Positions 1 to 64,000 of a DNA stretch of 64,000 nucleotides are shown in pieces. The position numbers and the translations under genes are program-made. The notes beneath the pieces were generated by a model that had not been told where the DNA came from, did no database searches, and saw only the letters and a list, made by a program, of their open reading frames with translations. Positions within the stretch are counted from its first letter, which is position 1; each line of letters starts with the position of its first letter. The stretch covers positions 186,001 to 250,000 of the forward strand of contig NBIV01000076.1 of the NCBI GenBank assembly GCA_003194525.1, read 5' to 3'. The stretch comes from Gracilariopsis chorda. Lineage: Eukaryota; Rhodophyta; Florideophyceae; Gracilariales; Gracilariaceae.

Positions 1-230
1 GGAATATAGTTTGGACCTAACCGTGCAGTGCTGAGTGGCTGGCTTTGCAGTTGTTTCTGTATCATCAGCTACTCAGATACAATCAAGAAGTATGCTGACT
101 TATCCAAACGGAAAGTGAAAACTGTTCAATTACACTTTTCATTTTTATTAATTTTGACTGCTACATGGGTGGTCAAGTGTGCAATTGATTGTCATTTGTT
201 GGCACTGCACAGATGACTGAAGTTGCTAGC
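1..230 (-). repeat. Short Helitron-associated repeat S, copy 1 (partial)
   Basis: This segment is the diverged reverse complement of about 13020-13240, and it also matches about 775-1010 in inverted orientation. It carries the shared GGCTGGCACTGCA-type words found in all short repeats of this window. It runs off the left edge, so only part is visible. With copy S2 it makes a loose large inverted repeat around a centre near 500-640. No coding sequence is supported. Confidence 0.6.
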
Positions 231-373
231 CACTCTGCTGTTCAGTGGCTGGCACTCCAGTACTGCCAGCTACCAAGCAACAGTGGCAGTAAACATACAG
301 CGGCAGCCAATAAGCTTTGTGCTTTACTGCTGCTGCTGATGGTGCTGGTAGTGGTGAATGTTTTGAATGGCAG

Positions 374-449
374 GGAGGTGTTGCGCTAAGGGAGGGTTTT
401 GCACGCACTGAAGAGGGCGTGCCCGGCACTTCATTGGCGCAACGCCTCC
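374..449. repeat. Terminal hairpin module, copy 1
   Basis: The arms GGAGGTGTTGCGCTA (374-388) and TGGCGCAACGCCTCC (435-449) form an almost perfect 15-bp stem with a loop of about 46 nt. Well-conserved copies lie at 20045-20120, 26605-26680, 27038-27113, 28979-29054 and 29143-29218. Weaker ones lie at 1209-1284 and 12835-12910. It borders short and long Helitron-family elements. Confidence 0.7.
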
Positions 450-639
450 GTTCAACCAACAACCACGGCCTCATAGCCATTTAAATGCTTAAGACGCGAG
501 AGATACCCAAACCCGGGTCTGCACTCTACTCCCGTAACTTCTTCGCTTATCTCAACACCCTCCGTACTATAATTATTTGCTGAAGAATGATGGGGTTATT
601 CTTGATTGACGAGAGGTCTTGGACTAATACATCTCCTTG

Positions 640-1175
640 CACGCCCCCTTCAATTCATGCAATTTCCATTTTGCCGCAACGCCTCCATACCAATTAGAGA
701 ATTAAGCAGCAGCAGCAGCAAAGCACAAAGCTCATTGGCTGCTTGGCTGGTGGTGCATGTTGACTTTGCGTGCTATTGATTGGCTAGCATAATAGTAAAT
801 GAGTGCAGTTCCAGCCAATGGCAATCAATTGAACACTTAAACTTCCATGTAGCAGCCAAAAGTAACAAATCTAAAAGAGGCACTGAAGAGTTACCACTTT
901 TTCTTTCGAAATACTTGCAGACTTTTTGGTTGCCTCTGAGCGGCTGACGCCACAGAAACCAATGCAAAGCCAGCCATTCAGCATTGCACGGTTATTGCCA
1001 AACTCTATTCCATAGCCATTCTTTTTGCCACGGCCCTGATTGATTTGCAGGCCGTTGGGGAGCAATAGTGGGTGGAAATGCTCTATAAATCTCCGATGTC
1101 ACCTTCATTCAGCGTAGGGCCGCGCCGCCTGCGGCCGAAGGTCGCCTCTATTCTTTTCTGTCCTTTAAAGCATTT
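640..1175 (+). repeat. Short non-autonomous Helitron-associated element, S2
   Basis: It starts with a half hairpin arm near 690 (GCAACGCCTCC) followed by CAG repeats (703-722). It continues with a middle section homologous to 13050-13300 and ends in a GC-rich block near 1110-1150 with CGGCC words. That block resembles the 3' GC-rich block of the full Helitrons. It has ends but no gene, and sits directly 5' of Helitron A in the same orientation. Confidence 0.6.
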
Positions 1176-1687
1176 CCTCGCGTACAAGGTGCGTGGTGTT
1201 GATCTATGGGAGGCTTTGCGCTACAGAATCGCTTTGCACCCCTCATTACGTGCATGGAAAACGCCCGTTTGGCGCAACGCGTCCCTGCTACTTCAAAAGT
1301 TCAACAGCAGAAGCTGCAAAGCGCACATTTTATAGACTGATGTTGCATGCTGATTGCCTCCTTGCTTCTCGGTGGCTGGCACTCCAGGCCAGCCAATCAG
1401 CAGTAGCTGGCTTGCGCAACACATGGTTGGCTTTCTGCACTGCACCAGTACAGTACAATGCAGTTAGCACATATACAACACTGGCACAGTGCAAAAAGCA
1501 TCTCATTAGCCGACAACACCCACTATTTTTACTGCCCACCAATAACGCAGTGTCGTATCCTTTGCCTACTTTGGGCACTGTTGTTGGCCTGGGACCTAGG
1601 CAAGGCCGCGCTCGTGCGGAGGTCGCAACAAGAGTAACACACTGAGTACCACGTATCTGGACACGTTCAGGTGCTGTTCTGTACTGT

Positions 1688-2012
1688 TGTGAGAGTACGC
1701 TGTTGCGGAGCACGGAGGGCTCCATGAATTGGAAGTGGTGTAATGCAAATCACAAAGCTATTGATTAATACAAGTTTCAATAGGGCGACAGCGACCCATT
1801 GCAATTATCAGCAGGAACGAGGCCAGACACCGCCCACGCGAACGGGCACAAGCTCGAAGATACAAAAGGCCTAGCCTTAGGCCGAGTAAACCTGATGGCG
1901 TCGCGAGCAGCAGCGACGAGCCCAGCATTGTGCTGACCTGTTTGATTGCCCTGAGCCAACTTTTCAGACACATCCCTACGTCATGAATCACTACAATGAC
2001 CAAACTGTGACA
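1688..2012 (+). repeat. 5' LTR of Copia 1
   Basis: About 325 bp, bounded by TGTGA at the start and TGTGACA at the end. It matches 6521-6844 with scattered substitutions and should carry the element's promoter. Confidence 0.93.
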
Positions 2013-2033
2013 GTAATGGGCCCAGAAGGTTCT
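2013..2033 (+). promoter_or_regulatory. Putative primer-binding site of Copia 1
   Basis: Directly after the 5' LTR lies a TGGGCCCAG word (2017-2025), beginning with the TGG expected of a tRNA 3' end complement. Copia 2 has TGGGCCTAG at the equivalent place. The word overlaps an ATG (2016) that opens the Gag frame, so the similarity could instead be conserved Gag coding sequence. Confidence 0.35.
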
Positions 2034-3117
2034 GTATCTGCAGAGTCTAGCGGCAGTCTCAACCACGCTCCAAGGTTTGTTACGAACGTGACTTCAAAAG
2101 TTCGCTACCGCGATACATTGCGTCGGTGGATGCGTATGATGACCAAGTTTTCAAAGGTTGATAACAAATGGAAAGCAATGTTTGAAGGGGCAGGTCATAT
2201 CATCTACATGGCACGCGATGAGACAGCACAGGACATGCTTAAGAAAGCAGAGACGTCAGGTGTCCTTTCTCTTGACGGATGGACGGAAGACCAGAACAAT
2301 GAGTGTCTGATTGAGAGCATTCTCGAAGTGATAGCCAAGGACAGTCCGACGGAGTAAATCAAAAGAGAGGTTGACTTACTAACCGCCATTCAAGAATGTG
2401 AACGTAAGCCTAACGAAAAGGTTTCAAAATTTGCAAGCCGATTTTCCGGTGCAGTGGCGCGCTATACGAACCACACGGGGGCCATAAGCGATGCAATACG
2501 TAGACAGTTCGCAATACTGATGCTTCGCAACGCCAACCTAACACCGGACATAATGAACGCTCTCGTTTTTTCAGCTTATGTCTATGGGTAACGCATCTAA
2601 GGTTGATCGATCTGCACAACTCACTGTCTTGGAGGTCGAGTTGAAGTCTTTAGCCGCACTCCTTGCGACTGTGAGCGAGAAAAATGATCATAACCTCAGA
2701 GTTCTAAAGATTAAGGTGAATGATGCGGTGAAGAAGATTCAAGATCAACGATCCTGCAATGTTCCGATGTTTACCCAGGATGTTGCGTCTGAATACCTAT
2801 CACATGTGGACAACGCGCAGCAGAAAAGTAATATTCGTACCCAGCCCAAAGTCCAAGGCTCCACGCTTGGAAAAAGAGGCATCAGCACCCAACCTGGCCG
2901 AAGACAATTTATTAAGAAGCTCAAAGAGGAGAGTTCTTGTCATGCATGTGGAGAGCTTGGACACTGGTACAAGGACAGGGAAGAGTGTTTCGAGAAAATG
3001 CGCAAAAGAAGCTCTCAGAACAAGGCTGAGAAGGCGAGACGAGTTCTAGATGACGACCCACCTAAGGCCGATGACGCCAAGAACGAACGGGTCATGAAGT
3101 CGCTTTTTCCGCAGTGA
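2016..3117 (+). pseudogene. gag: Copia 1 Gag (capsid-nucleocapsid), broken
   Basis: The reading frame from ATG 2016 continues to a TAA at 2355-2357 and stays readable in the same frame to a TAA at 2587-2589. The homology then moves to another frame (2578-3117), so at least one stop and one frameshift interrupt it. The C-terminal part has a zinc-knuckle-like Cys-x2-Cys-x4-His-x7-Cys pattern near 2938-2990 (CHACGELGHW...EEC), typical of the RNA-binding nucleocapsid part of Copia Gag. The rest is charged and helical. The product would coat the element RNA in cytoplasmic particles. Confidence 0.75.
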
Positions 3118-6100
3118 GGCCAGGCGAGCTCCGCCCTGACCTCAACCCAATATTAGATGAAGGAGCACCAACGTCTACGGGTGGGATTGAAGAAGTGACC
3201 TCGTTGTGCGATGCATTCGGGATCCCGCTGATCTTGGAGCCCCCTCGTGACCTCTACCTTCACGGATGGGGCAACACTGGAGCAAACGCCCGGCCGATTA
3301 TATTCTCCTGGGTCATTGTCATCAATGATCTGAACGGTCTCCCCACAGCAATCCCCTTCGATTTAGTTGACGGATCATCACTGCTACTGATCGGCTTAGA
3401 CCTCAAACGTTACTCGGATACGCTTAACCGCGCGAATCCAGCTACACTCCGTTTTCGACGTGCGATGGATAATGCTGACCGAGTTTTCCAAACTTACATC
3501 GGTCCTGATAGCTGCGGCAATGACCGACTTCGTATATACATCATACCGCATCATGCATCCACCATTCACTCGCTGTTGGGAAATGCTGATGGGGACATGG
3601 ATAAGAATACATTGAAAAAGATAAACCGATTTACCCATGCCACTTCTACCGAAGTGAAGGCCTTCCTGGAAGACGCAGATAAACTGAGCAACAACCTATC
3701 CCACATGTTTGACACCATTTACGAAGCTTGTGGTATTTGTGGGTGGACAGGTCGACCAGCCCCTCGGAAGAAGATGTCGATCAGCCATGTGAACGAGGCA
3801 TTCAACCAATCAGTACAAACAGATTTCCTCGTTGCATACATTGGCGACGAAAAGTATGAAGTTTTGAACATCATCGACGCTGGCACGAACTATGGAGAGC
3901 GAGTCATCGTAGCTAACAAAAACGCAGAGGAATTATCGAACAAGCTGGAATCGGAATGGATATACCATCATGGTGCGCCGAAGTCCTTTAGCGCCGACCC
4001 CGAGTTCACAAGGCCGGTTCTGACCAAGCTACTATCCTCATATGGCATTGTGACTAAAGACCGACCAGCGCGATGCTCCTCTAAGAATGGTAAGGTGGAG
4101 CGCAACAACGGCTTGTTCAAGTCCGTTCTGTCACGTATTGCGAAAGAGAGAACAACATCCGCCCCCAATACGCTCGTTGCACGTGCATCTTTTCTCTGCA
4201 ACTTGTTCCACGGCAATAGTATACTGAGCTCATTCTAGCTTGCGAGAGGATACTCACCATCGCTTTTGGGAATGCCTTCGACCAGAGTCCCTGAAGAGCT
4301 TCTCAGAGCACATAAGCGCACCACGGCGACGCGAGCGCTTCAGAAGGTCTTAAAAGCACGCAATAGCCACCTGCTCCCTCCGCACACTATCAAGCCTGGT
4401 ACAGCCATTTCGGTATATTATAACACGTGTAAGCAGAACTATCCTGTTCGATGGGTCAAAGCCACAGTGACAAACACGACGCCCTTCTACGTTCGATGCA
4501 GAAGATCTAATGGCGGCCCGCCCATGAGAGTGGCATACGAACACGTGAGACTGGTCCCAGATAGTAAGCTGGCAGAAGAGTTACAAGAAGGCATCCTGGA
4601 AGACATACTCGCAGAGGATGCTCCTCCACCCCCTACGGAAGAAGAAACTGAACAATTAGCAGAGGCAGAACAGATGAAACTCGATGTATTTAGGCCGGAC
4701 AGCCCTACTGATGATGCAGGATCGGCAAACTCACCTGCACGCTCATCGTTCCTCAGTACCGCAGTCGTTGGAGACCCAACCCGGGATATTGGACAACCCG
4801 CAGCAGAGGGCCCTCCTGAGAGCAAAGAGGCAGAGCTCAGCTCAGATGAGCAGTACGTGTTGAACGATATTTACAACGCGATCGGCAATGCACAGGTTAC
4901 TCGGAAAAAGATGGACTGCGCGCCACAGTGGATCCTGGATAAGGCTGTCGACGAAGAGTTATAGAAGGCTTCGAAGGGAGCGTATGTCGAAGTCCATGAG
5001 TCCATGGTGCCCAGAGACGCTAATGTGATCGGTTCTCCTGTGGTGTACAAGGTTAAGAGTGAAGGGAAAGAACGAAAACGCATGAAAGCCAGACTTTTTC
5101 CCCATGGAAATAGAGATAAAGAGAAAGGAAACATTCGCAACGATTCCGCAAACGCTCAGTTTGACATTATTTGAATTCTCCTTTCATTCACTTCGATCCT
5201 GAAATTTTGCCTTGGATGCATTGACATCAAAGGTTCTTATCTGCAGAGTGGACCCATCACACGGGATCTCTACATAAGGCGACCAGCCGAGTGGAATGGC
5301 AAACGCGGCATCCTCTGGAAGCTCGTCAAGCTCCCGTATGGGATCAGCGAAGCTGGAAGGCAGTGGGCTACCGTGATCGAGCACTGGCTACTGTTTGAAG
5401 CAAACTTTTCACGGGCTTTTGGAGTAAGCCAAATCTATATACGTCGAAATAAGGATAGAGAGATTACGATGTTAGTTGCCAAACTTAGTGATGACCTCCT
5501 TTTCTCTGGTTCTGTTCAAGATATGCTTGATTTTGCAGACGAGATTGGCACTCGGTTTAGGATCAGCAAGGCCATTATCAATGAGGAAATTAAGTTCAAT
5601 GGTTGCACCATCTTGCAAGCCGAGGGCTTTACCATACAGATTTCTATGGAGGATTATGCAGCCGGTATAAAGCCCATCAATATCAGCAAGAATAGAAGAA
5701 CAATGCGAAAGGATAAAGCACAGCCGCATGAGATTGCAGCTTATCGAGCTATGGCAGGAGCCCTCATTAGGCTCGGATGCGGAGCACTACCGCAAGCAGC
5801 GTACTTTGGATCATTGATGCAGCAAAGAATACCACAGCTGACAGTCGAGCAACTGCTTAATGCAAATCGTACGCTCTCTGAACTACGGAACCTACGGCCA
5901 TTGATCACGTTTCATCGCCCGTTAGAAGCAATCAGCTTTGCTGAAGTGGTATCATTCTCTGACGCCTCGTTTAATATTTCAGCTAGTCAACAGTACGGGC
6001 AGACTGGTTTCGTCACGGGTATTCGTTACATAACATCAACAGGAGACGCTACAACTTTTCACCTGGTGGATTGGGCTAGCATGAAGCAAAGACGAGTATC

Positions 6101-6326
6101 ACATTCGTCATATGGGGCTAAGATTATCGCGTGCACAGAAGCGGATGATCGGGGTTATCGCATCAAGGCCACGCTAAAATCCATATCCCCAGCAGACGCG
6201 TTCTCACATATTCTGAACGTGGATTCAAAAGGGCTATTTGATACTATCACAACACTCCACGAGGGAAAACAATACAGGCTTCGGCAGACCGTGCAGCGCA
6301 TCAGAGATTCCTTTGAATCGAAATAG
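3114..6326 (+). pseudogene. pol: Copia 1 Pol: protease region, integrase, reverse transcriptase, RNase H
   Basis: One frame runs through the whole stretch and is broken only by in-frame stops at 4236 (TAG), 4962 (TAG) and 5172 (TGA). Integrase comes first: a His-His-Cys-Cys zinc region (3630-3740, ending CGIC) and catalytic Asp, Asp and Glu in QTDF, SADPEF and KVERN (about 3818, 3998 and 4096). Reverse transcriptase follows with YLQSG, LPYG and the active-site variant LSDD (about 5488). RNase H shows FSDAS and later acidic residues near 5960-6160. The order IN before RT identifies Copia. The stops make it non-functional unless read through. Confidence 0.9.
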
Positions 6327-6520
6327 CTTTATTCTTTACGTTGGATTCAAGGGAAAGCGAATGTCGCAGACGCCCTGACAAAGAATAACCCGACGTCTCA
6401 CCGACTACTCAACAGAGTAGCAGCGACGGGAATGCTACTGCTCCCGAACCACAAATCTTTTGGTCTCAATAGTGATACTTGGACGTAGTTGCAGCAAGAA
6501 TTTGCTGCAACTGGGGGGTA

Positions 6521-6844
6521 TGTGATACTACGCTGTTGCGGAGCACGGAGGGCTCCATGAATTGGAAGTGGTGTAATGCAAATCACAAAGCTAATGATTA
6601 ATACAAGTTTGATTAGGGCGACAGCGCCCACTGCAATTATCAGCAGGAACGAGGCCAGACAACGCCCACGCAAACGGGCACAAGCTCGAAGATACAAAAG
6701 GACTAGCCTTAGGCCGAGTAAACCTGATGGCGTCGCGAGCAGCAGCGACGAGCCCAGCATTGTGCTGAACTTTTTGATTGCCCTTAGCCAACATTGCAGA
6801 CACATCCCTACGTGATGAATCACTACAATGACCAAACTGTGACA
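6521..6844 (+). repeat. 3' LTR of Copia 1
   Basis: About 324 bp, homologous to 1688-2012. A G-run polypurine tract (6513-6518) precedes its TGTGA start. It is followed by the ACTGT target duplication. Confidence 0.93.
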
Positions 6845-6849
6845 ACTGT

Positions 6850-7304
6850 AGTGATCATTTGACGGCGATCCAGGAAGTCTGATGTTTTCCCGGACCTAAT
6901 ACCAGCTTGTCGTGCAGGGTACGTGGTGGCCGCCGTGCCATACATCTTGGGGCTGGAAAGCGCATTGCAGTGTGTGAGTAAAGGCATACCAGTCCTTTCA
7001 ATCAGACGCTGGTTAAACATCGAATGGCCTGAAAACCAGCTGGGCACACTCTGCCCGTCATAATCCAACAAGAGTGTGTGCAAGAGTCTCTATGCTGCGC
7101 ACGACTGCATCGCGTAAATATAAGTCTTGGACCAATTTTTCTTAATTGCTCATGCAACTAGGTCTGGTGGGTGCAAAGCAACAATCAGCAACCACTTTTT
7201 TCACTTTCAACTCTGTGTGAAATTGTCTATTATTCTGGATTTCTGGCAAATAATATAGCGGTTTAAAAAAATAGAATTGATGTTTTCTTTTCTTGTAAAT
7301 TACT
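6850..7304 (+). other. Helitron A 5' leader, downstream half
   Basis: 6850-7130 is the diverged reverse complement of 25830-26110, the leader of Helitron B, which shows the Copia insertion split a continuous leader. 7130-7304 is AT-rich. No gene is supported here. Confidence 0.7.
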
Positions 7305-8287
7305 ATGACGCTTGAAGGTCTACGCACGAGTTCTGGTGGAGCCTTAACTCACTCTAAAGGTGCCAGACCAAACTCGGGAGATGCCCGAGACAATTCTGGA
7401 GGTGCGAGATAGAACTCAGGTGGCACAAGGCAAAACGCTGGTGTTCGTCACATCGGCAGTGATGGAGGACGGGCAGGAGCTAGAAGACCCCGGATAGTAC
7501 CCGCTCCTCCAGTTGTAGATGAGGTGGGGTTAAATGAGAGCGGAGCGCACGTTCAAGGACCCATTGTTTGAGCGGTGGAAGAAGACGAAATTACTCCTGC
7601 CTCTACGTCGTGTGCAGCGGCAGATAGCACAAGCAGAGCTGGAGCCAGTGTGCCCGTTGCCACAGGTCTATTAAGTTCGTGCTCAATACCTGGATTTCTG
7701 GAGTTTGTGAGAGGCCTTCCCAGTCACATTCTTCCGCATCCGATGCCTCTCCCTCTCCCACTGATGCCTGCAGAATAAATGCCCGATGCGATGGAATTCG
7801 AAGAGGGTGAGAGTTCCGTGCTACTTCACAACCACCGCCGCCACGGCAGCCTGCTCTGCCACAAGCTGAATAAAAGAAAGAACAGATGCCGGTCCCGATG
7901 GAAGTGGAGGAGGATGAGATCTTACCGGCCCCCTCACACCATCCACAGCAGCACCCGCAGCAACTGCTTGATACGACGGTCATGCAGTCTACGGGGTGTC
8001 CTGATCTAGGACTATATCGGGTCCTATGCGTGTAATCCCGTGGCAGCTCAGGCGAGGAATGACCAGGGCAACCGTGCAAGCATGCCAGAGCTTCACACAC
8101 TTCCCACTTCTAGTCAAAGGCGATGCCAAAGATGCAGCGAACACTTCCACTGCTCTCTTTCTGCCCGTTCCCGGAATGGAAATTGAAAACTCACAGCTGC
8201 AAGTATTACGGTTGCATTTTTCTTGGCAAGGAGACTACCGGAGTGTGCTGTGGAATTAGAAGAATGTCAAGATAGGGCGTCACGTTT
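7305..8287 (+). pseudogene. Helitron A N-terminal Pro/Glu-rich and zinc-finger region
   Basis: The segment aligns with the Helitron B leader protein (25673 to about 24660 on the minus strand). It encodes remnants of Gly/Arg-rich and Pro/Glu-rich repeats and then a Cys-rich stretch near 8200-8260 (HSCKYYG...GVCCG), equivalent to CKYCG...VCCG in copy B. Several stops and frame changes break it. This Cys-rich stretch resembles the N-terminal zinc finger often found ahead of the Rep domain in Helitron proteins. Confidence 0.6.
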
Positions 8288-8307
8288 GCAGAAGGTGTTG
8301 GAACGAG

Positions 8308-10868
8308 TTGGCTCGCAGTCGTTATCGCCTGAGAGTCTTTCACAGTTATTTTCTCAACATTAATACACTCTTTGCGACGACACAAGCTTTCATGGACATG
8401 TATTATGTGACGGGAGGCGGTCCCTCCTTTATCGGACTGGAGGGCAACGCAGCTTTCGCTCTCTGCACGCAGAAACAGAACAACACGCGCTACTGCTTTC
8501 TGAAGCGTACAGGTCCCCTTTCCTTAGATCCATCTCACTATGTACGTGCCAGTTTGCATGCGTTCTTTCAAGACATCAACGTACGAGAGATCTTGCCCAT
8601 GTTGTAGGATGTGATCCAGTCCAAGCCAGACTTGATGTGCGAGCGGTACCGATCTATGCTTAGCACGCAACCATAACAACAAAATGCAGAGACCGCCGTG
8701 GATATCAGCGTGAAAGCAGCGGAACAAGGATTAGCAGTACTTGCATACGAAGGAGCACGAAGTGCCACGATCAGTACTTCTGATGCAGGTGCTGGCCTTC
8801 TCCTTGAACATGCTTCTAGTGGGGGGCCAACCATGATGAAAACGCTCGTGGTGGATCTGACTGGCCTATACCGAGTGGAGTCTCAAGTACCGCGCTTGGA
8901 ACAAGGAACCTTAACAGAAGAGCATGTTATAGTGACGGCTTCTACTGATGCTGCTGGAGCTCGGGCGACTGCAAATGTTTCAAAAAATGCCCAAGTGTGG
9001 TACAGACTTCGGAAACCCGTGTCCAAACGTGCAGTGAAATACACATTCCTTCTTCTCCACCCGTACGGCAATCACCACAAACTGTTTGACCTTGGCGTGT
9101 TTCTGGATGCAAGGAGCTCCACACAGCAGAGGTCACGTCTCAGTGTCAACGAGTGGAAGCTCCAAAAGCTCATCTGGGCTGAGAACGCGAAGAGACGACT
9201 GTACTCAGACAACATCCTTCTGAACAGTGGAATTTTGATGCAGATGTAGATGCTTCGAACCCACAAAAACATTGAAGACATGCGACTGAATTTCCTGGAA
9301 AGGGAACAAAAGGTACGCATTGTAGAAAAGCAAGAAGTTCAGCAAGCACAGCCAAAACCCGGCCAAGTGTCACCATCCCAGTTAGCGAAAATGGGACCGA
9401 TCTTACTGCCCAATGACTTGGTCAACTCAGCAGCGTCCTCGAAGAACAAACGCGTGGATGTACACACCATCGTTACGCAGAGGAAACCACCTTCTCTGTG
9501 CATTACAATCACTACGAACATCTGGCGGGAGGACATCCAGCGCCTTGGGGTGGACACCAGCAATCTTAGCGCATTTACGGCACAGATTAACCGCCCTCGA
9601 CCGTTTCACCGAACGCATCTGATTGCAAGGAAGTACATCCAGTACGCAAATGGCTTCATGAAGGACTTGGAGAAGAACGAGGAGCAAATCTTTGGAATGA
9701 AGTGCTTGGGGCTTCCATCAAAGCTTGAGTTTCAAGAACACAATTAACCTCATCATCACATGCTCATGTGGCTCTAGGGACCTGTCATTCAAGATTTTGA
9801 TGTGATGAACACGCTGATTTGTGCATAAGTGCCCCTTCCCGGTGCAGACGACGCGTTGCGTGCTCTCATTCGTTCCATGCACACTCACCGCCACTCCTTT
9901 TATTCCCGTAATCGCGCTGGGCAGTGCAAGTTTGGATACGACAGCAACGTGATTGTGCCAGAGATATAAATTGAAGAGGGCACGAGTCTCGTGATCTACC
10001 GACGACGAAGGCACGAACACCTCAATACTGTGCCATACAACCCAACTCTGACCAAGAAGCACCACTTTTATATCAGTGTGGAACGCACGCAAGGAGGGGC
10101 GCAGTGGCTTATCTGACAAAGTACGCGTTTCAGCAACCCAAAGCTCAGGAAGTGGTGCTCAGTGTGAGTGGTTCTACGGAAACAGGCACACAGAACGAGC
10201 AGCAACAAGAGCCACAGGTGCAGAAAGACATTCGTGCATACATGCAAGCGCGTGTGGTGGGTGCGGTCAACGCAGCTTGGAGAATTTCGAGTTTCGACAG
10301 GTTAAGATCGTGCCTAAAGTACAGTGACTGGCCATTTACTTGGCAGGAGAGCAAAATTTTCTGCTCAGAGGTCCAAATCAATTCCATTCGGCATCGCCAC
10401 CGTCTAAATTGGAGAGATAATTTGCAAGGCCGGAAGCATATGCAAACCTCGACTAGCTTTCGTACTTTGAAAAACTGCGGTTGTATCCCACGATTCTTGG
10501 CATTGTGCTTAACCGATACGACGGAGAAAGCACTCAGGTGATCACAGAAGACTGTGATCCGCCCATGTACGTAGTAGAGCGCATGGAAGATGAGCAGTAA
10601 CTCGAAAGGATTAGAGGTATTTCACTGTCCGACATTGAGCTCTTTGCTCTGCTCTTGCTGCTCATGAATCGCGGCTAGAGCTCTTACGAAGACGCCAGGA
10701 CTTTTAACGAACAGCAGTATGAAACTCATCGTGAAACGGCGATTGAAAGCGAACTGCTCGCCGACTGTTCCGAGCAGGATATTGCGTTTCAAGAATCAGT
10801 GCAGATCTACATCACGCTCTCCGAGCTACGACGTTTGGTTGTCACAGTATACCAACAAGAGGTAGACC
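8308..10868 (+). pseudogene. Helitron A Rep (rolling-circle replication initiator), broken
   Basis: The translated pieces 8308-8607, 8698-9249, 9250-9747 and 10104-10350 align in order with the 842-residue Rep of copy B. The HUH metal-binding motif is still readable as PHHHML just after a TAA at about 9745. The catalytic-Tyr motif survives as YLTKYAF near 10106-10126. Stops at 8605, 9247 and 9745 and frame changes after 9750 abolish the product. At the B-copy stop between Rep and helicase this copy has an Arg codon (about 10829), showing the ancestral protein ran straight into the helicase. Confidence 0.85.
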
Positions 10869-10876
10869 CAGATAAA

Positions 10877-12634
10877 ATGGCTGTCCACAACTGGGAAACG
10901 CTATGTAGTGACAGACATACAGGCGATGAGCAGCAACGGAAGCAAGAAATGTATCGACCTGTAGTGGGGATCTCAAACCAGCACGGTAGACCATTGCTTT
11001 TCCATCACACCTTCTTCTCCTAACACCTACAGCAGGATGATGCAGCATTGACTGAGATGAATCGAGCTACAACAACTCGAGACCCGCGAATGGTGCAAAA
11101 TGCGTCAACGTTGCAGTCCCGTTACGCCACCTTAAAACCTCGCCAAAGCCAGGTAATTGACACCATCATTGCCGCATTTCAACATCGACAAGCGCTGCAG
11201 GAGCGAACAAGCACTCCCGGAAAGGAGTTATTCGTGCAAGGATCCGCAGGAACCGGGAATACATACGTGCTCAAACTCCTTCGCCATATCGATGAGTCGG
11301 AAGGAATGCTCACCGAAATGAATACTACAAAAGGCATTGCAGCATCGTTGTACGAAATTGGCTGCACTATAAATAACCTGCTCGGACCGGGTGTAGCTGA
11401 TAATGACATTACAAGCAGCACTACAGCCACTTGTTCCAAGTACGGTCCCCGATCTCAGCGTGCAGTACTGCTACGTTAAATGCAACTGCTCTTATTGGAT
11501 GAGGCGTCCATGCTCTCAAGAAAGCTTTTGGAACTCATGGATGCGTTGCTCAAACATCTTCGCTGCAGTGGAATGGACAACTCACCTCCATGTGAGTGCT
11601 TGGCCATCTTTCTATCCGGCAACTACTCCCAGCTACTTCTAGTTGTGCCGCAAGTATATATGGCGGCTAAGCCGACTGGAAATGTGAGACAAGTGTACAC
11701 AAACATTCTCAACGATGTTCCATGGAAGAGTGATCTATGGACATTGTGCTTGGTTCAAGTGCTGTACTGCACCGAATAAGTACGCTAAGCCGATGACCTG
11801 GTATTTGCGTCGCTGTTACGTTCCAATACACTCAAAAAATCCAATAACGCTATAATACCACTTTGATCTAGCGGGGAAATGAAAAACGCTTACCAATTCC
11901 TGTGGAAATGGCTCACAACACCGCGCAGGGAGGATGTGACTCTCAGAAAAATGCTCATTGCGTCCAAAAATCATTTGGTCGATGAAAATTATGCGGCAGC
12001 GCTGGATTTGTTTTCTGGTGAGCGCTTCACTCTTTTTTCAGCGACTAATGTACAACCTGATCGTGAAAAGAACCCAGACTCCGACATCGTCAGTACTATC
12101 GTTCCTGAGTTTGCATGTCAGTATGCGCCTACTGGAGTACCGCCTCTTAACTTGGACCTGAAGATTGGTGTGCCAGTTTTGGTCATTCGGAACGTGATGC
12201 TTCCCGGTGTGTTTACTGGAAAGCTGTTCGTGGTCGTGCGTGTAGATCATTTTACGATGCAGGCGGCTCAATTCGACGAGAACAAACAGGTGCTGGAACA
12301 ACAGCTCTTGCATCGTATGGACTTCTAGTTATCTTTCGCAGAAATTTGCATGACTCAAAGGCAGTCTCCCGTTCGCCTCGCGTTTGCAGCAGCCGTTCAA
12401 AAAGCTCAGGAAAAGACCTTGAATGGCTTGGTTATCAATGTGCTATCCAAATTCTTCTGCGCAGGTCAGTTGTATGTCCCATCGTCGCTCGTTCGAGAAA
12501 GAGGTCATGTGCTGCTCCCATATCACCCGCATCTTACACTCGAAAATGCGCAAACAATTCTTTCTGTGCCTGTGGATATCGCAAACACAGTCCCACCTGA
12601 AACCATCTGGTTTTGCATCCCTCAACATGCGTAA
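10877..12634 (+). pseudogene. Helitron A Pif1-type helicase, broken
   Basis: The pieces 11048-11479, 11480-11779, 11879-12328 and 12350-12634 match the copy B helicase in order. The Walker A motif reads GSAGTGNT, so the ATP-binding lysine has become Asn. Walker B is kept as LLLDEASML, and the C-terminal GQLYV region is degraded. Stops lie at about 11477, 11777 and 12326. Even if expressed, the enzyme should be unable to hydrolyse ATP. Confidence 0.85.
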
Positions 12635-12834
12635 TCATACGTCTTACGTTCTTCATTCATTTAATTGAACTTCTTGCTTTTCTGCTTTTGCTCTTTCCAC
12701 CCTTTTCTTCTTATAAACGCTTTTTATCACTCCCTCACCGCAGCGCACAGCGCCGCCCACGGCCGAGTACCACTTCCTCTTGTCTCCCCTTTTTATAGAT
12801 TTGTAGAAAATGACGGGGTACATGTTGATTGATC

Positions 12835-12910
12835 GGAAGCATTGCGCCAATAAATACACGCACACCCCACGGAACGCGCGTTCATAAACCTCTCTCAGTG
12901 CAATGCCTCC
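12835..12910. repeat. Terminal hairpin module at the 3' side of Helitron A
   Basis: The arms GGAAGCATTGCGCCA (12835-12849) and GTGCAATGCCTCC (ending 12910) are a diverged copy of the 15-bp-stem module found at each Helitron boundary. It follows a GC-rich block (12740-12775) corresponding to the one downstream of helicases B and C. Confidence 0.6.
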
Positions 12911-12919
12911 CTTCTATTC

Positions 12920-13400
12920 ACAAAAGGCCCTAGGAGCAGTAGCAGAAGTGGCAAAGCTCAAACGTTACTGGCTGCTGCTGCATGGGGACTGCTGCTGCTA
13001 CTCAGGGGCTGGCACTGCAGTCATTTGTGCAGTGCCAGCTAATACCAATCAAATCCACACTTGCTCCCCCATAAAGATGCCAAACGTAAGAACATGAAAA
13101 CTGGCACTGAACAGTATTTTACCACGTTTCGTTTGGATAAATCAGCATAGGTTTTGCTTTCCTTTGAGTGGCTGAAACTACAGAAACAACTGCAAAGCCA
13201 GCCACTCAGCACTACACGGTTAGTTACAAACTCTATTCCATAGTCTCTCTTGGCACCGTGACCCTTATTGGTTTGCTAGTCATTTGCGAGGGATACCGAC
13301 CAGAAAATGCCTGCATATCTATCGAAGTCACCCTCATTAAGCGGTGCACAGCGTCGCTCGCGGCAGAAGGCCTCTTCTACTTGTTTCCAAAGAAGATAAT
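12920..13400 (+). repeat. Short non-autonomous Helitron-associated element, S3
   Basis: It has degenerate CTG/CAG words (12975-13005), a GGCTGGCACTGCAGTCA motif (about 13009), and a body homologous to 840-1160. It ends with a GC-rich block near 13345-13375. It lies 3' of Helitron A in the same orientation as S2, so A is flanked by direct repeats. Confidence 0.6.
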
Positions 13401-13732
13401 CTTCCTTAATTTTCGATTATATCTTTTCTACGTCATTGATCCTACGTATTCAAATTCATTGCTTTTTTCAAGGCGTTTTCTACATTGAGGCTTCATTTGT
13501 TGCAGAACAGCGGATAAGTTTCTGTGGAAAAGCAGAGCTCTGAAGAATTATTTGGGCAAAATCATGCACAGGGTGACCCGCTTTTGATGGTAACAAGTCA
13601 GGTCATACACTTTCGGTCAAGAGCACACACCCCTTTCATCGTACTGGCCCACAGCACTGCACGAACTGTATCACATTGCAACATACATATCCATGTAAAA
13701 TGGTTTCGCCCATAATCACAAAATCTGGGAGG
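13401..13732. other. Spacer without recognisable gene
   Basis: The sequence is AT-rich between S3 and Copia 2. Only short open frames without family features are present. Confidence 0.4.
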
Positions 13733-13966
13733 TGTGCGCAGCAAGGTAGGTGCAGCAGTAAACGCTGCGGTAGAATAAGGCTCGCGAATACTCAGTCATG
13801 ATAGCATGCGAAAAGAGAGCGAGCGGGAACAAAGTACCCTTCCAAGTCCCTTGAATCTCTAACCATGTTCCTCGAGGTCCGGTCTGGCAGTTTTCATTCT
13901 TTTGACTCGAGGTGCGTGAGATCAGTAGCCGGAGGAGCGTGCAAATCTAAACTAGCAATGGGTGCA
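13733..13966 (-). repeat. 3' LTR of Copia 2
   Basis: It matches 19375-19611 with numerous substitutions and small indels. Shared words include the start TGTGCGCAGC and the inner GTGCAAATCTAA. Confidence 0.85.
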
Positions 13967-14480
13967 GGTGGCCAGTTTGCTCAGTCCCCTCCTTGGCTGG
14001 TGCCAGCTAAGTTTGCCACTCAAGACAGCCTATTTTCCTCAAGCTAATCTTCCCTCGAGGACGCAGTAGATAATAGAACGATGTATAAAGTATATATACT
14101 GCACAGAAAGAGAGTGATAAAAAGAAATTGGTTCGAATAGTTCAGTGGTGACACTGCCGATTGAGAACAAAGAAAGTCCGAGTTCAATGCTCGGCAATGG
14201 CTGCTCGACGAAATGAGACCGCTAAGCTATCACGGTGCATGGGACAAAACTAGTGCCCTTATAGAACCCCATTGTAGAAGCTGGCTACTGACATTTGTAT
14301 TGAAGGCCTACTTCGTTGTGGGGTCAGGGATGCCCATTCCGGCTGTGATTCCCCGCCTCTATGATGGACCCATAATGCGACGTGATAGCGCGAACCGCGC
14401 AGCAGTGGGCGATCTCATGTCTTTAGCAAACCTTTGTTGCTCAGCTGAAGGTCGTGAGTGATATATCTTTTAGAGTAGAA
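13967..14480. other. Copia 2 interval between 3' LTR and RNase H
   Basis: About 500 bp without a supported gene. It holds a tRNA-like patch (14131-14200) with an A-box-like TAGTTCAGTGG and a perfect T-arm (CCGAG, loop TTCAATG, CTCGG). No acceptor stem can be drawn, so it is at best a tRNA-derived fragment. Confidence 0.4.
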
Positions 14481-14483
14481 GAG

Positions 14484-16028
14484 TTAAAGTGACTGCGAAG
14501 TCCAAGATCCAAGGTTGCTGATAGACTGTAATACTTTTGCACCAATGATTCCGTCGTTAAGAGTTCGAGCAAGTATGTAGAACGCTTCTGCGTTGCCTTC
14601 CGTCAGCGAATCAGCAAGATTGCATACGCTAGACACCCACAATAGTGCTTCAATATCCCCGCATTCGAATGAGTCACGAAGGCGCAATACAATCGGGCGC
14701 AAGTGGTAGTTGCAGCATTCGTGCAAGGTGGTTATGGTTGAGTATAGTCCAAAATAATCGATGAGCATTATGAGCGAACCAAAGGATGGTGATATTGAAA
14801 GGAGGCATTCTCTGAGAAGAAATGAACGGTCAGCGCATTCAGCAGCAGCCAAGATTTCTGCACCAATCGCGCTGAAGGAGATACGTGCCTGCTTGGAACT
14901 ATGCCAATCGATCAACTGGTATACTGTTTGGGAACTCGAAGCGAAATAAATTCATGAAAGAAACCCATTCTGACCGTATGAAATCTTACCAGTACTGGCA
15001 TCTGAGTAGGAGAGCAGCTGACACTTTGATAAGTCTTGAGAAGGAAATGTGGGTTCATTGTACAGAATCTTCGGCGTGGGTATCTTCATCAGAGTCAGGG
15101 GGTGGTTGGCCTTCATGAGATGCTTGAATCTCATATCAGGCACAAACTGCTGTACATAGCCAGCACAAAACGTGGCTTGTGGCATCAAACCATGTCTGAG
15201 GTAGTTGAGTTTACCCGCGAGGGATTGTAGGGATTTGGTCTCATCTTTGGGGCACTTAGCCTCGGAATCCTTCCTCCTTTCTCTAGAGATTGGAATGTGT
15301 TAGATTTTATCCATGAATTCAGCCATGGAAATCTCGACAGAGTGATCAGGGCGCATCTTTACCCAAATGCAACTGAATATGAGATCCTTTTGTGCTAGGG
15401 AACGGTTGAGCTTGAATCGCTTGGACAGGTCTCTAGAGAGATGGTCAGTCGTTGCGGAGTGCCCAGATATGAGGAGATCATCTACTAGCTTGGCCAACAA
15501 AAGCGCAATATCATCGTTCTCATCCCGCAACACGAACAGGTGTAGCATTCGCAGGATTGTTGAGAATACGTAATCGGTCAGCCATTCTTCGATACATAGT
15601 TCCCATAGACGACCAGACTCGCCGAAACCATACGCAGGCTTTAAGAGTTTCCATACTTCATCTTCGCGGGTCATCCAACCGTGGGGCGGACGCATGTAAG
15701 TGTCACGTTCGAGCTCGCCAGATTGTAGGTACGCACGCGATACGCCAATACTTCCGAAGCTGAAGTGAAATAATGTCGATAATGACAACAGCAACCGAAT
15801 GCATATGAACTGTGCAGTCGAGGAATAGCATCCAATCGAATCCTTTTCTACATCTCTATTACCATGCGGGGCGAGTCGACATTGTAGCTTTAGCTTCTTA
15901 CTTTCACCATGATAATTCAGTACAAAGAACTGGTGTGAGGAGATAACGTTCGCATAAAGAGGGAGAACCCGAATAAAAACTGGTTTGTAAGCTTCTGCTT
16001 CTATATAGTTTTGCTTTTTCAGCATCAA
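14484..16028 (-). pseudogene. pol: Copia 2 reverse transcriptase and RNase H
   Basis: Minus-strand segments 16028-15300, 15188-14952 and 14915-14484 share one frame with stops between them. RT motifs are recognisable: SRAYLQSG, KPAYGFGESG and the intact active site KLVDDLL (about 15482-15500). RNase H follows with SYSDAS near 15140 and an IDWHSSKQ stretch near 14910. The catalytic Asp pair of RT is kept, but stops and a frameshift around 15900-16030 separate it from integrase. Confidence 0.85.
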
Positions 16029-17574
16029 TGGCCTTCTTGATTATCCATCTCGGGGCTAACTGCAGTTTAGATTCCGAAACACGCTGGTCTCCGATTACAG
16101 CCATTATTTCCCGAAGTATTCCCGGTTCGGAGGTTTGGAGGCCTTCAGTATTAGACGGGAAACGCAGCTTCGTACTTCCTATGTCCTTGCGAAGCAAGCA
16201 ATCTCCAACATCTAATGATGGTGCGTCGATAGGGCGAGCATTATGCACGAAGAACGATAAAGATAGAGGATGGATTGAGCACATGTTCGGCTCATTGAGG
16301 AATTGCGGCTCAAATCCAAGAGGGTTAACGACGTTTGGTGTGCTAGGGACGACGTATTTGTTCGGGAGAGAAATCAAAGAGACGTCGTCCTGGTCATCAA
16401 GGTCCATGTCCACTACTTCAATGCTTTGCTTGTTAGGTTTAGAATTAGTTAACGAATCCCATCCAAGTTCTTTCTGTTCCAGCTCGGCAAATAGAGAAGA
16501 CTCAGGTACAAGCCGACTATTTTCATAAGAGACATGCAGGCGAGCTCCTTGAAGGTTCTTCTTATACGAAACCACCACCACATGCCCGGTGGCATAGGCG
16601 ACATACCCCTTGCACCAGTAACCATATTTAATTTGCTTCTTGTAGAAGTATAGGAGGGTAGTAGCAGGTAAGAGGTGTTAGGATATGGTATGGACAGGTC
16701 TATAGCGCATCAAGGTATGCAAAGCTCTTCGACGAACTTGTTCATGATAAAAGGCCAGAACGTCTATTAGTACCGGACGCTTTGCTAGACCAGCAATCGA
16801 GGGTGTATAGCTGTGGGCCTGCTAGAAGCTACTGGCCGATTTACTTCCGTGCCGCACGTTCTTAAGAAATTTCGCACTTGAAATTAACTCCAAGTCCGTT
16901 CGGAATAACGGACGAGTTCGACGGAAGTGCAGTTCGTCCGAAAAAAGTGTTTTGACCAAAGTTCGGAGAGTCTCGTTGTCTGATTCAACACTGCCAATCG
17001 TATTGTGCCTCTGCGAAGGACGGGGCTCGAATTTCGTTTGGAAAAGAGCATACAGTCCTTTGATGATACTTTTGTCAAACTCTGGGTTGGCAGAGAGCTT
17101 CATTGGTGGTCCATTAGCGTTGAAACATTTAACGGTTATCATGTGGGAAGCATTTTTCATGTCCCTTGAAGTCCTTAGATACGTAGAGGAGAGTCGAATG
17201 GCTACGATCTTCATGTAAAGTATCGGCAGGTTGCCAAGCTCATGAATGAAAAGGAAATCCACTTGAAGGTGCTCGTTAAACTCCGCGAGTATGCGATTGA
17301 ACGATATCTTTCATGAATGCAGAAGGCTTACAGACGTATGGCACGAGTGGCAAGAGTCAATCACTTTCTCTACTTCCTTCGAGACTTTCTCATTCTCAAT
17401 ACTAGCACGATGGAAAAGGTTTATCATGTCACTATGGTTGAAATGAGATTGCACGTGAAGCTTAGTAATAAATTGCTTTGCTTCCTTAATAGATTGTTCT
17501 TCATGAGCCGCAATGAAGATGGGACCCTTATAAGCAGAAAAGAAAGAGTTGAATGCCTTGGTCATCGAAGGCAC
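15904..17574 (-). pseudogene. pol: Copia 2 integrase and linker to reverse transcriptase
   Basis: Three minus-strand pieces in one frame (17574-17311, 17262-16822, 16581-15904) cover it. The first holds the His-His-Cys-Cys zinc-binding region ending DSCHSC. The second is the catalytic core, where the second acidic position reads SANPEF (Asn in place of the Asp in Copia 1) and the Glu is in VESDNE. The third is the integrase C-terminal region and linker. The Asn substitution would inactivate strand transfer. Confidence 0.75.
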
Positions 17575-18209
17575 ACTGGCTAGATGTTTGCGGCGATTGT
17601 TCTATTCACCAAAGGTGTACTTCGAGATTCTCGCCTCGCCTTCACACAATCCGAGCGTTGAAGGTATGACCAAAGTGTTTTCCGACCGGAGCAGGTTCGA
17701 ATACGAGACTACATCATTTCCTAGTAGGAGAGGATCGCTTCCTTCAGTGAAGTAGAACTTTAGCATAAACTTCTACTCGTTGGAGGAGGTTACGCGAAGG
17801 TTTCACATTGCGAAGACAAGCTTCGGGTTCTCGCACTTAAGACCGCAGCCACGATAGAATTGGTCACAATCGACTTCAATGGTTACAAACACTATCCCCA
17901 TAGCGATTGCCAATGCGGCGGCAGATATTATTCCACCTACACTTCGCAGGCAGCCAACATCATTGATCAGATTAGTATCAGTTGAGCCTTCCAGAACATC
18001 AGAAGATGCCCCAACCCATGCCTTTAGGCATGATTGCGTTTGTGTGGGCCGAAGCCTGACTGAAAACCCGAAAGGTGATCACTGTTGTTGTCACAGGACG
18101 CACCGTGGTTTTTAGCTAGCTGAGCAACGGTTTTGTTCGCTTGAGAAGAGCTCCGGTTTTGAGATTGACGCACCATCTTCCTCTTCTTTGTTAGTAATTA
18201 AGGAGACGG

Positions 18210-19340
18210 GCAAGCTTTGTTATCAGCTAGATGAATAGGGTCACCACAGTCAAAACAGAAGGGAGATTCATCCTTTCTCTTTACGTCGATCGTCCACCTT
18301 CAGGAAGAGAGAAGCTTACAGCTTGAGGGGTACGGTTTTGCAGTGCGTTCAAAAATGCGGGAGAACACGCTGGCTTCTTTCTTCTGCGACATGGCGTAGA
18401 GGGCTGCCTGTACCTCTTAGCTGACAATATTCTTCAGAGCAGCCTTGTTGACGTGAGAGAAAGAGCTGTCACGAGTAAAAGAAAGGTTCTTCATGACCAT
18501 AACGGTGTTGTACAGGTTACGGCGACAAAGTGGAGACGGTTTGAGGATACTATTGCCCTGGAGAATGGAGCGTTTATGTCTCCAATTATGTTGGGCAGAC
18601 TTCCCAATACTTTGGCAACTTCAATAATCCTCTTCTTAGTGTACAGCACCTTTCCATTCGTCAAAGCATGATAATCAAGCTTTAATAGTCGAATATGCAG
18701 CTTGTTCACCATTTGTTTGAGTTCTTCGATCGACATATCGAAAGCAGATTTGTCGAAGACAAGCTTTTCCGATCTTGAGGATACCCCTTTCTTCAAGCGG
18801 GCCTCTGCAAGAGCAACAAGTTGGCGCTTAGTATTTTTCAACGTCTCTTCAGTAAGCTAAGAGTTGTTAAGCAGAGTAATAGCTAAAACGTCTCCCACTT
18901 GACAGAGTAGTGAAAAATCGCCATGCATTCCGTTATCTGCTGCAAGCCCACGAAACTGGGAGACAAAAATAGCTAATGGTTCATACTTGTGGCAGCGGCA
19001 GGTCGTCAAAAGATGTAAGGATGCTATAAGACGTGACAACACAGCACTTGGCGGATCCATGGCAATGAGCTGAACTATTTTACATACGACTTACAATTCG
19101 TTATCTAGATTCAATTCAATTAGACTTTTTGCCTGTGATTTGTCAATAATAGACTTCTGAGCGGCTGGGAGCGCACGGTCGTAAAGTTGAAGCCCAGGAG
19201 TGGCGGAAAATGATTTATGCAGGCGGTCACATCTTTTTTGGGCAGCTACAGAAATGGTTTTACCTCAACGAGATACGTCGCAACGCCATTCTTGCAGATC
19301 GTTTGTTGTTTCAAAGAGAGAAGGATTCGTAGGGTTTTAC
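18210..19340 (-). pseudogene. gag: Copia 2 Gag remnant with zinc knuckle
   Basis: Minus-strand pieces 19060-18857 and 18841-18491 share a frame. A zinc knuckle of form Cys-x2-Cys-x4-His-x6-Cys (CFDCGDPIHL...AC) is readable at 18210-18257. An ATGGGCCTAG word lies near the 5' LTR (about 19360), equivalent to the Gag start of Copia 1. 17580-18210 would hold the protease region but is too broken to assign. Confidence 0.65.
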
Positions 19341-19374
19341 GAAAATATCTTCATTCCTAGGCCCATCAATGAGG

Positions 19375-19611
19375 TGTGCGCAGCGAGGTAGTTGCAACAG
19401 CAAGCGCTGCGGGAGAATAAGTCTCGCGGATACCGAGTCGCGCTAGCGTGCGAAAAGAAGGCCAGCTGGAACATAGTCCCACGCCAAGTCCCTTGAGCGT
19501 TTGTCCATGTTCTTCGAGGTCTGGCTCAGCAGTTTTTATTCTATTGCCTCGAGGTGCGCGAGATCAGTAGCCAGAGGAGCGTGCAAATCTAAGCCAGCAA
19601 TGCATGGTGCA
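19375..19611 (-). repeat. 5' LTR of Copia 2
   Basis: About 237 bp, homologous to 13733-13966. On the minus strand it precedes Gag and should have been the promoter. Confidence 0.85.
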
Positions 19612-19699
19612 GGCGGTTAATTTTCACACTCTATGTCAGGCACGTTCTCCCCTTGCTGTTGCCCTAGGTGGAAAAGGCGGGGAGAGGGTGGAATCTATA

Positions 19700-20222
19700 T
19701 GAGATTCGACAAGTGGAAACGGCCTTCGGCCGTGGGCGGCGCTGCGCGCCGCGTTGGTTTTGTAGCTTTGTGTATTTCGTGGCGTTCGGAGGCTCTCCGA
19801 GCACTTTGCTCGCTTGCGCTCGCAATAACGCTCGTAGAACCACGGGGCGCCGCGGTGCAGAGAATATGTGGAGCCGTAGGGGTTTGTGTTTAGGTGCCTA
19901 AATTGACTGCAGTGCCAGCCAATGATGAGGAAGCGCGACACTTTGCTTTGTGTAACTGGGTGGCACTGCAGTCATTATGGGAGTGCCAGCCAGTAAGCAA
20001 AAAGCTTTGCTGCTGCTGCTGCTGCTGAAGTTTTTAAATGGTAGGGAGGCGTTGCGCCAAATGGGCGATTTGGATGGGCAAACGGGGGCGTGGAAGAGAA
20101 TTTTGTGGCGCAACGCCTCCATTCAATCAAGAACCCCCCCTCATACCTGAACAAATCATTATAATGGAGAGACAAGTAGAAACGGCCTTCGGCCGTGGGC
20201 GGCGCTGCGCGCCGCGGTGGAG
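19700..20222 (+). repeat. Short Helitron-associated element R1, with hairpin module
   Basis: A direct repeat of 26728-27200. It contains GC-rich hairpins (CGGCCTTCGGCCG and GCGGCGC/GCGCCGC), TGGCACTGCAGTCA inverted repeats, a CTG tract (20004-20028) and the perfect 15-bp-stem hairpin (arms 20045-20059 and 20106-20120). It flanks Helitron B on its 3' side. Confidence 0.8.
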
Positions 20223-20319
20223 GAGTGATAAACAGCGGTGAGAAAAAAAGAGGGTGGAGAAAGCAAAAGCAGAAAAGCAAGTAGTTTAATTCAATGAAAA
20301 AAGAATGCAAGAGATATGA

Positions 20320-22080
20320 TTACGGTTGTGGAGGGATGCAGAACTGAATGGGTTCAGGCAGCACTGGGTTGGCGATGGGAACAGGCATGGGATGAATTGT
20401 GTGCGCATTCGCGGGTGTAAGCTGCGGATCATGCAGGAGCAGCAGATGGTCGTTCCTTCGAACGCGCGACAATGCGACATACAACTGACCTGCGCAGAAG
20501 AAGTGGGATCGTACATCCACAACCAAGCCATCCAAGGTTTTTCCCTGTCCTTTGTGAACTGTAGCTGCAAACGCAAGACGAATAGGGAACTGCCTTCGAA
20601 TCATGCGAATGTCTGCGAAAGAAAACTCGAAGTCGATACGATGCAGGAGCTGTCGTTCCAGTACCTGTCCGTTCTCGTCGAATCGAGCCACCTGCATCGT
20701 AAAGTGATCGACACGCACGACTACGAACAGCTTTCCGTTGACCACAGCCGGATGCAGCACGTTCCGAATGACCATAACTGGCACACCAATCTTCAAATCC
20801 AAGTTATGAGGAGGTACACCAGTAGGTGCATACGGATACGCAAACTCGGGAACAAAGGTATTGGTGACGTCGGGCTCTGAGTGTGGTACACCGTCAGGTT
20901 GTACCGTCGTAGCTGACGGAAGAGTGAAGCGTTCACCAGGAAACAGATCCAGCGCTGCCGCATTGTGTTCATCGACCAACTGATTTGTGGAGGCAATGAG
21001 CATTTTGCTGAGATTCACATCCTCCTTGCGTCGTGTTGTGAGCCACTTCCACAGGAATTGGTAGGAAGTTTGCATGCCACCGGTAGATCTGAGTGGTATT
21101 GGAGCGTTGTTGGATATTGTGTTTCGTGCAATGGAACGTAACAGCGACGCAAATGCCGGATCATCCGCTTGGCGTACTTGTTCCGTGAGGTACAGCACTT
21201 GAACTGAGCACAATGTCCACAGATCACTCTTCCTCGGCAATTCGTTGAAAATGTTTGTGTACACTCGTCTCACATTTCCACTTGGCTCGGCCTCCATGTA
21301 CACCTGCGGCACCACTGGAAGCAGCTGGGAGTAGTCGCCGGATAGAATGATGGTCAAGCCCCCAAACGGAGGCGAGTTTTCCATTCCACTGCAGCGAAGA
21401 TCTTTGAGCAACGCATCCATGAGTTCGAAGAGCTTTTGTGAGAGCATGGACGCCTCATCCAAGACGAGCAGTTGTATTTCACGTAGCAGTTCTGCACGTT
21501 GAGATCGGGGACCGTACTTTGACAAAGTGGCTGTAGTGCTGCTTGTGCTGTCCTTATCAGCTACACCCAGTCCGAGCAGGCTATGTAAAGTGCGGCCACC
21601 TTCGTACAACGAAGCTGCAATGCCTGTTGTAGCAGTCATTTCAGCGAGCATTCCTTCCGATTCAACGATATCACGAAGGAGGTTGAGCACGTATGTCTTC
21701 CCGGTTCCTGCGGATCCTTGGACAAAGAACACGTTTCCAGGAGTGCTTGTTCGCTCCTGCAGCGCCTGTCGTTGTTGCAATGCGGCAATGACGGTGTCAA
21801 TGACTTGTCTTTGGCGAGGTTTTAAGGTGGCGTACCTTGACTGCAAAGTTGACGAATTTCGCACCACTCGTGCGTCTCGAGTTATTGTAGCTCGATTTGC
21901 CTCAGTCAATGCTGTATGATCCTGCTGTAGGTGCTGGGAGAAGACGCTGCGATCGCGAAGCAGTCGTCCTCCGTGCCGGTATGAGATTTCCACCACACGT
22001 CGATACATTTCTTGCTTTCGTTGCTGCTCATCTCCTGTATGTATGTCGCTACATAGTGCCTCCCAGTTTTCGACGGCCAT
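20320..22080 (-). CDS. Helitron B Pif1-type DNA helicase
   Basis: This 586-residue open frame is the helicase half of a Helitron Rep-helicase protein, which unwinds DNA 5'-3' during rolling-circle transposition in the nucleus. Walker A GSAGTGKT lies near residue 125 and Walker B LVLDEASM near 205. Motif III GDYSQLLPV lies near 255, and the late motifs HKGQGKTLDG and GQLYVALSRV near 510-535. All look catalytically competent. The ATG at 22080 is only the first Met. The frame is continuous upstream with Rep apart from a TGA at 22126-22128, and copy A has CGA there, so the ancestral product was one protein. Confidence 0.92.
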   Translation of the reverse strand: MAVENWEALCSDIHTGDEQQRKQEMYRRVVEISYRHGGRLLRDRSVFSQHLQQDHTALTEANRATITRDARVVRNSSTLQSRYATLKPRQRQVIDTVIAALQQRQALQERTSTPGNVFFVQGSAGTGKTYVLNLLRDIVESEGMLAEMTATTGIAASLYEGGRTLHSLLGLGVADKDSTSSTTATLSKYGPRSQRAELLREIQLLVLDEASMLSQKLFELMDALLKDLRCSGMENSPPFGGLTIILSGDYSQLLPVVPQVYMEAEPSGNVRRVYTNIFNELPRKSDLWTLCSVQVLYLTEQVRQADDPAFASLLRSIARNTISNNAPIPLRSTGGMQTSYQFLWKWLTTRRKEDVNLSKMLIASTNQLVDEHNAAALDLFPGERFTLPSATTVQPDGVPHSEPDVTNTFVPEFAYPYAPTGVPPHNLDLKIGVPVMVIRNVLHPAVVNGKLFVVVRVDHFTMQVARFDENGQVLERQLLHRIDFEFSFADIRMIRRQFPIRLAFAATVHKGQGKTLDGLVVDVRSHFFCAGQLYVALSRVRRNDHLLLLHDPQLTPANAHTIHPMPVPIANPVLPEPIQFCIPPQP

Positions 22081-22125
22081 TTTTTCTGGGTCTGCGCCTT
22101 GTTGGTATAGTGTGACAACCAGACG

Positions 22126-24654
22126 TCATAGCTCTGAGGGCGTGCTGTATATCTGCACTGCTTCTTGGAATGCAATATCAAACTCGGATCCGTCCGCGAG
22201 CAGTCCGCTTACAATCGCAGTTTCACGATACGTTCCATACTGCTGTCCGTTGAAAGTCCTTGCGTCTTCATAAGAGCTCGAGCCGTGATTCATGAGCAGC
22301 AAGCGCAGAGCAAAGAGCTCAATGTCCGACGGTGAAACACCTCTGATCCTTGCGACACACTGCTCGTCGTCCGTGCGCTCTACCACGTACATGGGCGGAT
22401 CGCAGTCGTCTGTGGGCACCTGAGTGCTGTCTCCGTCGTATTGGTTAAGCACGCGGGCAGTAAGCGTGCGATACAAACGCACTTTTTCAAAGTACGAAAG
22501 GTAGTCGAGGTTCGCATATGCTTCGGGCCTTGCAAAGTATCTCTCCATTGTAGACGGCTGTGATGCAGAAAAGAGCTGGTTTGGACCTCTCAGCAGAAAT
22601 GTGCGCTCTCCTTCCAAGTGAATGGCCAGTCGCTCTACGTTTGGTACGATGTGAACATGTCGAAACTCGAAAAGTCTCCAAGCTGCATTGACGGCGCCCA
22701 CCACACGCGCTCGCATGTATGCACGAATGTCGTTCTGCACCTGTGGCTCTTGTTGCTGCTCGTTGTGTGTGCCTGTCTCATTAGCATCACTCACATTGAG
22801 CACCACCTCCTGAGCTTTGGGCTGCTTAAACGCGTACTTCATCAGATAAGCCACTGCGCCCCCTCCTTGCGTGCGTTCTACGTTGATATGAGAGCGGTAC
22901 TTCTTGGTCAGAGTTGGGTTGTACGGCACAATCGTGAGGTCTTCTTGCCTTCTTCTGCGGTAAATAACGCGATTCGTGCCTTCTTCAATGTACGTCTCCG
23001 GCACAATCATATTGCTGTCGTATCCAAACTTGCACCGCCCAGCGCGATTCCGGCAATAGGTGGAGTGGCTGTGCCTGTGCATGGAACGAATGAGAGCACG
23101 CAACGCGTCGTCTTCGCCTGGAAGGGAAAGTTCTGCACGAATGAGCTCGTCGATCACATCAACGTCTTCAATCACGCCTCCTTCGAGCCACACGAGCATG
23201 TGGTGATGAGGCACATTGCGCTCTTGAAACTCGAGCTTTGATGCAAGCCCCAGGCACTTCAATCCAAAGATCTGCTCCGAGTTCTTCTCCAAATCCTTCA
23301 TGAAGTCGTTTGCGTACTGGTTGTACACCCTTGCAATCAGATCTGGTCGGTCAAACGGTCGAGGGCGGTTACTTTGTGCCGTAAATGCGCCACGATTGGT
23401 GGTGTCCATCCCAAGACGCTGGATGTCCTCTCGCCAGATGTTCATGGTGATTGTAATGAACAGAGAAGGCGGTCCTCTCCGCGCCACGATCGCCTGTACA
23501 TCCATGCGCTTGTTCTTCCAGTATGCTGCTGAGTTGACGGAGTCATCGGGCAGAAAGATGCGTCCCATTAGCACGAACTGGGATTGTGGCACGTGACCGG
23601 TTTGCTGTTGTGCTTGCTGCATTTCTTGTTCTTGTACAATGCGTGCCCGTTGTTCTCTTTCGAGGAAACGCAGTCGCATGTCCTCAATGTTTGTGTGGGT
23701 GCGAAGCATCCACATCTGCATCAACGGTCCACTGTCCAGAAGGATGTTGTCTGAGTACAGTCGTCTCTTCGCGTTCTCAGCCCAAGTGAGCTTTCGGAGC
23801 TTCCACTCGTTGACGCTGAGACCTGAGATTTGCTGTGTTGAATTATTTGCCTCCAGAAACACGCCAATGTCAAACGGTTCGTGCTGATCTCCGTACGGGT
23901 AGAGAAGAGGAAAAGTGCCTTTCTCTGCCATTTTGGATGCCGGTTTTAGAAGGCGGTACCGCACTTGCGCATTGTTTGCGGCATTTGCAGTCGCCCCATC
24001 TCCAGCATTAGCAGCACCAGCAGCCGTCACTACGGCGTGCTCTTCTGTTACGGTTCCTTCTACCAAGCGCGGTACTTGAGACTCCACTCGGTACAGGCCA
24101 GTCGGATCCACGACGAGCGTTCTCATCATGGTTGGCCCCCCACCAGGAGCATCTTCAGGGAGAGGCCCAGCACCTACGTGAGGAGCACTGACTGTGGCAC
24201 TTCGGGTTCCTTTGTAACCACGTACGACTACTCCCTCTTCTGCTGCCTGCATGCTGATATCGACGGCGGTATCTGCATTTGGTTGTTGTTGTTGCGTGCT
24301 AAGCATGGATCGGTACCGCTCACGCACCACGTCTGGCTTGGGCTGGATCACATCGTAAAAATTGGGCACGATGTCTCGTACGTTGATATCTTGAATGAAC
24401 GCACGCAAATTGGCACGCGCATAGTGAGAGGGATCCAAGTTAGGGGGACCAGTACCCCACAGAAAGCTGTAGCGCGTGTTGTTCTGGTTCTGCGTGGGCA
24501 GAGCGAGAGCTGCGTTTCCCTCAAGTCTCAGAAAGGAGGGACCGCCTCCCGTCACATACGACATGTTCATGAACGCTTGCGTCGTAGCGAAGAGCGTATT
24601 CAAGTTGAGAAAATGGCTGTGAAAGGCTCTCAGACTATAAAGACTGCGAACCAA
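22126..24654 (-). CDS. Helitron B Rep (HUH replication initiator)
   Basis: An 842-codon open stretch carries the Helitron-like N-terminal domain and the Rep nuclease. The HUH motif is PHHHMLVWL (residues 483-485). A CRNRAGRCKFGYD Cys pair region follows, and then the two-Tyr motif YLMKYAF (Tyr 603 and 607). These residues nick the transposon strand and form the 5' phosphotyrosine link. The first codon listed is TTG, not ATG. The frame stays readable upstream past a TGA at 24667-24669 and a TAG at 24784-24786, so this is the middle of a larger protein with point stops at both ends. Confidence 0.9.
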   Translation of the reverse strand: MVRSLYSLRAFHSHFLNLNTLFATTQAFMNMSYVTGGGPSFLRLEGNAALALPTQNQNNTRYSFLWGTGPPNLDPSHYARANLRAFIQDINVRDIVPNFYDVIQPKPDVVRERYRSMLSTQQQQPNADTAVDISMQAAEEGVVVRGYKGTRSATVSAPHVGAGPLPEDAPGGGPTMMRTLVVDPTGLYRVESQVPRLVEGTVTEEHAVVTAAGAANAGDGATANAANNAQVRYRLLKPASKMAEKGTFPLLYPYGDQHEPFDIGVFLEANNSTQQISGLSVNEWKLRKLTWAENAKRRLYSDNILLDSGPLMQMWMLRTHTNIEDMRLRFLEREQRARIVQEQEMQQAQQQTGHVPQSQFVLMGRIFLPDDSVNSAAYWKNKRMDVQAIVARRGPPSLFITITMNIWREDIQRLGMDTTNRGAFTAQSNRPRPFDRPDLIARVYNQYANDFMKDLEKNSEQIFGLKCLGLASKLEFQERNVPHHHMLVWLEGGVIEDVDVIDELIRAELSLPGEDDALRALIRSMHRHSHSTYCRNRAGRCKFGYDSNMIVPETYIEEGTNRVIYRRRRQEDLTIVPYNPTLTKKYRSHINVERTQGGGAVAYLMKYAFKQPKAQEVVLNVSDANETGTHNEQQQEPQVQNDIRAYMRARVVGAVNAAWRLFEFRHVHIVPNVERLAIHLEGERTFLLRGPNQLFSASQPSTMERYFARPEAYANLDYLSYFEKVRLYRTLTARVLNQYDGDSTQVPTDDCDPPMYVVERTDDEQCVARIRGVSPSDIELFALRLLLMNHGSSSYEDARTFNGQQYGTYRETAIVSGLLADGSEFDIAFQEAVQIYSTPSEL

Positions 24655-25374
24655 CTCGTTGTTATGTCATCTGCGGAACGTGACGCCCCACCCTGACATT
24701 CTTTTCATTCCACAGCACACTCCATTGGTCTCTTTGCCAAGCAAAACGCATCCGCAGTACTTGCAGCTATGAATTCTCAATGTCTAGTCCCGGTACGGGC
24801 AGGAGGAGAGCGTGTGTGCGTGCTCGCCGCATCTTACGCATCGCCTTTGACCTGCAGTGGGAAGCGTCTCAAACTCCGGCACGCTTGCACGGATGGCCGG
24901 ATCATTCCTCGCCTGAGCTGCCACGGAATCCCACGCATAGTACACGCGATAGAGTCCTCGATCAGAACGCCCAGCACAGTGCATGACCGTCGTATCAAGC
25001 TGTTGCTGTGGCTGATGCTGCGGCTGGTGTGAGGGAGCCGGTGTGATCTCATCCGCTTCCACCTCCATCGGAATGGACATCTGTTGTTCTTCCTGTTCCG
25101 CTTGTGGCAACGCAGGCTGCGGCGGCGGGTGTGAGGGAGCCGGGGTGATCTCATCCTCTTCCACTTCCATCGGAACTGGCATCTGTTCTTCCTCTTGTTC
25201 AACTTGTGGCAGAGCAGGCTGCTGTGGCGGCGATGTTGACAGCGGTGGCTGTGGAGGAGCAGGGATGATCTCATCCTCTTCCACTTCCATCGCAACTGGC
25301 ATCTGTTCTGCAGGCATCGGTGGGAGAAAGGGAGGCATCGGAGGCGGTGGAATGTGACTTGGAAGGCCTCTCAC
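24655..25374 (-). pseudogene. Helitron B Pro/Glu-rich repeat and zinc-finger region
   Basis: In the same frame as Rep, this segment holds three imperfect tandem repeats of about 35 residues. Each has a PMEVE(E/A)DEI core followed by Pro/Gln-rich sequence (about 25060-25340). A knuckle RCVRCGEHAHTLSSC follows near 24800-24840, and a second Cys cluster CKYCG...VCCG near 24710-24760 after the TAG. A TGA at 24667 precedes Rep. In copy A the TAG position reads TGG, consistent with a G-to-A change. The region could provide DNA binding or partner contacts ahead of Rep; that role is inferred. Confidence 0.65.
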
Positions 25375-25673
25375 AAACTCCAGAAATCCAGGAAGTGGGC
25401 ACGATGTCGGTAGATCTGTGGCAGTGGACTCACTGGCTCCAGCGGCGCTTGTGCTAACTGCTGCTGCAACCGAAGTAGGTGCAGGAGTAATTTGTCTTCT
25501 TCAACCACTGGAACAATAGGTCCTTGAACGTGTGCTCCGCTCTCATTTACTCCCAACTCATCTGGAGCTGGAAGAGCTGGTGCTCTTCGGGGTCTTCCAG
25601 CTCCTGCCCGTGCTCCACCACTGCTGACGCGACGACCACCAGCGTTTTGCCTTGCACCGCCTGCGTTCAACAT
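25371..25673 (-). CDS. Helitron B N-terminal Gly/Arg-rich leader protein
   Basis: From the first ATG (25673) about 100 codons run to a TGA at 25371-25373, overlapping the next frame by a few bases. The start is Gly/Ala/Arg-rich with an AT-hook-like GAGRPRR stretch, followed by a Leu/Gln-rich part. Copy A has a homologous stretch at about 7400-7690. The frame change near 25371 means it is either a short separate product or, more likely, the N-terminus of the Rep protein after a single-base indel. Confidence 0.5.
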   Translation of the reverse strand: MLNAGGARQNAGGRRVSSGGARAGAGRPRRAPALPAPDELGVNESGAHVQGPIVPVVEEDKLLLHLLRLQQQLAQAPLEPVSPLPQIYRHRAHFLDFWSL

Positions 25674-25808
25674 GGCACCTCCAGAATTGTCTCCGTTAAA
25701 AAATTTGCCAGAGTTCCAGAATAATTTCCAATATACCACAAAGTTGAAAGTGAAAAACTGGTTGCAGGTTGTTGCTTTGCACCCACCGGGCCTAGTCGCA
25801 TGCAGCAA

Positions 25809-26600
25809 TTAAAAAAAAATTGCTGCAAGGCTTATATTTACCCGATGCAGTCGTGCGCAGCACAGGAACTCTCGACACACTCCTGTTGGATTATGACGGG
25901 CGGAGTGTGCCCAGCCGGTTTTCAAGCCGTTTGATGTTTAACCCGCGTCCGGTTGTAAGGATTGGTCTGCCTTTACTCACACACCGAAGTGTGCTTTCCG
26001 GCCCCAAGAGGTACGACACGGCGGCCGCCCCGGACCCTGCACAGCAAGCTGGTATTAGGTCCGGTAAACCCTCAGACTTCCTGATCGCCGTCAAACGACC
26101 AGTATACCACAGAGGAGCAGCTGACTTTTCCCAGATTCGTGGTACTTAGTGGGTTACTCTTGTGGCGACCTGCACACGAGCTCGGCCTTGCCTAGGTCCC
26201 AGGCCAGCAAACAGTGCCCAAAGTAGCAAAAGGTTACGACACTGCGCTATTGGCCAAGCCTGAATGGGATGCAAAAGAGTGGTTAGGGTCAGCAAGCGTG
26301 ATGCATTTGGCACTGCGCCAGTGCAGTATATACGTCTGTTGCAGGCAAGTCTGCAATGAAACTTCAGTATACACTGCACTGGCGCAGTGCAATTTGCCAC
26401 GTGTCAGAATGCACTGCACTGGCGCAGTACAATTTGCCACGTGTCGGAATGAACAGGCGGGGTTTTGCTGCTGAGTGGCTGGCACAACAATTTGATTGTA
26501 TTGCAAGCCATTCAGCAGCCATTGCACAGTCAACTTGCAGCAGCAGCAGCAAATTAACTGAACGCTTTGCTGCTGCTGCTGCTGCTGAAGTTTTTAAATG
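25809..26600 (-). other. Helitron B 5' leader with stem-loop and 40-bp repeats
   Basis: This noncoding leader is shared with copies A and C. It contains two tandem units of about 40 bp (about 26378-26450), each with TGCACTGGCGCAGTGCA-type palindromic words and TTTGCCACGTGTC. A long-range stem pairs about 26306-26330 (GGCACTGCGCCAGTGCAG) with about 26370-26393. Any promoter of the element should lie here. A CAG/CTG tract lies at 26560-26588. Confidence 0.6.
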
Positions 26601-26604
26601 GTAG

Positions 26605-26680
26605 GAAGGCGTTGCGCCAAATGGGCGATTTGGATGGGCAAACGGGGGCGTGCAAGAGGATTTTATGGCGCAACGCCTCC
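26605..26680. repeat. Terminal hairpin module, 5' side of Helitron B
   Basis: The arms GAAGGCGTTGCGCCA (26605-26619) and TGGCGCAACGCCTCC (26666-26680) pair with one mismatch. The loop matches those at 20060-20105 and 27053-27098. Confidence 0.8.
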
Positions 26681-26727
26681 ATTCAATCAAGAACACCCCC
26701 CTCATAGAGGAACAAATACTTATGATG

Positions 26728-27200
26728 GAGAGACAAGTGGAAACGGCCTTCGGCCGTGGGCGGCGCTGTGCGCCGCGTTGGTTTTGTAGCTTTGTGTATT
26801 TAGTAGCGTTCGGAGGCTCTCCGAGCACTTTGCTCGCTTGCGCTCGCAATAGCGCTCGTAGAACCACGGGGCGCCGCGGCGCCTAGGTGCCTAAATTGAC
26901 TGCAGTGCCAGCCAATGATGAGAAAGCGTGACACGTTGCTTTGTGTAACTGGGTGGCACTGCAGTCATTATGGGAGTGCCAGGCAGTAAGCAGGAAGCTT
27001 TGCTGCTGCTGCTGCTGCTGAATTTTTTAAATGGTAGGGAGGCGTTGCGCCAAATGGGCGATTTGGATGGGCAAACGGGGGCGTGGAAGAGGATTTTGTG
27101 GCGCAACGCCTCCATTCAATCAAGAACACCCCCCTCATAGAGGAACAAATACTTATGATGGAGAGACAAGAGGAAGCGGCCTTCGGCCGCGGGCGGCGCT
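26728..27200 (+). repeat. Short Helitron-associated element R2, with hairpin module
   Basis: It is a close direct repeat of R1 (19700-20222), lying between Helitrons B and C. It has GC-rich hairpins near 26743-26780, GACTGCAGTGCCA and TGGCACTGCAGTC inverted motifs (26898-26972), a CTG tract (27000-27020) and the perfect hairpin with arms 27038-27052 and 27099-27113. Confidence 0.85.
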
Positions 27201-27313
27201 GCACGCCGCAGTGGAGGATTGATAAACAGCGGTGAGGAAAAAAGAGGGTGGAGAAAGCAAAAGCAGAAAACCAAGTAGTTTAATTCAATGAAAGAAGAAT
27301 GCAAGAGATATGA

Positions 27314-28318
27314 TTACGGTTGTGGAGGGATGCAGAACTGAATGGGTTCAGGCAGCACTGGGTTGGCGATGGGAACAGGCATGGGATGAATTGTGTGCGC
27401 ATTCGAGGGTGTAAGCTGCGGATCATGCAGGAGCAGCACATGGTCGTTCCTTCGAACGCGCGACAATGCGACATACAACTGACCAGCGCAGAAGAAGTTG
27501 GATCGCACATCCACAACCAAGCCATCCAACGTCTTTCCCTGTCCTTTGTGAACGGTAGCTGCAAACGCGAGACGAATGGGAAACTGCCTTCGAATCATGC
27601 GAATATCTGCGAAAGAAAACTCGAAGTCGATACGATGCAGGAGCTGTCGTTCGAGCAGCTGTCTGTTCTCGTCGAATCGAGCCACCTGCATCGTAAATTG
27701 ATCGACAGGCACGACTACGAACAGCTTTCCGTTGACCACAGCGGGATGCAGCACGTTCCGAATGACCATAACTGGCACACCAATCTTCAAGTCCAAGTTA
27801 TGAGGCGGTACTCCAGTAGGCGCATACTGATATGCAAACTCGGGGAAGATAGAACTGGCAAAGTCAAACTCTGGGTTCTGTCCACGAACAGGTTGCACGG
27901 TTGTCGCTGACGGAAGAGTGAAGCGCTCACCAGGAAACAGATCTAGCGCTGCCGCATTATGTTCGTCGACCAACTGATTTGTGGAGGCAATGAGTATTTT
28001 GCTGAGATCCACATCCTCCTTGCGTCGTGTTGTGAGCCACTTCCACAGGAATTGGTAGGCGGTTTGCATGCCACCGGTAGATCTGAGTGGTAGTAGAGCG
28101 TTGTTGGATATTGTGTTTCGTGCAATGGAACGTAACAGCGACGCAAATGCCGGATCATCCGCTTGGCGTACTTGTTCCGTGAGGTACAGCACTTGAACTG
28201 AGCACAATGTCCACAGATCACTCTTCCTCGGCAATTCGTTGAGAATGTTTGTGTACACTCGTCTCACATTTCCACTTGGCTCGGCCTCCATGTACACCTG
28301 CGGCACCACTGGAAGCAG
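27314..28318 (-). pseudogene. Helitron C helicase, C-terminal fragment
   Basis: About 334 codons begin just inside motif III (LLPVVPQVYME) and run to the same C-terminus as copy B, with GQGKTLDG and GQLYVALSRV intact. Identity to B is high by eye. The Walker motifs are gone with the deletion. By chance the frame stays open across the deletion into the leader (to 28465), giving a chimeric frame with no ATG at its head. Confidence 0.88.
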
Positions 28319-28978
28319 TCCGGTTGTAAGGATTGGTCTGCCATTACTCACACACCGAAGTGTGCTTTCCGGCCCCAAGAGGTACGACACGGCGGCCGCC
28401 CCGGACCCTGCACAGCAAGCTGGTATTAGGTCCGGTAAACCCTCAGACTTCCTGATCGCCGTCAAACGACCAGTATACCACAGAGGAGCAGCTGACTTTT
28501 CCCAGATTCGTGGTACTTAGTGGGTTACTCTTGTGGCGACCTGCACACGAGCTCGGCCTTGCCTAGGTCCCAGGCCAGCAAACAGTGCCCAAAGTAGCAA
28601 AAGGTTACGACACTGCGCTATTGGCCAAGCCTGAATGGGATGCAAAAGAGTGGTTAGGGTCAGCAAGCGAGATGCATTTGGCACTGCGCCAGTGCAGTAT
28701 ATACGTCTGTTGCAGGCAAGTCTGCAATGAAACTTCAGTATACACTGCACTGGCGCAGTGCAATTTGCCACGTGTCGGAATGCACTGCACTGGCGCAGTG
28801 CAATTTGCCACGTGTCGGAATGAACAGGCGGGGTTTTGCTGCTGAGTGGCTGGCACAACAATTTGATTGTATTGCAAGTAATTCAGCAGCCATTGCACAG
28901 TCAACATGCAGCAGCAGCAGCAAATTAACTGAACGCTTTGCTGCTGCTGTTGCTGCTGCTTAATTTTTTTAATGGTGG

Positions 28979-29054
28979 GGAGGCGTTGCGCCAGATGGGC
29001 GATTTGCATGGGCAAATGGGGGCGTGCAAAGCGCATGTGTGGCGCAACGCCTCC
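28979..29054. repeat. Terminal hairpin module, 5' side of Helitron C
   Basis: The perfect arms GGAGGCGTTGCGCCA (28979-28993) and TGGCGCAACGCCTCC (29040-29054) form it. It is preceded by a CTG-rich tract, as at the B boundary. Confidence 0.8.
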
Positions 29055-29082
29055 CGTCAGTCAGCAACACCCCGCTCCTCTC

Positions 29083-29557
29083 ATCTCAACACCCCACTCT
29101 TAATGATTTACACATGTATGAGGGGGGTGTTGTTGATTGATAGGAGGCGGTGCGCCAATTAACCGCTCTGTATGCCCCTCTACGCGCATGCAAAACTGCC
29201 ATTTGGCGCAACGCCTCCCTACCATTTAAAAAATTCAGCAGCAGCAGCAGCAGCAAAGCTTCCTGCTTACTGGCTGGCACTCCCATAATGACTGCAGTGC
29301 CACCCAGTTACACAAAGCAACGTGTCACGCTTTCTCATCATTGGCTGGCACTGCAGTCAATTAAGGCACCTAGGCGCCGCGGCGCCCCGTGGTTCTACGA
29401 GCGCTATTGCGAGCGCAAGCGAGAAAAGTGCTCGGAGAGCCTCCGAACGCACCGAAATACACAAAGCTATAAAACCAACGCGGCGCGCAGCGCCGCCCAC
29501 GGTCGAAGGCCGTTTCCACTTGTACATGTGTAAATCATTAAGATTGGGGTGTTGAGA
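29083..29557. mobile_element. MITE-like element with terminal inverted repeats
   Basis: Terminal inverted repeats of about 35 bp (ATCTCAACACC...TTACACATGTA at 29083-29117, its complement at 29523-29557) enclose an inverted copy of the R short element. That copy includes a hairpin with arms 29143-29157 and 29204-29218, a CAG tract, the GCAGTGCCA motifs and the GC-rich block. No coding capacity is seen. Confidence 0.7.
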
Positions 29558-29639
29558 TATCATTTTAAGGGCCAACCCCCTCTCGCTGCTTCCAGCCCAG
29601 GGGTCTCTCGCTTTCAGTGCGGTGACCACCACGTGAACT

Positions 29640-30320
29640 CATTGCCCCGCTGATGGCAGCCGCGTGGCTGCAGACTCCACCAACACCCGCTTTCCCGTCG
29701 TCCCCCATGCTCACCTTGCGTCGAGACGCTCTCGTGCTTCAGGCCCGCCACGGCATCAGCTGCTTCATTGGCCGTGAACGCGCCAACAGCGCTGCGGCCA
29801 CGCCGCAAGTGTATTCTGTCGTTTCCTATAGGGACGGCGAGTTGTACGTACCAATCCGTTAACTAGAGATTCTCCGCACCCTTTCCATCAACGTCGCCGC
29901 AAAGTAAGGTCCAGTAAAGCGCGCTACTTTGCACCTCGCAGAGTGCGCGACCACATTTTTCGTCAGCTCGTCAACTTGCATACTTTGCATGCCTCTCATC
30001 ACCACGTCATACGAGACCCGTTTCCAGTCGATCAACACGCCGAGTGATTCTTTTTCGACGCCTGTCCATTCAGCCTCACCAACGACAACAAGTAGCCGCG
30101 CAGCAGGTGTTGAGTGATCTCAGTGACCTTCACATCCCAATGGACCCCATCTTGTGGGGTGATGTTGGCTTCAAAAAGACGGAGGTAGCCATTCGTGCCG
30201 CGTTTCGAGCCTTGAGAGCCGGTAAACAGGTGGTGGTTCTGGATCCTACTACCATCATGACATATCGGCATTATGAAACTTTCAAGCAGCGCTTCCTACC
30301 CTTTTACACGCAGTAACACA
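29640..30320 (+). pseudogene. mfd: Transcription-repair coupling factor (Mfd/TRCF) pseudogene
   Basis: Two stretches match the Mfd family. A CarD-like part (about 29740-29885) reads RHGISCF(I)G and YRDGELYVPI. A translocase part (30080-30300) reads [31 protein letters not shown] and HYETFKQRF. The Walker A glycine before KT has become Lys (GFKKTE). Stops after VPI and in the middle, plus frame changes, make it dead. Mfd displaces stalled RNA polymerase at DNA lesions, and in algae and plants a copy is nuclear-encoded for the plastid. This looks like a 5'-to-middle fragment only. Confidence 0.8.
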
Positions 30321-30504
30321 TTGTGTGCATTAATCGCTTCATATCAAGGCCCTGCACGTCTCTGCCTTGTTGCACTACCGTGAGCCGTACAAGAGCAGGT
30401 TGGAATATGTCTCCTATCTCAAGTACACCCCTAATCTGTACCCCAATCAGCACTGCACCGCCACAGGAAGAACTATGTTGAAACAACATAAGGAAGAAAA
30501 TTTA

Positions 30505-30888
30505 TTAGTCTACACAGGTACTGACTAGAGGTACAAGCAGATGCACCGAAGCGACGTTGTTTACACTGCAACAGTTTGCCGCAAACACCAGGCCATTCAA
30601 TAGTTCGCGCAAACACAAAGTGGGGCCTTTGGCAATAATATGGTTGAACTTGGTATACTTTTTTTCCATCGTGGTCCCATTTTTAGATATGCGACGCAGT
30701 ATTTCCTCGAACTCCACTAGTAAATCGTTGTACCAACCAAACTCCCTGATGCTGGAAGGGATTCCATCGCTAGCATCTTGTGCAGTAGTTGCTGTCATGA
30801 CGGGATACGTGTCATCGGACGCGTCAGCCTCCATATCAAGAAACGGGTAGTATGGAACGGCATGATTTGACGAACTAGATAGAATCAT
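30505..30888 (-). CDS. Hypothetical 127-residue protein
   Basis: The open frame starts with ATG at 30888. It is acidic at the N-terminus with a mildly hydrophobic C-terminus (LLNGLVFAANCC). No family recognised. It lies between the Mfd pseudogene and the receptor-like genes. It could be a relic or a chance frame. Confidence 0.3.
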   Translation of the reverse strand: MILSSSSNHAVPYYPFLDMEADASDDTYPVMTATTAQDASDGIPSSIREFGWYNDLLVEFEEILRRISKNGTTMEKKYTKFNHIIAKGPTLCLRELLNGLVFAANCCSVNNVASVHLLVPLVSTCVD

Positions 30889-31068
30889 CTGTCATCTCGC
30901 GAATGATCGAGGTTGCAAGTGGCTGTGCCATCATTGTGATCCATGTTGGCAATCTTTAAGATAAACCGCCATGATAGAGCTCCGAGAATCTCAAGTTGCT
31001 TTGCTAATCCCCACCCTTCTCCCTAATCTTTCCCTAGTTGAACCTCTGAACTTTGCTTTTTGCCCATT

Positions 31069-31584
31069 ATGTGTTCGTCTCAACCTCAATCTCTGCTTCT
31101 TGCTATCTCCCTTTCTCTCCTCCTCGTAGGCATCCGTTGCATCCAGCCGACTTGCCGTTCTGATATGCCAATTTGTGCGGACCATGAGCTCTCCCCCTAT
31201 GAGGGCATCGAACAAGGTTTACGTAATCTTGAACTCAATCCCGACCTCTACGATTCCTGTCGCCCCCACGACTCAAACATCACATGCAACAACTTTCTGC
31301 AACAGCCCCCCTTAATCGCCTTCAAGCGCATGTACATGAGGAACAACTCTGATGAAGCTTTCGTACTCCAGAAGCTCCTGAAATGCGGACCTCTCTCAGA
31401 CCAATTTCTAGAATTTGGCAGTGGTAGAGAGCTCGCCTGCGAAATAGACGAACTCACAGCGTCAGACGATGATTGGTGCATGTGGTACGGCCACTCGGAT
31501 TGTTGGACTTTCAACCAGCTCGTCGACTACACTCAGATAATGGCTGAGAAGAATATTGCCTTCCAGTGCCCAGCTTCTTGCTAG
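31069..31584 (+). CDS. Secreted/ectodomain Cys-rich protein, related to the neighbouring receptor-like gene
   Basis: 171 residues from ATG 31069. A signal peptide (residues 1-24, Leu-rich ending VGIRC) is followed by a Cys-rich region (about 12 Cys) with NNS/NIT glycosylation sites. The stretch WCMWYG...CWTFNQLVDY aligns with WCVWVG...CSWNTLQHYV in the gene at 32425-34288, so the two ectodomains are homologous. The stop at 31582 overlaps a second frame (31566-32150) encoding membrane segments. A one-base frame change, an undetected intron, or a truncated soluble form are all possible. Confidence 0.6.
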   Translation: MCSSQPQSLLLAISLSLLLVGIRCIQPTCRSDMPICADHELSPYEGIEQGLRNLELNPDLYDSCRPHDSNITCNNFLQQPPLIAFKRMYMRNNSDEAFVLQKLLKCGPLSDQFLEFGSGRELACEIDELTASDDDWCMWYGHSDCWTFNQLVDYTQIMAEKNIAFQCPASC

Positions 31585-32150
31585 AGGTACTCTTTAGTCA
31601 ATGCCCTAATGAGCCCGTGTTGGGTTTGCCTGTTTCCAGCTTCTCCATCATTTTGAAGAAACCCAGCTACGGCTTGGACGCCGAAGCAGAACACAATGCA
31701 CTATTAACCATCGGCGCATGTACAACACTCATGCCCACACTTCTCTTGGTTACCTTTTTTCATTTCGTTGTGTGTCTTATGACTTCTGTGCTCTTGTATT
31801 GGCTCGAAGTCCTTCCTTCGATCATCGCTCGGAGCATTGCGGCTCTCTCCCTTACTAATTTGTTCGCGACGATCTCCCTCGTGACCTATCTTCATGTATC
31901 TCATATTCTCGGCAACTACGTGGTGCAGGATTCATTTGCAATGCTGACGGCCCCATTCGACTGGGCTTTATTCGGAGTGGTACTCTTCATTGTTATAGTT
32001 ATATGTGTTTCCTTTGTGATACGCTTCCAGTGGCTCAGAGCCCGCAGCTTTGTCGCTGTGTGTAGCTCGCTTCTCGTCTTTATTATCATACTTGCGATCT
32101 CGACTACTGTGGATATTGAACTTCGTGCAACTGTGAACGTGAAACTTTGA
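31566..32150 (+). CDS. Four-helix membrane region, probable C-terminal half of the preceding gene
   Basis: This 194-codon frame overlaps the end of the ectodomain frame in another phase. Its first codon is GTG, so a separate start is doubtful. It has four strongly hydrophobic segments: around residues 47-78, 85-113, 129-151 and 158-180. They are not obviously homologous to the channel segments of 32425-34288. The best reading is that this and 31069-31584 form one membrane protein disrupted by a frameshift or spliced. Family unknown. Confidence 0.5.
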   Translation: MPSFLLEVLFSQCPNEPVLGLPVSSFSIILKKPSYGLDAEAEHNALLTIGACTTLMPTLLLVTFFHFVVCLMTSVLLYWLEVLPSIIARSIAALSLTNLFATISLVTYLHVSHILGNYVVQDSFAMLTAPFDWALFGVVLFIVIVICVSFVIRFQWLRARSFVAVCSSLLVFIIILAISTTVDIELRATVNVKL

Positions 32151-32424
32151 CATGACGGGTCAGGGGTGCCTATTCTTTGAAGGAAAGGGAAAGCGTTGTT
32201 CTTAACGGGAACTGAAAATGAATGATTAGATTCTCTTTGCCCCTGCCGCTGGCAACGGGTCATGCTTTCCTACAGGTTATACGCCGCAGTCGCCCCCAAC
32301 CTAAAAATTCTTCTTCCCGTTCATGGAAATTCAGGTTCTTCCATGATTGCTTCAGTAAGAAATAAAACCGCGTCCGACATACACTCTTAAAGACGAAGCT
32401 CCAGATTTTTGTGCTTTCTGCACC

Positions 32425-34288
32425 TCATGCGCGCCAGCATACTAAAGAGATGAATACAATGAGCATCGGAACAAAAACGGGTAAAAGCAGAGCGTATGCA
32501 AACACCGGCGTTGAAATCATTTTTGTCTTCTCAGATTCAGTGCCCAGCAGTTTGTTAATCTGTATAGTGCATTCAAAAACAAAGTTAGATCAATGGTGAT
32601 GACATCTAATGCAGTCAGTCATGAAGAACTTACTTCTCCATCGATGCGTAAACGCACTATTTTGCGATCCAACTCCCGCCTTGACGCATTATGAACTATC
32701 GAGTTAAACAACCAGCCGCTGTTGAAGCGATATATATCACCTGTTGTTCTGAACAAGGCCTGCTCCGAATGAATCATGTATTGAGTTAGGAAAAAGAAGA
32801 TGGTCAGACAAAAAATCTTCAATGTTAAACATAGCTCATCGAATGAAATAAGGCTCTCCATGCCTTACCAAAGAAAGTTTCGGGTTCTGACGGATTTGGT
32901 ACTTCGCCTCATTCTCGTATGAGACTGCAAATTGTACGGGGTCTTCTTCCCTTGCAATTCTAGCCAAACAATCCGTCAAGATTTCTTCGTTTTCCCATAG
33001 GTCTCCACCGTTTTCGGAGACTCTATCATTGTTGGGGTTCACTTAAATACGACCGACACAGTAGTCAGTGATGGGTGAACAACATAATCACAATAGTTTC
33101 ACAGGGTTGTGTAAGACGTCACGTACCTCGTTGTTTCCAAACTTGCGCAAATGCTGAATTGCCCATCACACAGTATTTCTTCAACTGCTCATTCGAAATA
33201 GAGTCAACGCTTTTCTCTAACTTACCTTCGTTTTCCGAGAACAGGACGTTAACAATACCAGCTTCGTAGAATATTACGAAGAATAGTGTGCATGAAATCA
33301 TCGAAAACCTTAACAATGCACCAAAACATGTGAACTTCTGCTTTCTCGAATCAACTTCAGCTCTTTTGTCTAGCAGTGAGACTGAATCAGTTGATTCTGG
33401 GCAAAGACTATCACCCGACAATGATTCCAAGTCTGTCCCTTCTTCGTCACCACTTTCCTTGAACAATGGTGATTGCAAAACGTGCCCCTTGTCCCCAACG
33501 ACCATAAGATATGTAGCGATGAAGTAGTTATTGAGAGGAATAAAGCGAACCTTGACGACAAACACGATGCAAAGAATAACATAACCCAAAACGGCAACAA
33601 AGAAAGCCAGCCACGCGTTTGTAGAATACGGTGCAAGCACAAGCCTAAACGGATCCTTCTCATTGAATGAATCGGATTTTCCTACAATTACCATCCGATC
33701 ATCCAGCCAAGAGTCACTTTCATAATGAAGACACTTTCGCTGAGGAGTTTCTAACATGGGTCCTGCCACGGCAAACTGATAATCTTTACGGCTCTCGACG
33801 TAGTGTTGTAGAGTGTTCCATGAACACCCTTCTCCGGTCATGTCTCGATTGGGGCCGACCCAAACACACCATGCATGCACAGCAGTTTTCTGAAACAAGT
33901 CAAAGAGCCCTCCCTCGAGTCCATAACTTTCAGGAACCTCGCTGCAACTGAAAGGAACTGAAATCTTGTTTCTTTGCGGTTCCGTAAGATTTGTGAGTTT
34001 CCCCACCTTGGATCCAAGGAACGGTGGCTCATATTTGAGGATAAAGCAAATGGCGGATTTGCATACATCAAATGCATCGATTTGGCGCTCAAGTTGCGGA
34101 AGACACGTTTCACCAGACATCACGTAACACTGCTCCGGATCATATTTTGAACAATCATAATCTTTGTCTCCGGCCTGGAGGCATGGATCAACATCGTTAT
34201 CTCTCAAAGATAGAAAAGAACTATTTGCAAATCCAAGAGCCACAGAAAACAAAAGTGCAGCCAACGCTATACGAATCATGAAAGGCAT
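32425..34288 (-). CDS. Ionotropic glutamate receptor-like membrane protein (4 exons)
   Basis: Proposed exons: 34288-33127, 33041-32869, 32759-32634 and 32559-32425, giving 1596 nt and 531 residues. Introns of 85, 109 and 74 bp have donors GTACGT, GTAAGG and GTAAGT, acceptors ending AG, and phases 1, 0 and 0. Features in order: signal peptide (MPFMIRIALAALLFS), Cys-rich ligand-domain-like region, helix M1 (YSTNAWLAFFVAVLGY, about residue 225), an acidic linker of about 70 residues, helix M3 (FFVIFYEAGIVNVLF), an S2-like segment (SISNEQLKKYCVMGNSAF), and a last helix M4 (VFAYALLLPVFVPMLIVF) near the C-terminus. The order resembles ligand-gated glutamate receptor channels, but no pore loop is obvious. 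Receptor function is inferred. Confidence 0.7.
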
Positions 34289-35224
34289 CTCAGGAACGAG
34301 TCCTGGTGTACGAAATAGTGTCGACGGATGTTGACCTTATGGATAGAGTGCACGAATGGCGCACAGGGAAAAACATCGAAGAGCATGGCGAATGAAGTTA
34401 TATGACTACTACGACGCATGTTGCACACACCTTCTTAACATACGTTTTCATGCAGATCGGTTGGGACTCCAATACCCCTTCCCAAGGCTGGTTAATGCCG
34501 AACACGTACTTGTTGCAAAGCACTTGTTGACTCTGCATTGCAGGGATGAATTGTTGTGGAGAGAACAGACATTGCGGGGCTGCTGGGCCCCAAATTTGGT
34601 GCAGCGGTTACGGAGCCTTGCGGGCTGACGCATAACGTTACCATGAAAAGGGGGCCAGATTGTTGGTGATAACTTATTTTAGTTTTGACCAGAAAGAATG
34701 CGTTTGCTGAATTGTAGCGAGGCCGTGGAGAACGAATTCATTCGCGTTCTGTGGGAGTGCTGTCAACGAGTAGGAAGTTGTTGTCGAACGGCTAGTCAGT
34801 TCAGACTTTCCCAACGCAGCTACTCTCAACCGATTCAACAAGAGGGTATCCACATCAAGCATGTTGCGTCGGTGGATGTGGAAGCGTGCGAGTTTCTCGA
34901 CTTGTGTCACGAGGTCCTTGAGAGTGCGATATCCCCCACACCCGTGTGGAAACATTATGCACGGCCCACTCCGTATAATAATGTCAATGCATATCAAAGA
35001 CAAAATCAAAAGTGCATCGACACTGAAGTTGCAATCGGTGGGGGATACTCGTACAATAGCAGGCTACCAGGGGTGCCCCGGCTACAAGAGGGCGAACGAT
35101 GTCCCACGTTGTTCATGCAGGGCGATAGCTAAAGGGTTACCTTCGAAATTTTCTGTTGTTTGAGGTGCCTTTGGTACCGTTGGTACTTCTGGCATGAGTT
35201 TTGGGTCCATAGCTAGCTAGTACT
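34289..35224. other. Interval with unassigned small open frames
   Basis: ATG-led frames at 34356-34628 (90 residues, +) and 34698-35132 (144 residues, +) have no recognisable domains, signals or repeats. An antisense frame covers the second. Nothing favours either as a real gene; one could be a relic. Confidence 0.3.
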
Positions 35225-35466
35225 GGGCGGCTCCTAAAATTTGTTTTCGCAAATAGGGTGCCCGCAAATTCACCAATTCAGTAATTTTTGATTGTGCTCA
35301 AATTGCGAAAACCGGTGGAGACTGGCCATTGTCGGAACTGCTGCACGCTTTTTCTCCCAATTTTGGTCATGAATTTCAGTGTCGGGGTGGTTGAGGGTGC
35401 TGACACGTATCTCTCAATTTGGTATTTGCAGCGAGGGCACAAATTGATTTTTAGGAGCCGCGCTCT
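35225..35466. mobile_element. Candidate MITE
   Basis: A 242-bp segment has inverted ends. GGCGGCTCCTAAAATTTG (about 35226) pairs with the complement of 35440-35466, where GAGCGCGGCTCCTAAAA is read on the minus strand. Further complementary words follow inside (GCAAATAGGGTGCCC versus a GTGCCCTCGCTGCAAAT-like word). No coding sequence. A clear target duplication was not identified. Confidence 0.5.
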
Positions 35467-37010
35467 ATTATAGCAAATAACTGTTCAACATCAAATGCGT
35501 CTGTTCAAACGTTTTACTGAAAAACAGCATTCTCCTCCGATTCCGCCGGAGATTACTGGCGGTCCGGCAGAAGAGCTGAGCCGAAGCAACCTTTGCATTT
35601 CATATTCTTTTGAGCACGACTGTAAATTTCGCACGGAAAAAGAATGCGAGCTCTTTTCGCATGCACCGGGCCATATGCATGTAGAGGGAAGAATACACCT
35701 TTCTGTTGTGTTGGGGGGGAGGGGTGGCGTGGGCGGGTTGTCGCGATGCAGTGCTTGGTTGAATAGTGCCACCCACCGTATTGAGCCCCCACAATCGCTT
35801 TGCTCAAAAATGGCGGGATGTGAGGGGTTCCGAAACAGGCCAGTTTAAGCCTCATTAACGGAGCAAAGGCGTATCGCTTTTGTAGTTGCTGTTTGCAGCG
35901 AGCTAGTCGCACATTTGTTCATGCTAAACGTCGTGCGGGATCATCTCGCACTCCTCAGCTGCCTATCACAGAGATGCTCGAGAAAACGTCTTTGACTTCC
36001 ATCTCTTCTGAACTGAACAGCGCGCAATTCAGTATAGTGCCAAGCACATACCCGTGTACGGGGGTAGCACTATATCGTAATAATCTTGGTCCGAACAAAT
36101 TTGCTGCTTCTCATCCCCAGTAATCCGCACTCATTACAAGTGGGCATAAGAATCTGCGTGCAGTTTTTGTGTACGCTTGGTACCAAACGTACCGTTTAGG
36201 TTTGCACACTTGGTGCATACCACTGACACATTTCCGCGCGAGCGTCAACAAGAGCGGGCGTCAGCACCCGCGGACAGTTCAAAGCACTTGCTTACTCCAA
36301 AGATCGCACAGTACCGTTCTATCCTCCATGTGAACTCAGTTCATCTTCTAGCGCACAGTACAGCTTTGCTCCCCCATCTAAACTCTTGGGCACGTGCCTC
36401 CTCCGCTCCTTTCTTCAGTGTCATCTCGTCGCAGTACAGGATGTCTAACCTTATACCTTTCGTAAGAAGAAGAAGAAGAAGAACCCCTTCGTTCTCGTCC
36501 CGGAATTGATTGTTCTGCTCACGTTTCCGTGTTCGAAATGCATTTTTGGTGCTTTGCCAGTGCGAAACACCAGATGCTTTTCGAGGACTGACTTTCGTAC
36601 CTGAAGCCAGGATACCATCAGAATCAAGCAAGGGGCATCACTTCTATAGGAGATTGCAACACGAAGCATAAGCAGGGGACGCGCTTTTCTTAACGCTTCT
36701 GGTCGCACTGCACTACTTTCTCTTCAACGTCGAGAGATATGAGCTGAGCTGGATCGCAAACAACTGCGGACAAGATGTCTTGGAATATGTGGTTCGCTGC
36801 TGGATTCAAGCGATATCTATGGCATTTCTGGTAACAATAGACGCCCAAAAGACAGCCGAGAGAGTGCCTAAACACAAAGACACTCTTGTCATGGGGGATG
36901 CAGAAATGCGCACTTCTTGAGCAGTGCGGTTGAAACACTCTGTCAACACCGCAACAGAATAAAAGACCGTCGACTTCTGCGAAAAGAACTGCACTCCTTG
37001 CAGTTTGTAT
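35467..37010. other. Interval without recognisable gene
   Basis: Short open frames (35495-35848, 36177-36509) lack any family signature. A GAA-type triplet run lies at 36463-36482. I see no RNA gene or repeat matching the rest of the window. Confidence 0.35.
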
Positions 37011-37724
37011 TTACCACTGAAAATATTTGCCCATTAGTGTAATCCGAGTATACTTCGCAGTCCTGACTATCTGAACACTTCCAACTTCATGGTAAGGGCA
37101 CCCTGAAGCTGGCTGATGGCTTCCAGGATCAAAGAACAAGTGCAGGTCTCCATCCGGATTCACTTGAGGCGACTCCTTATCCCTGACAAACACCTGCACT
37201 GCACCCTTCTGGGCCACTTTCTCACCCTTCCAGCCTGCTATCAAACCAATCCTGGTGAATCTCTTGATGAAATTTCTCTCCAAGTCAGCTTCTAGATCTA
37301 ACTCAAACCACTCTCCACCATTATTTGAGATGTCGTTGCCCAAAAGCTCAATCACTTCATTATCTGCGGCACAATAATCTCCATATCTTGTTCCCTTCAG
37401 CTTAACAGCCGAGGCCATGTGTCCATACGTGGGATTCCATTCGAAGTGTATAGTCATCGTGGCTTTGTCAAAATCCTCATTCTTCACGACAATTGAATTT
37501 TGGGGAAGTGCACATTCGTAACCCGTCACACCGTCCTCAGTATGGCATCTCTGTGTCTTGCAGAGACCCAATACCGCTTGACTGTGACATTGTCGGATGG
37601 TTTGATATAAGGCGTTACGCGATGAGATGCACTGGTTCGGACAAATATGTACCACCGGTATGACGTCCCCTATGCATGTCACGAAGAAGTGAACCGAAAG
37701 TAGAAAGAAGAAGGCGATACTCAT
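37011..37724 (-). CDS. Secreted protein of unknown function
   Basis: 237 residues from the ATG at 37724. An in-frame TTG further upstream is unlikely to be the start. A signal peptide (MSIAFFFLLSVHFFVTCIG) is followed by a region with about eight Cys (CPNQC, CHSQ, CKTQRC, YECALP). After it comes a beta-rich domain with the acidic stretch WFELDLEADLE and a C-terminal part with LHLFFDPGSH. No membrane helix follows the signal, so it should be exported to the apoplast or wall. Family not recognised. Confidence 0.7.
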   Translation of the reverse strand: MSIAFFFLLSVHFFVTCIGDVIPVVHICPNQCISSRNALYQTIRQCHSQAVLGLCKTQRCHTEDGVTGYECALPQNSIVVKNEDFDKATMTIHFEWNPTYGHMASAVKLKGTRYGDYCAADNEVIELLGNDISNNGGEWFELDLEADLERNFIKRFTRIGLIAGWKGEKVAQKGAVQVFVRDKESPQVNPDGDLHLFFDPGSHQPASGCPYHEVGSVQIVRTAKYTRITLMGKYFQW

Positions 37725-38442
37725 TTTCAAAGGATTGCTATTCAAGAACGATGGTTCGGGCTTGAAAGCTCACTGGTCGTCGCAGAAAAATTGAAGGCCG
37801 GTAGCGCATATAAGCACTTCTGAAAATGAACGTTCAGGCCTTCCGCAAAATCATTGTCACAGGGACATGCCTTGTGCCATGAATTTGGAACAAATCGTTC
37901 AGATTCGCGATGATCGCCGAGATCTGATCAGGTTTTCAAGAGACTGCACTGTCAAGAACTATGCGCTGAATTCTTCGGTTGCACTTGTTTCTACCATCTT
38001 ACCATGATTCATAGTACAGTTCAACACCATGGTGCCTATTACTTTTGAAGATTATGACGTAGGTGGCTTTCTGATACGCTGGCAGCGTGAGCTTGATTCC
38101 ACTCTGATTCAGAGCTCCCGGAGCATGATGGAAACCAATCAAATGGTGCAGTTTATTAAGAGATATCTCAAGCACTTCTCTGAATGGTACGAATGTAGTT
38201 TGCATTGTAACGTTATTTGCTGCAGCCCCTCCTTCAGTCCAAGCCACAGTCCAAGCCACCGATGAACTCCGCTCGAATATCTGTCGCTTTGGTCCTCTCA
38301 GTATAACTAGACTTTGGCGGGACAAAAAACCTGTAGTACTGGAGCTGCTGTCGATTGATGGTCTTTGCTAGCGCAAGGTGCGTTGTAGAAACCGCCGGTG
38401 GGCTAGTTGTCGAGGATTTACTGATATTTTTTGCACCGGATA
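37725..38442. other. Interval without recognisable gene
   Basis: It contains a 108-residue minus-strand frame (38325-37999) beginning with TTG and showing no known domain, and a short tandem CAAGCCACAGTC-type repeat near 38238-38258. Confidence 0.35.
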
Positions 38443-40473
38443 CTAGAATTCTCGCCATCTAGCCGTGCCATAGCTCCATGCAACTCGTCTGACGTTAATC
38501 CCATGCTCTAGCTTAACTTCCACTTGTTTAAGCATGGCGCACCTTGCCAGGAACCTTTCCGAGTTGATTTCCCTGGTCATGATTCGGAGTGAGCCATTCC
38601 TGTGAATTTTTGACGTTTGCAGTAGCCAAGGGAATAAATCGTGACAACTCAAAAGTCTGGTCATATACCTTCGAGGACCTATGAAAAACCGATCATTCAT
38701 TCCATAAAACGAGTGCCTTTTCCCTGAAGCGACTGCATTTTCCCACCACGAAGCGTTTAGTCTCTTCATAAACACAATATCCGGCCTAACTCGAGCTATA
38801 TAATCATACTTGCGACCTATCTGCCTTTCTCGATGGTTAATAAGAGATAGACAAGTACGCATATCCCACAACTGAAGCAAGTAGTTCTGAACCTGGTCAT
38901 CGGTGGAGAGCGTTCCGTGAAGCAGCTTTTTTGCCCTTGCTTCTCTTACGACGACCTTGAGCCAGTTCTTGTGAATTTTGGGTTTCGTTGAAAAACGAAT
39001 TGTAGTTGCATTGAACAGAAACGCAGACGAAGAGCGATCATCCATTGGAGTAACGACGAATACGTCAAAGAGAGGTATTGCACTGCGCAAAGTGGATATA
39101 ATGTTAAAGTGCGTGAAGGGCGCAGACCGCATTTGCCCGGTCAGGCACACTGCTGTTGATGGATACTCGTTGACCAGCGTTGGAACGTGTATCCTCGTTC
39201 GCGCTATTTCTAAGACAGGGAATTTTTTCAGAGAACTCACGGCTTCCTGCACAGAATCACGGCTCAAAATGTTATTGGTGGCCAAGTAATTGCATATGTA
39301 TTCAAACACTTTTGGTAGAGTGTGGATTTGTTTAGGTACTGTGAGGTTCCTCAAGTACAGAACGGTATTTTGTAGAAGCTCTTCCGTTGCCTGAATGATT
39401 TCACTCGTTTCTATCGAGTTTATGACGTCCAGGGAGGGATGCACAACCAGGAGGGAAGAGTCTGATTCCCATAGAACCCGCTGAACTATAAGCCCACCAA
39501 TTATGTCGTCATAGATTCTATCTGCTGTGTTACATTTTAGCAGCTGAGAGGCAAGCGCCCAAAATGCGTTTCTGTTGTACTGCACGGGTGACCTGGGAAG
39601 GGGGGCCAAGGCAGGAGCAAGGAAAGCAAGGGCTTTTGCTTTGTTGATTTCTGAGGTCTCATGCCCATGAACACCGCCTAAAGATTCTTCACGTTCCTCA
39701 TTCTCTTGAAATCGCGAGAAAAACGGGTGGCAATCGTAATTTGATGTAGGGAGGTGGTGAATGATGGGAAATGAGACGGTCGAGTTTATAGATGGAAGTG
39801 ACTCAAATGGGACCGGAGGATCTGGTTCATTGTTGAACATACTGAGAATTGGTATTCCACGAGTATAAATTCTTTTTCTGTGAAGAATAGATGCAGCATT
39901 CGTAAGGTACCTGGACTTCGGTGCAATCCGAATTTCGGCTGAAATGAGCTCGCTGAGCAGCAAAGAAGAGGAATTGCCGACAAGATTTTGAGAAACGTCC
40001 CCCTTTCCAACTCCGTACTTTGAGGTATAAAAGTATACGTCATCGTTGAGCAGTATGACAGTCATGGCATTTTCAAGAATAAAGCTGTAGTACTCGTGAC
40101 TGGTTCCCCAAGAAGTGAGGTGTATATGCCTAGCGATAGGGTCTTCCAGTTCATATTTGATTTCAAACAGCAGGCATACATCAAGCAGTTCTTGAGAGAA
40201 CTGTCTGAGGAACAGCTTGAGGCTATGTTCGGACTCTGATCTCCCGATGAGCCAGACAGGGGCTGCACATGATAGATAACTTGCTGGATTTGATCTGAAC
40301 TTGAATGAAGTGGCATGGTACATACATGCTATTGATGTGATTAGAAAGAGTAGGCAAAGAATCAAATGTTGGATGTATGTACTTGCAGACTTGCTGCAAG
40401 ACCGAACGCTGCGAACAGAACCTGGTTGCTGTCGCCACGGCATGATACGAGATGAACAAGCGGCTCCTCTCAT
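38443..40473 (-). CDS. Type II membrane glycosyltransferase-like protein
   Basis: An intronless 676-residue frame from ATG 40473. One N-terminal helix (IQHLILCLLFLITSIACMY, about residues 34-52) after a basic start predicts type II Golgi topology. A luminal domain begins AAPVWLIGRSES. The C-terminal domain (about 450-670) reads AVCLTGQMRS, then LQLWDMRTCLSLINHRE, YDYIARVRPDIVF and GMNDRFFIGPR. This resembles algal and plant DUF-type glycosyltransferases in which an R-x-D motif binds the nucleotide sugar. Substrate unknown; a role in cell-wall or N-glycan sugar transfer is inferred. Several N-x-S/T sites fit a luminal protein. Confidence 0.6.
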   Translation of the reverse strand: MRGAACSSRIMPWRQQPGSVRSVRSCSKSASTYIQHLILCLLFLITSIACMYHATSFKFRSNPASYLSCAAPVWLIGRSESEHSLKLFLRQFSQELLDVCLLFEIKYELEDPIARHIHLTSWGTSHEYYSFILENAMTVILLNDDVYFYTSKYGVGKGDVSQNLVGNSSSLLLSELISAEIRIAPKSRYLTNAASILHRKRIYTRGIPILSMFNNEPDPPVPFESLPSINSTVSFPIIHHLPTSNYDCHPFFSRFQENEEREESLGGVHGHETSEINKAKALAFLAPALAPLPRSPVQYNRNAFWALASQLLKCNTADRIYDDIIGGLIVQRVLWESDSSLLVVHPSLDVINSIETSEIIQATEELLQNTVLYLRNLTVPKQIHTLPKVFEYICNYLATNNILSRDSVQEAVSSLKKFPVLEIARTRIHVPTLVNEYPSTAVCLTGQMRSAPFTHFNIISTLRSAIPLFDVFVVTPMDDRSSSAFLFNATTIRFSTKPKIHKNWLKVVVREARAKKLLHGTLSTDDQVQNYLLQLWDMRTCLSLINHRERQIGRKYDYIARVRPDIVFMKRLNASWWENAVASGKRHSFYGMNDRFFIGPRRYMTRLLSCHDLFPWLLQTSKIHRNGSLRIMTREINSERFLARCAMLKQVEVKLEHGINVRRVAWSYGTARWREF

Positions 40474-40677
40474 CCTCTGACCCTTGGTGTATGCATGAAT
40501 GCTCCATATACTCTGTTAGTCCGATAAATGTTTGCTTTGGTATTGGCTGCTAGAATAGGCTGCACCACAATCGGAGCAGTGAGCAAATATCTGACTCCTG
40601 AGAAGCTGTTTCCGCACGCTGCATCTGTGCATCGCTGTGCCCATAAAAATAAGACTCTCCTGCCCGTAAAAACCGTT

Positions 40678-40988
40678 TATTGCCGTTCTTCTGGTTGACG
40701 ATCTTAATGGCTTGGTAGAAAGGGATTTGATGCGAAGTATAAGCTTCTCATCGAGCCGTAGGTCACAACCTTGTCGCTCACAGCTCAGTCCCAGCAGACT
40801 GAACGGTACCCAGGGAGGGAAATGGGTGGGAAAAAAAAACTTGAAACCAGCTACAAGGACTCTGAGGACGATGCTTGGTCTGACTAGAGCGATGCGATCA
40901 ATCGACATCGCTCACTGAGCTTGAGCCATCGTCGTCGCCGTCCACCAGAATTAAATAAATATTCTTCTACGCATTGCTTGAACTTCTA
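40678..40988. repeat. Dispersed 310-bp repeat, copy 1
   Basis: It matches 44924-45236 in direct orientation with roughly 10 percent differences by eye. It starts TTATTGCCGTTCTT and ends TTGCTTGAA(C/A)TTCTA. Long identical blocks include the stretch around GAGCCGTAGGTCACAACC. No TIRs or LTR signals seen. Small frames on both strands are conserved, but without coding signatures. Confidence 0.8.
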
Positions 40989-41137
40989 GTGATTGACGAT
41001 GCTTTTGCACCTACACGGAGTTGATTGTCAACCACACCATGCATCAGCCGTGAGAAGAAAGAGGTTTATTTTTGAGCTGACTACTAAGAGTGTGTCACGT
41101 ATGATAGCTCTTATGTGCATAACTTCAGCAAAAAACA

Positions 41138-42028
41138 CTAGCAGCATTGCATTAAGGCATACACAGGCCAATTGGAGCACTTACGGCAAATAAAGATGTA
41201 AACCGATCCGCAGTCTCCGAAGCACGTGTCTGATCTCCGCACGAGGTGGCACTGCGCGTTTCCGGAAGAGTCTCGTGGAATATCGGAGGGAGCCCATCTG
41301 TGGCCAGCCTCACCGTCACCGCTAGAAAGCGTGAGAAGATGGTCAGTGGAGGCATCACAAATACACAACGGCGTGTACTCTTCCTGGACGTACGACACGA
41401 AGCCGCCTACCTTCGAACCTGGTGATTCGGCGAAGACACCTTCGTAAGCCCATGCGCGCGTCTCGGGTGGCAATTGCATAACTTCCATGTCATGCTGCGC
41501 GTTCTCGGCTAACCACGCGTTCACTTCCGCGAGAAGGGCTGGATCGGTGATCGGAGGGTTCTCTGTAATGCGTTCGGGAAAGAGGCGGCACTCGCGCGGC
41601 ACATTGCTCCATTCGGCGTAACGGTTGTGCTCGATTGCAGGCTGCCCAACACTATCGCGTAAGTCTTGTCGGCGGCGCCAGCATGCTTTCGCGTAAGGGC
41701 CGCACCCTAACTCTTCGTCATGTTCTTCCGGGCACCATATCAATTGGAAAATATCGGAATCCTCCGGGAACTCCATTTCAGGAAGGTCAGTCTTCGAAAG
41801 CTGCAGCACGGCCGCCATCGACATGTTGTGCTCTTCACACGCTGGCCAAGGCTCTTCAGCAGGCCAAGCTATCACGCCTCCCGTTTTAGAAGCTAGAACA
41901 TCTGGTACTAATGTCTCTCGAGGGTGGAGCAGAACGGCAGTCTTCGTAGCCAGTGCGAAACGGGTAGCAACATCGGCTTGAGGGACGTAGGTTTTTGGGG
42001 GGAAGGAAATTACTCGCTGGGCTGACAT
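41138..42028 (-). CDS. DUF1963-like protein
   Basis: 296 residues from ATG 42028, without introns. The pattern SKTGGVIAWPAEEPWPAC, then MAAVLQLSKTDLPE, a middle FQLIWCP, and late SKVGGFVSYVQEE and GDCGSVYIFICRKC matches the YwqG/DUF1963 family. That family is found across bacteria and eukaryotes and has no settled biochemical role. No signal peptide or membrane helix, so cytosolic. The length fits the family. Closely spaced Cys residues near the C-terminus may bind a metal (inferred). Confidence 0.65.
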   Translation of the reverse strand: MSAQRVISFPPKTYVPQADVATRFALATKTAVLLHPRETLVPDVLASKTGGVIAWPAEEPWPACEEHNMSMAAVLQLSKTDLPEMEFPEDSDIFQLIWCPEEHDEELGCGPYAKACWRRRQDLRDSVGQPAIEHNRYAEWSNVPRECRLFPERITENPPITDPALLAEVNAWLAENAQHDMEVMQLPPETRAWAYEGVFAESPGSKVGGFVSYVQEEYTPLCICDASTDHLLTLSSGDGEAGHRWAPSDIPRDSSGNAQCHLVRRSDTCFGDCGSVYIFICRKCSNWPVYALMQCC

Positions 42029-44002
42029 GGGCGCCAGTTTGCTTCGGCGTCTCTTTGATTAACGAGAGGGAGTGTCGGACCACGGCCAAATCTCGTGAAG
42101 GACAGAAAGAAAGGAGAGCAAGAAATGTAGGTCCCAAGTAGAGCTTCGCTGCGGCATATACAGTGTTCTCCGCGAGGCAGTCCGAAATGCCAACAAGTAC
42201 TGGCGGCACATCGAAATGAAAGTATTACCAATACTGGCAGCACTAACCGCATTGGGGTCGAAGCTCAATTCGGTGCGTGCATCCATCGCGTACCAGAAAG
42301 CGGACCGCTGAAAGGTTGTTTACAGCTTAATTGTCATCCGGATTAAGTGCTAGCAATCCGTTTCTGACATTATTTTTTTTTCTTACTGTCAGCCTTTTAG
42401 TCTAACAATCGCACAACAGAAATAACATAGTTGGATGATACCGTTTCGGTCATCAAGTATTCTGTGAACTGTCCCCACAATAAACTGGCAGACTTCGAAA
42501 ACCCGAGCAGGCCAAAAACGCATCAACTTAAGCGTTTTGAGACTGTCTCCCGTGGTCAGAGAGTTGAAACTGGAGTAATGTATTGGACCTTATGTTGGTA
42601 CAAGCTTGGCGTAGCTTTCAAGAATAGTTGATACGCGGAATCCAAGCCATGTAGACAGTGCTAGGTCGTCAATTTAGTCGTAGGACCAGAACGCGGGTCA
42701 GTTAGAGAACGTAAGAGCGAGCCATCTTCAACAAACGAGTCAACTATATGAAGCACAAAAACATAAACTGCACATCGTATACTCATCAACGTTACTGTAG
42801 TACTAATTGACTAACTCTTCAAAGGCTATAGAACATAGTTTTGTGGCAGAATCTAAGCGTTTTATAGAATGATAAGTTAAAACGTCAACTGTGTTAAGTT
42901 TCCATTGAGCTTTGCAGTTGGGTGGTACTATTTGCGTGCTTTTCCCTTCGTACTATGTCTATCTGAAAGTATTCAGAAGGCAATATATCACTACTAAGCG
43001 TCAGTCATCTTTATGCCAATAGAAAGAAACCTGCGTTAATCGGCCAGAATCCGGGGATCATGATATTTGTAGGTTTGCAAAAGTCAATGCTGTACTCCGA
43101 TCGGGCCGCATCACGTATGTTTCTTGTCGACTTCTTGAATCGTTGATTTGGCTTGTCTAAGCATGTCAGTAAAATCAGACTAGACGCTGCACTTCATCTT
43201 GGTGAAAGTTTATTCTTCTGCAGCATATAGCTCGCAGTGCTTCTAACGATCCTAAACTAAACGGATTCAAGACAGATTTTAGGAAGATATGGTGTTTACA
43301 TTGCAGCACTTTCAGATTTTTTTGCGCTTGTCGAGATCTTGCTTGAACGGCTAGGTTCCTGGTATTTTATGCACTGCCTCCTCCACACCCGCTCGCAATG
43401 GGGGCTTAGCTTAAGCATAAGTAGGAATTCATGTTATGCCAATATACATAGTCCGCCATGGACCATGTATATGGGCATAACTTGAATCATGGTACACAGA
43501 CAGGGATATAGATGCGTAAAAGTGCTATATGTAGCATCAGACCAATACTGCGTTAAAATTTTGCTTTAAGGTGCAGCGAACCAAAACATTTCTTGTCTCG
43601 TGAGGCATACTTTCAAAAACATTGAATAAGAAATCAGTTTTGATTATTAGAACTTGCAAAATCTTTAAGTGTCTATAGTGCCACTTTTTTGTAGTAAACC
43701 ACTCATACAGACGTTTGTCACAGCAATGCTGTGCCAATCTTCAAGTTGCTTACCGATTGCTTTTGAACATGACTGTGAAAGGATCGCTGACTTTTTGCAT
43801 CGAGTCACACCTTACGTAGTATCTACGTTCACGTAGATACTATGTAGCCTATGTTCGAGAGATGTTCCGGAATACGTGGACTGAGCATGGCATCCTCCCG
43901 AAACCTGTTTTTATTGAAATGGGTTCAACCCAATCGTTTCAAGCTTGAAGCTGGTACTACTCTTCTACAAGATTACATAAAAAGGAGTCTTCTGGTCATT
44001 CA
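42029..44002. other. AT-rich gene-free interval
   Basis: No supported gene. It contains a 29-bp imperfect stem-loop at 43426-43488 and a 16-bp near-perfect palindrome at 43813-43846. Confidence 0.5.
43426..43488. other. Strong imperfect stem-loop
   Basis: The arms 43426-43454 and 43460-43488 pair at about 25 of 29 positions around a 5-nt loop (GCCAT). The pairing includes a contiguous TATGCC/GGCATA and GTCC/GGAC core. It could be a hairpin RNA precursor or a tiny inverted-repeat element. Confidence 0.5.
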
Positions 44003-44445
44003 TTATGTATCAAACAGTGGTCGGTAAACAATTCCTAAGTAATAATGGCCATATTCCCACAATAGAGTAAAGACCATTTGTTTAGATCTCGTGATCGTCG
44101 TAAAGTGAATAGGCTGTAAAATCGCTAGTCGCATACTTTGCCTCATTTTTTCCTGCACTTTTCCTCGCGCTTCTTCTTTTTCTTCAGCATCAATTTGAAC
44201 TTGCACTTTCGGCACTTCATCGTCTTGCGCGTCTTCTAACAACCCTTTCTTAAGATATGGCCAGAAATGTCGAGGTCTGTCAAAGGATTAGTCGGGGTCA
44301 ATGGAGCCTCAATAAACCTTGAAAGAGTTAAAATATACTTGGTCAAGACAGCTCTTTCCCTCAAATGACTCCAAAGAACGTTCATCCAAGCTATACCCCG
44401 ACAAGAGGTCTTCGAGCCGGGCACAGTGTTCAGCGCTTTCACCAT

Positions 44446-44610
44446 TTAACCTTGTTCGCACGCACATCGCATCCCTGCGGTAGGCGGCATCGGAAAGGGT
44501 ACTACACGGCTCAGAGTCCTTTCCTCGGTGTCTGGCAATGTGAGGCTTGCCCCCACGGAGATGCGGAAAAGAACGTGAACCACCACAACGGTGATCAAGA
44601 TGGACTTCAT
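44446..44610 (-). CDS. Possible small secreted peptide
   Basis: 54 residues from ATG 44610: a signal-like start (MKSILITVVVVHVLFRISVG) and then a short tail ending MRCACEQG. After the TAA the same frame stays open to 44236, and a Lys/Cys-rich stretch (MKCRKCKFKLMLKKKKK) follows. A longer spliced or broken gene is therefore possible. Not recognised. Confidence 0.3.
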   Translation of the reverse strand: MKSILITVVVVHVLFRISVGASLTLPDTEERTLSRVVPFPMPPTAGMRCACEQG

Positions 44611-44923
44611 GACTGACGATAGTTGAGGTCTCAAGTAATATAGCACCGAGCTGGTAGGGTTGTTAATATTTTGGGACTCAAGGCCTGTCTCTGCGTTTCT
44701 AGTAAACATGCATCGTTGGTGCCAGTGGAAGGAAGAGGGATTGTGCGTAATAGACTAGTTTGTTCCTTGTTTTTGCATGGGTTCTTGAGCACCATTCTGG
44801 ACAAAGAACAAAACTAACCAATACGAATATTTCAATCTTCTGCTCGAAGCTTGAGATATGTGCGGAGGCAGCCGTTTGTACAACGTATAGGTTCGTTGCC
44901 TCCCAGTCATCGATATATCTGTA

Positions 44924-45236
44924 TTATTGCCGTTCTTCCTGATGACGATCTTTATGGCTTGGTAGACAGGGATTGGATGAGAAGTTTAAGCTTCTCATCG
45001 AGCCGTAGGTCACAACCTTGTCGCTCACAGCTCAGTCCCAGCAGACTGAGCTGTACCCAGGGAGGGAAATGAGTGGATAAAAGAAACTTGAAACCAACTG
45101 CAAAGACTCTGAGGACGATGCTTGATCTGACAGAGAGCGATGCGATCGATCGCAATCGCTCACTGAGCTTGAGCTATCGTCGTCGCCATCCTCCAGAATT
45201 AAATAAACATTCTTCTACACGTTGCTTGAAATTCTA
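44924..45236. repeat. Dispersed 310-bp repeat, copy 2
   Basis: Homologous to 40678-40988, with several indels (for example in the A-run corresponding to 40830-40840). The two copies lie about 4.2 kb apart in the same orientation. Confidence 0.8.
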
Positions 45237-45743
45237 AGAGGTTCTAGCTCTCGGTCTGCGGCGACGACGATCGTTCTCCATCCACAACCATCTCCGCCAG
45301 CGCGTCTTCTTGGCGTTCTGCGTTCTTGCGATAAGCTTTTCTTTTCCCGCCCTTCCCTCCCTGTACGAGCAGTGAGGCCTTCTGGGACTCACTGAACGCG
45401 TCAGGCTGTTGCCTTTCGGTGGACCAGAGCACATGGCCTTTCAGGCTTTGTGTCTCCTACACTACCCAAAGAATAAAGATCTAGCATTGAGCTACATGGA
45501 AGGACAGTATTCAAACAATCTAAAACACAAAGAGATTCACAGTTTGAACTAACGTAATATTCAGAAAGAACTTTCATTTTTAGAGAACATGATGATGATG
45601 CAATCACATTGAATACTTGTCACGGTGCCACACGTGGGGGAATCGTCGCGTCAAAACCCTGCAAAACCTGCGACTATGAAGTGCTTGCCCCGCCATTCGA
45701 TGCAGGGGACGGGCGTCAGACACTTTCTACCACGTAGCACTTT

Positions 45744-46484
45744 CTAATAACAATCCGGAAACTCGTATCGAATCCCCATAACTGTGTCGACTGGGGTATA
45801 TATGTCATCCGACGTCACAGGATCAGCACCGTTCTCCTTCATTGATAAAGGGAAGTTGCCAGTCGCATCCATGTTTGCCGCATATATGGCCTCTTTCCAA
45901 CTCATGTAATCGTAAGAAGGATCGTTATTGGTGAAGTTCCCCTCTGGACTCAGCTTAGCACGACCGTAGATAGGAAGTGCAATTCCATTTGGAGTTTGAT
46001 GAAAGCCTTGACTGCCATGTTTCCATCCGCCGAATTCCATCGAAAGCCCGGATGCGATGTAAGCACCGTTGTTTGTAACTTTCATGATAATATCATCACA
46101 CACGCCCGAGTACGTGAATTTTTGAACGTCAAAGCCAGGCGGGACGTATCCTTGATACTTTCCGTTGATGAAAATCTCGCAATAGTCGTTGGCGAACACA
46201 TAGTACGGAACATCTTCCACGATCTGGTTGCACGTCTTACTCGCCGAGCAACCGTGTCCCTCCGAACAATCCGCGTCTGAAGAGCAAGGGCCACCTCCTT
46301 TCACTTGTCCAGTCCTCACACTTGACTTCGTTGCCCTTCTTGGTGATCGATGTGTGGGAGCACCGCATGCAGATCGACGGGAACAAATCTGTTTGCATTG
46401 CTTAAGGTTGAGACCACCAGCTTGTGCACTACAGAGCAGCAGCAACGATAGTAGAGCAAAGAACAAAAGAGAATGAAAATGCAT
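45744..46484 (-). CDS. Secreted Cys-rich protein
   Basis: 246 residues from ATG 46484, intronless. A signal peptide (MHFHSLLFFALLSLLLLC) precedes a basic Ser/Arg-rich stretch. Then comes a compact Cys motif, CSSDADCSEGHGCSASKTC, of the sort seen in small disulphide-rich extracellular modules. A beta-rich domain (YYVFANDYCEIFINGKYQG, then MEFGGWKHGSQGF) completes it. It is likely an extracellular wall or matrix protein; function unknown. Its first 50-odd codons and upstream region are duplicated directly upstream (46841-47390). Confidence 0.75.
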   Translation of the reverse strand: MHFHSLLFFALLSLLLLCSAQAGGLNLKQCKQICSRRSACGAPTHRSPRRATKSSVRTGQVKGGGPCSSDADCSEGHGCSASKTCNQIVEDVPYYVFANDYCEIFINGKYQGYVPPGFDVQKFTYSGVCDDIIMKVTNNGAYIASGLSMEFGGWKHGSQGFHQTPNGIALPIYGRAKLSPEGNFTNNDPSYDYMSWKEAIYAANMDATGNFPLSMKENGADPVTSDDIYTPVDTVMGIRYEFPDCY

Positions 46485-46840
46485 GATTAGAGAGGCTGCG
46501 TATGGTCGAATAGCCTCTTAGAAACAATTGATGAGTTCTATGCGCCTGCTTGCGTCTGGCTATAGGCTCCGCGGCCTTAAGTACGCAACCTGGGGAGTTC
46601 GTAAACAATGCATGGTATGTTGCTTGCCGTTCTTGACAAATGCATAGGATATAAACCCTCAATAGAAGCAAACTGTATCCATTGTGCATCCTTCAGTCCA
46701 TCCGCGTCATTATCGATACTATATAATTTGAAGCAAAGTGCATCAATCTATTCTACGTCCATCAATTTATCAACGTTTTTGTCGAGACTGTAAGTCCTCT
46801 TGCATTGGGACAAAGCGTCATATCGTTTCAAACTCGAGAG
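46290..46840 (-). repeat. Tandem duplication, proximal unit (5' end and upstream region of the secreted gene)
   Basis: About 550 bp covering the start of the coding sequence and its upstream region. It is almost identical to 46841-47390. The shared right end is the word TTTCAAACTCGA. Confidence 0.85.
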
Positions 46841-47034
46841 CCACCTGATTTCACTTGTCCAGTCCTCACACTTAACTTCGTTGCCCTTCTTGGTGATCGA
46901 TGTGTGGGAGCACCGCATGCAGATCGACGGGAACAAATCTGTTTGCATTGCTTAAGGTTGAGACCACCAGCTTGTGCACTACAGAGCAGCAGCAACGATA
47001 GTAGAGCAAAGAACAAAAGAGAATGAAAATGCAT
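46828..47034 (-). pseudogene. Truncated 5' copy of the secreted Cys-rich gene
   Basis: 68 residues, of which the first 62 or so match the intact protein (signal peptide, CKQICSRRSACG) with a Ser-to-Leu change. The frame then runs through the duplication junction to a stop. It could produce a short secreted fragment, or act only as a decoy or extra promoter. Confidence 0.75.
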
Positions 47035-47390
47035 GATTAGAGAGGCTGCGTATGGTCGAATAGCCTTCTTAGAAACAATTGATGAGTTCTATGCGCCTGC
47101 TTGCGTCTGACTACAGGCTCCGCGGCCCCAAGTACGCAACCTGGGGAGTTCGTAAACAATGCATGGTATGTTGCTTGCCGTTCTTGACAAATGCATAGGA
47201 TATAAACCCTCAATAGAAGCAAACTACATCCATTGTGTATCCTTCAGTCCATCCGCGTCATTATCGATACTATATAATTTGAAGCAAAGTGCATCAATCT
47301 ATTCTACTTCCATCAATTTATCAACGTTTTTGTCGAGACTGTAAGTCCTCTTGCATTGGGACAAAGCGCGATGTCGTTTCAAACTCGACC
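46841..47390 (-). repeat. Tandem duplication, distal unit
   Basis: A second copy of the upstream region and first exon, offset by exactly 550 bp (ATG at 47034 versus 46484). Only a few substitutions are visible. Confidence 0.85.
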
Positions 47391-49768
47391 ACACAATTTT
47401 GCCAGATATCCCAATATATTATGTCCGAAGAAATCCACTCTTTAAAGACAAAAATGATTTTGTTTACCATTTTTTCTGTTGTCACTTAGATGATACGCTA
47501 TAAGTATAATCTGGGCACAAAGCTTGTATGAAGTTCCACTTTGGTTCCTGGATGGCATTTGGTTTTGTTTCCGTGTCGACAAAAAAGACGTATCACAAGG
47601 GTCTGTCGTGGTTACAAGGGATAAGCCATTCTGGCATATTTTTGTTGGCTTAGATTATTGTTAAATGCAAGGGGAACGTCTTCGAAGATGTTGCTTTTTA
47701 CGTTGCTCTTTTCGTTAGCAAATTTCCTTACTCCGTTTCCACAAATGAACAGTAGTGTGATGTTCGAAAACTGCCATGAAGTAGAGGTTCCATGTCTCCA
47801 AGTTTATTGAACACAAAACGAGCCACTTATTTAGAATCAGATTCAAATTGCTAGATTGTTAAGGTAGGTACTTTGTGTGACACTGGGCTATTTTGCTGTT
47901 TTCAGTTCGACGATTTCTCTTTAGAAAATCTCTGTTACAAACTCCTTTTTTTTTCATAAGGCTCACTGAAGTCTCTGCATCAACGTTTCTGTGCTGTAAA
48001 CCTTCAAAAGTACGGAGTACTGTAAAATTTTCAGGGTTGGGAAGACCGGTGTTCTTTCTTTTGCAGATTCTTTTTGCGCAAGTGAACAAAGTAAGGTGAC
48101 TTATTTACATAGCTATTTAATTAAAATTCTAAGTTGTGATTAAGAATTGATTGTGACAAACTGTTGGCTTACTGACGTAGATCAACGGTCTAAAGAGGAT
48201 AGTACATTAGTTTGAGAACATGGCTTTTGCTGGACTTATTCGAATGATGAGAAAAAGTGCTGTAAAAGTAATGGCGTATTTTGTTGCCGAAGTACCATAA
48301 CAGATTCAGGAAGGACTGATTCAATACTAAGTAAGAAGAGGTGAAGTGGAGCATCCTTTCGAAGATCAACACTAATTCTTTGGCTTTCAGTAGGGCCCAT
48401 CGTCGATGGGCATCCAGTGCGACATTTAGGCCCGCAAGAATTCTTATCCTTCGAGGAGCTGGACACGTTGAGTCTCCAATTCAAACAAACCGTATTAGAT
48501 CTCTCTTTGTGGTCGAGTATGCCATTTGTGCACACATATGGACTCTGTTAACATGAGCAACAAGGAAGCAGCTTCGTCATAAATATGTTCTATGGGGTTT
48601 ACTGTTTCTTCGTCACTACTGCTCAGAAAATCTGATTAACGTGATATGTGGATGTGATGAAAAGACCTGAAGAACATAGTGTTGGAAAGTCGTGAAGGTT
48701 CTAGCGGATCCAAAAGTGGTATGCTTCATATCCATCAGCTACCATGTCGCTAACATTTTGCTTTCTAACATTTCCAGTTGTAAGGGTTCTGGAAAACCGG
48801 ATTATTTGGTTCTCCGCTTCTAGATAGATTTTTTACAGTTAAAGGAACAGAATGCAGGGTCTATGAGTTATCTCCTTACTCCTAAGGCTTTTATGCTCAG
48901 AAATTGAATTCTTCTGGTCTCAGATATGAAATCAGTGTGATCATCAAAATCGAAAAACTTGTTTAGGTTTTTGGAGGCTTTCCTTGCGGTGCTTATTCTG
49001 ATTTAAAACCTTTTCGTTCGAGGATGAAAGAAGAACTTTTACAATCTGAAAAAGTAATATCAGGTCAATTTTACATGGATTCGAAATACTTGAAGCCATC
49101 TCAGGTTCTGGGATTGGATAGAGCTTGCATGTACTCGCTTGTGGAAAACATGAAAAGCGAAGCCAACGGTTAAAGCAGTTTCTGGTTTTGGAGACTCAAC
49201 TTCGCTACCACTCGTCTCTCTATTCGCACTGTTTTCACGCAGTTGTCCATAATTGATGGATGGAGAAGATGCTAGGGGACAAGATGGAGCAACAGAACGT
49301 CATTCTTGAAATGGTCCACCAGCAAATAGTTTAGATGCACATAGAGCAGAGCTATCTCAGTTTCCACGGCCACCTGGTCAAGAGTTCGTGAATGAATGCG
49401 GCCTTCATGTCCAAGCGCTCAGTATACCAGCAGTTGAAGACGATTGCGAAGTAACTTGTTCCTCTCCATCAATTCTCTTTGTGTTTTGCTGCAGCAACTT
49501 TCAGACCTACGATCTGTTAATGTAGACGGCAGGAACAGGGCTCTGACAGTGGGCTAAGTTTCTAAGCGCGAAAAAGGATGAAAAGCGATCGACGAGGGTT
49601 GTTGGAACAAAGTTTACATTGTTCAAACATAAGATTAGGTACTAGTAACATAAAGTTCTGATGGAAATTTACGTATAGTTGCATCCGAAATGTGGAAACG
49701 ACAAAGACGAAGTCATCGGAAACGTTAACTGCATATGCCGAAGTAACAAAACAGTTCTGCTTCATTAC
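47391..49768. other. AT-rich gene-free interval
   Basis: No frame longer than about 100 codons with family features, and no repeat shared with other parts of the window was noticed. Confidence 0.45.
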
Positions 49769-50760
49769 TTAGATATGGTTTACTAGTGAAGTCTGTTCTG
49801 CCGCCTTCTCCCGCAGTGCTTCCAGATATTCCTGTGAGATTCTTCGTTGCACTAATGTATGTTCAGAATACCACTGGTCCCAGCATGTAGTGCACAGCGC
49901 TTGACGGCATAAGGAACACCACTGTCTCTGACGAGAACCACCTTTCTTGCGATAATGTTTTCCAGACACAGTTAATGTGTATGTGTACGAACAAAGCGCG
50001 CAGTACGTTTATTTTCCATTAACGTTTCTGTTTAGATCTCCATGTGACAGCCTGCGATTTCGGTCTTCATCTCGGTTATACATTTAAATGGCTTTTCGCT
50101 TGTACAATGGTTCAATTACTGGGAGTTCTTCGACACTTTGAAGAGAAGCGCGGTTCTCCCTTGCATTTCTTACGTTACTATTCACAGCCTCCGCATACTC
50201 TCTTCCGCAATGAAGAGCAAAATCTGCAAATTTACAGCACCTCGATATATCATGCCGCAGCTCCTGATACCTCTTCTGTCCCTTGGAGCCGTTTATTGTC
50301 GCAGGCAGTCTTCCACAGCGTTTTTCAAGTCATAGACGGAACACAATGGCTGCATTGTTAACCTGTGCGTATAGTAGTCTTTTGAGTATGCCTACTACAG
50401 AGTTTTCAGAACTGTTCATGTAGCATAACCACGTCATTGCCCTACTAAATTCGTCAACACCCCCTTTAAGATATATCCCGTGAACGAAAGCCGTTGGGCG
50501 TATCAACCGAGCAGGTGGTGCGGTTCCAAATCTATTGACGAGCCCACGGTATACTTCACACAAAATATAGTAGGATGCGAAGGAATGTAAGTCGAGGGGA
50601 TGAGAATTTCGCAGCATACCATTTTATTCTTTCGGAGTATACATTGCTTCTCTCGCAACCCATAGAAATCTCCAACGCGTATTCCAGACAAGAGAAAACT
50701 GTACCAAGACCACATGCACTCGTCAAAGTTAAGAATAGCTCTTTTTTTCCTCCAACGCCA
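49769..50760 (-). pseudogene. piggyBac-like transposase relic
   Basis: On the minus strand, three pieces appear in piggyBac order. An ILNFDECMW-like first catalytic Asp region lies near 50727, with YIPSHPTIFCVKYTV after it. LKGGVDEFSRAM and VNNAAIVFRL lie at 50330-50480. A C-terminal Cys-rich zinc domain (WCSLCRQALCTTCWDQWY) lies at 49769-49969. The frames differ, and the space between the first Asp and KGGVD is much shorter than normal. It is therefore a deleted, dead copy. The assignment rests on motif spacing and remains tentative. Confidence 0.5.
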
Positions 50761-51674
50761 CAGTTACTTCCCTATCAATGCACGAAAGGCACTTGTTTAA
50801 CACTCAGGCAAAATGAGTGGAAAAGACAGTGCTGGTCATACTCAGGTGGCGGAATTCATTCCTGAAACAGCTTTTAGAACTCTTCGTTTCTGCCAATATC
50901 GCTGACATATGTCAGTGCTTCGTATTTGGGTTTGTCCTCCTGCGCATTCACTCTAGTTCGTAGTGCGTTTAATTTTTGATTTCAACGGCACATACTACAT
51001 GGTCTCCATTCCAATTTCTATACATTTTAGTCCATCAGGGCTGTCGGAAACCATCAAATTCCGACTTAGAGGATACTAACCCAGTTGCTCGTATGTGACG
51101 TACAACGAATCGTTGATCCATATCTTCGTCTTTCTGACGATAAGAAATCTCCCCTTGTCATAGTGTTACGTTGGAAAAACGTCGGGGGCTCCCTAAGCAC
51201 ATGCCTTTCGTTGACACTACCTTTCTTCATACCAGCTGTGCTAACCAACGGCGTCATGACCCACCTATCCAAAGACGTCCTGTATAGATTATCCAAAACA
51301 GTTTTTGTCTTCACAGCCGCTCTCTGCTCGTCAGCGAGCTCTTCGTCTCCCATTACTTCTAATGTTGTGGAACCCTTGATAACCATCCTACGCAGCTCCA
51401 GTAGCTGGCTTACAATCTGCGCTTTTTGGCAGACTGCTTGACAGAGAATGGCCCACACTTCTCATAACCTGCAACAATTGAGCCTTTGTCATTGAATTCG
51501 CTGTCTCTGCTCTTGAATTCATTCCAAACTCCGATGCGCTTTGCTGCACGTCTATGGATCTCGTGGCAGACGTTTTAATCCCTAGCAAATGTGCAAGTTT
51601 TGCCATACATTGCGTTAGGTGATGTTTTGTTTCGTCAAAGCTTCCGGGAAACGTTACCAAACCCCTTCCAATTT
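50761..51674. other. Unassigned interval
   Basis: Minus-strand frames at 51660-51388 and 51458-51066 overlap in different phases. The second has a helical, acidic stretch (EELADEQRAAVKTKTVLDNL). They may be one broken gene. No family recognised. Confidence 0.3.
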
Positions 51675-51882
51675 TTTGGCAGATATTATCCCTCTCGTCG
51701 GCGCAATTTGGTGCATGGCGTAATTTTATACGACATTTTTCTCCGTATCACGTAACCAGAGAACTTGAATTGACGGTCTCAGCCTAACTCTCAGTCTTCT
51801 TTACCGTCAGCATTGGCACACAACATCAAGCCAGAACTTCCACCTCCCAAGATGTCCAGTGCTTTGGGACACAGCATTAACA

Positions 51883-53535
51883 ATGCCGCCCTCTATGCGG
51901 CTCATGTCCGCAAAGTTCAAAGTGCAGCATGAAGATCGACAGATCCAAAAAGTTCGCAGAGAAGCGGCACTAGAGCTGCTCAAGAAAGGCGTTTCTATCC
52001 GCCCAACATCAATGGAAACCAATGTATCGTCTTCAACAGTACAACGCCTTCGAACTGCACTACAAAGCAATAACCACATAACCCTACATAAGCTTTTGTA
52101 TCCAGGTACCCACCACGCTGGTAGACCGTTTGTTTTAACCATACCAGAACAATTGTTGGTTCTAAATCGCGCATTTGAAGCAACTCAGCGAGGAATCGCA
52201 ATGGATGTGAAGCAAATTAGAGTGGTTTTAGGAGGTATCACAAAAGATGGCCGTATAGGATACAAAAACGGGCTTCCAAGCGGTGATGCTTTGCGTCAAT
52301 TCAAAGCAAAAAAACAGACAGCTCACCCTTCGAAATGCGGAGAATAAAATGCAGGTTCGTTTAGCTGCACAATCTTACAGTGATGTACAATCGCTCAAAG
52401 AAATGTTAATGAAGCTCGACAGAAAACATCCAGGCCTTCTCTCCGATCCCAATCGCATTTGGAACTATGACGATACCAGTATCTTTCCTGAATTCGGAAA
52501 GCGCGTCAAGTGTTTCTCTCCTTCTGATAGTCGTAAGGGTGGCACCAGACTGTCAATGAAGGAAAATGGAAAGCATGTTACCGCAGGAATTGTCATCTCG
52601 GCTGCAGGAAACGTTGTTCTACTAGTACTGATAGCTTCAAGAAAGCGAAAAATGTCCCATTGGCTTGAACCACTGCATCGAGAATTCTTCGTTCATGATG
52701 ACGGTAGTCCAAATTGGCTCACGGATAAAAACTGGTGTCCTGGTGACACCTGTTTGTTAGTTAGCGAAAATGGGTCAGTCGATGGCATGAACATGCCTCA
52801 TATCGTTTCGCACATTAACAGGTTCATACGCACATTAATTTCTAAAGACGAACCTGTTCTTCTCCTTCTGGAAGGGCACAGTTCTCGTCAGACCGTAGAG
52901 TGGCTGGAGGTCTGTACAGAAATGAAAAAAGAAGTTATCAAACTCCCGGCATACACAACATGTTTTCTACAGCCTTGCGACAAAGCGGTTAACAAGCGCT
53001 TTCAGGAACGCATACGCAAAACTAGAGACTCTTTGATGAGACAGTGCCATATCTCCCATGCCAACGTTGCGCTTAAAATCAAGTTAGTTGTGGCAGGATT
53101 TCGTGCAGTCACAAACGCTGTTGCCCAGAAAGCTTTTGTTGAAGCGCGGCTTTGGCCGATGAACTACGGCTTTATGAAGCCGTTTACTGTACCAAAGGCC
53201 AGTGGAGTGGTCACAACTACACTGCAGAGTGGATGTCCAGTTGATTATGATACTTTTGATCTGGAAACTACGTCAGCGTTTCACAACAGGCGTGCGAGTC
53301 GCATGCTTGTTAATCAGATACACCGTATGACTTCACCTGGTTGTCGACCGTCATATGTCCTGGCGGAAACTGCACTGTTGATGCGCAACTCGTACGTAGT
53401 CAACCAGTTGTTGGGCAAAAGAATTGCCCCTCTTCCCAGCGCTTCTAAGTGTTCTGCTTCAAACAAGGTTATTTGTTTCGGGAATGTTGCAGAGCTACTG
53501 ACAGTTGATGAAATGCGGAGCAAATTGGGTCCAAT
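51883..53535 (+). pseudogene. pogo-like DDE transposase, N-terminal and catalytic part
   Basis: The first frame (51883-52347) carries a helix-turn-helix DNA-binding region. At a run of seven A (52308-52314) the homology moves to another frame, which then stays open to the Gypsy insertion. The catalytic core shows NYDDTSIF (first Asp, near 52470), LLLLEGHSS (about 52860, where the family normally has Asp-Gly-His-Ser and here has Glu) and LPAYTTCFLQPCDKAV (third Asp). The A-run slip, the Glu substitution and the Gypsy insertion inactivate it. Confidence 0.8.
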
Positions 53536-54341
53536 TGTAGTGCAACGCCCTCAGGGAGGGATTCTTGGTACTTGAACGCTTTCCCGATATTATCGGTTGT
53601 GTAGTGTGTATATGAACTACGCCCCACTATGGTGGATATGGACACGTGGGACACGGTTTTGGGTCAATTGGCGGTTGGCCACAGTAGTGGATGTTGCCAC
53701 GGAATGTGGAGTATTTTAGTTAATTTTGTTTATTATTTTCACACCCATTTTTGGGAAGCTAGTACTTAGTGCGACGGCGCACTGCCGTCGCACCAGTAAA
53801 CCTTCCCCAACAAGGGACCCCAACCTGGGGAATTGGCTCTGAGCTTTACTGCCTCCGCGTGTTCTCAACTCCTCCTTGGAGGGAAGCACCGTAGTGTACG
53901 GAAGTTCACCCCCCTTGCACATCTGAAGGAGACCCATCATTGGGAGTACTAATTGTTCCAAGTGTCTTGGTGTTTCGCCCTGTATAGGGTTATTGTTACC
54001 GGCATTGCCGTATCTGCTCGTCGCTCTCGCGACCCACTTGGTCTTTCCTCTTTCCCCTTTTTAGGGTAGCACCTCCCGCTATCCGCGGCCCTCGTGTGCG
54101 CATCCGCTCACACACCCCCACTTACGTGGAAACATACCTCTACTGAGGATCACACCCCGCTCACGCGGATACCGATTCTTCGCCTTCACCTCCCTGCGCG
54201 AGTCGCGACAGGTGTCCCTGGTCTTACAAACCGGCTTCGCCGTGACACCTCTGGGAGGGCTCTACCCAACTGGGTTCACCTCGTGAGAGGAAGATCCCGG
54301 ACGTCTTTCGGTGTTTTTCCCCTTTGGGGCATTGCACCACA
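53536..54341 (+). repeat. 5' LTR of Gypsy
   Basis: 806 bp, starting TGTAGTGC and ending CCACA. It contains a 10-bp perfect hairpin (GTGCGACGGC and GCCGTCGCAC, 53769-53793, 5-nt loop) and many smaller ones, such as GTCGC/GCGAC near 54023 and CCCC/GGGG near 54320. The 3' LTR repeats them. Confidence 0.96.
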
Positions 54342-54446
54342 AAGTGTTCTCCCGACCTAGAATCGGTTTTTGTTTTCCCTCTTACGAGGTTACTTTTTAG
54401 TTACCGGAAGTTCCGTGATCGTTTCCCGTCGTAACGGTATTTTCTC

Positions 54447-56623
54447 ATGTCGAGAAATCCCTCCGACGCGGAGCCAGTGGTTACGCGTAGTCGCTCCCGC
54501 GACAACGCGGACACTTCCGAAGTTCGGTTCGTACCCCGTATCCCCATACGGACAAGTTCCAGCCGTGCTGGCGCCGCTTCATCGCGGAATGATACCCCCG
54601 AACGGGAAGCCCGGAACCTCCTTTTGCCCTCGTTATCACCCCCGCAGGGGAATGCAGCATCGACTCCGGCTGTTGCCGCAGTGCCCCAGGCACCCCGGCC
54701 TGCTCCCGCTGTCGCGGCTTCAAGCCCCCGTGGAACGGGCGATAACACCCCCCAGGGGACTTCCCTGGAATCCCAGGTCCGCGCTCTGTGGACCGCCCAT
54801 GACACCCTTGTAGGGGAACTAAAATCCCTCCAAGAGGTGGTCTCGGCAACCCCCGTAAAGGAGGTCGCCGAGGAACTCCGTATTTTACGGTCTGACGTCA
54901 ACTCCGTGTTGGAGAGTTTGGGACAACCCGCCGCCTTCATCGAAGGAGTTGAAGCCCGATTTGATCGGATTGGTGCCCGCCTGGAGACGCTGGAGCAGTT
55001 CGTCCTCATGGACAAACCATCCCCGGGTGATCCGGTAAACGAGGCATCGCACAACGACCAGCTTGCTGGGAAGAAGAAACGCCGTCATCGACGGAAACAC
55101 CACCGGAAATATTCGGACTCCGATTCTTCGACATCGTCGGACTCATCCCGAAACCATTCGGTTAGCTCGAGCTCCTCGGGCTCCGACTCGGAGGACGAGA
55201 AGCGAGGCTACTCCTCCCGCTCGAAGCGGTCATCGGCCACTGAAGGTGTGGTCCGAACCCGCCAGAAGGGGAGAAGACACCCCGGTCTCCGGGAGTTGAA
55301 ACCGACAAACCCGGATTACCGGAAGCTTTTATCATACCGGTACTACCGGCTTGAAGATTCGTCACTTGGACGTACGCCCCGGGGTACGGGAAAGGTGCGA
55401 GAATGCATTAAGCGAATGCAGCTCTCGCTCCGCAACCAGTATTTTACTGGAGAGGACCCAGTCCTAGTACTGGATTTCCTATCCCGCTTTGTAGCGGAGG
55501 CCGATATCCTCGGTATGAATGAGGGACAAGCCTATTTGGCTTTACCGTATTTCTTACGGGGAGTGGCGGAGGACCAATACACCTCTGTCAGAGGATCTTT
55601 TCGCGCCTCTTAGGGAGGAGTTACTTGCTGGCCGGAGGCTGTGCAGTATCTTCTGCGCTCCTACGCCACCAACACCGCTATTCAGCAGGCTATCCTCGCT
55701 TTGCAAGATACACGCCAGCGTGCTGGAGAGACCGAGACCGATTACTCGGTGCGCCTTAACAAGGCTTTCCACAGATGTGGTAACGTATACCCCGCTGGGG
55801 AGCGCAGTACCATGTTCATTGATGGTCTTGACCCGGCAATCCGGAGTTTAGTTACCCGTTATCGGGAGGACAAGCGAAGGATCACCTACCTCGAGCTGGT
55901 CCAACACGCTCGAGCGGAAGGGGATGCACTTCGTGCAAGAACTCCGAACAATCAGTCTAAATCCGCCAAGGCTTCGTTGCTGGAAAGCGAAGCTTCCTCT
56001 CTCCCGCTCACCGCGGATGGGAACCCTGGACAGGGATTTGATACCGTGCATTTAGTGCAGGGGGATGGTGTGTCGATACCCACCAGTGAGTTACCGTCAA
56101 CGACGGAGATGACCCATGATACGGGAACAGAAGATCCCGTTCTATACGGTGGTAACAGTCGGGTTCAACCCCAACGACTCCCGTTTTCAAACGGTCAATC
56201 TCGTTATCAACGGCCTGGATGGACTGACACCCGCCCTGCGGTTCGCTTCTCCGATACTCGGAATAATAATCCGCGTGTCGCGGTGCTGGCTCTCATTTGC
56301 CACCTGTGTTATGCCCATGGCCATACCTCTCTCCTCAGTGTATTTGTTCATTGAAGGATATGGCCAAGGTGGTGGCAAATTATGAGGCCCTCAATCCAGA
56401 GGAGAAACGTTCCGTCCCGACGGCTTCCTACCTCCGTGCTAAAACGGACTTTTCTCACGCCCTACCACAGACCCCGCGGGCGCGGCAAGATTCATACACC
56501 CCGATTCGGGAGATCACGCAACCATCCGTTGCAACCCCTGCTTATGCGGATAGAAACCCCCGTCAACGGGATGAAGCACTCGTTGTCGAGGAAACCAACC
56601 CACTGCCGAAGGCGGAAAACTAA
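54447..56623 (+). pseudogene. gag: Gypsy Gag, one TAG and one frame change
   Basis: The ATG at 54447 opens a 388-codon frame: a Pro/Ala-rich N-terminus, a helical part, a Lys/His/Arg-rich then Ser/Asp-rich stretch (about residues 205-265), and the start of the retrotransposon Gag domain (YFTGEDPVLVLDFLSRF). A TAG at 55611-55613 interrupts it, and the same frame resumes with TNTAIQQAILAL and LNKAFHRCG. Near 56320 the zinc knuckle begins CHLCYAHGHTS, and its last Cys is reached only in another frame, which ends at TAA 56621. These are few defects for a 725-codon product. It packages element RNA. Confidence 0.8.
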
Positions 56624-56640
56624 CTGAGGGAGTCTCCCCT

Positions 56641-59600
56641 TTGGGAGAGGCGTCCTCAAGAACGAGGCTGTTGGCGCCCGAGGCGTCCTCGCCTCGCTCC
56701 CCGGTGAAAGTCTTCTCGAGGAAACACACCGCTGACGCGGACTCTGCGCACCTCGGTGTGTTGCGCCGCCCATGGATACGGAGTAAAAATCCCCGGATTC
56801 CCGGTAGAGTCTTGGTCTTGGCCAAGCGCAATTATAAGGTCTATGCCGACCTTGGTCTTGACCTCCAGTTTATGGTGAGGTTTCTCACCGTCCTGGATAC
56901 AGGTGCAGGCCCCAACTTCGTTGTGGAATCATTGTTACCCCCGCTCGTGCGGTCGCGTATCCGCTCTGACGCGGTCCCCGACATTTCGGATGCGAACAAC
57001 AATCCGTTACAAACGGTGGGCACAGTGGACCTCGTCGTGAGACTTGGTACCTCTGTGGTGAAGTTGGACTTCATCGTTTGCCGTTCATTGGCAGCACCAG
57101 TCATACTGGGATGTGATTACTGCGACAGATTTGTCGACGCAATCAGGCCCCGCCTCAGGCGTGTAGAACTTGAAGACGGATCGTCGGTTCCGATTGTTCG
57201 CCGCCCGCTAAAGCGGTCCTCTCGGAAACAAGTTCCGCTCCCTGCTGCGCAGGAACCAACACCCACGTACCGCGAGTCCACCAAGCTCCGCGTCGCTGCC
57301 TCGGTTTCTATACCGGCTGAGTCCCAAGTCTGGGTGCAGGTAAATTCCCGTCAACACGGTCTTCGGGTTATACAACCCCTCGCCTCGTTGTACGATAAAT
57401 CCCAGCTGGCGCTGGCTAATGGAATTGTCTCCATTTCCCCGGATGTCCCTTTCCGGATATTGGCTGCCAACCTTGGCAAACACCCCCAGTATCTGGTCAA
57501 ACACCAAGTAATTGGGAGTGTAACCCCCCATCCTATGGGAATGCTGCCAACAAAGATGACAGCCGCCGATGTACTCGGAGTTTCCACCTCTTCTGAGGAG
57601 TTCGCCCCGCCGTCCGAAGACATCAAGTCTAAGGAGGGGGAGGAAACCGCTACTTCAGCGCCGAACATACCGAGTAACTCGGAATTGCGAACCACACCTG
57701 TTCCACAGGACAATGCTCCATCGAGCAATGACCGGATTGATCCGAAAAAAGCACTTGAAGCGCTGGACTTCAGCCACGTGCCAGAGTCGCACCGCGACAA
57801 ACTCCGTACTATGTTACGGGAATTCACCACAATGTGGGATGCCTCGCTTGGCGAGATTGATGCAACGGAACACCGGATCGATTTAATCCCCGGTGCGCGA
57901 CCGGTTGCACAACCCCTTTACAGGGCAGGTCCGAAAGCTCGGGAAGAGGAGCATTCCCAGGTGGACAAGATGCTCCGCGCAGGTGTGATTGAGCCCGCTC
58001 AATCACCCTGGGCATCCCCAGTTGTACTGGCTTTAAAGGCCGACGGAACCTGGAGGTTCTGTGTCGACTACCGCCGGCTCAATGCCGTGACTGTTAGGGA
58101 CACGTACCCCATCCCTCGTCTGGACGAGTGCATTGACTCCCTTGGAGACGCCACCGTGTTCACGGCCCTTGATGCCAATTGGGGATATTGGCAAGTACCT
58201 GTCAGACAGGAGGATCGCGACAAAACCGCATTCACCTGCCATGCAGGAACGTACCGCTTCAAGCGGATGCCATTTGGGTTAACCAACGCCCCCGCCACCT
58301 TTCAGCGTGCAGTAGATATTCTACTCAACCGCTTTAAGTGGCGGAGTTGTCTGGTCTACCTTGATGATATTATCATCTTCTCCAACTCGTTGGACGACCA
58401 TCTCACTCACGTCCGAGACGTGCTCACCGTACTCCGCGATGCGGGAACTACCCTCAAGTTGAGGAAATGCGAGTTTTTCACAGATACTGTGAAGTATCTG
58501 GGTCACATTATCCGTCCTGGACGGTTAGCGATCGAGAAAGCTCGAGTCAAATCCCTCGTTGAGGCGAAAGAACCCCGTACTCAAACGGAACTGCGCTCCT
58601 TTCTGGGGCTGGTCAACGTCTATCGACGGTTTATCCCGAACTTTTCGGATACTGCAGCGCCCCTGAACGCGTTGTTGCGAAAGGGGAACCCCCCAAAACT
58701 GGGCACATTTACGCCCGAGCAATCGGAAGCTTTTAACTCCTTAAAGGAGGCTGTCACATCAGCACCAATCCTACATCTCCCAAACCTTGGGTTGCCATAC
58801 TCCGTAGATACGGACTCGAGCGACTACCAAGTCGGGTGTGCTCTTTTTCAAACCACCCCCGAGGGGGAACGAGATCCAATTGGTTATTGGTCACGTTCGC
58901 TCAATGTTCATGAGCGGAACTACTCCGTATCGGAGAAAGAGTGCCTCGCCGTCGTATGGGCGATGACCACTCTGCACCCCTACCTTATGGGAATTCACTT
59001 CACCGTGTACACGGATCATTCCTCATTGAGGTGGTTGATGAATATCTCCGACCCGTCGGGACGCCTCATGCGCTGGAGACTCCACCTCGCGGAATATGAC
59101 TTTCAAGTCATTTATAAAAAGGGTGCGCAGAACACCCAGGCCGACGCTTTATCGCGGTTACCCACAAGTGGGGAAGCACTCCCAACGGAGGATGATGAAG
59201 TCCCATGCTTCATGGCTATAGACCCGGATGATCCGGAATATGCCGTCGAGGCTAGGCCAGAAACCTGGGACGAGAATGCTGATTTTGACGAACTACTCGC
59301 ATCGCGAGATAAATCTGAGAACCCGTTAACGGGAAACTTTTTACCGGTATCACCGGAAGAAATGATCCGAGAACAATTCGGCGACCCATTCTGTACGATA
59401 ATTCGTGCCCGTATCAACGGTGGTGAAGATCTCCCTTTCGGGGTAAACGACAAAGGCTACCTCGTAAGAAAGGTCGAAGCCCGCCCACAGATTGTGGTAC
59501 CACATTCCCTGCAATCGCGGGTGTTACATCTATCACACTACGCCCCCATTGGAGGTCACCCAGGTGGGAGGAAACTCTACCTAACCCTGCGAAGGGATTT

Positions 59601-61518
59601 CTATTGGCCCGCAATGGCGGTGGATTGCTACGCAACTGTGCGGTTTTGTAGCGAATGCGCGAAGAATCGCGTCAAACTCCGCAAAAATGCGAAGAAGATG
59701 AAACTATTCCCCGCAAGGGAGCCGCTCGAGTTTATTGCAATCGATATTCTCGGACCATTACTCACCACGAAACGTGGAAACAAGTTTCTACTTGTCATTA
59801 CCGACCGCTTTTCTAAGCTGGTACGGACTGTCCCTCTTCGGAGGATAACCGCTCTCACGGTGGCCCAGGCTCTGGTGACACACTGGATTTTTGTCTACGG
59901 TCCCTCTGTAGAGGTGCTCTCTGACAACGGGAAGCAGTTCGTGAGCAAGTTCTTCCAGGATGTTTGTCGCATCCTGGATGTCAAGAACTTGTTCACGACT
60001 ACCTATCACCCCCAGTGTAATGGGCAAGTTGAACAGTTTAACCGGACGTTACTCGCGGCGTTACGTTCTTACGTCGCTGACCACCCAACGAATTGGGATC
60101 TCTACGCTGATGCGGTAACCTACGCGTACAATACGCAGGTACACCGGACTACCGGAGTTTCGCCATTCGAGTTAGTTCTATCTAGAACACCCCCGCCTGT
60201 GGCGCTGGAACCCCAAGCTACCTTGGACAATTTCCCATCTGTGGGTATCTACCGGCAGCAATGGAAGCAATGGCTTTCCAAGCTGGTCCCCGCTGCGCGG
60301 AAGTCTATGGCACGGGCCCAAGCCGCTTACAAGCTGGATTTTGATGCTCGCTTGCGAGGGAAACCATCCCCGATTCGGGCGAATAACTACGTCTTCATCA
60401 GGAAGGAGTACTACAACCCGGAACGGGAGAAGCGTCACAAACTCTCGCCTGTGGCGGATGGACCCTTCAAGGTGATCTCTGTTAACACCGACACTGTCGT
60501 GGTAGAGATGGGGGACACGCACGAACGGATTTCCCGTGATCGTGTTGTCCTTGCCACTCCTCCCTCGTCAGAGGTAGTCCTGGATCCAGGCAACCCCGTT
60601 TCTACGGACTCCGCTACACCGGAACAATCCGGGAGTACTAGACCTACGGTACTACCACACCCCAGCCGGGGACTCTCAGACCTACCGACTCTGTCGGACT
60701 CACCGGCTCAGCCGGGTAATTCGGGCCCCTCAGCGCCCGCCCCTACCACGTCTGCCCCACTGGCGCGCATCTATACCCGCCAGGCGGGGAATTTTATCCC
60801 TTATCCCGCCACTCCGTCTAAGGAGGGGGAGGAGAACACTCTTTTTCGAGGAACGATATCACCGTCGCAACGGGAAACACACCGTAACATACGGAACACT
60901 GACCGTGGAGCACGGAGTATGTCACGCGACACTAGTCCCCCGTTCTCGGGCAGTGCTGTGCAACAGGAACCAGACGCGCAGGCCCCGCAAAAGCGGCAAA
61001 TACACCGTTTGTCACGGGAAAACGAGAAGCCTCACTCCAATACCGCAGCAGCGGAAAGGCAATCGCTCGATGCCTCGAAGCCGCCGTTGGCGGAAGTCCC
61101 CGCGGAAGCGGTTCAATCAGGTCGATCAGACCCGCGCCCTGCGGAGAAGGGGCGCCCAGATACGCCGGCCTCACAGGGGAATACCCACACCCCTCTTGGG
61201 GAAAAAGGCGGCCAAGCTGCAGTCGAAGCTTTAAGCCCTGGCTCGCAAGCACCGGAAACGCCTCCCGTCGTTGACGGAATCAAAGCCCCCGCTACGGGGA
61301 ATAATTTGCGCCAACCCCCGCATCGCTGTGGCGAAGAACCGAGGAACTCGGGAATAACGCGCGCCATCGCCCGCCCAAAACCGGTCGTACCGGACGCTGC
61401 TCCTCCTCACGGAGATGGTGCACTGCGCTCAGCGGCAATTCCCCTAAAAAGGGTGTCATCGGCACCTGCCCGGCACCCCCCAAAGGGGAATTTTGACCAA
61501 AATACCGGTGTACCGTAG
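56641..61518 (+). CDS. pol: Gypsy Pol: protease, RT, RNase H, integrase
   Basis: 1625 uninterrupted codons. The frame is open upstream to 56575, so no ATG is needed and Pol is probably reached by frameshift from Gag. In order: aspartic protease VLDTGAG (about residue 84), RT with RFCVDYRRLN and the active site YLDD (573-576), RNase H with YSVDTDSSD and TDHSSLRWL, and integrase zinc region HLSHYAPIGGH...CSEC. The integrase catalytic residues are in AIDILGP, LSDNGKQF and NGQVEQFNR. A Pro/Ser/Thr-rich disordered tail follows from about residue 1310. All catalytic residues look intact. TAG at 61516 separates it from the chromodomain frame. Confidence 0.95.
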   Translation: MGEASSRTRLLAPEASSPRSPVKVFSRKHTADADSAHLGVLRRPWIRSKNPRIPGRVLVLAKRNYKVYADLGLDLQFMVRFLTVLDTGAGPNFVVESLLPPLVRSRIRSDAVPDISDANNNPLQTVGTVDLVVRLGTSVVKLDFIVCRSLAAPVILGCDYCDRFVDAIRPRLRRVELEDGSSVPIVRRPLKRSSRKQVPLPAAQEPTPTYRESTKLRVAASVSIPAESQVWVQVNSRQHGLRVIQPLASLYDKSQLALANGIVSISPDVPFRILAANLGKHPQYLVKHQVIGSVTPHPMGMLPTKMTAADVLGVSTSSEEFAPPSEDIKSKEGEETATSAPNIPSNSELRTTPVPQDNAPSSNDRIDPKKALEALDFSHVPESHRDKLRTMLREFTTMWDASLGEIDATEHRIDLIPGARPVAQPLYRAGPKAREEEHSQVDKMLRAGVIEPAQSPWASPVVLALKADGTWRFCVDYRRLNAVTVRDTYPIPRLDECIDSLGDATVFTALDANWGYWQVPVRQEDRDKTAFTCHAGTYRFKRMPFGLTNAPATFQRAVDILLNRFKWRSCLVYLDDIIIFSNSLDDHLTHVRDVLTVLRDAGTTLKLRKCEFFTDTVKYLGHIIRPGRLAIEKARVKSLVEAKEPRTQTELRSFLGLVNVYRRFIPNFSDTAAPLNALLRKGNPPKLGTFTPEQSEAFNSLKEAVTSAPILHLPNLGLPYSVDTDSSDYQVGCALFQTTPEGERDPIGYWSRSLNVHERNYSVSEKECLAVVWAMTTLHPYLMGIHFTVYTDHSSLRWLMNISDPSGRLMRWRLHLAEYDFQVIYKKGAQNTQADALSRLPTSGEALPTEDDEVPCFMAIDPDDPEYAVEARPETWDENADFDELLASRDKSENPLTGNFLPVSPEEMIREQFGDPFCTIIRARINGGEDLPFGVNDKGYLVRKVEARPQIVVPHSLQSRVLHLSHYAPIGGHPGGRKLYLTLRRDFYWPAMAVDCYATVRFCSECAKNRVKLRKNAKKMKLFPAREPLEFIAIDILGPLLTTKRGNKFLLVITDRFSKLVRTVPLRRITALTVAQALVTHWIFVYGPSVEVLSDNGKQFVSKFFQDVCRILDVKNLFTTTYHPQCNGQVEQFNRTLLAALRSYVADHPTNWDLYADAVTYAYNTQVHRTTGVSPFELVLSRTPPPVALEPQATLDNFPSVGIYRQQWKQWLSKLVPAARKSMARAQAAYKLDFDARLRGKPSPIRANNYVFIRKEYYNPEREKRHKLSPVADGPFKVISVNTDTVVVEMGDTHERISRDRVVLATPPSSEVVLDPGNPVSTDSATPEQSGSTRPTVLPHPSRGLSDLPTLSDSPAQPGNSGPSAPAPTTSAPLARIYTRQAGNFIPYPATPSKEGEENTLFRGTISPSQRETHRNIRNTDRGARSMSRDTSPPFSGSAVQQEPDAQAPQKRQIHRLSRENEKPHSNTAAAERQSLDASKPPLAEVPAEAVQSGRSDPRPAEKGRPDTPASQGNTHTPLGEKGGQAAVEALSPGSQAPETPPVVDGIKAPATGNNLRQPPHRCGEEPRNSGITRAIARPKPVVPDAAPPHGDGALRSAAIPLKRVSSAPARHPPKGNFDQNTGVP

Positions 61519-62202
61519 TTAGCCCCAGACAACCCGTCAGTAGCCGGGGACAACACGGCATCGCCGGAACGTATGGTGCATAGCGCTCGTGCGCCTGGCA
61601 GGGAGGCGGTTTGCCACCCAATCACCTTGTCGCACGGGACCCCCCAGGGGATTGTGGAAATGCCGATCCCGCAGGAGCGGTCATCTTCCCGCAAACTCGC
61701 GGTTCGTGAGCTCAACCGCGAAGGCGGAGCCCAAGTCCCCCGCCGACTGGCGGTTCGCCCGCAATACTGCGAAAGCGGAAATGAACCTGCCCCAATGGGG
61801 AATGACTTGCCGGTGAAAACCGTGGCACCACACACCCTCTTGAGGGATATCTTCCCGCATGAGCAGCGGCCGCCATCACATCGCACGGCATCGCTGGAGT
61901 TATCGCCGAACACCGTGCTAAGGGACATTATACCGCACAGCGGGCAGCCCCCGCAAGGAATTACAACCACCACCCGGCACGGCCGGCAGGTCTACGAACG
62001 AGAGTTCGTAGTAGACCGACTTGTCGGACACACCTGGGACCAGGATGGTATTCTACAATACCGCGTCCGCTGGTACGGGTATGACCCCAGTGGGGATACG
62101 TGGGAGCCAATCGAACACCTCCCACGGTCGCAGGTCGTGCGATACCACCGTCAAACGGGAACTGCAGCTCCAGCCACGCTGGTAAATGCCCAAGTTGGGT
62201 AA
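61519..62202 (+). CDS. Gypsy C-terminal chromodomain
   Basis: In the same frame as Pol after one TAG, this stretch of about 227 codons ends in a chromodomain (about 62005-62160). It reads EFVVDRLVGHTWD, then LQYRVRWYGYDPS and TWEPIEHLP, with the conserved Tyr and Trp residues that form the methyl-lysine cage. Chromodomains at the integrase end of Gypsy chromoviruses steer insertion to marked chromatin. Here it is far from integrase, beyond a Pro-rich tail of about 500 residues. An ATG at 61573 could give a separate product. Otherwise it needs readthrough of the TAG. Confidence 0.85.
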   Translation, partial: LAPDNPSVAGDNTASPERMVHSARAPGREAVCHPITLSHGTPQGIVEMPIPQERSSSRKLAVRELNREGGAQVPRRLAVRPQYCESGNEPAPMGNDLPVKTVAPHTLLRDIFPHEQRPPSHRTASLELSPNTVLRDIIPHSGQPPQGITTTTRHGRQVYEREFVVDRLVGHTWDQDGILQYRVRWYGYDPSGDTWEPIEHLPRSQVVRYHRQTGTAAPATLVNAQVG

Positions 62203-62458
62203 CGTTGCCGCGCGAACGGAGGGCGATAGGAAAGGATAACATGGCAAGGTCTGTCGAAGACAGGGAACTCAAATGAGAATCACCGTTAAAAACGTGAAAG
62301 TTTATTCAAGGGAGCAGCTAGCTCCCCACAACACTTTACTACAATAGCCGGCTATGCCAGGAAAGAAGAACCGGAGACGGCGTACGCGCTTTTATCACCC
62401 ATTTTCGTCTGGGAACCCTCCGCGTCCGCGGTCGTTTTCCCGTCTTAGGGGGGGGATA

Positions 62459-63264
62459 TGTAGTGCAACGCCCTCAGGGAGGGATTCTTGGTACTTGAAC
62501 GCTTTCCCGATATTATCGGTTGTGTAGTGTGTATATGAACTACGCCCCACTATGGTGGATATGGACACGTGGGACACGGTTTTGGGTCAATTGGCGGTTG
62601 GCCACAGTAGTGGATGTTGCCACGGAATGTGGAGTATTTTAGTTAATTTTGTTTATTATTTTCACACCCATTTCTGGGAAGCTAGTACTTAGTGCGACGG
62701 CGCACTGCCGTCGCACCAGTAAACCTTCCCCAACAAGGGACCCCAACCTGGGGAATTGGCTCTGAGCTTTACCGCCTCCGCGTGTTCTCAACTCCTCCTT
62801 GGAGGGAAGCACCGTAGTGTACGGAAGTTCACCCCCCTTGCACATCTAAAGGAGACCCATCATTGGGAGTACTAATTGTTCCAAGTGTCTTGGTGTTTCG
62901 CCCTGTATAGGGTTATTGTTACCGGCATTGCCGTATCTGCTCGTCGCTCTCGCGACCCACTTGGTCTTTCCTCTTTCCCCTTTTTAGGGTAGCACCTCCC
63001 GCTATCCGCGGCCCTCGTGTGCGCATCCGCTCACACACCCCCACTTACGTGGAAACATACCTCTACTGAGGATCACACCCCGCTCACGCGGATACCGATT
63101 CTTCGCCTTCACCTCCCTGCGCGAGTCGCGACAGGTGTCCCTGGTCTTACAAACCGGCTTCGCCGTGACACCTCTGGGAGGGCTCTACCCAACTGGGTTC
63201 ACCTCGTGAGAGGAAGATCCTGGACGTCTTTCGGTGTTTTTCCCCTTTGGGGCATTGCACCACA
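62459..63264 (+). repeat. 3' LTR of Gypsy
   Basis: 806 bp, nearly identical to 53536-54341. Four substitutions were counted by eye (for example Ttt/Tct near 62671 and CCC/CCT near 63221). It lies directly after the G-rich polypurine tract and is followed by CCAAT. Confidence 0.96.
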
Positions 63265-63269
63265 CCAAT

Positions 63270-63519
63270 GAAGGGTTTCAAAGCTACAAAGAACTCTTCG
63301 CCGGTAGTGAGTGGGCTTAGTGCGGTTCGGAGTACAGCGCAAAAGGAGAACGAGCTACGAAGTGGTCAGACGAAGATGGGAGGAAAAAAAGCAGCTCAAG
63401 CCATAGCATCTTGGATGACGTTCCAATCGCGCAGTGGCCCACATGTGCCAAGAAGTCTATCGGGCGTAGAACCGTTCTTGCAGCAGTTGACTGCAATCGA
63501 ACTGCAGCAGAAGCGTTAG
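63270..63519 (+). pseudogene. pogo-like transposase, C-terminal part beyond the Gypsy insertion
   Basis: If the Gypsy element and one target duplication are removed mentally, the transposase frame continues here for about 83 codons (KGFKATKNSS... to IELQQKR) and ends at TAG 63517-63519. The sequence is basic and Ser-rich, as expected for a transposase tail. This shows the insertion hit the coding region near its 3' end. Confidence 0.75.
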
Positions 63520-63712
63520 TGTAGCTTGCAGAGAGGCAGAGAGACCGAAACCCTGATTGAGACGCCGTACCAAATTGTGCCTTTTGTCGTAAAACGTGTT
63601 TTGTTGGTGCTGTTCTGATACAGCATGATCGTTGATTTTGGCCCTTTGAATATACATTCTGAGTCTCTCGTTATTTGTTCCAAATTGTGCCGACGAGAGG
63701 GATAACCTCGCC

Positions 63713-64000
63713 AAGCCCGCGATGTTGTTCTTCAAGTCCTTTCCTAAAACTTTGAAAAGCTCTGTGTAGTTCTAGATGTGTATCCAAAAGCACGTGCCAA
63801 GAACCCTGAAGTACCTTCTCATTTCAACAGTGTCACCTCCTGAACCTTTGCTAGTGCTTGAGAAAATTTCAGGCACACCACTGACACCACTAAAGCCGAT
63901 GCATTACGGGTTTGACGCACTCTGGTAGCATGTCTGACGAAGATAGTGTGAAAAATTGCTATCGCAGATGTGTCCATCTTGAAATTATAACCGTTCTAAG
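63713..64000. other. Right edge, unassigned
   Basis: Sequence beyond the right pogo-like inverted repeat. No gene, repeat or RNA recognised. Confidence 0.35.

Follow-up and report, generated by a model that had tools for sequence, protein, structure and literature searches.

Within the window, the 64,000-nucleotide stretch of DNA analysed here, one retrotransposon appears crowded with short perfect hairpins, which raises the question of what put them there and what keeps them. The element is a Ty3/Gypsy LTR retrotransposon with a chromodomain, located on the plus strand at 53536-63264 (9729 nt). It has 806-bp LTRs, a CCAAT target-site duplication (53531..53535 and 63265-63269, read from the letters), the domain order reverse transcriptase (RT), RNase H, integrase, and a chromodomain. 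The insertion point is the end of a pogo-like DDE open reading frame (ORF; DDE_1 match in 52283-53572). The 5′ LTR (53536..54341, TG...CA) and the 3′ LTR (62459..63264) are 99.5% identical (4 differences in 806). The gag region (54447..56354) was called from its position and size and gave no Pfam match; its open segments, 54447-55610 and 55641-56351, lie in one frame. The pol open frame (56641..61515) contains RT (PF00078), RNase H (PF17917/PF17919), and integrase (PF17921, PF00665), followed by a long tail; a chromodomain segment (PF00385, 61573..62199) lies beyond a TAG at 61516-61518 and keeps the frame of pol, and a non-coding stretch with a polypurine run (62200..62458) precedes the 3′ LTR. 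The first-pass annotation described Pol as intact over 1625 codons; the frame is open, but the gag of this copy has a stop at 55611-55613, which is a sense codon in all three other copies covering the site. Named protein matches included one from a red alga, Agarophyton chilense (54% over 76%), and a few from animals and plants.

The core of the signal, missed in the first-pass annotation, is a single hairpin format with the stem base 5′-CC...GG-3′. On the plus strand of 53536..63264, a set of 206 CCNN(N)-loop-(N)NNGG hairpins, none overlapping another, covers 2544 of 9729 nt; in the CCNN-loop-NNGG form they are 10-15 nt long, mostly 11-13. The density of CC hairpins is 21/kb in the element versus 0.7/kb in window positions 1-53535. 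Bins within the element have 17-26 per kb and those beyond it 0-3, the step falling at the LTR edges, and coding sequence and non-coding LTRs are occupied alike, as had been claimed. Each LTR contains 21 CC hairpins, and the 5′ LTR also a 10-bp hairpin, GTGCGACGGC/GCCGTCGCAC, at 53769-53793; there are 51 in 54447-56640, 70 in 56641-60562 of pol, 40 in 60563-62199, and only 1 in 62200..62458. The spacing of the 206 hairpins is not regular (CV 0.70 versus 0.74±0.05 for random placement). Individual Pol hairpins named in the annotation were found in place: GTGATTGAGC/GCTCAATCAC at 57985-58006, CCTCA/TGAGG at 58452-58464, and TTCACAG/CTGTGAA at 58477-58493, which overlaps CAGATACT/AGTATCTG at 58481-58500. 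For 58681-59280, where about 20 had been reported, we counted 23 (stem at least 4, loop 2-9, non-overlapping), 10 of them CC-type. No Rfam model matched 53000-64000 at gathering score.

Chance and base composition were ruled out by two kinds of shuffles. With dinucleotide shuffles (perfect stems of at least 5, loop 3-8), Pol had 85 stems versus 22.9±5.8 expected, the gag region 41 versus 12.7±3.7, and the 5′ LTR 8 versus 3.5±2.4, while a control at 2001-12000 had 55 versus 49.3±7.4. Some controls were above flat: 38443-40473 had 18 versus 10.0 stems (z 2.1), 24-30 kb had 52 versus 37.8 (z 2.3; for stems of at least 6, 25 versus 9.1, z 6.8), and the flanking pogo-like gene (52283-53535) had 7 versus 5.9 (for stems of at least 6, 6 versus 1.6±1.0). 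With codon-preserving shuffles of Pol 56641-60562, 5-bp stems numbered 95 versus 23.7±6.1, and those of CC type 35 versus 3.1±2.0 (4.3±1.9 if codon-junction dinucleotides were also preserved), in agreement with the earlier suggestion that synonymous positions were shaped for pairing. Nine other window ORFs, when pooled, had no excess (7 CC hairpins versus 7.5 expected). Two members of the pool were slightly above expectation, the pogo-like ORF (3 versus 1.0) and 38443-40473 (2 versus 0.4).

Pairing in the array is strictly Watson-Crick. The stem base CC...GG was found 213 times versus 29.3 expected (7.3-fold), while GG...CC was near background (1.4-1.7-fold); among stem bases, those of the type 5′-YY...RR-3′ are favoured. 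On the coding-strand RNA, G·U pairs were at 12 versus 11.7 and 9 versus 7.7 expected for inner pairs, and at 11 versus 14.8 and 8 versus 14.2 for outer pairs. Stems in which one G·U adjoins a G-C have a mean RNA energy of −2.2 to −2.6 and were enriched only 1.4-fold, while weaker stems with A-U/A-U (−1.2) were enriched 5.3-fold. Densely folded RNA as such, for which selection had been proposed in the first-pass annotation, is not favoured; plain RNA stability as the sole cause is ruled out by the same comparison. Stems are 4-5 bp, loops mostly 3-5 with a sharp lower limit at 3, and hairpin lengths are both odd and even. Pair 4 uses all four pairs (A-T 45, C-G 67, G-C 54, and T-A 47 of 282). 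Neither the loops nor the flanks of the hairpins showed a motif; an A after GG was rejected as a flank motif, since other GGs are equally commonly followed by A. The array is nearly strand-symmetric.

Folding energies, a check proposed earlier, were below those of codon-matched shuffles, with plus-strand RNA z values of −7.0 for Pol, −3.2 for family B, and −3.8 for family C, versus −0.7 to 1.3 for four control ORFs. For Pol, DNA folding was stronger than RNA folding on both strands (−11.9/−11.5 versus −7.0/−7.5). Ordered RNA structure of RNA viruses likewise consists of genome-scale local pairing, in which the coding-strand RNA may also contain G·U. The array resembles it in pervasive local pairing in coding sequence beyond codon-preserving shuffles, but differs in strict Watson-Crick pairing that RNA energy does not explain, in its CC/GG anchor, in its near strand symmetry, and in being carried by a retroelement, LTRs included.

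The array is common to five lineages of the source genome, the window lineage included. CC hairpins were enriched 4.3-12.3-fold in 33 of 33 related loci of that genome (at least 63% identical, frame >700 nt), which belong to families B and C and hence are not independent. L016, L039, and L048 had frames too short for this count; L016 was dropped, while protein-guided alignments gave 18 CC hairpins versus 3.7±2.0 in L039 and 18 versus 5.2±2.3 in L048. The pattern therefore recurs in related Gypsy families, as the annotation had suggested checking. The host also has distant Gypsy loci, and four of four lacked CC hairpins (0 versus 3.0), which, together with the nine other window ORFs, rules out a host-wide process. 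A single-protein query recovered no relatives from genome contigs; an alignment (A1) built from 19 of the 120 protein matches listed recovered 14, of which 12 were compared with a first-order Markov null (L091 and L092 were omitted because of short matches; L082 and L085 share identical RT stretches and one MAG). No relative was confirmed among the viral contigs searched. One element from another source, L088 (70% RT identity), is hairpin-rich but does not prefer CC; the clade as a whole therefore has no fixed format. Eleven Gypsies from other records had no hairpin excess. In the tree, all six hairpin-rich rows group together as a clade (96/96), and among the loci at hand the array is limited to it.

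Covariation is present at some sites. Hairpins aligned in position with one of the window copy numbered 8 in L039, 7 in L048, 8 in L011, and 3 in L035, compared to 0.7, 0.9, 0.9, and 0.5 when synonymous codons were shuffled; this supersedes a comparison by a cruder shift null, in which 12/59 window hairpins were matched in L011 and 6/59 in L035. Both sides of a pair had changed in 6 of the 26 same-place hairpins, at 4 different window hairpins, so the compensatory substitutions that the annotation proposed to look for occur in part, between families. At 58254..58266 (plus strand), one aligned place has three pair states: CCGCTtcaAGCGG in the window, CCGTTtcaAACGG in L039, and CCGATtcaATCGG in L011. 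A non-coding example is 53889..53901 (plus strand), which reads CCGTAgtgTACGG in the window, while a piece of LTR in L003, 89% identical, has CCGTGaacCACGG. One lineage, diverged by 24%, gained 11 hairpins, where 300 draws from a protein-preserving null gave 3.8±1.8 (maximum 11), and kept 10 versus 8.8±0.5. Four-fold sites in that lineage had diverged at 9/29 in stems versus 64/124 elsewhere (Fisher P 0.06), and at 12/32 versus 64/123 when the other copy's hairpins were used. Such sites were slower in stems in L011 (36/65 versus 130/189) and L035 (41/66 versus 139/188), but not in L039 (49/81 versus 146/247) or L048 (48/77 versus 128/210), and stems of the 89%-identical LTR piece changed as often as its other sites (10/116 versus 24/255).

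Recent variants were counted in one family, that of the window, and many of them probably arose post-insertion; the recombinant L053 was excluded from copy statistics and the window copy (L049) from singleton and shared counts. The 344 variants create 3 hairpins versus about 4.8 expected at random. Singletons (246) add 3 hairpins (3.1 expected) and destroy 38 (39.7 expected), while shared variants (98) add 0 (1.7) and destroy 10 (16.2). Broken alleles common to several copies number 12 and shared gains 0 (P 0.0005 against equal rates); each of 6 low-frequency hairpins is private to one copy. The branch leading to the window copy itself has 44 changes; they created 2 hairpins, with 0.5±0.8 expected, and removed 5, with 7.7 expected, an outcome compatible with selection and with a copying process alike. 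There is thus no sign of mutational renewal in the window family. New mutations erode the array, yet its density is undiminished, which implies that it is rebuilt over longer times; since hairpins are broken at the random rate and not created, selection is favoured over a copying artefact and seems to keep the hairpins.

A copying process nevertheless deserves some weight, though we consider it unlikely. Frequent short template switches or quasi-palindrome corrections by RT would write exact inverted repeats, later trimmed by protein selection, with CC/GG as the microhomology where synthesis returns. Template-switch mutations can create perfect hairpins and compensatory changes (PMC8794818), and exact pairing in which wobble is nearly absent from both strands, a preference for the smallest loops (loop 3 in L088, 27 versus 6.0), the lack of a loop or flank motif, and the clade-limited occurrence all fit. 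The array departs from such hairpins in its CC/GG base preference and in the random level of gains among recent copies of the one family; equilibrium predicts matching gains and losses, and at least three gains in L053 (59541, 60063, 60196) differ in both arms rather than having one arm copied. The annotation's suggestion of quasi-palindrome correction therefore agrees with the pairing and not with the variants. Selection for hairpins on first-strand cDNA, through shielding from nucleases or deaminases or through compaction, with no specific reader, appears less probable still. Besides the DNA folding of Pol, minus-strand DNA gave the strongest z in families B and C (−7.4 versus −4.2; −6.4 versus −4.2), and minus-strand G·T-type mismatches were mildly enriched (93 versus 59.3, four classes summed) while plus-strand G·U-type mismatches were not (40 versus 48.4). 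However, without spans overlapping true hairpins, only CC..AG of the two outer minus-strand classes stays high (16/87, versus 9/127 for CC..GA; baseline 0.07), L088 has no strand asymmetry (A·C 1.29, G·U 1.24), and the preference for CC...GG over GG...CC is left unexplained.

Structured RNA that evades host silencing or controls translation or splicing is improbable: folding energy is below that of codon-shuffled sequence in all three families tested, but energy as such is not favoured, and other window transposon ORFs and distant Gypsy loci face the same defences without an array. We give the least credence to palindromes recognised by a protein that binds double-stranded DNA or used for integration. 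Palindromes are reported to be frequent targets of LTR retrotransposons (PMC6911290), and the strand symmetry and CC/GG ends would suit such sites, yet the inner positions must be complementary but accept any of the four pairs, and the odd and even lengths and the loop-3 floor are those of a physically folded strand.

The explanation we tentatively prefer, while giving it somewhat less than an even chance, is that dispersed hairpins on the single-stranded genome are kept by weak selection and read by an element-encoded protein. This chromodomain Gypsy clade has filled its LTRs and coding regions with ~20 hairpins/kb (window copy count) of a degenerate format, an exact Watson-Crick stem of 4-5 bp with a loop mostly of 3-5 and preferably a 5′-CC...GG-3′ base. 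Weak selection would act on many interchangeable hairpins, so that positions turn over while density is kept and some sites persist via compensatory change. The hairpins may be dispersed sites at which the genomic RNA and/or the first-strand cDNA is bound or condensed inside the particle; the putative reader is a nucleic-acid-binding protein that the element encodes, with the nucleocapsid portion of Gag as the best candidate. We infer that selection maintains the array, and likewise which protein reads it, at which step, and to what benefit. Against this explanation stand the random spacing and lack of a loop or flank motif, the missing G·U, unusual for an RNA signal, the slower stem four-fold sites in only two of four family comparisons with LTR stems not slower, and L088. 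It is possible, if rather doubtful, that the ~200 mini-hairpins form a second degenerate code over the whole genome, read as DNA or RNA by the element's own protein, with a reading rule (CC/GG here, no CC preference in L088) that co-evolves between lineages.

Among known systems, the array resembles MS2-type dispersed packaging signals in having many degenerate, interchangeable, coding-compatible stem-loops genome-wide, here with a putative binding role. For the packaging signals of MS2 and others, a common recognition motif is described (PMC6281560), while the array has no shared loop motif, its recognisable part is the stem base, and the window copy has 206 hairpins. Ty3, of the same superfamily, has an RNA that serves translation and reverse transcription, with a well-folded core and short 5′-end palindromes for dimerisation; its abstract mentions no genome-wide array (PMC11381356). 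Among the matches listed in the open-access literature, no retroelement with such an array was described.

Codon-level null models for hairpin-rich elements must account for the array. The signal, strong and confined to one clade, is that base pairing shapes an entire retroelement, and the rules it follows (no wobble, a preferred CC/GG base, energetics like those of DNA) are not expected from ordinary selection on RNA structure. Natural material can now serve to test two questions: do LTR retrotransposons rely on dispersed packaging signals, and are reverse transcriptases able to write hairpins into genomes?

The Gypsy element occupies positions 53536-63264 of the window, where it is inserted inside a pogo-like DDE ORF and bounded by a CCAAT target duplication. 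Two 806-bp LTRs with TG...CA ends, which differ from each other at four positions, enclose a gag region and a pol frame that encodes RT, RNase H, and integrase, followed by a long tail and a chromodomain. A TAG (61516-61518) lies between the pol frame and the in-frame chromodomain segment. The gag stop at 55611-55613 looks like a lesion peculiar to the window copy, since the three other copies covering the site all have a sense codon there. In the 91.3-Mb assembly, where the window is G000:C76:186001-250000, LTR matches were found at at least 40 places (96-100% identity, including the window's own two), as were pol matches (at least 40 places, 99-100%, the window's included). The protein search gave one named red-algal match, Agarophyton chilense, a weak pointer to a probable red-algal host.

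The first-pass annotation had described the element as saturated with short perfect hairpins. Perfect stems of at least 5 bp exceeded dinucleotide shuffles 3-4-fold in gag and pol; other regions were mostly near expectation, with a mild excess at 38443-40473 and 24-30 kb. Listing the stems revealed a single predominant type, CCNN(N)-loop-(N)NNGG (CC hairpins). The excess in coding sequence proved real against codon-preserving shuffles: Pol (56641-60562) contains 35 5-bp CC hairpins versus 3.1±2.0 expected, and 76 4-bp ones versus 11.2. The 4-bp type was likewise enriched in gag (31 versus 4.4 in gag 1, 16 versus 2.4 in gag 2), the pol tail (30 versus 8.2), and the chromodomain (17 versus 2.5), while the excess of non-CC 5-bp stems in Pol was weaker (60 versus about 21). 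In all, 206 non-overlapping CC hairpins were counted in the element versus 39 in the preceding 53.5 kb, at densities of 26/kb in the LTRs and 17.8/kb in RT-integrase. The hairpin rule is not host-wide.

Several local features accompany these counts. Unlike the remaining element, the 3' non-coding stretch ahead of the polypurine run (62200-62458) nearly lacks CC hairpins (3.9/kb). In the RT region, at 58477-58500, the TTCACAG/CTGTGAA and CAGATACT/AGTATCTG hairpins overlap and are mutually exclusive. The pogo-like ORF (52283-53535) has 6 stems of at least 6 bp versus 1.6 in shuffles and 3 CC hairpins versus 1.0, all small numbers. Perfect 6-8-bp stems are in excess at 24000-30000 (25 versus 9.1 in shuffles); several are identical and recur at 26310/28681, 26375/28746, and 26617/27050, and they look like repeated units of other than CC format. 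A 676-aa ORF with DUF7796 at 38446-40473 had, besides itself, one relative (66%) among the scored protein-database candidates.

Pairing rules were derived from counts for the window element, family B (L011), and family C (L035) taken together. When CC...GG ends were 11-13 nt apart, both inner pairs were Watson-Crick in 213 cases versus 29.3 expected, and spans with one G·U among the inner pairs stayed at expectation (12/11.7 or 9/7.7, observed/expected). Enrichment peaked at a total hairpin length of 11-14 and was gone by 18-19. All four Watson-Crick types were used at the fourth pair (45, 67, 54, and 47 of 282); thus, complementarity, and no particular sequence, is required there. A-U/A-U stems, at -1.2 kcal by RNA rules, were enriched 5.3-fold; where a single G·U adjoined a G-C pair (-2.2 to -2.6), enrichment was 1.4-fold, and GG...CC stems also reached 1.4-fold. 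Complementarity of both inner pairs was most frequent in spans with pyrimidines at the 5' base (shares of CC 0.40, CT 0.29, TC 0.24; baseline 0.07), but TT (0.14) did not exceed several mixed bases. Folding of 60-nt pieces, compared with codon shuffles, gave Pol z-scores of -7.0/-7.5 (plus/minus strand) with RNA parameters and -11.9/-11.5 with DNA parameters, versus -2.0 to +2.9 in four control ORFs; families B and C gave -3.2 to -7.4.

The same pattern was found in related Gypsy families: in all 33 related loci of this genome whose frame exceeds 700 nt, CC hairpins were enriched 4.3-12.3-fold. Those with frames over 1.9 kb belong to family B (including L019 at 93%) and family C, which share about 61-66% of nucleotides with each other and likewise with the window; L039 and L048 represent two more lineages. 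Four Gypsy loci of the same genome at 29-38% identity had no CC hairpins (3.0 expected). L088, a Gypsy element whose pol is preceded by an open 768-aa frame, lies on JALZUP010000409.1, a contig filed as bacterial MAG (Robiginitomaculum sp.) that is probably eukaryotic contamination and is useful as outgroup. It shows 70% identity over 132 RT residues and is rich in stems of at least 5 bp (53 versus 23.6; loop 3, 27 versus 6.0), with G·U stems little enriched (1.24-fold versus 2.77-fold for perfect stems) and no CC preference (3 CC stems of at least 5 bp versus 2.7). The other 11 MAG-contig Gypsies analysed had 0.71-1.29-fold 4-bp hairpins of all types and 19 CC hairpins versus 22.2, summed. 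In the RT tree, which covers 138 columns and leaves 10 of its 17 inner forks open, the six hairpin-rich rows formed one group (support 96/96).

Between families, 3-8 hairpins occupied the same place versus 0.5-0.9 expected. Compensatory change, for which the first-pass annotation had suggested looking, was found in part: 6 of 26 same-place hairpins, at four different window hairpins, had pairs changed on both sides, and one aligned place carries a C-G, T-A, and A-T pair in three lineages. A non-coding example comes from an LTR piece with 89% identity, although stems there changed as often as other sites (10/116 versus 24/255). Four-fold stem sites evolved more slowly in two of four family comparisons and did not in the other two, so turnover affects most of the hairpins. 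L053, a recombinant copy (G000:C76, about 258145-262145), follows the window family to about 59.1-59.3 kb in window coordinates and then a 24%-different lineage. This second part matches at least 40 places, itself included, at 99-100% identity, and is therefore a very young subfamily; the diverged part shows 11 hairpin gains versus 3.8±1.8 expected, and 9/29 four-fold differences in stems versus 64/124 outside (P 0.06).

The first-pass annotation had suggested that the array could reflect selection or quasi-palindrome copying. Among singletons of the window family, the rate in stems (36/604) matched that at other sites (192/3038); these variants created 3 hairpins (3.1 expected) and broke 38 (39.7); shared variants created none and broke 10 (16.2 expected), and the 44 changes on the window copy's own branch created 2 (0.5) and broke 5 (7.7). 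Per hairpin, 83 were common, each of the 6 gains was private, and 12 of 62 broken alleles were shared. Ordinary mutation thus costs about 10 hairpins per gain, eroding the array, and no renewal by mutation was seen among these recent variants, which come from one family and are in many cases probably post-insertion. We read this as selection in long-lived active lineages. Template switching by reverse transcriptase is the strongest rival, though an unlikely one, and selection on bare cDNA hairpins ranks after it as more doubtful still.

Loop length has a sharp floor at 3 and every inner pair is used, which suggests a role for a strand that is physically folded. The array resembles ordered RNA structure but fails the wobble test, and resembles dispersed packaging signals but is without a loop motif, and was classed under neither; no description of such an array was found in the open-access literature among the matches listed. 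Single-stranded DNA, or a protein demanding exact pairs, is favoured by the lack of wobble, the near symmetry of the strands, and the DNA energies; the CC/GG base preference, which L088 does not share, points to a reader whose sequence preference varies from lineage to lineage. On these grounds (folded strand, exact pairing, DNA energies, and lineage-differing base preference), we tentatively favour the possibility that the hairpins are sites, scattered along the single-stranded genome of the element, for a nucleic-acid-binding protein which the element itself encodes. This putative protein would read the hairpin array there, with a sequence preference that would differ between lineages.
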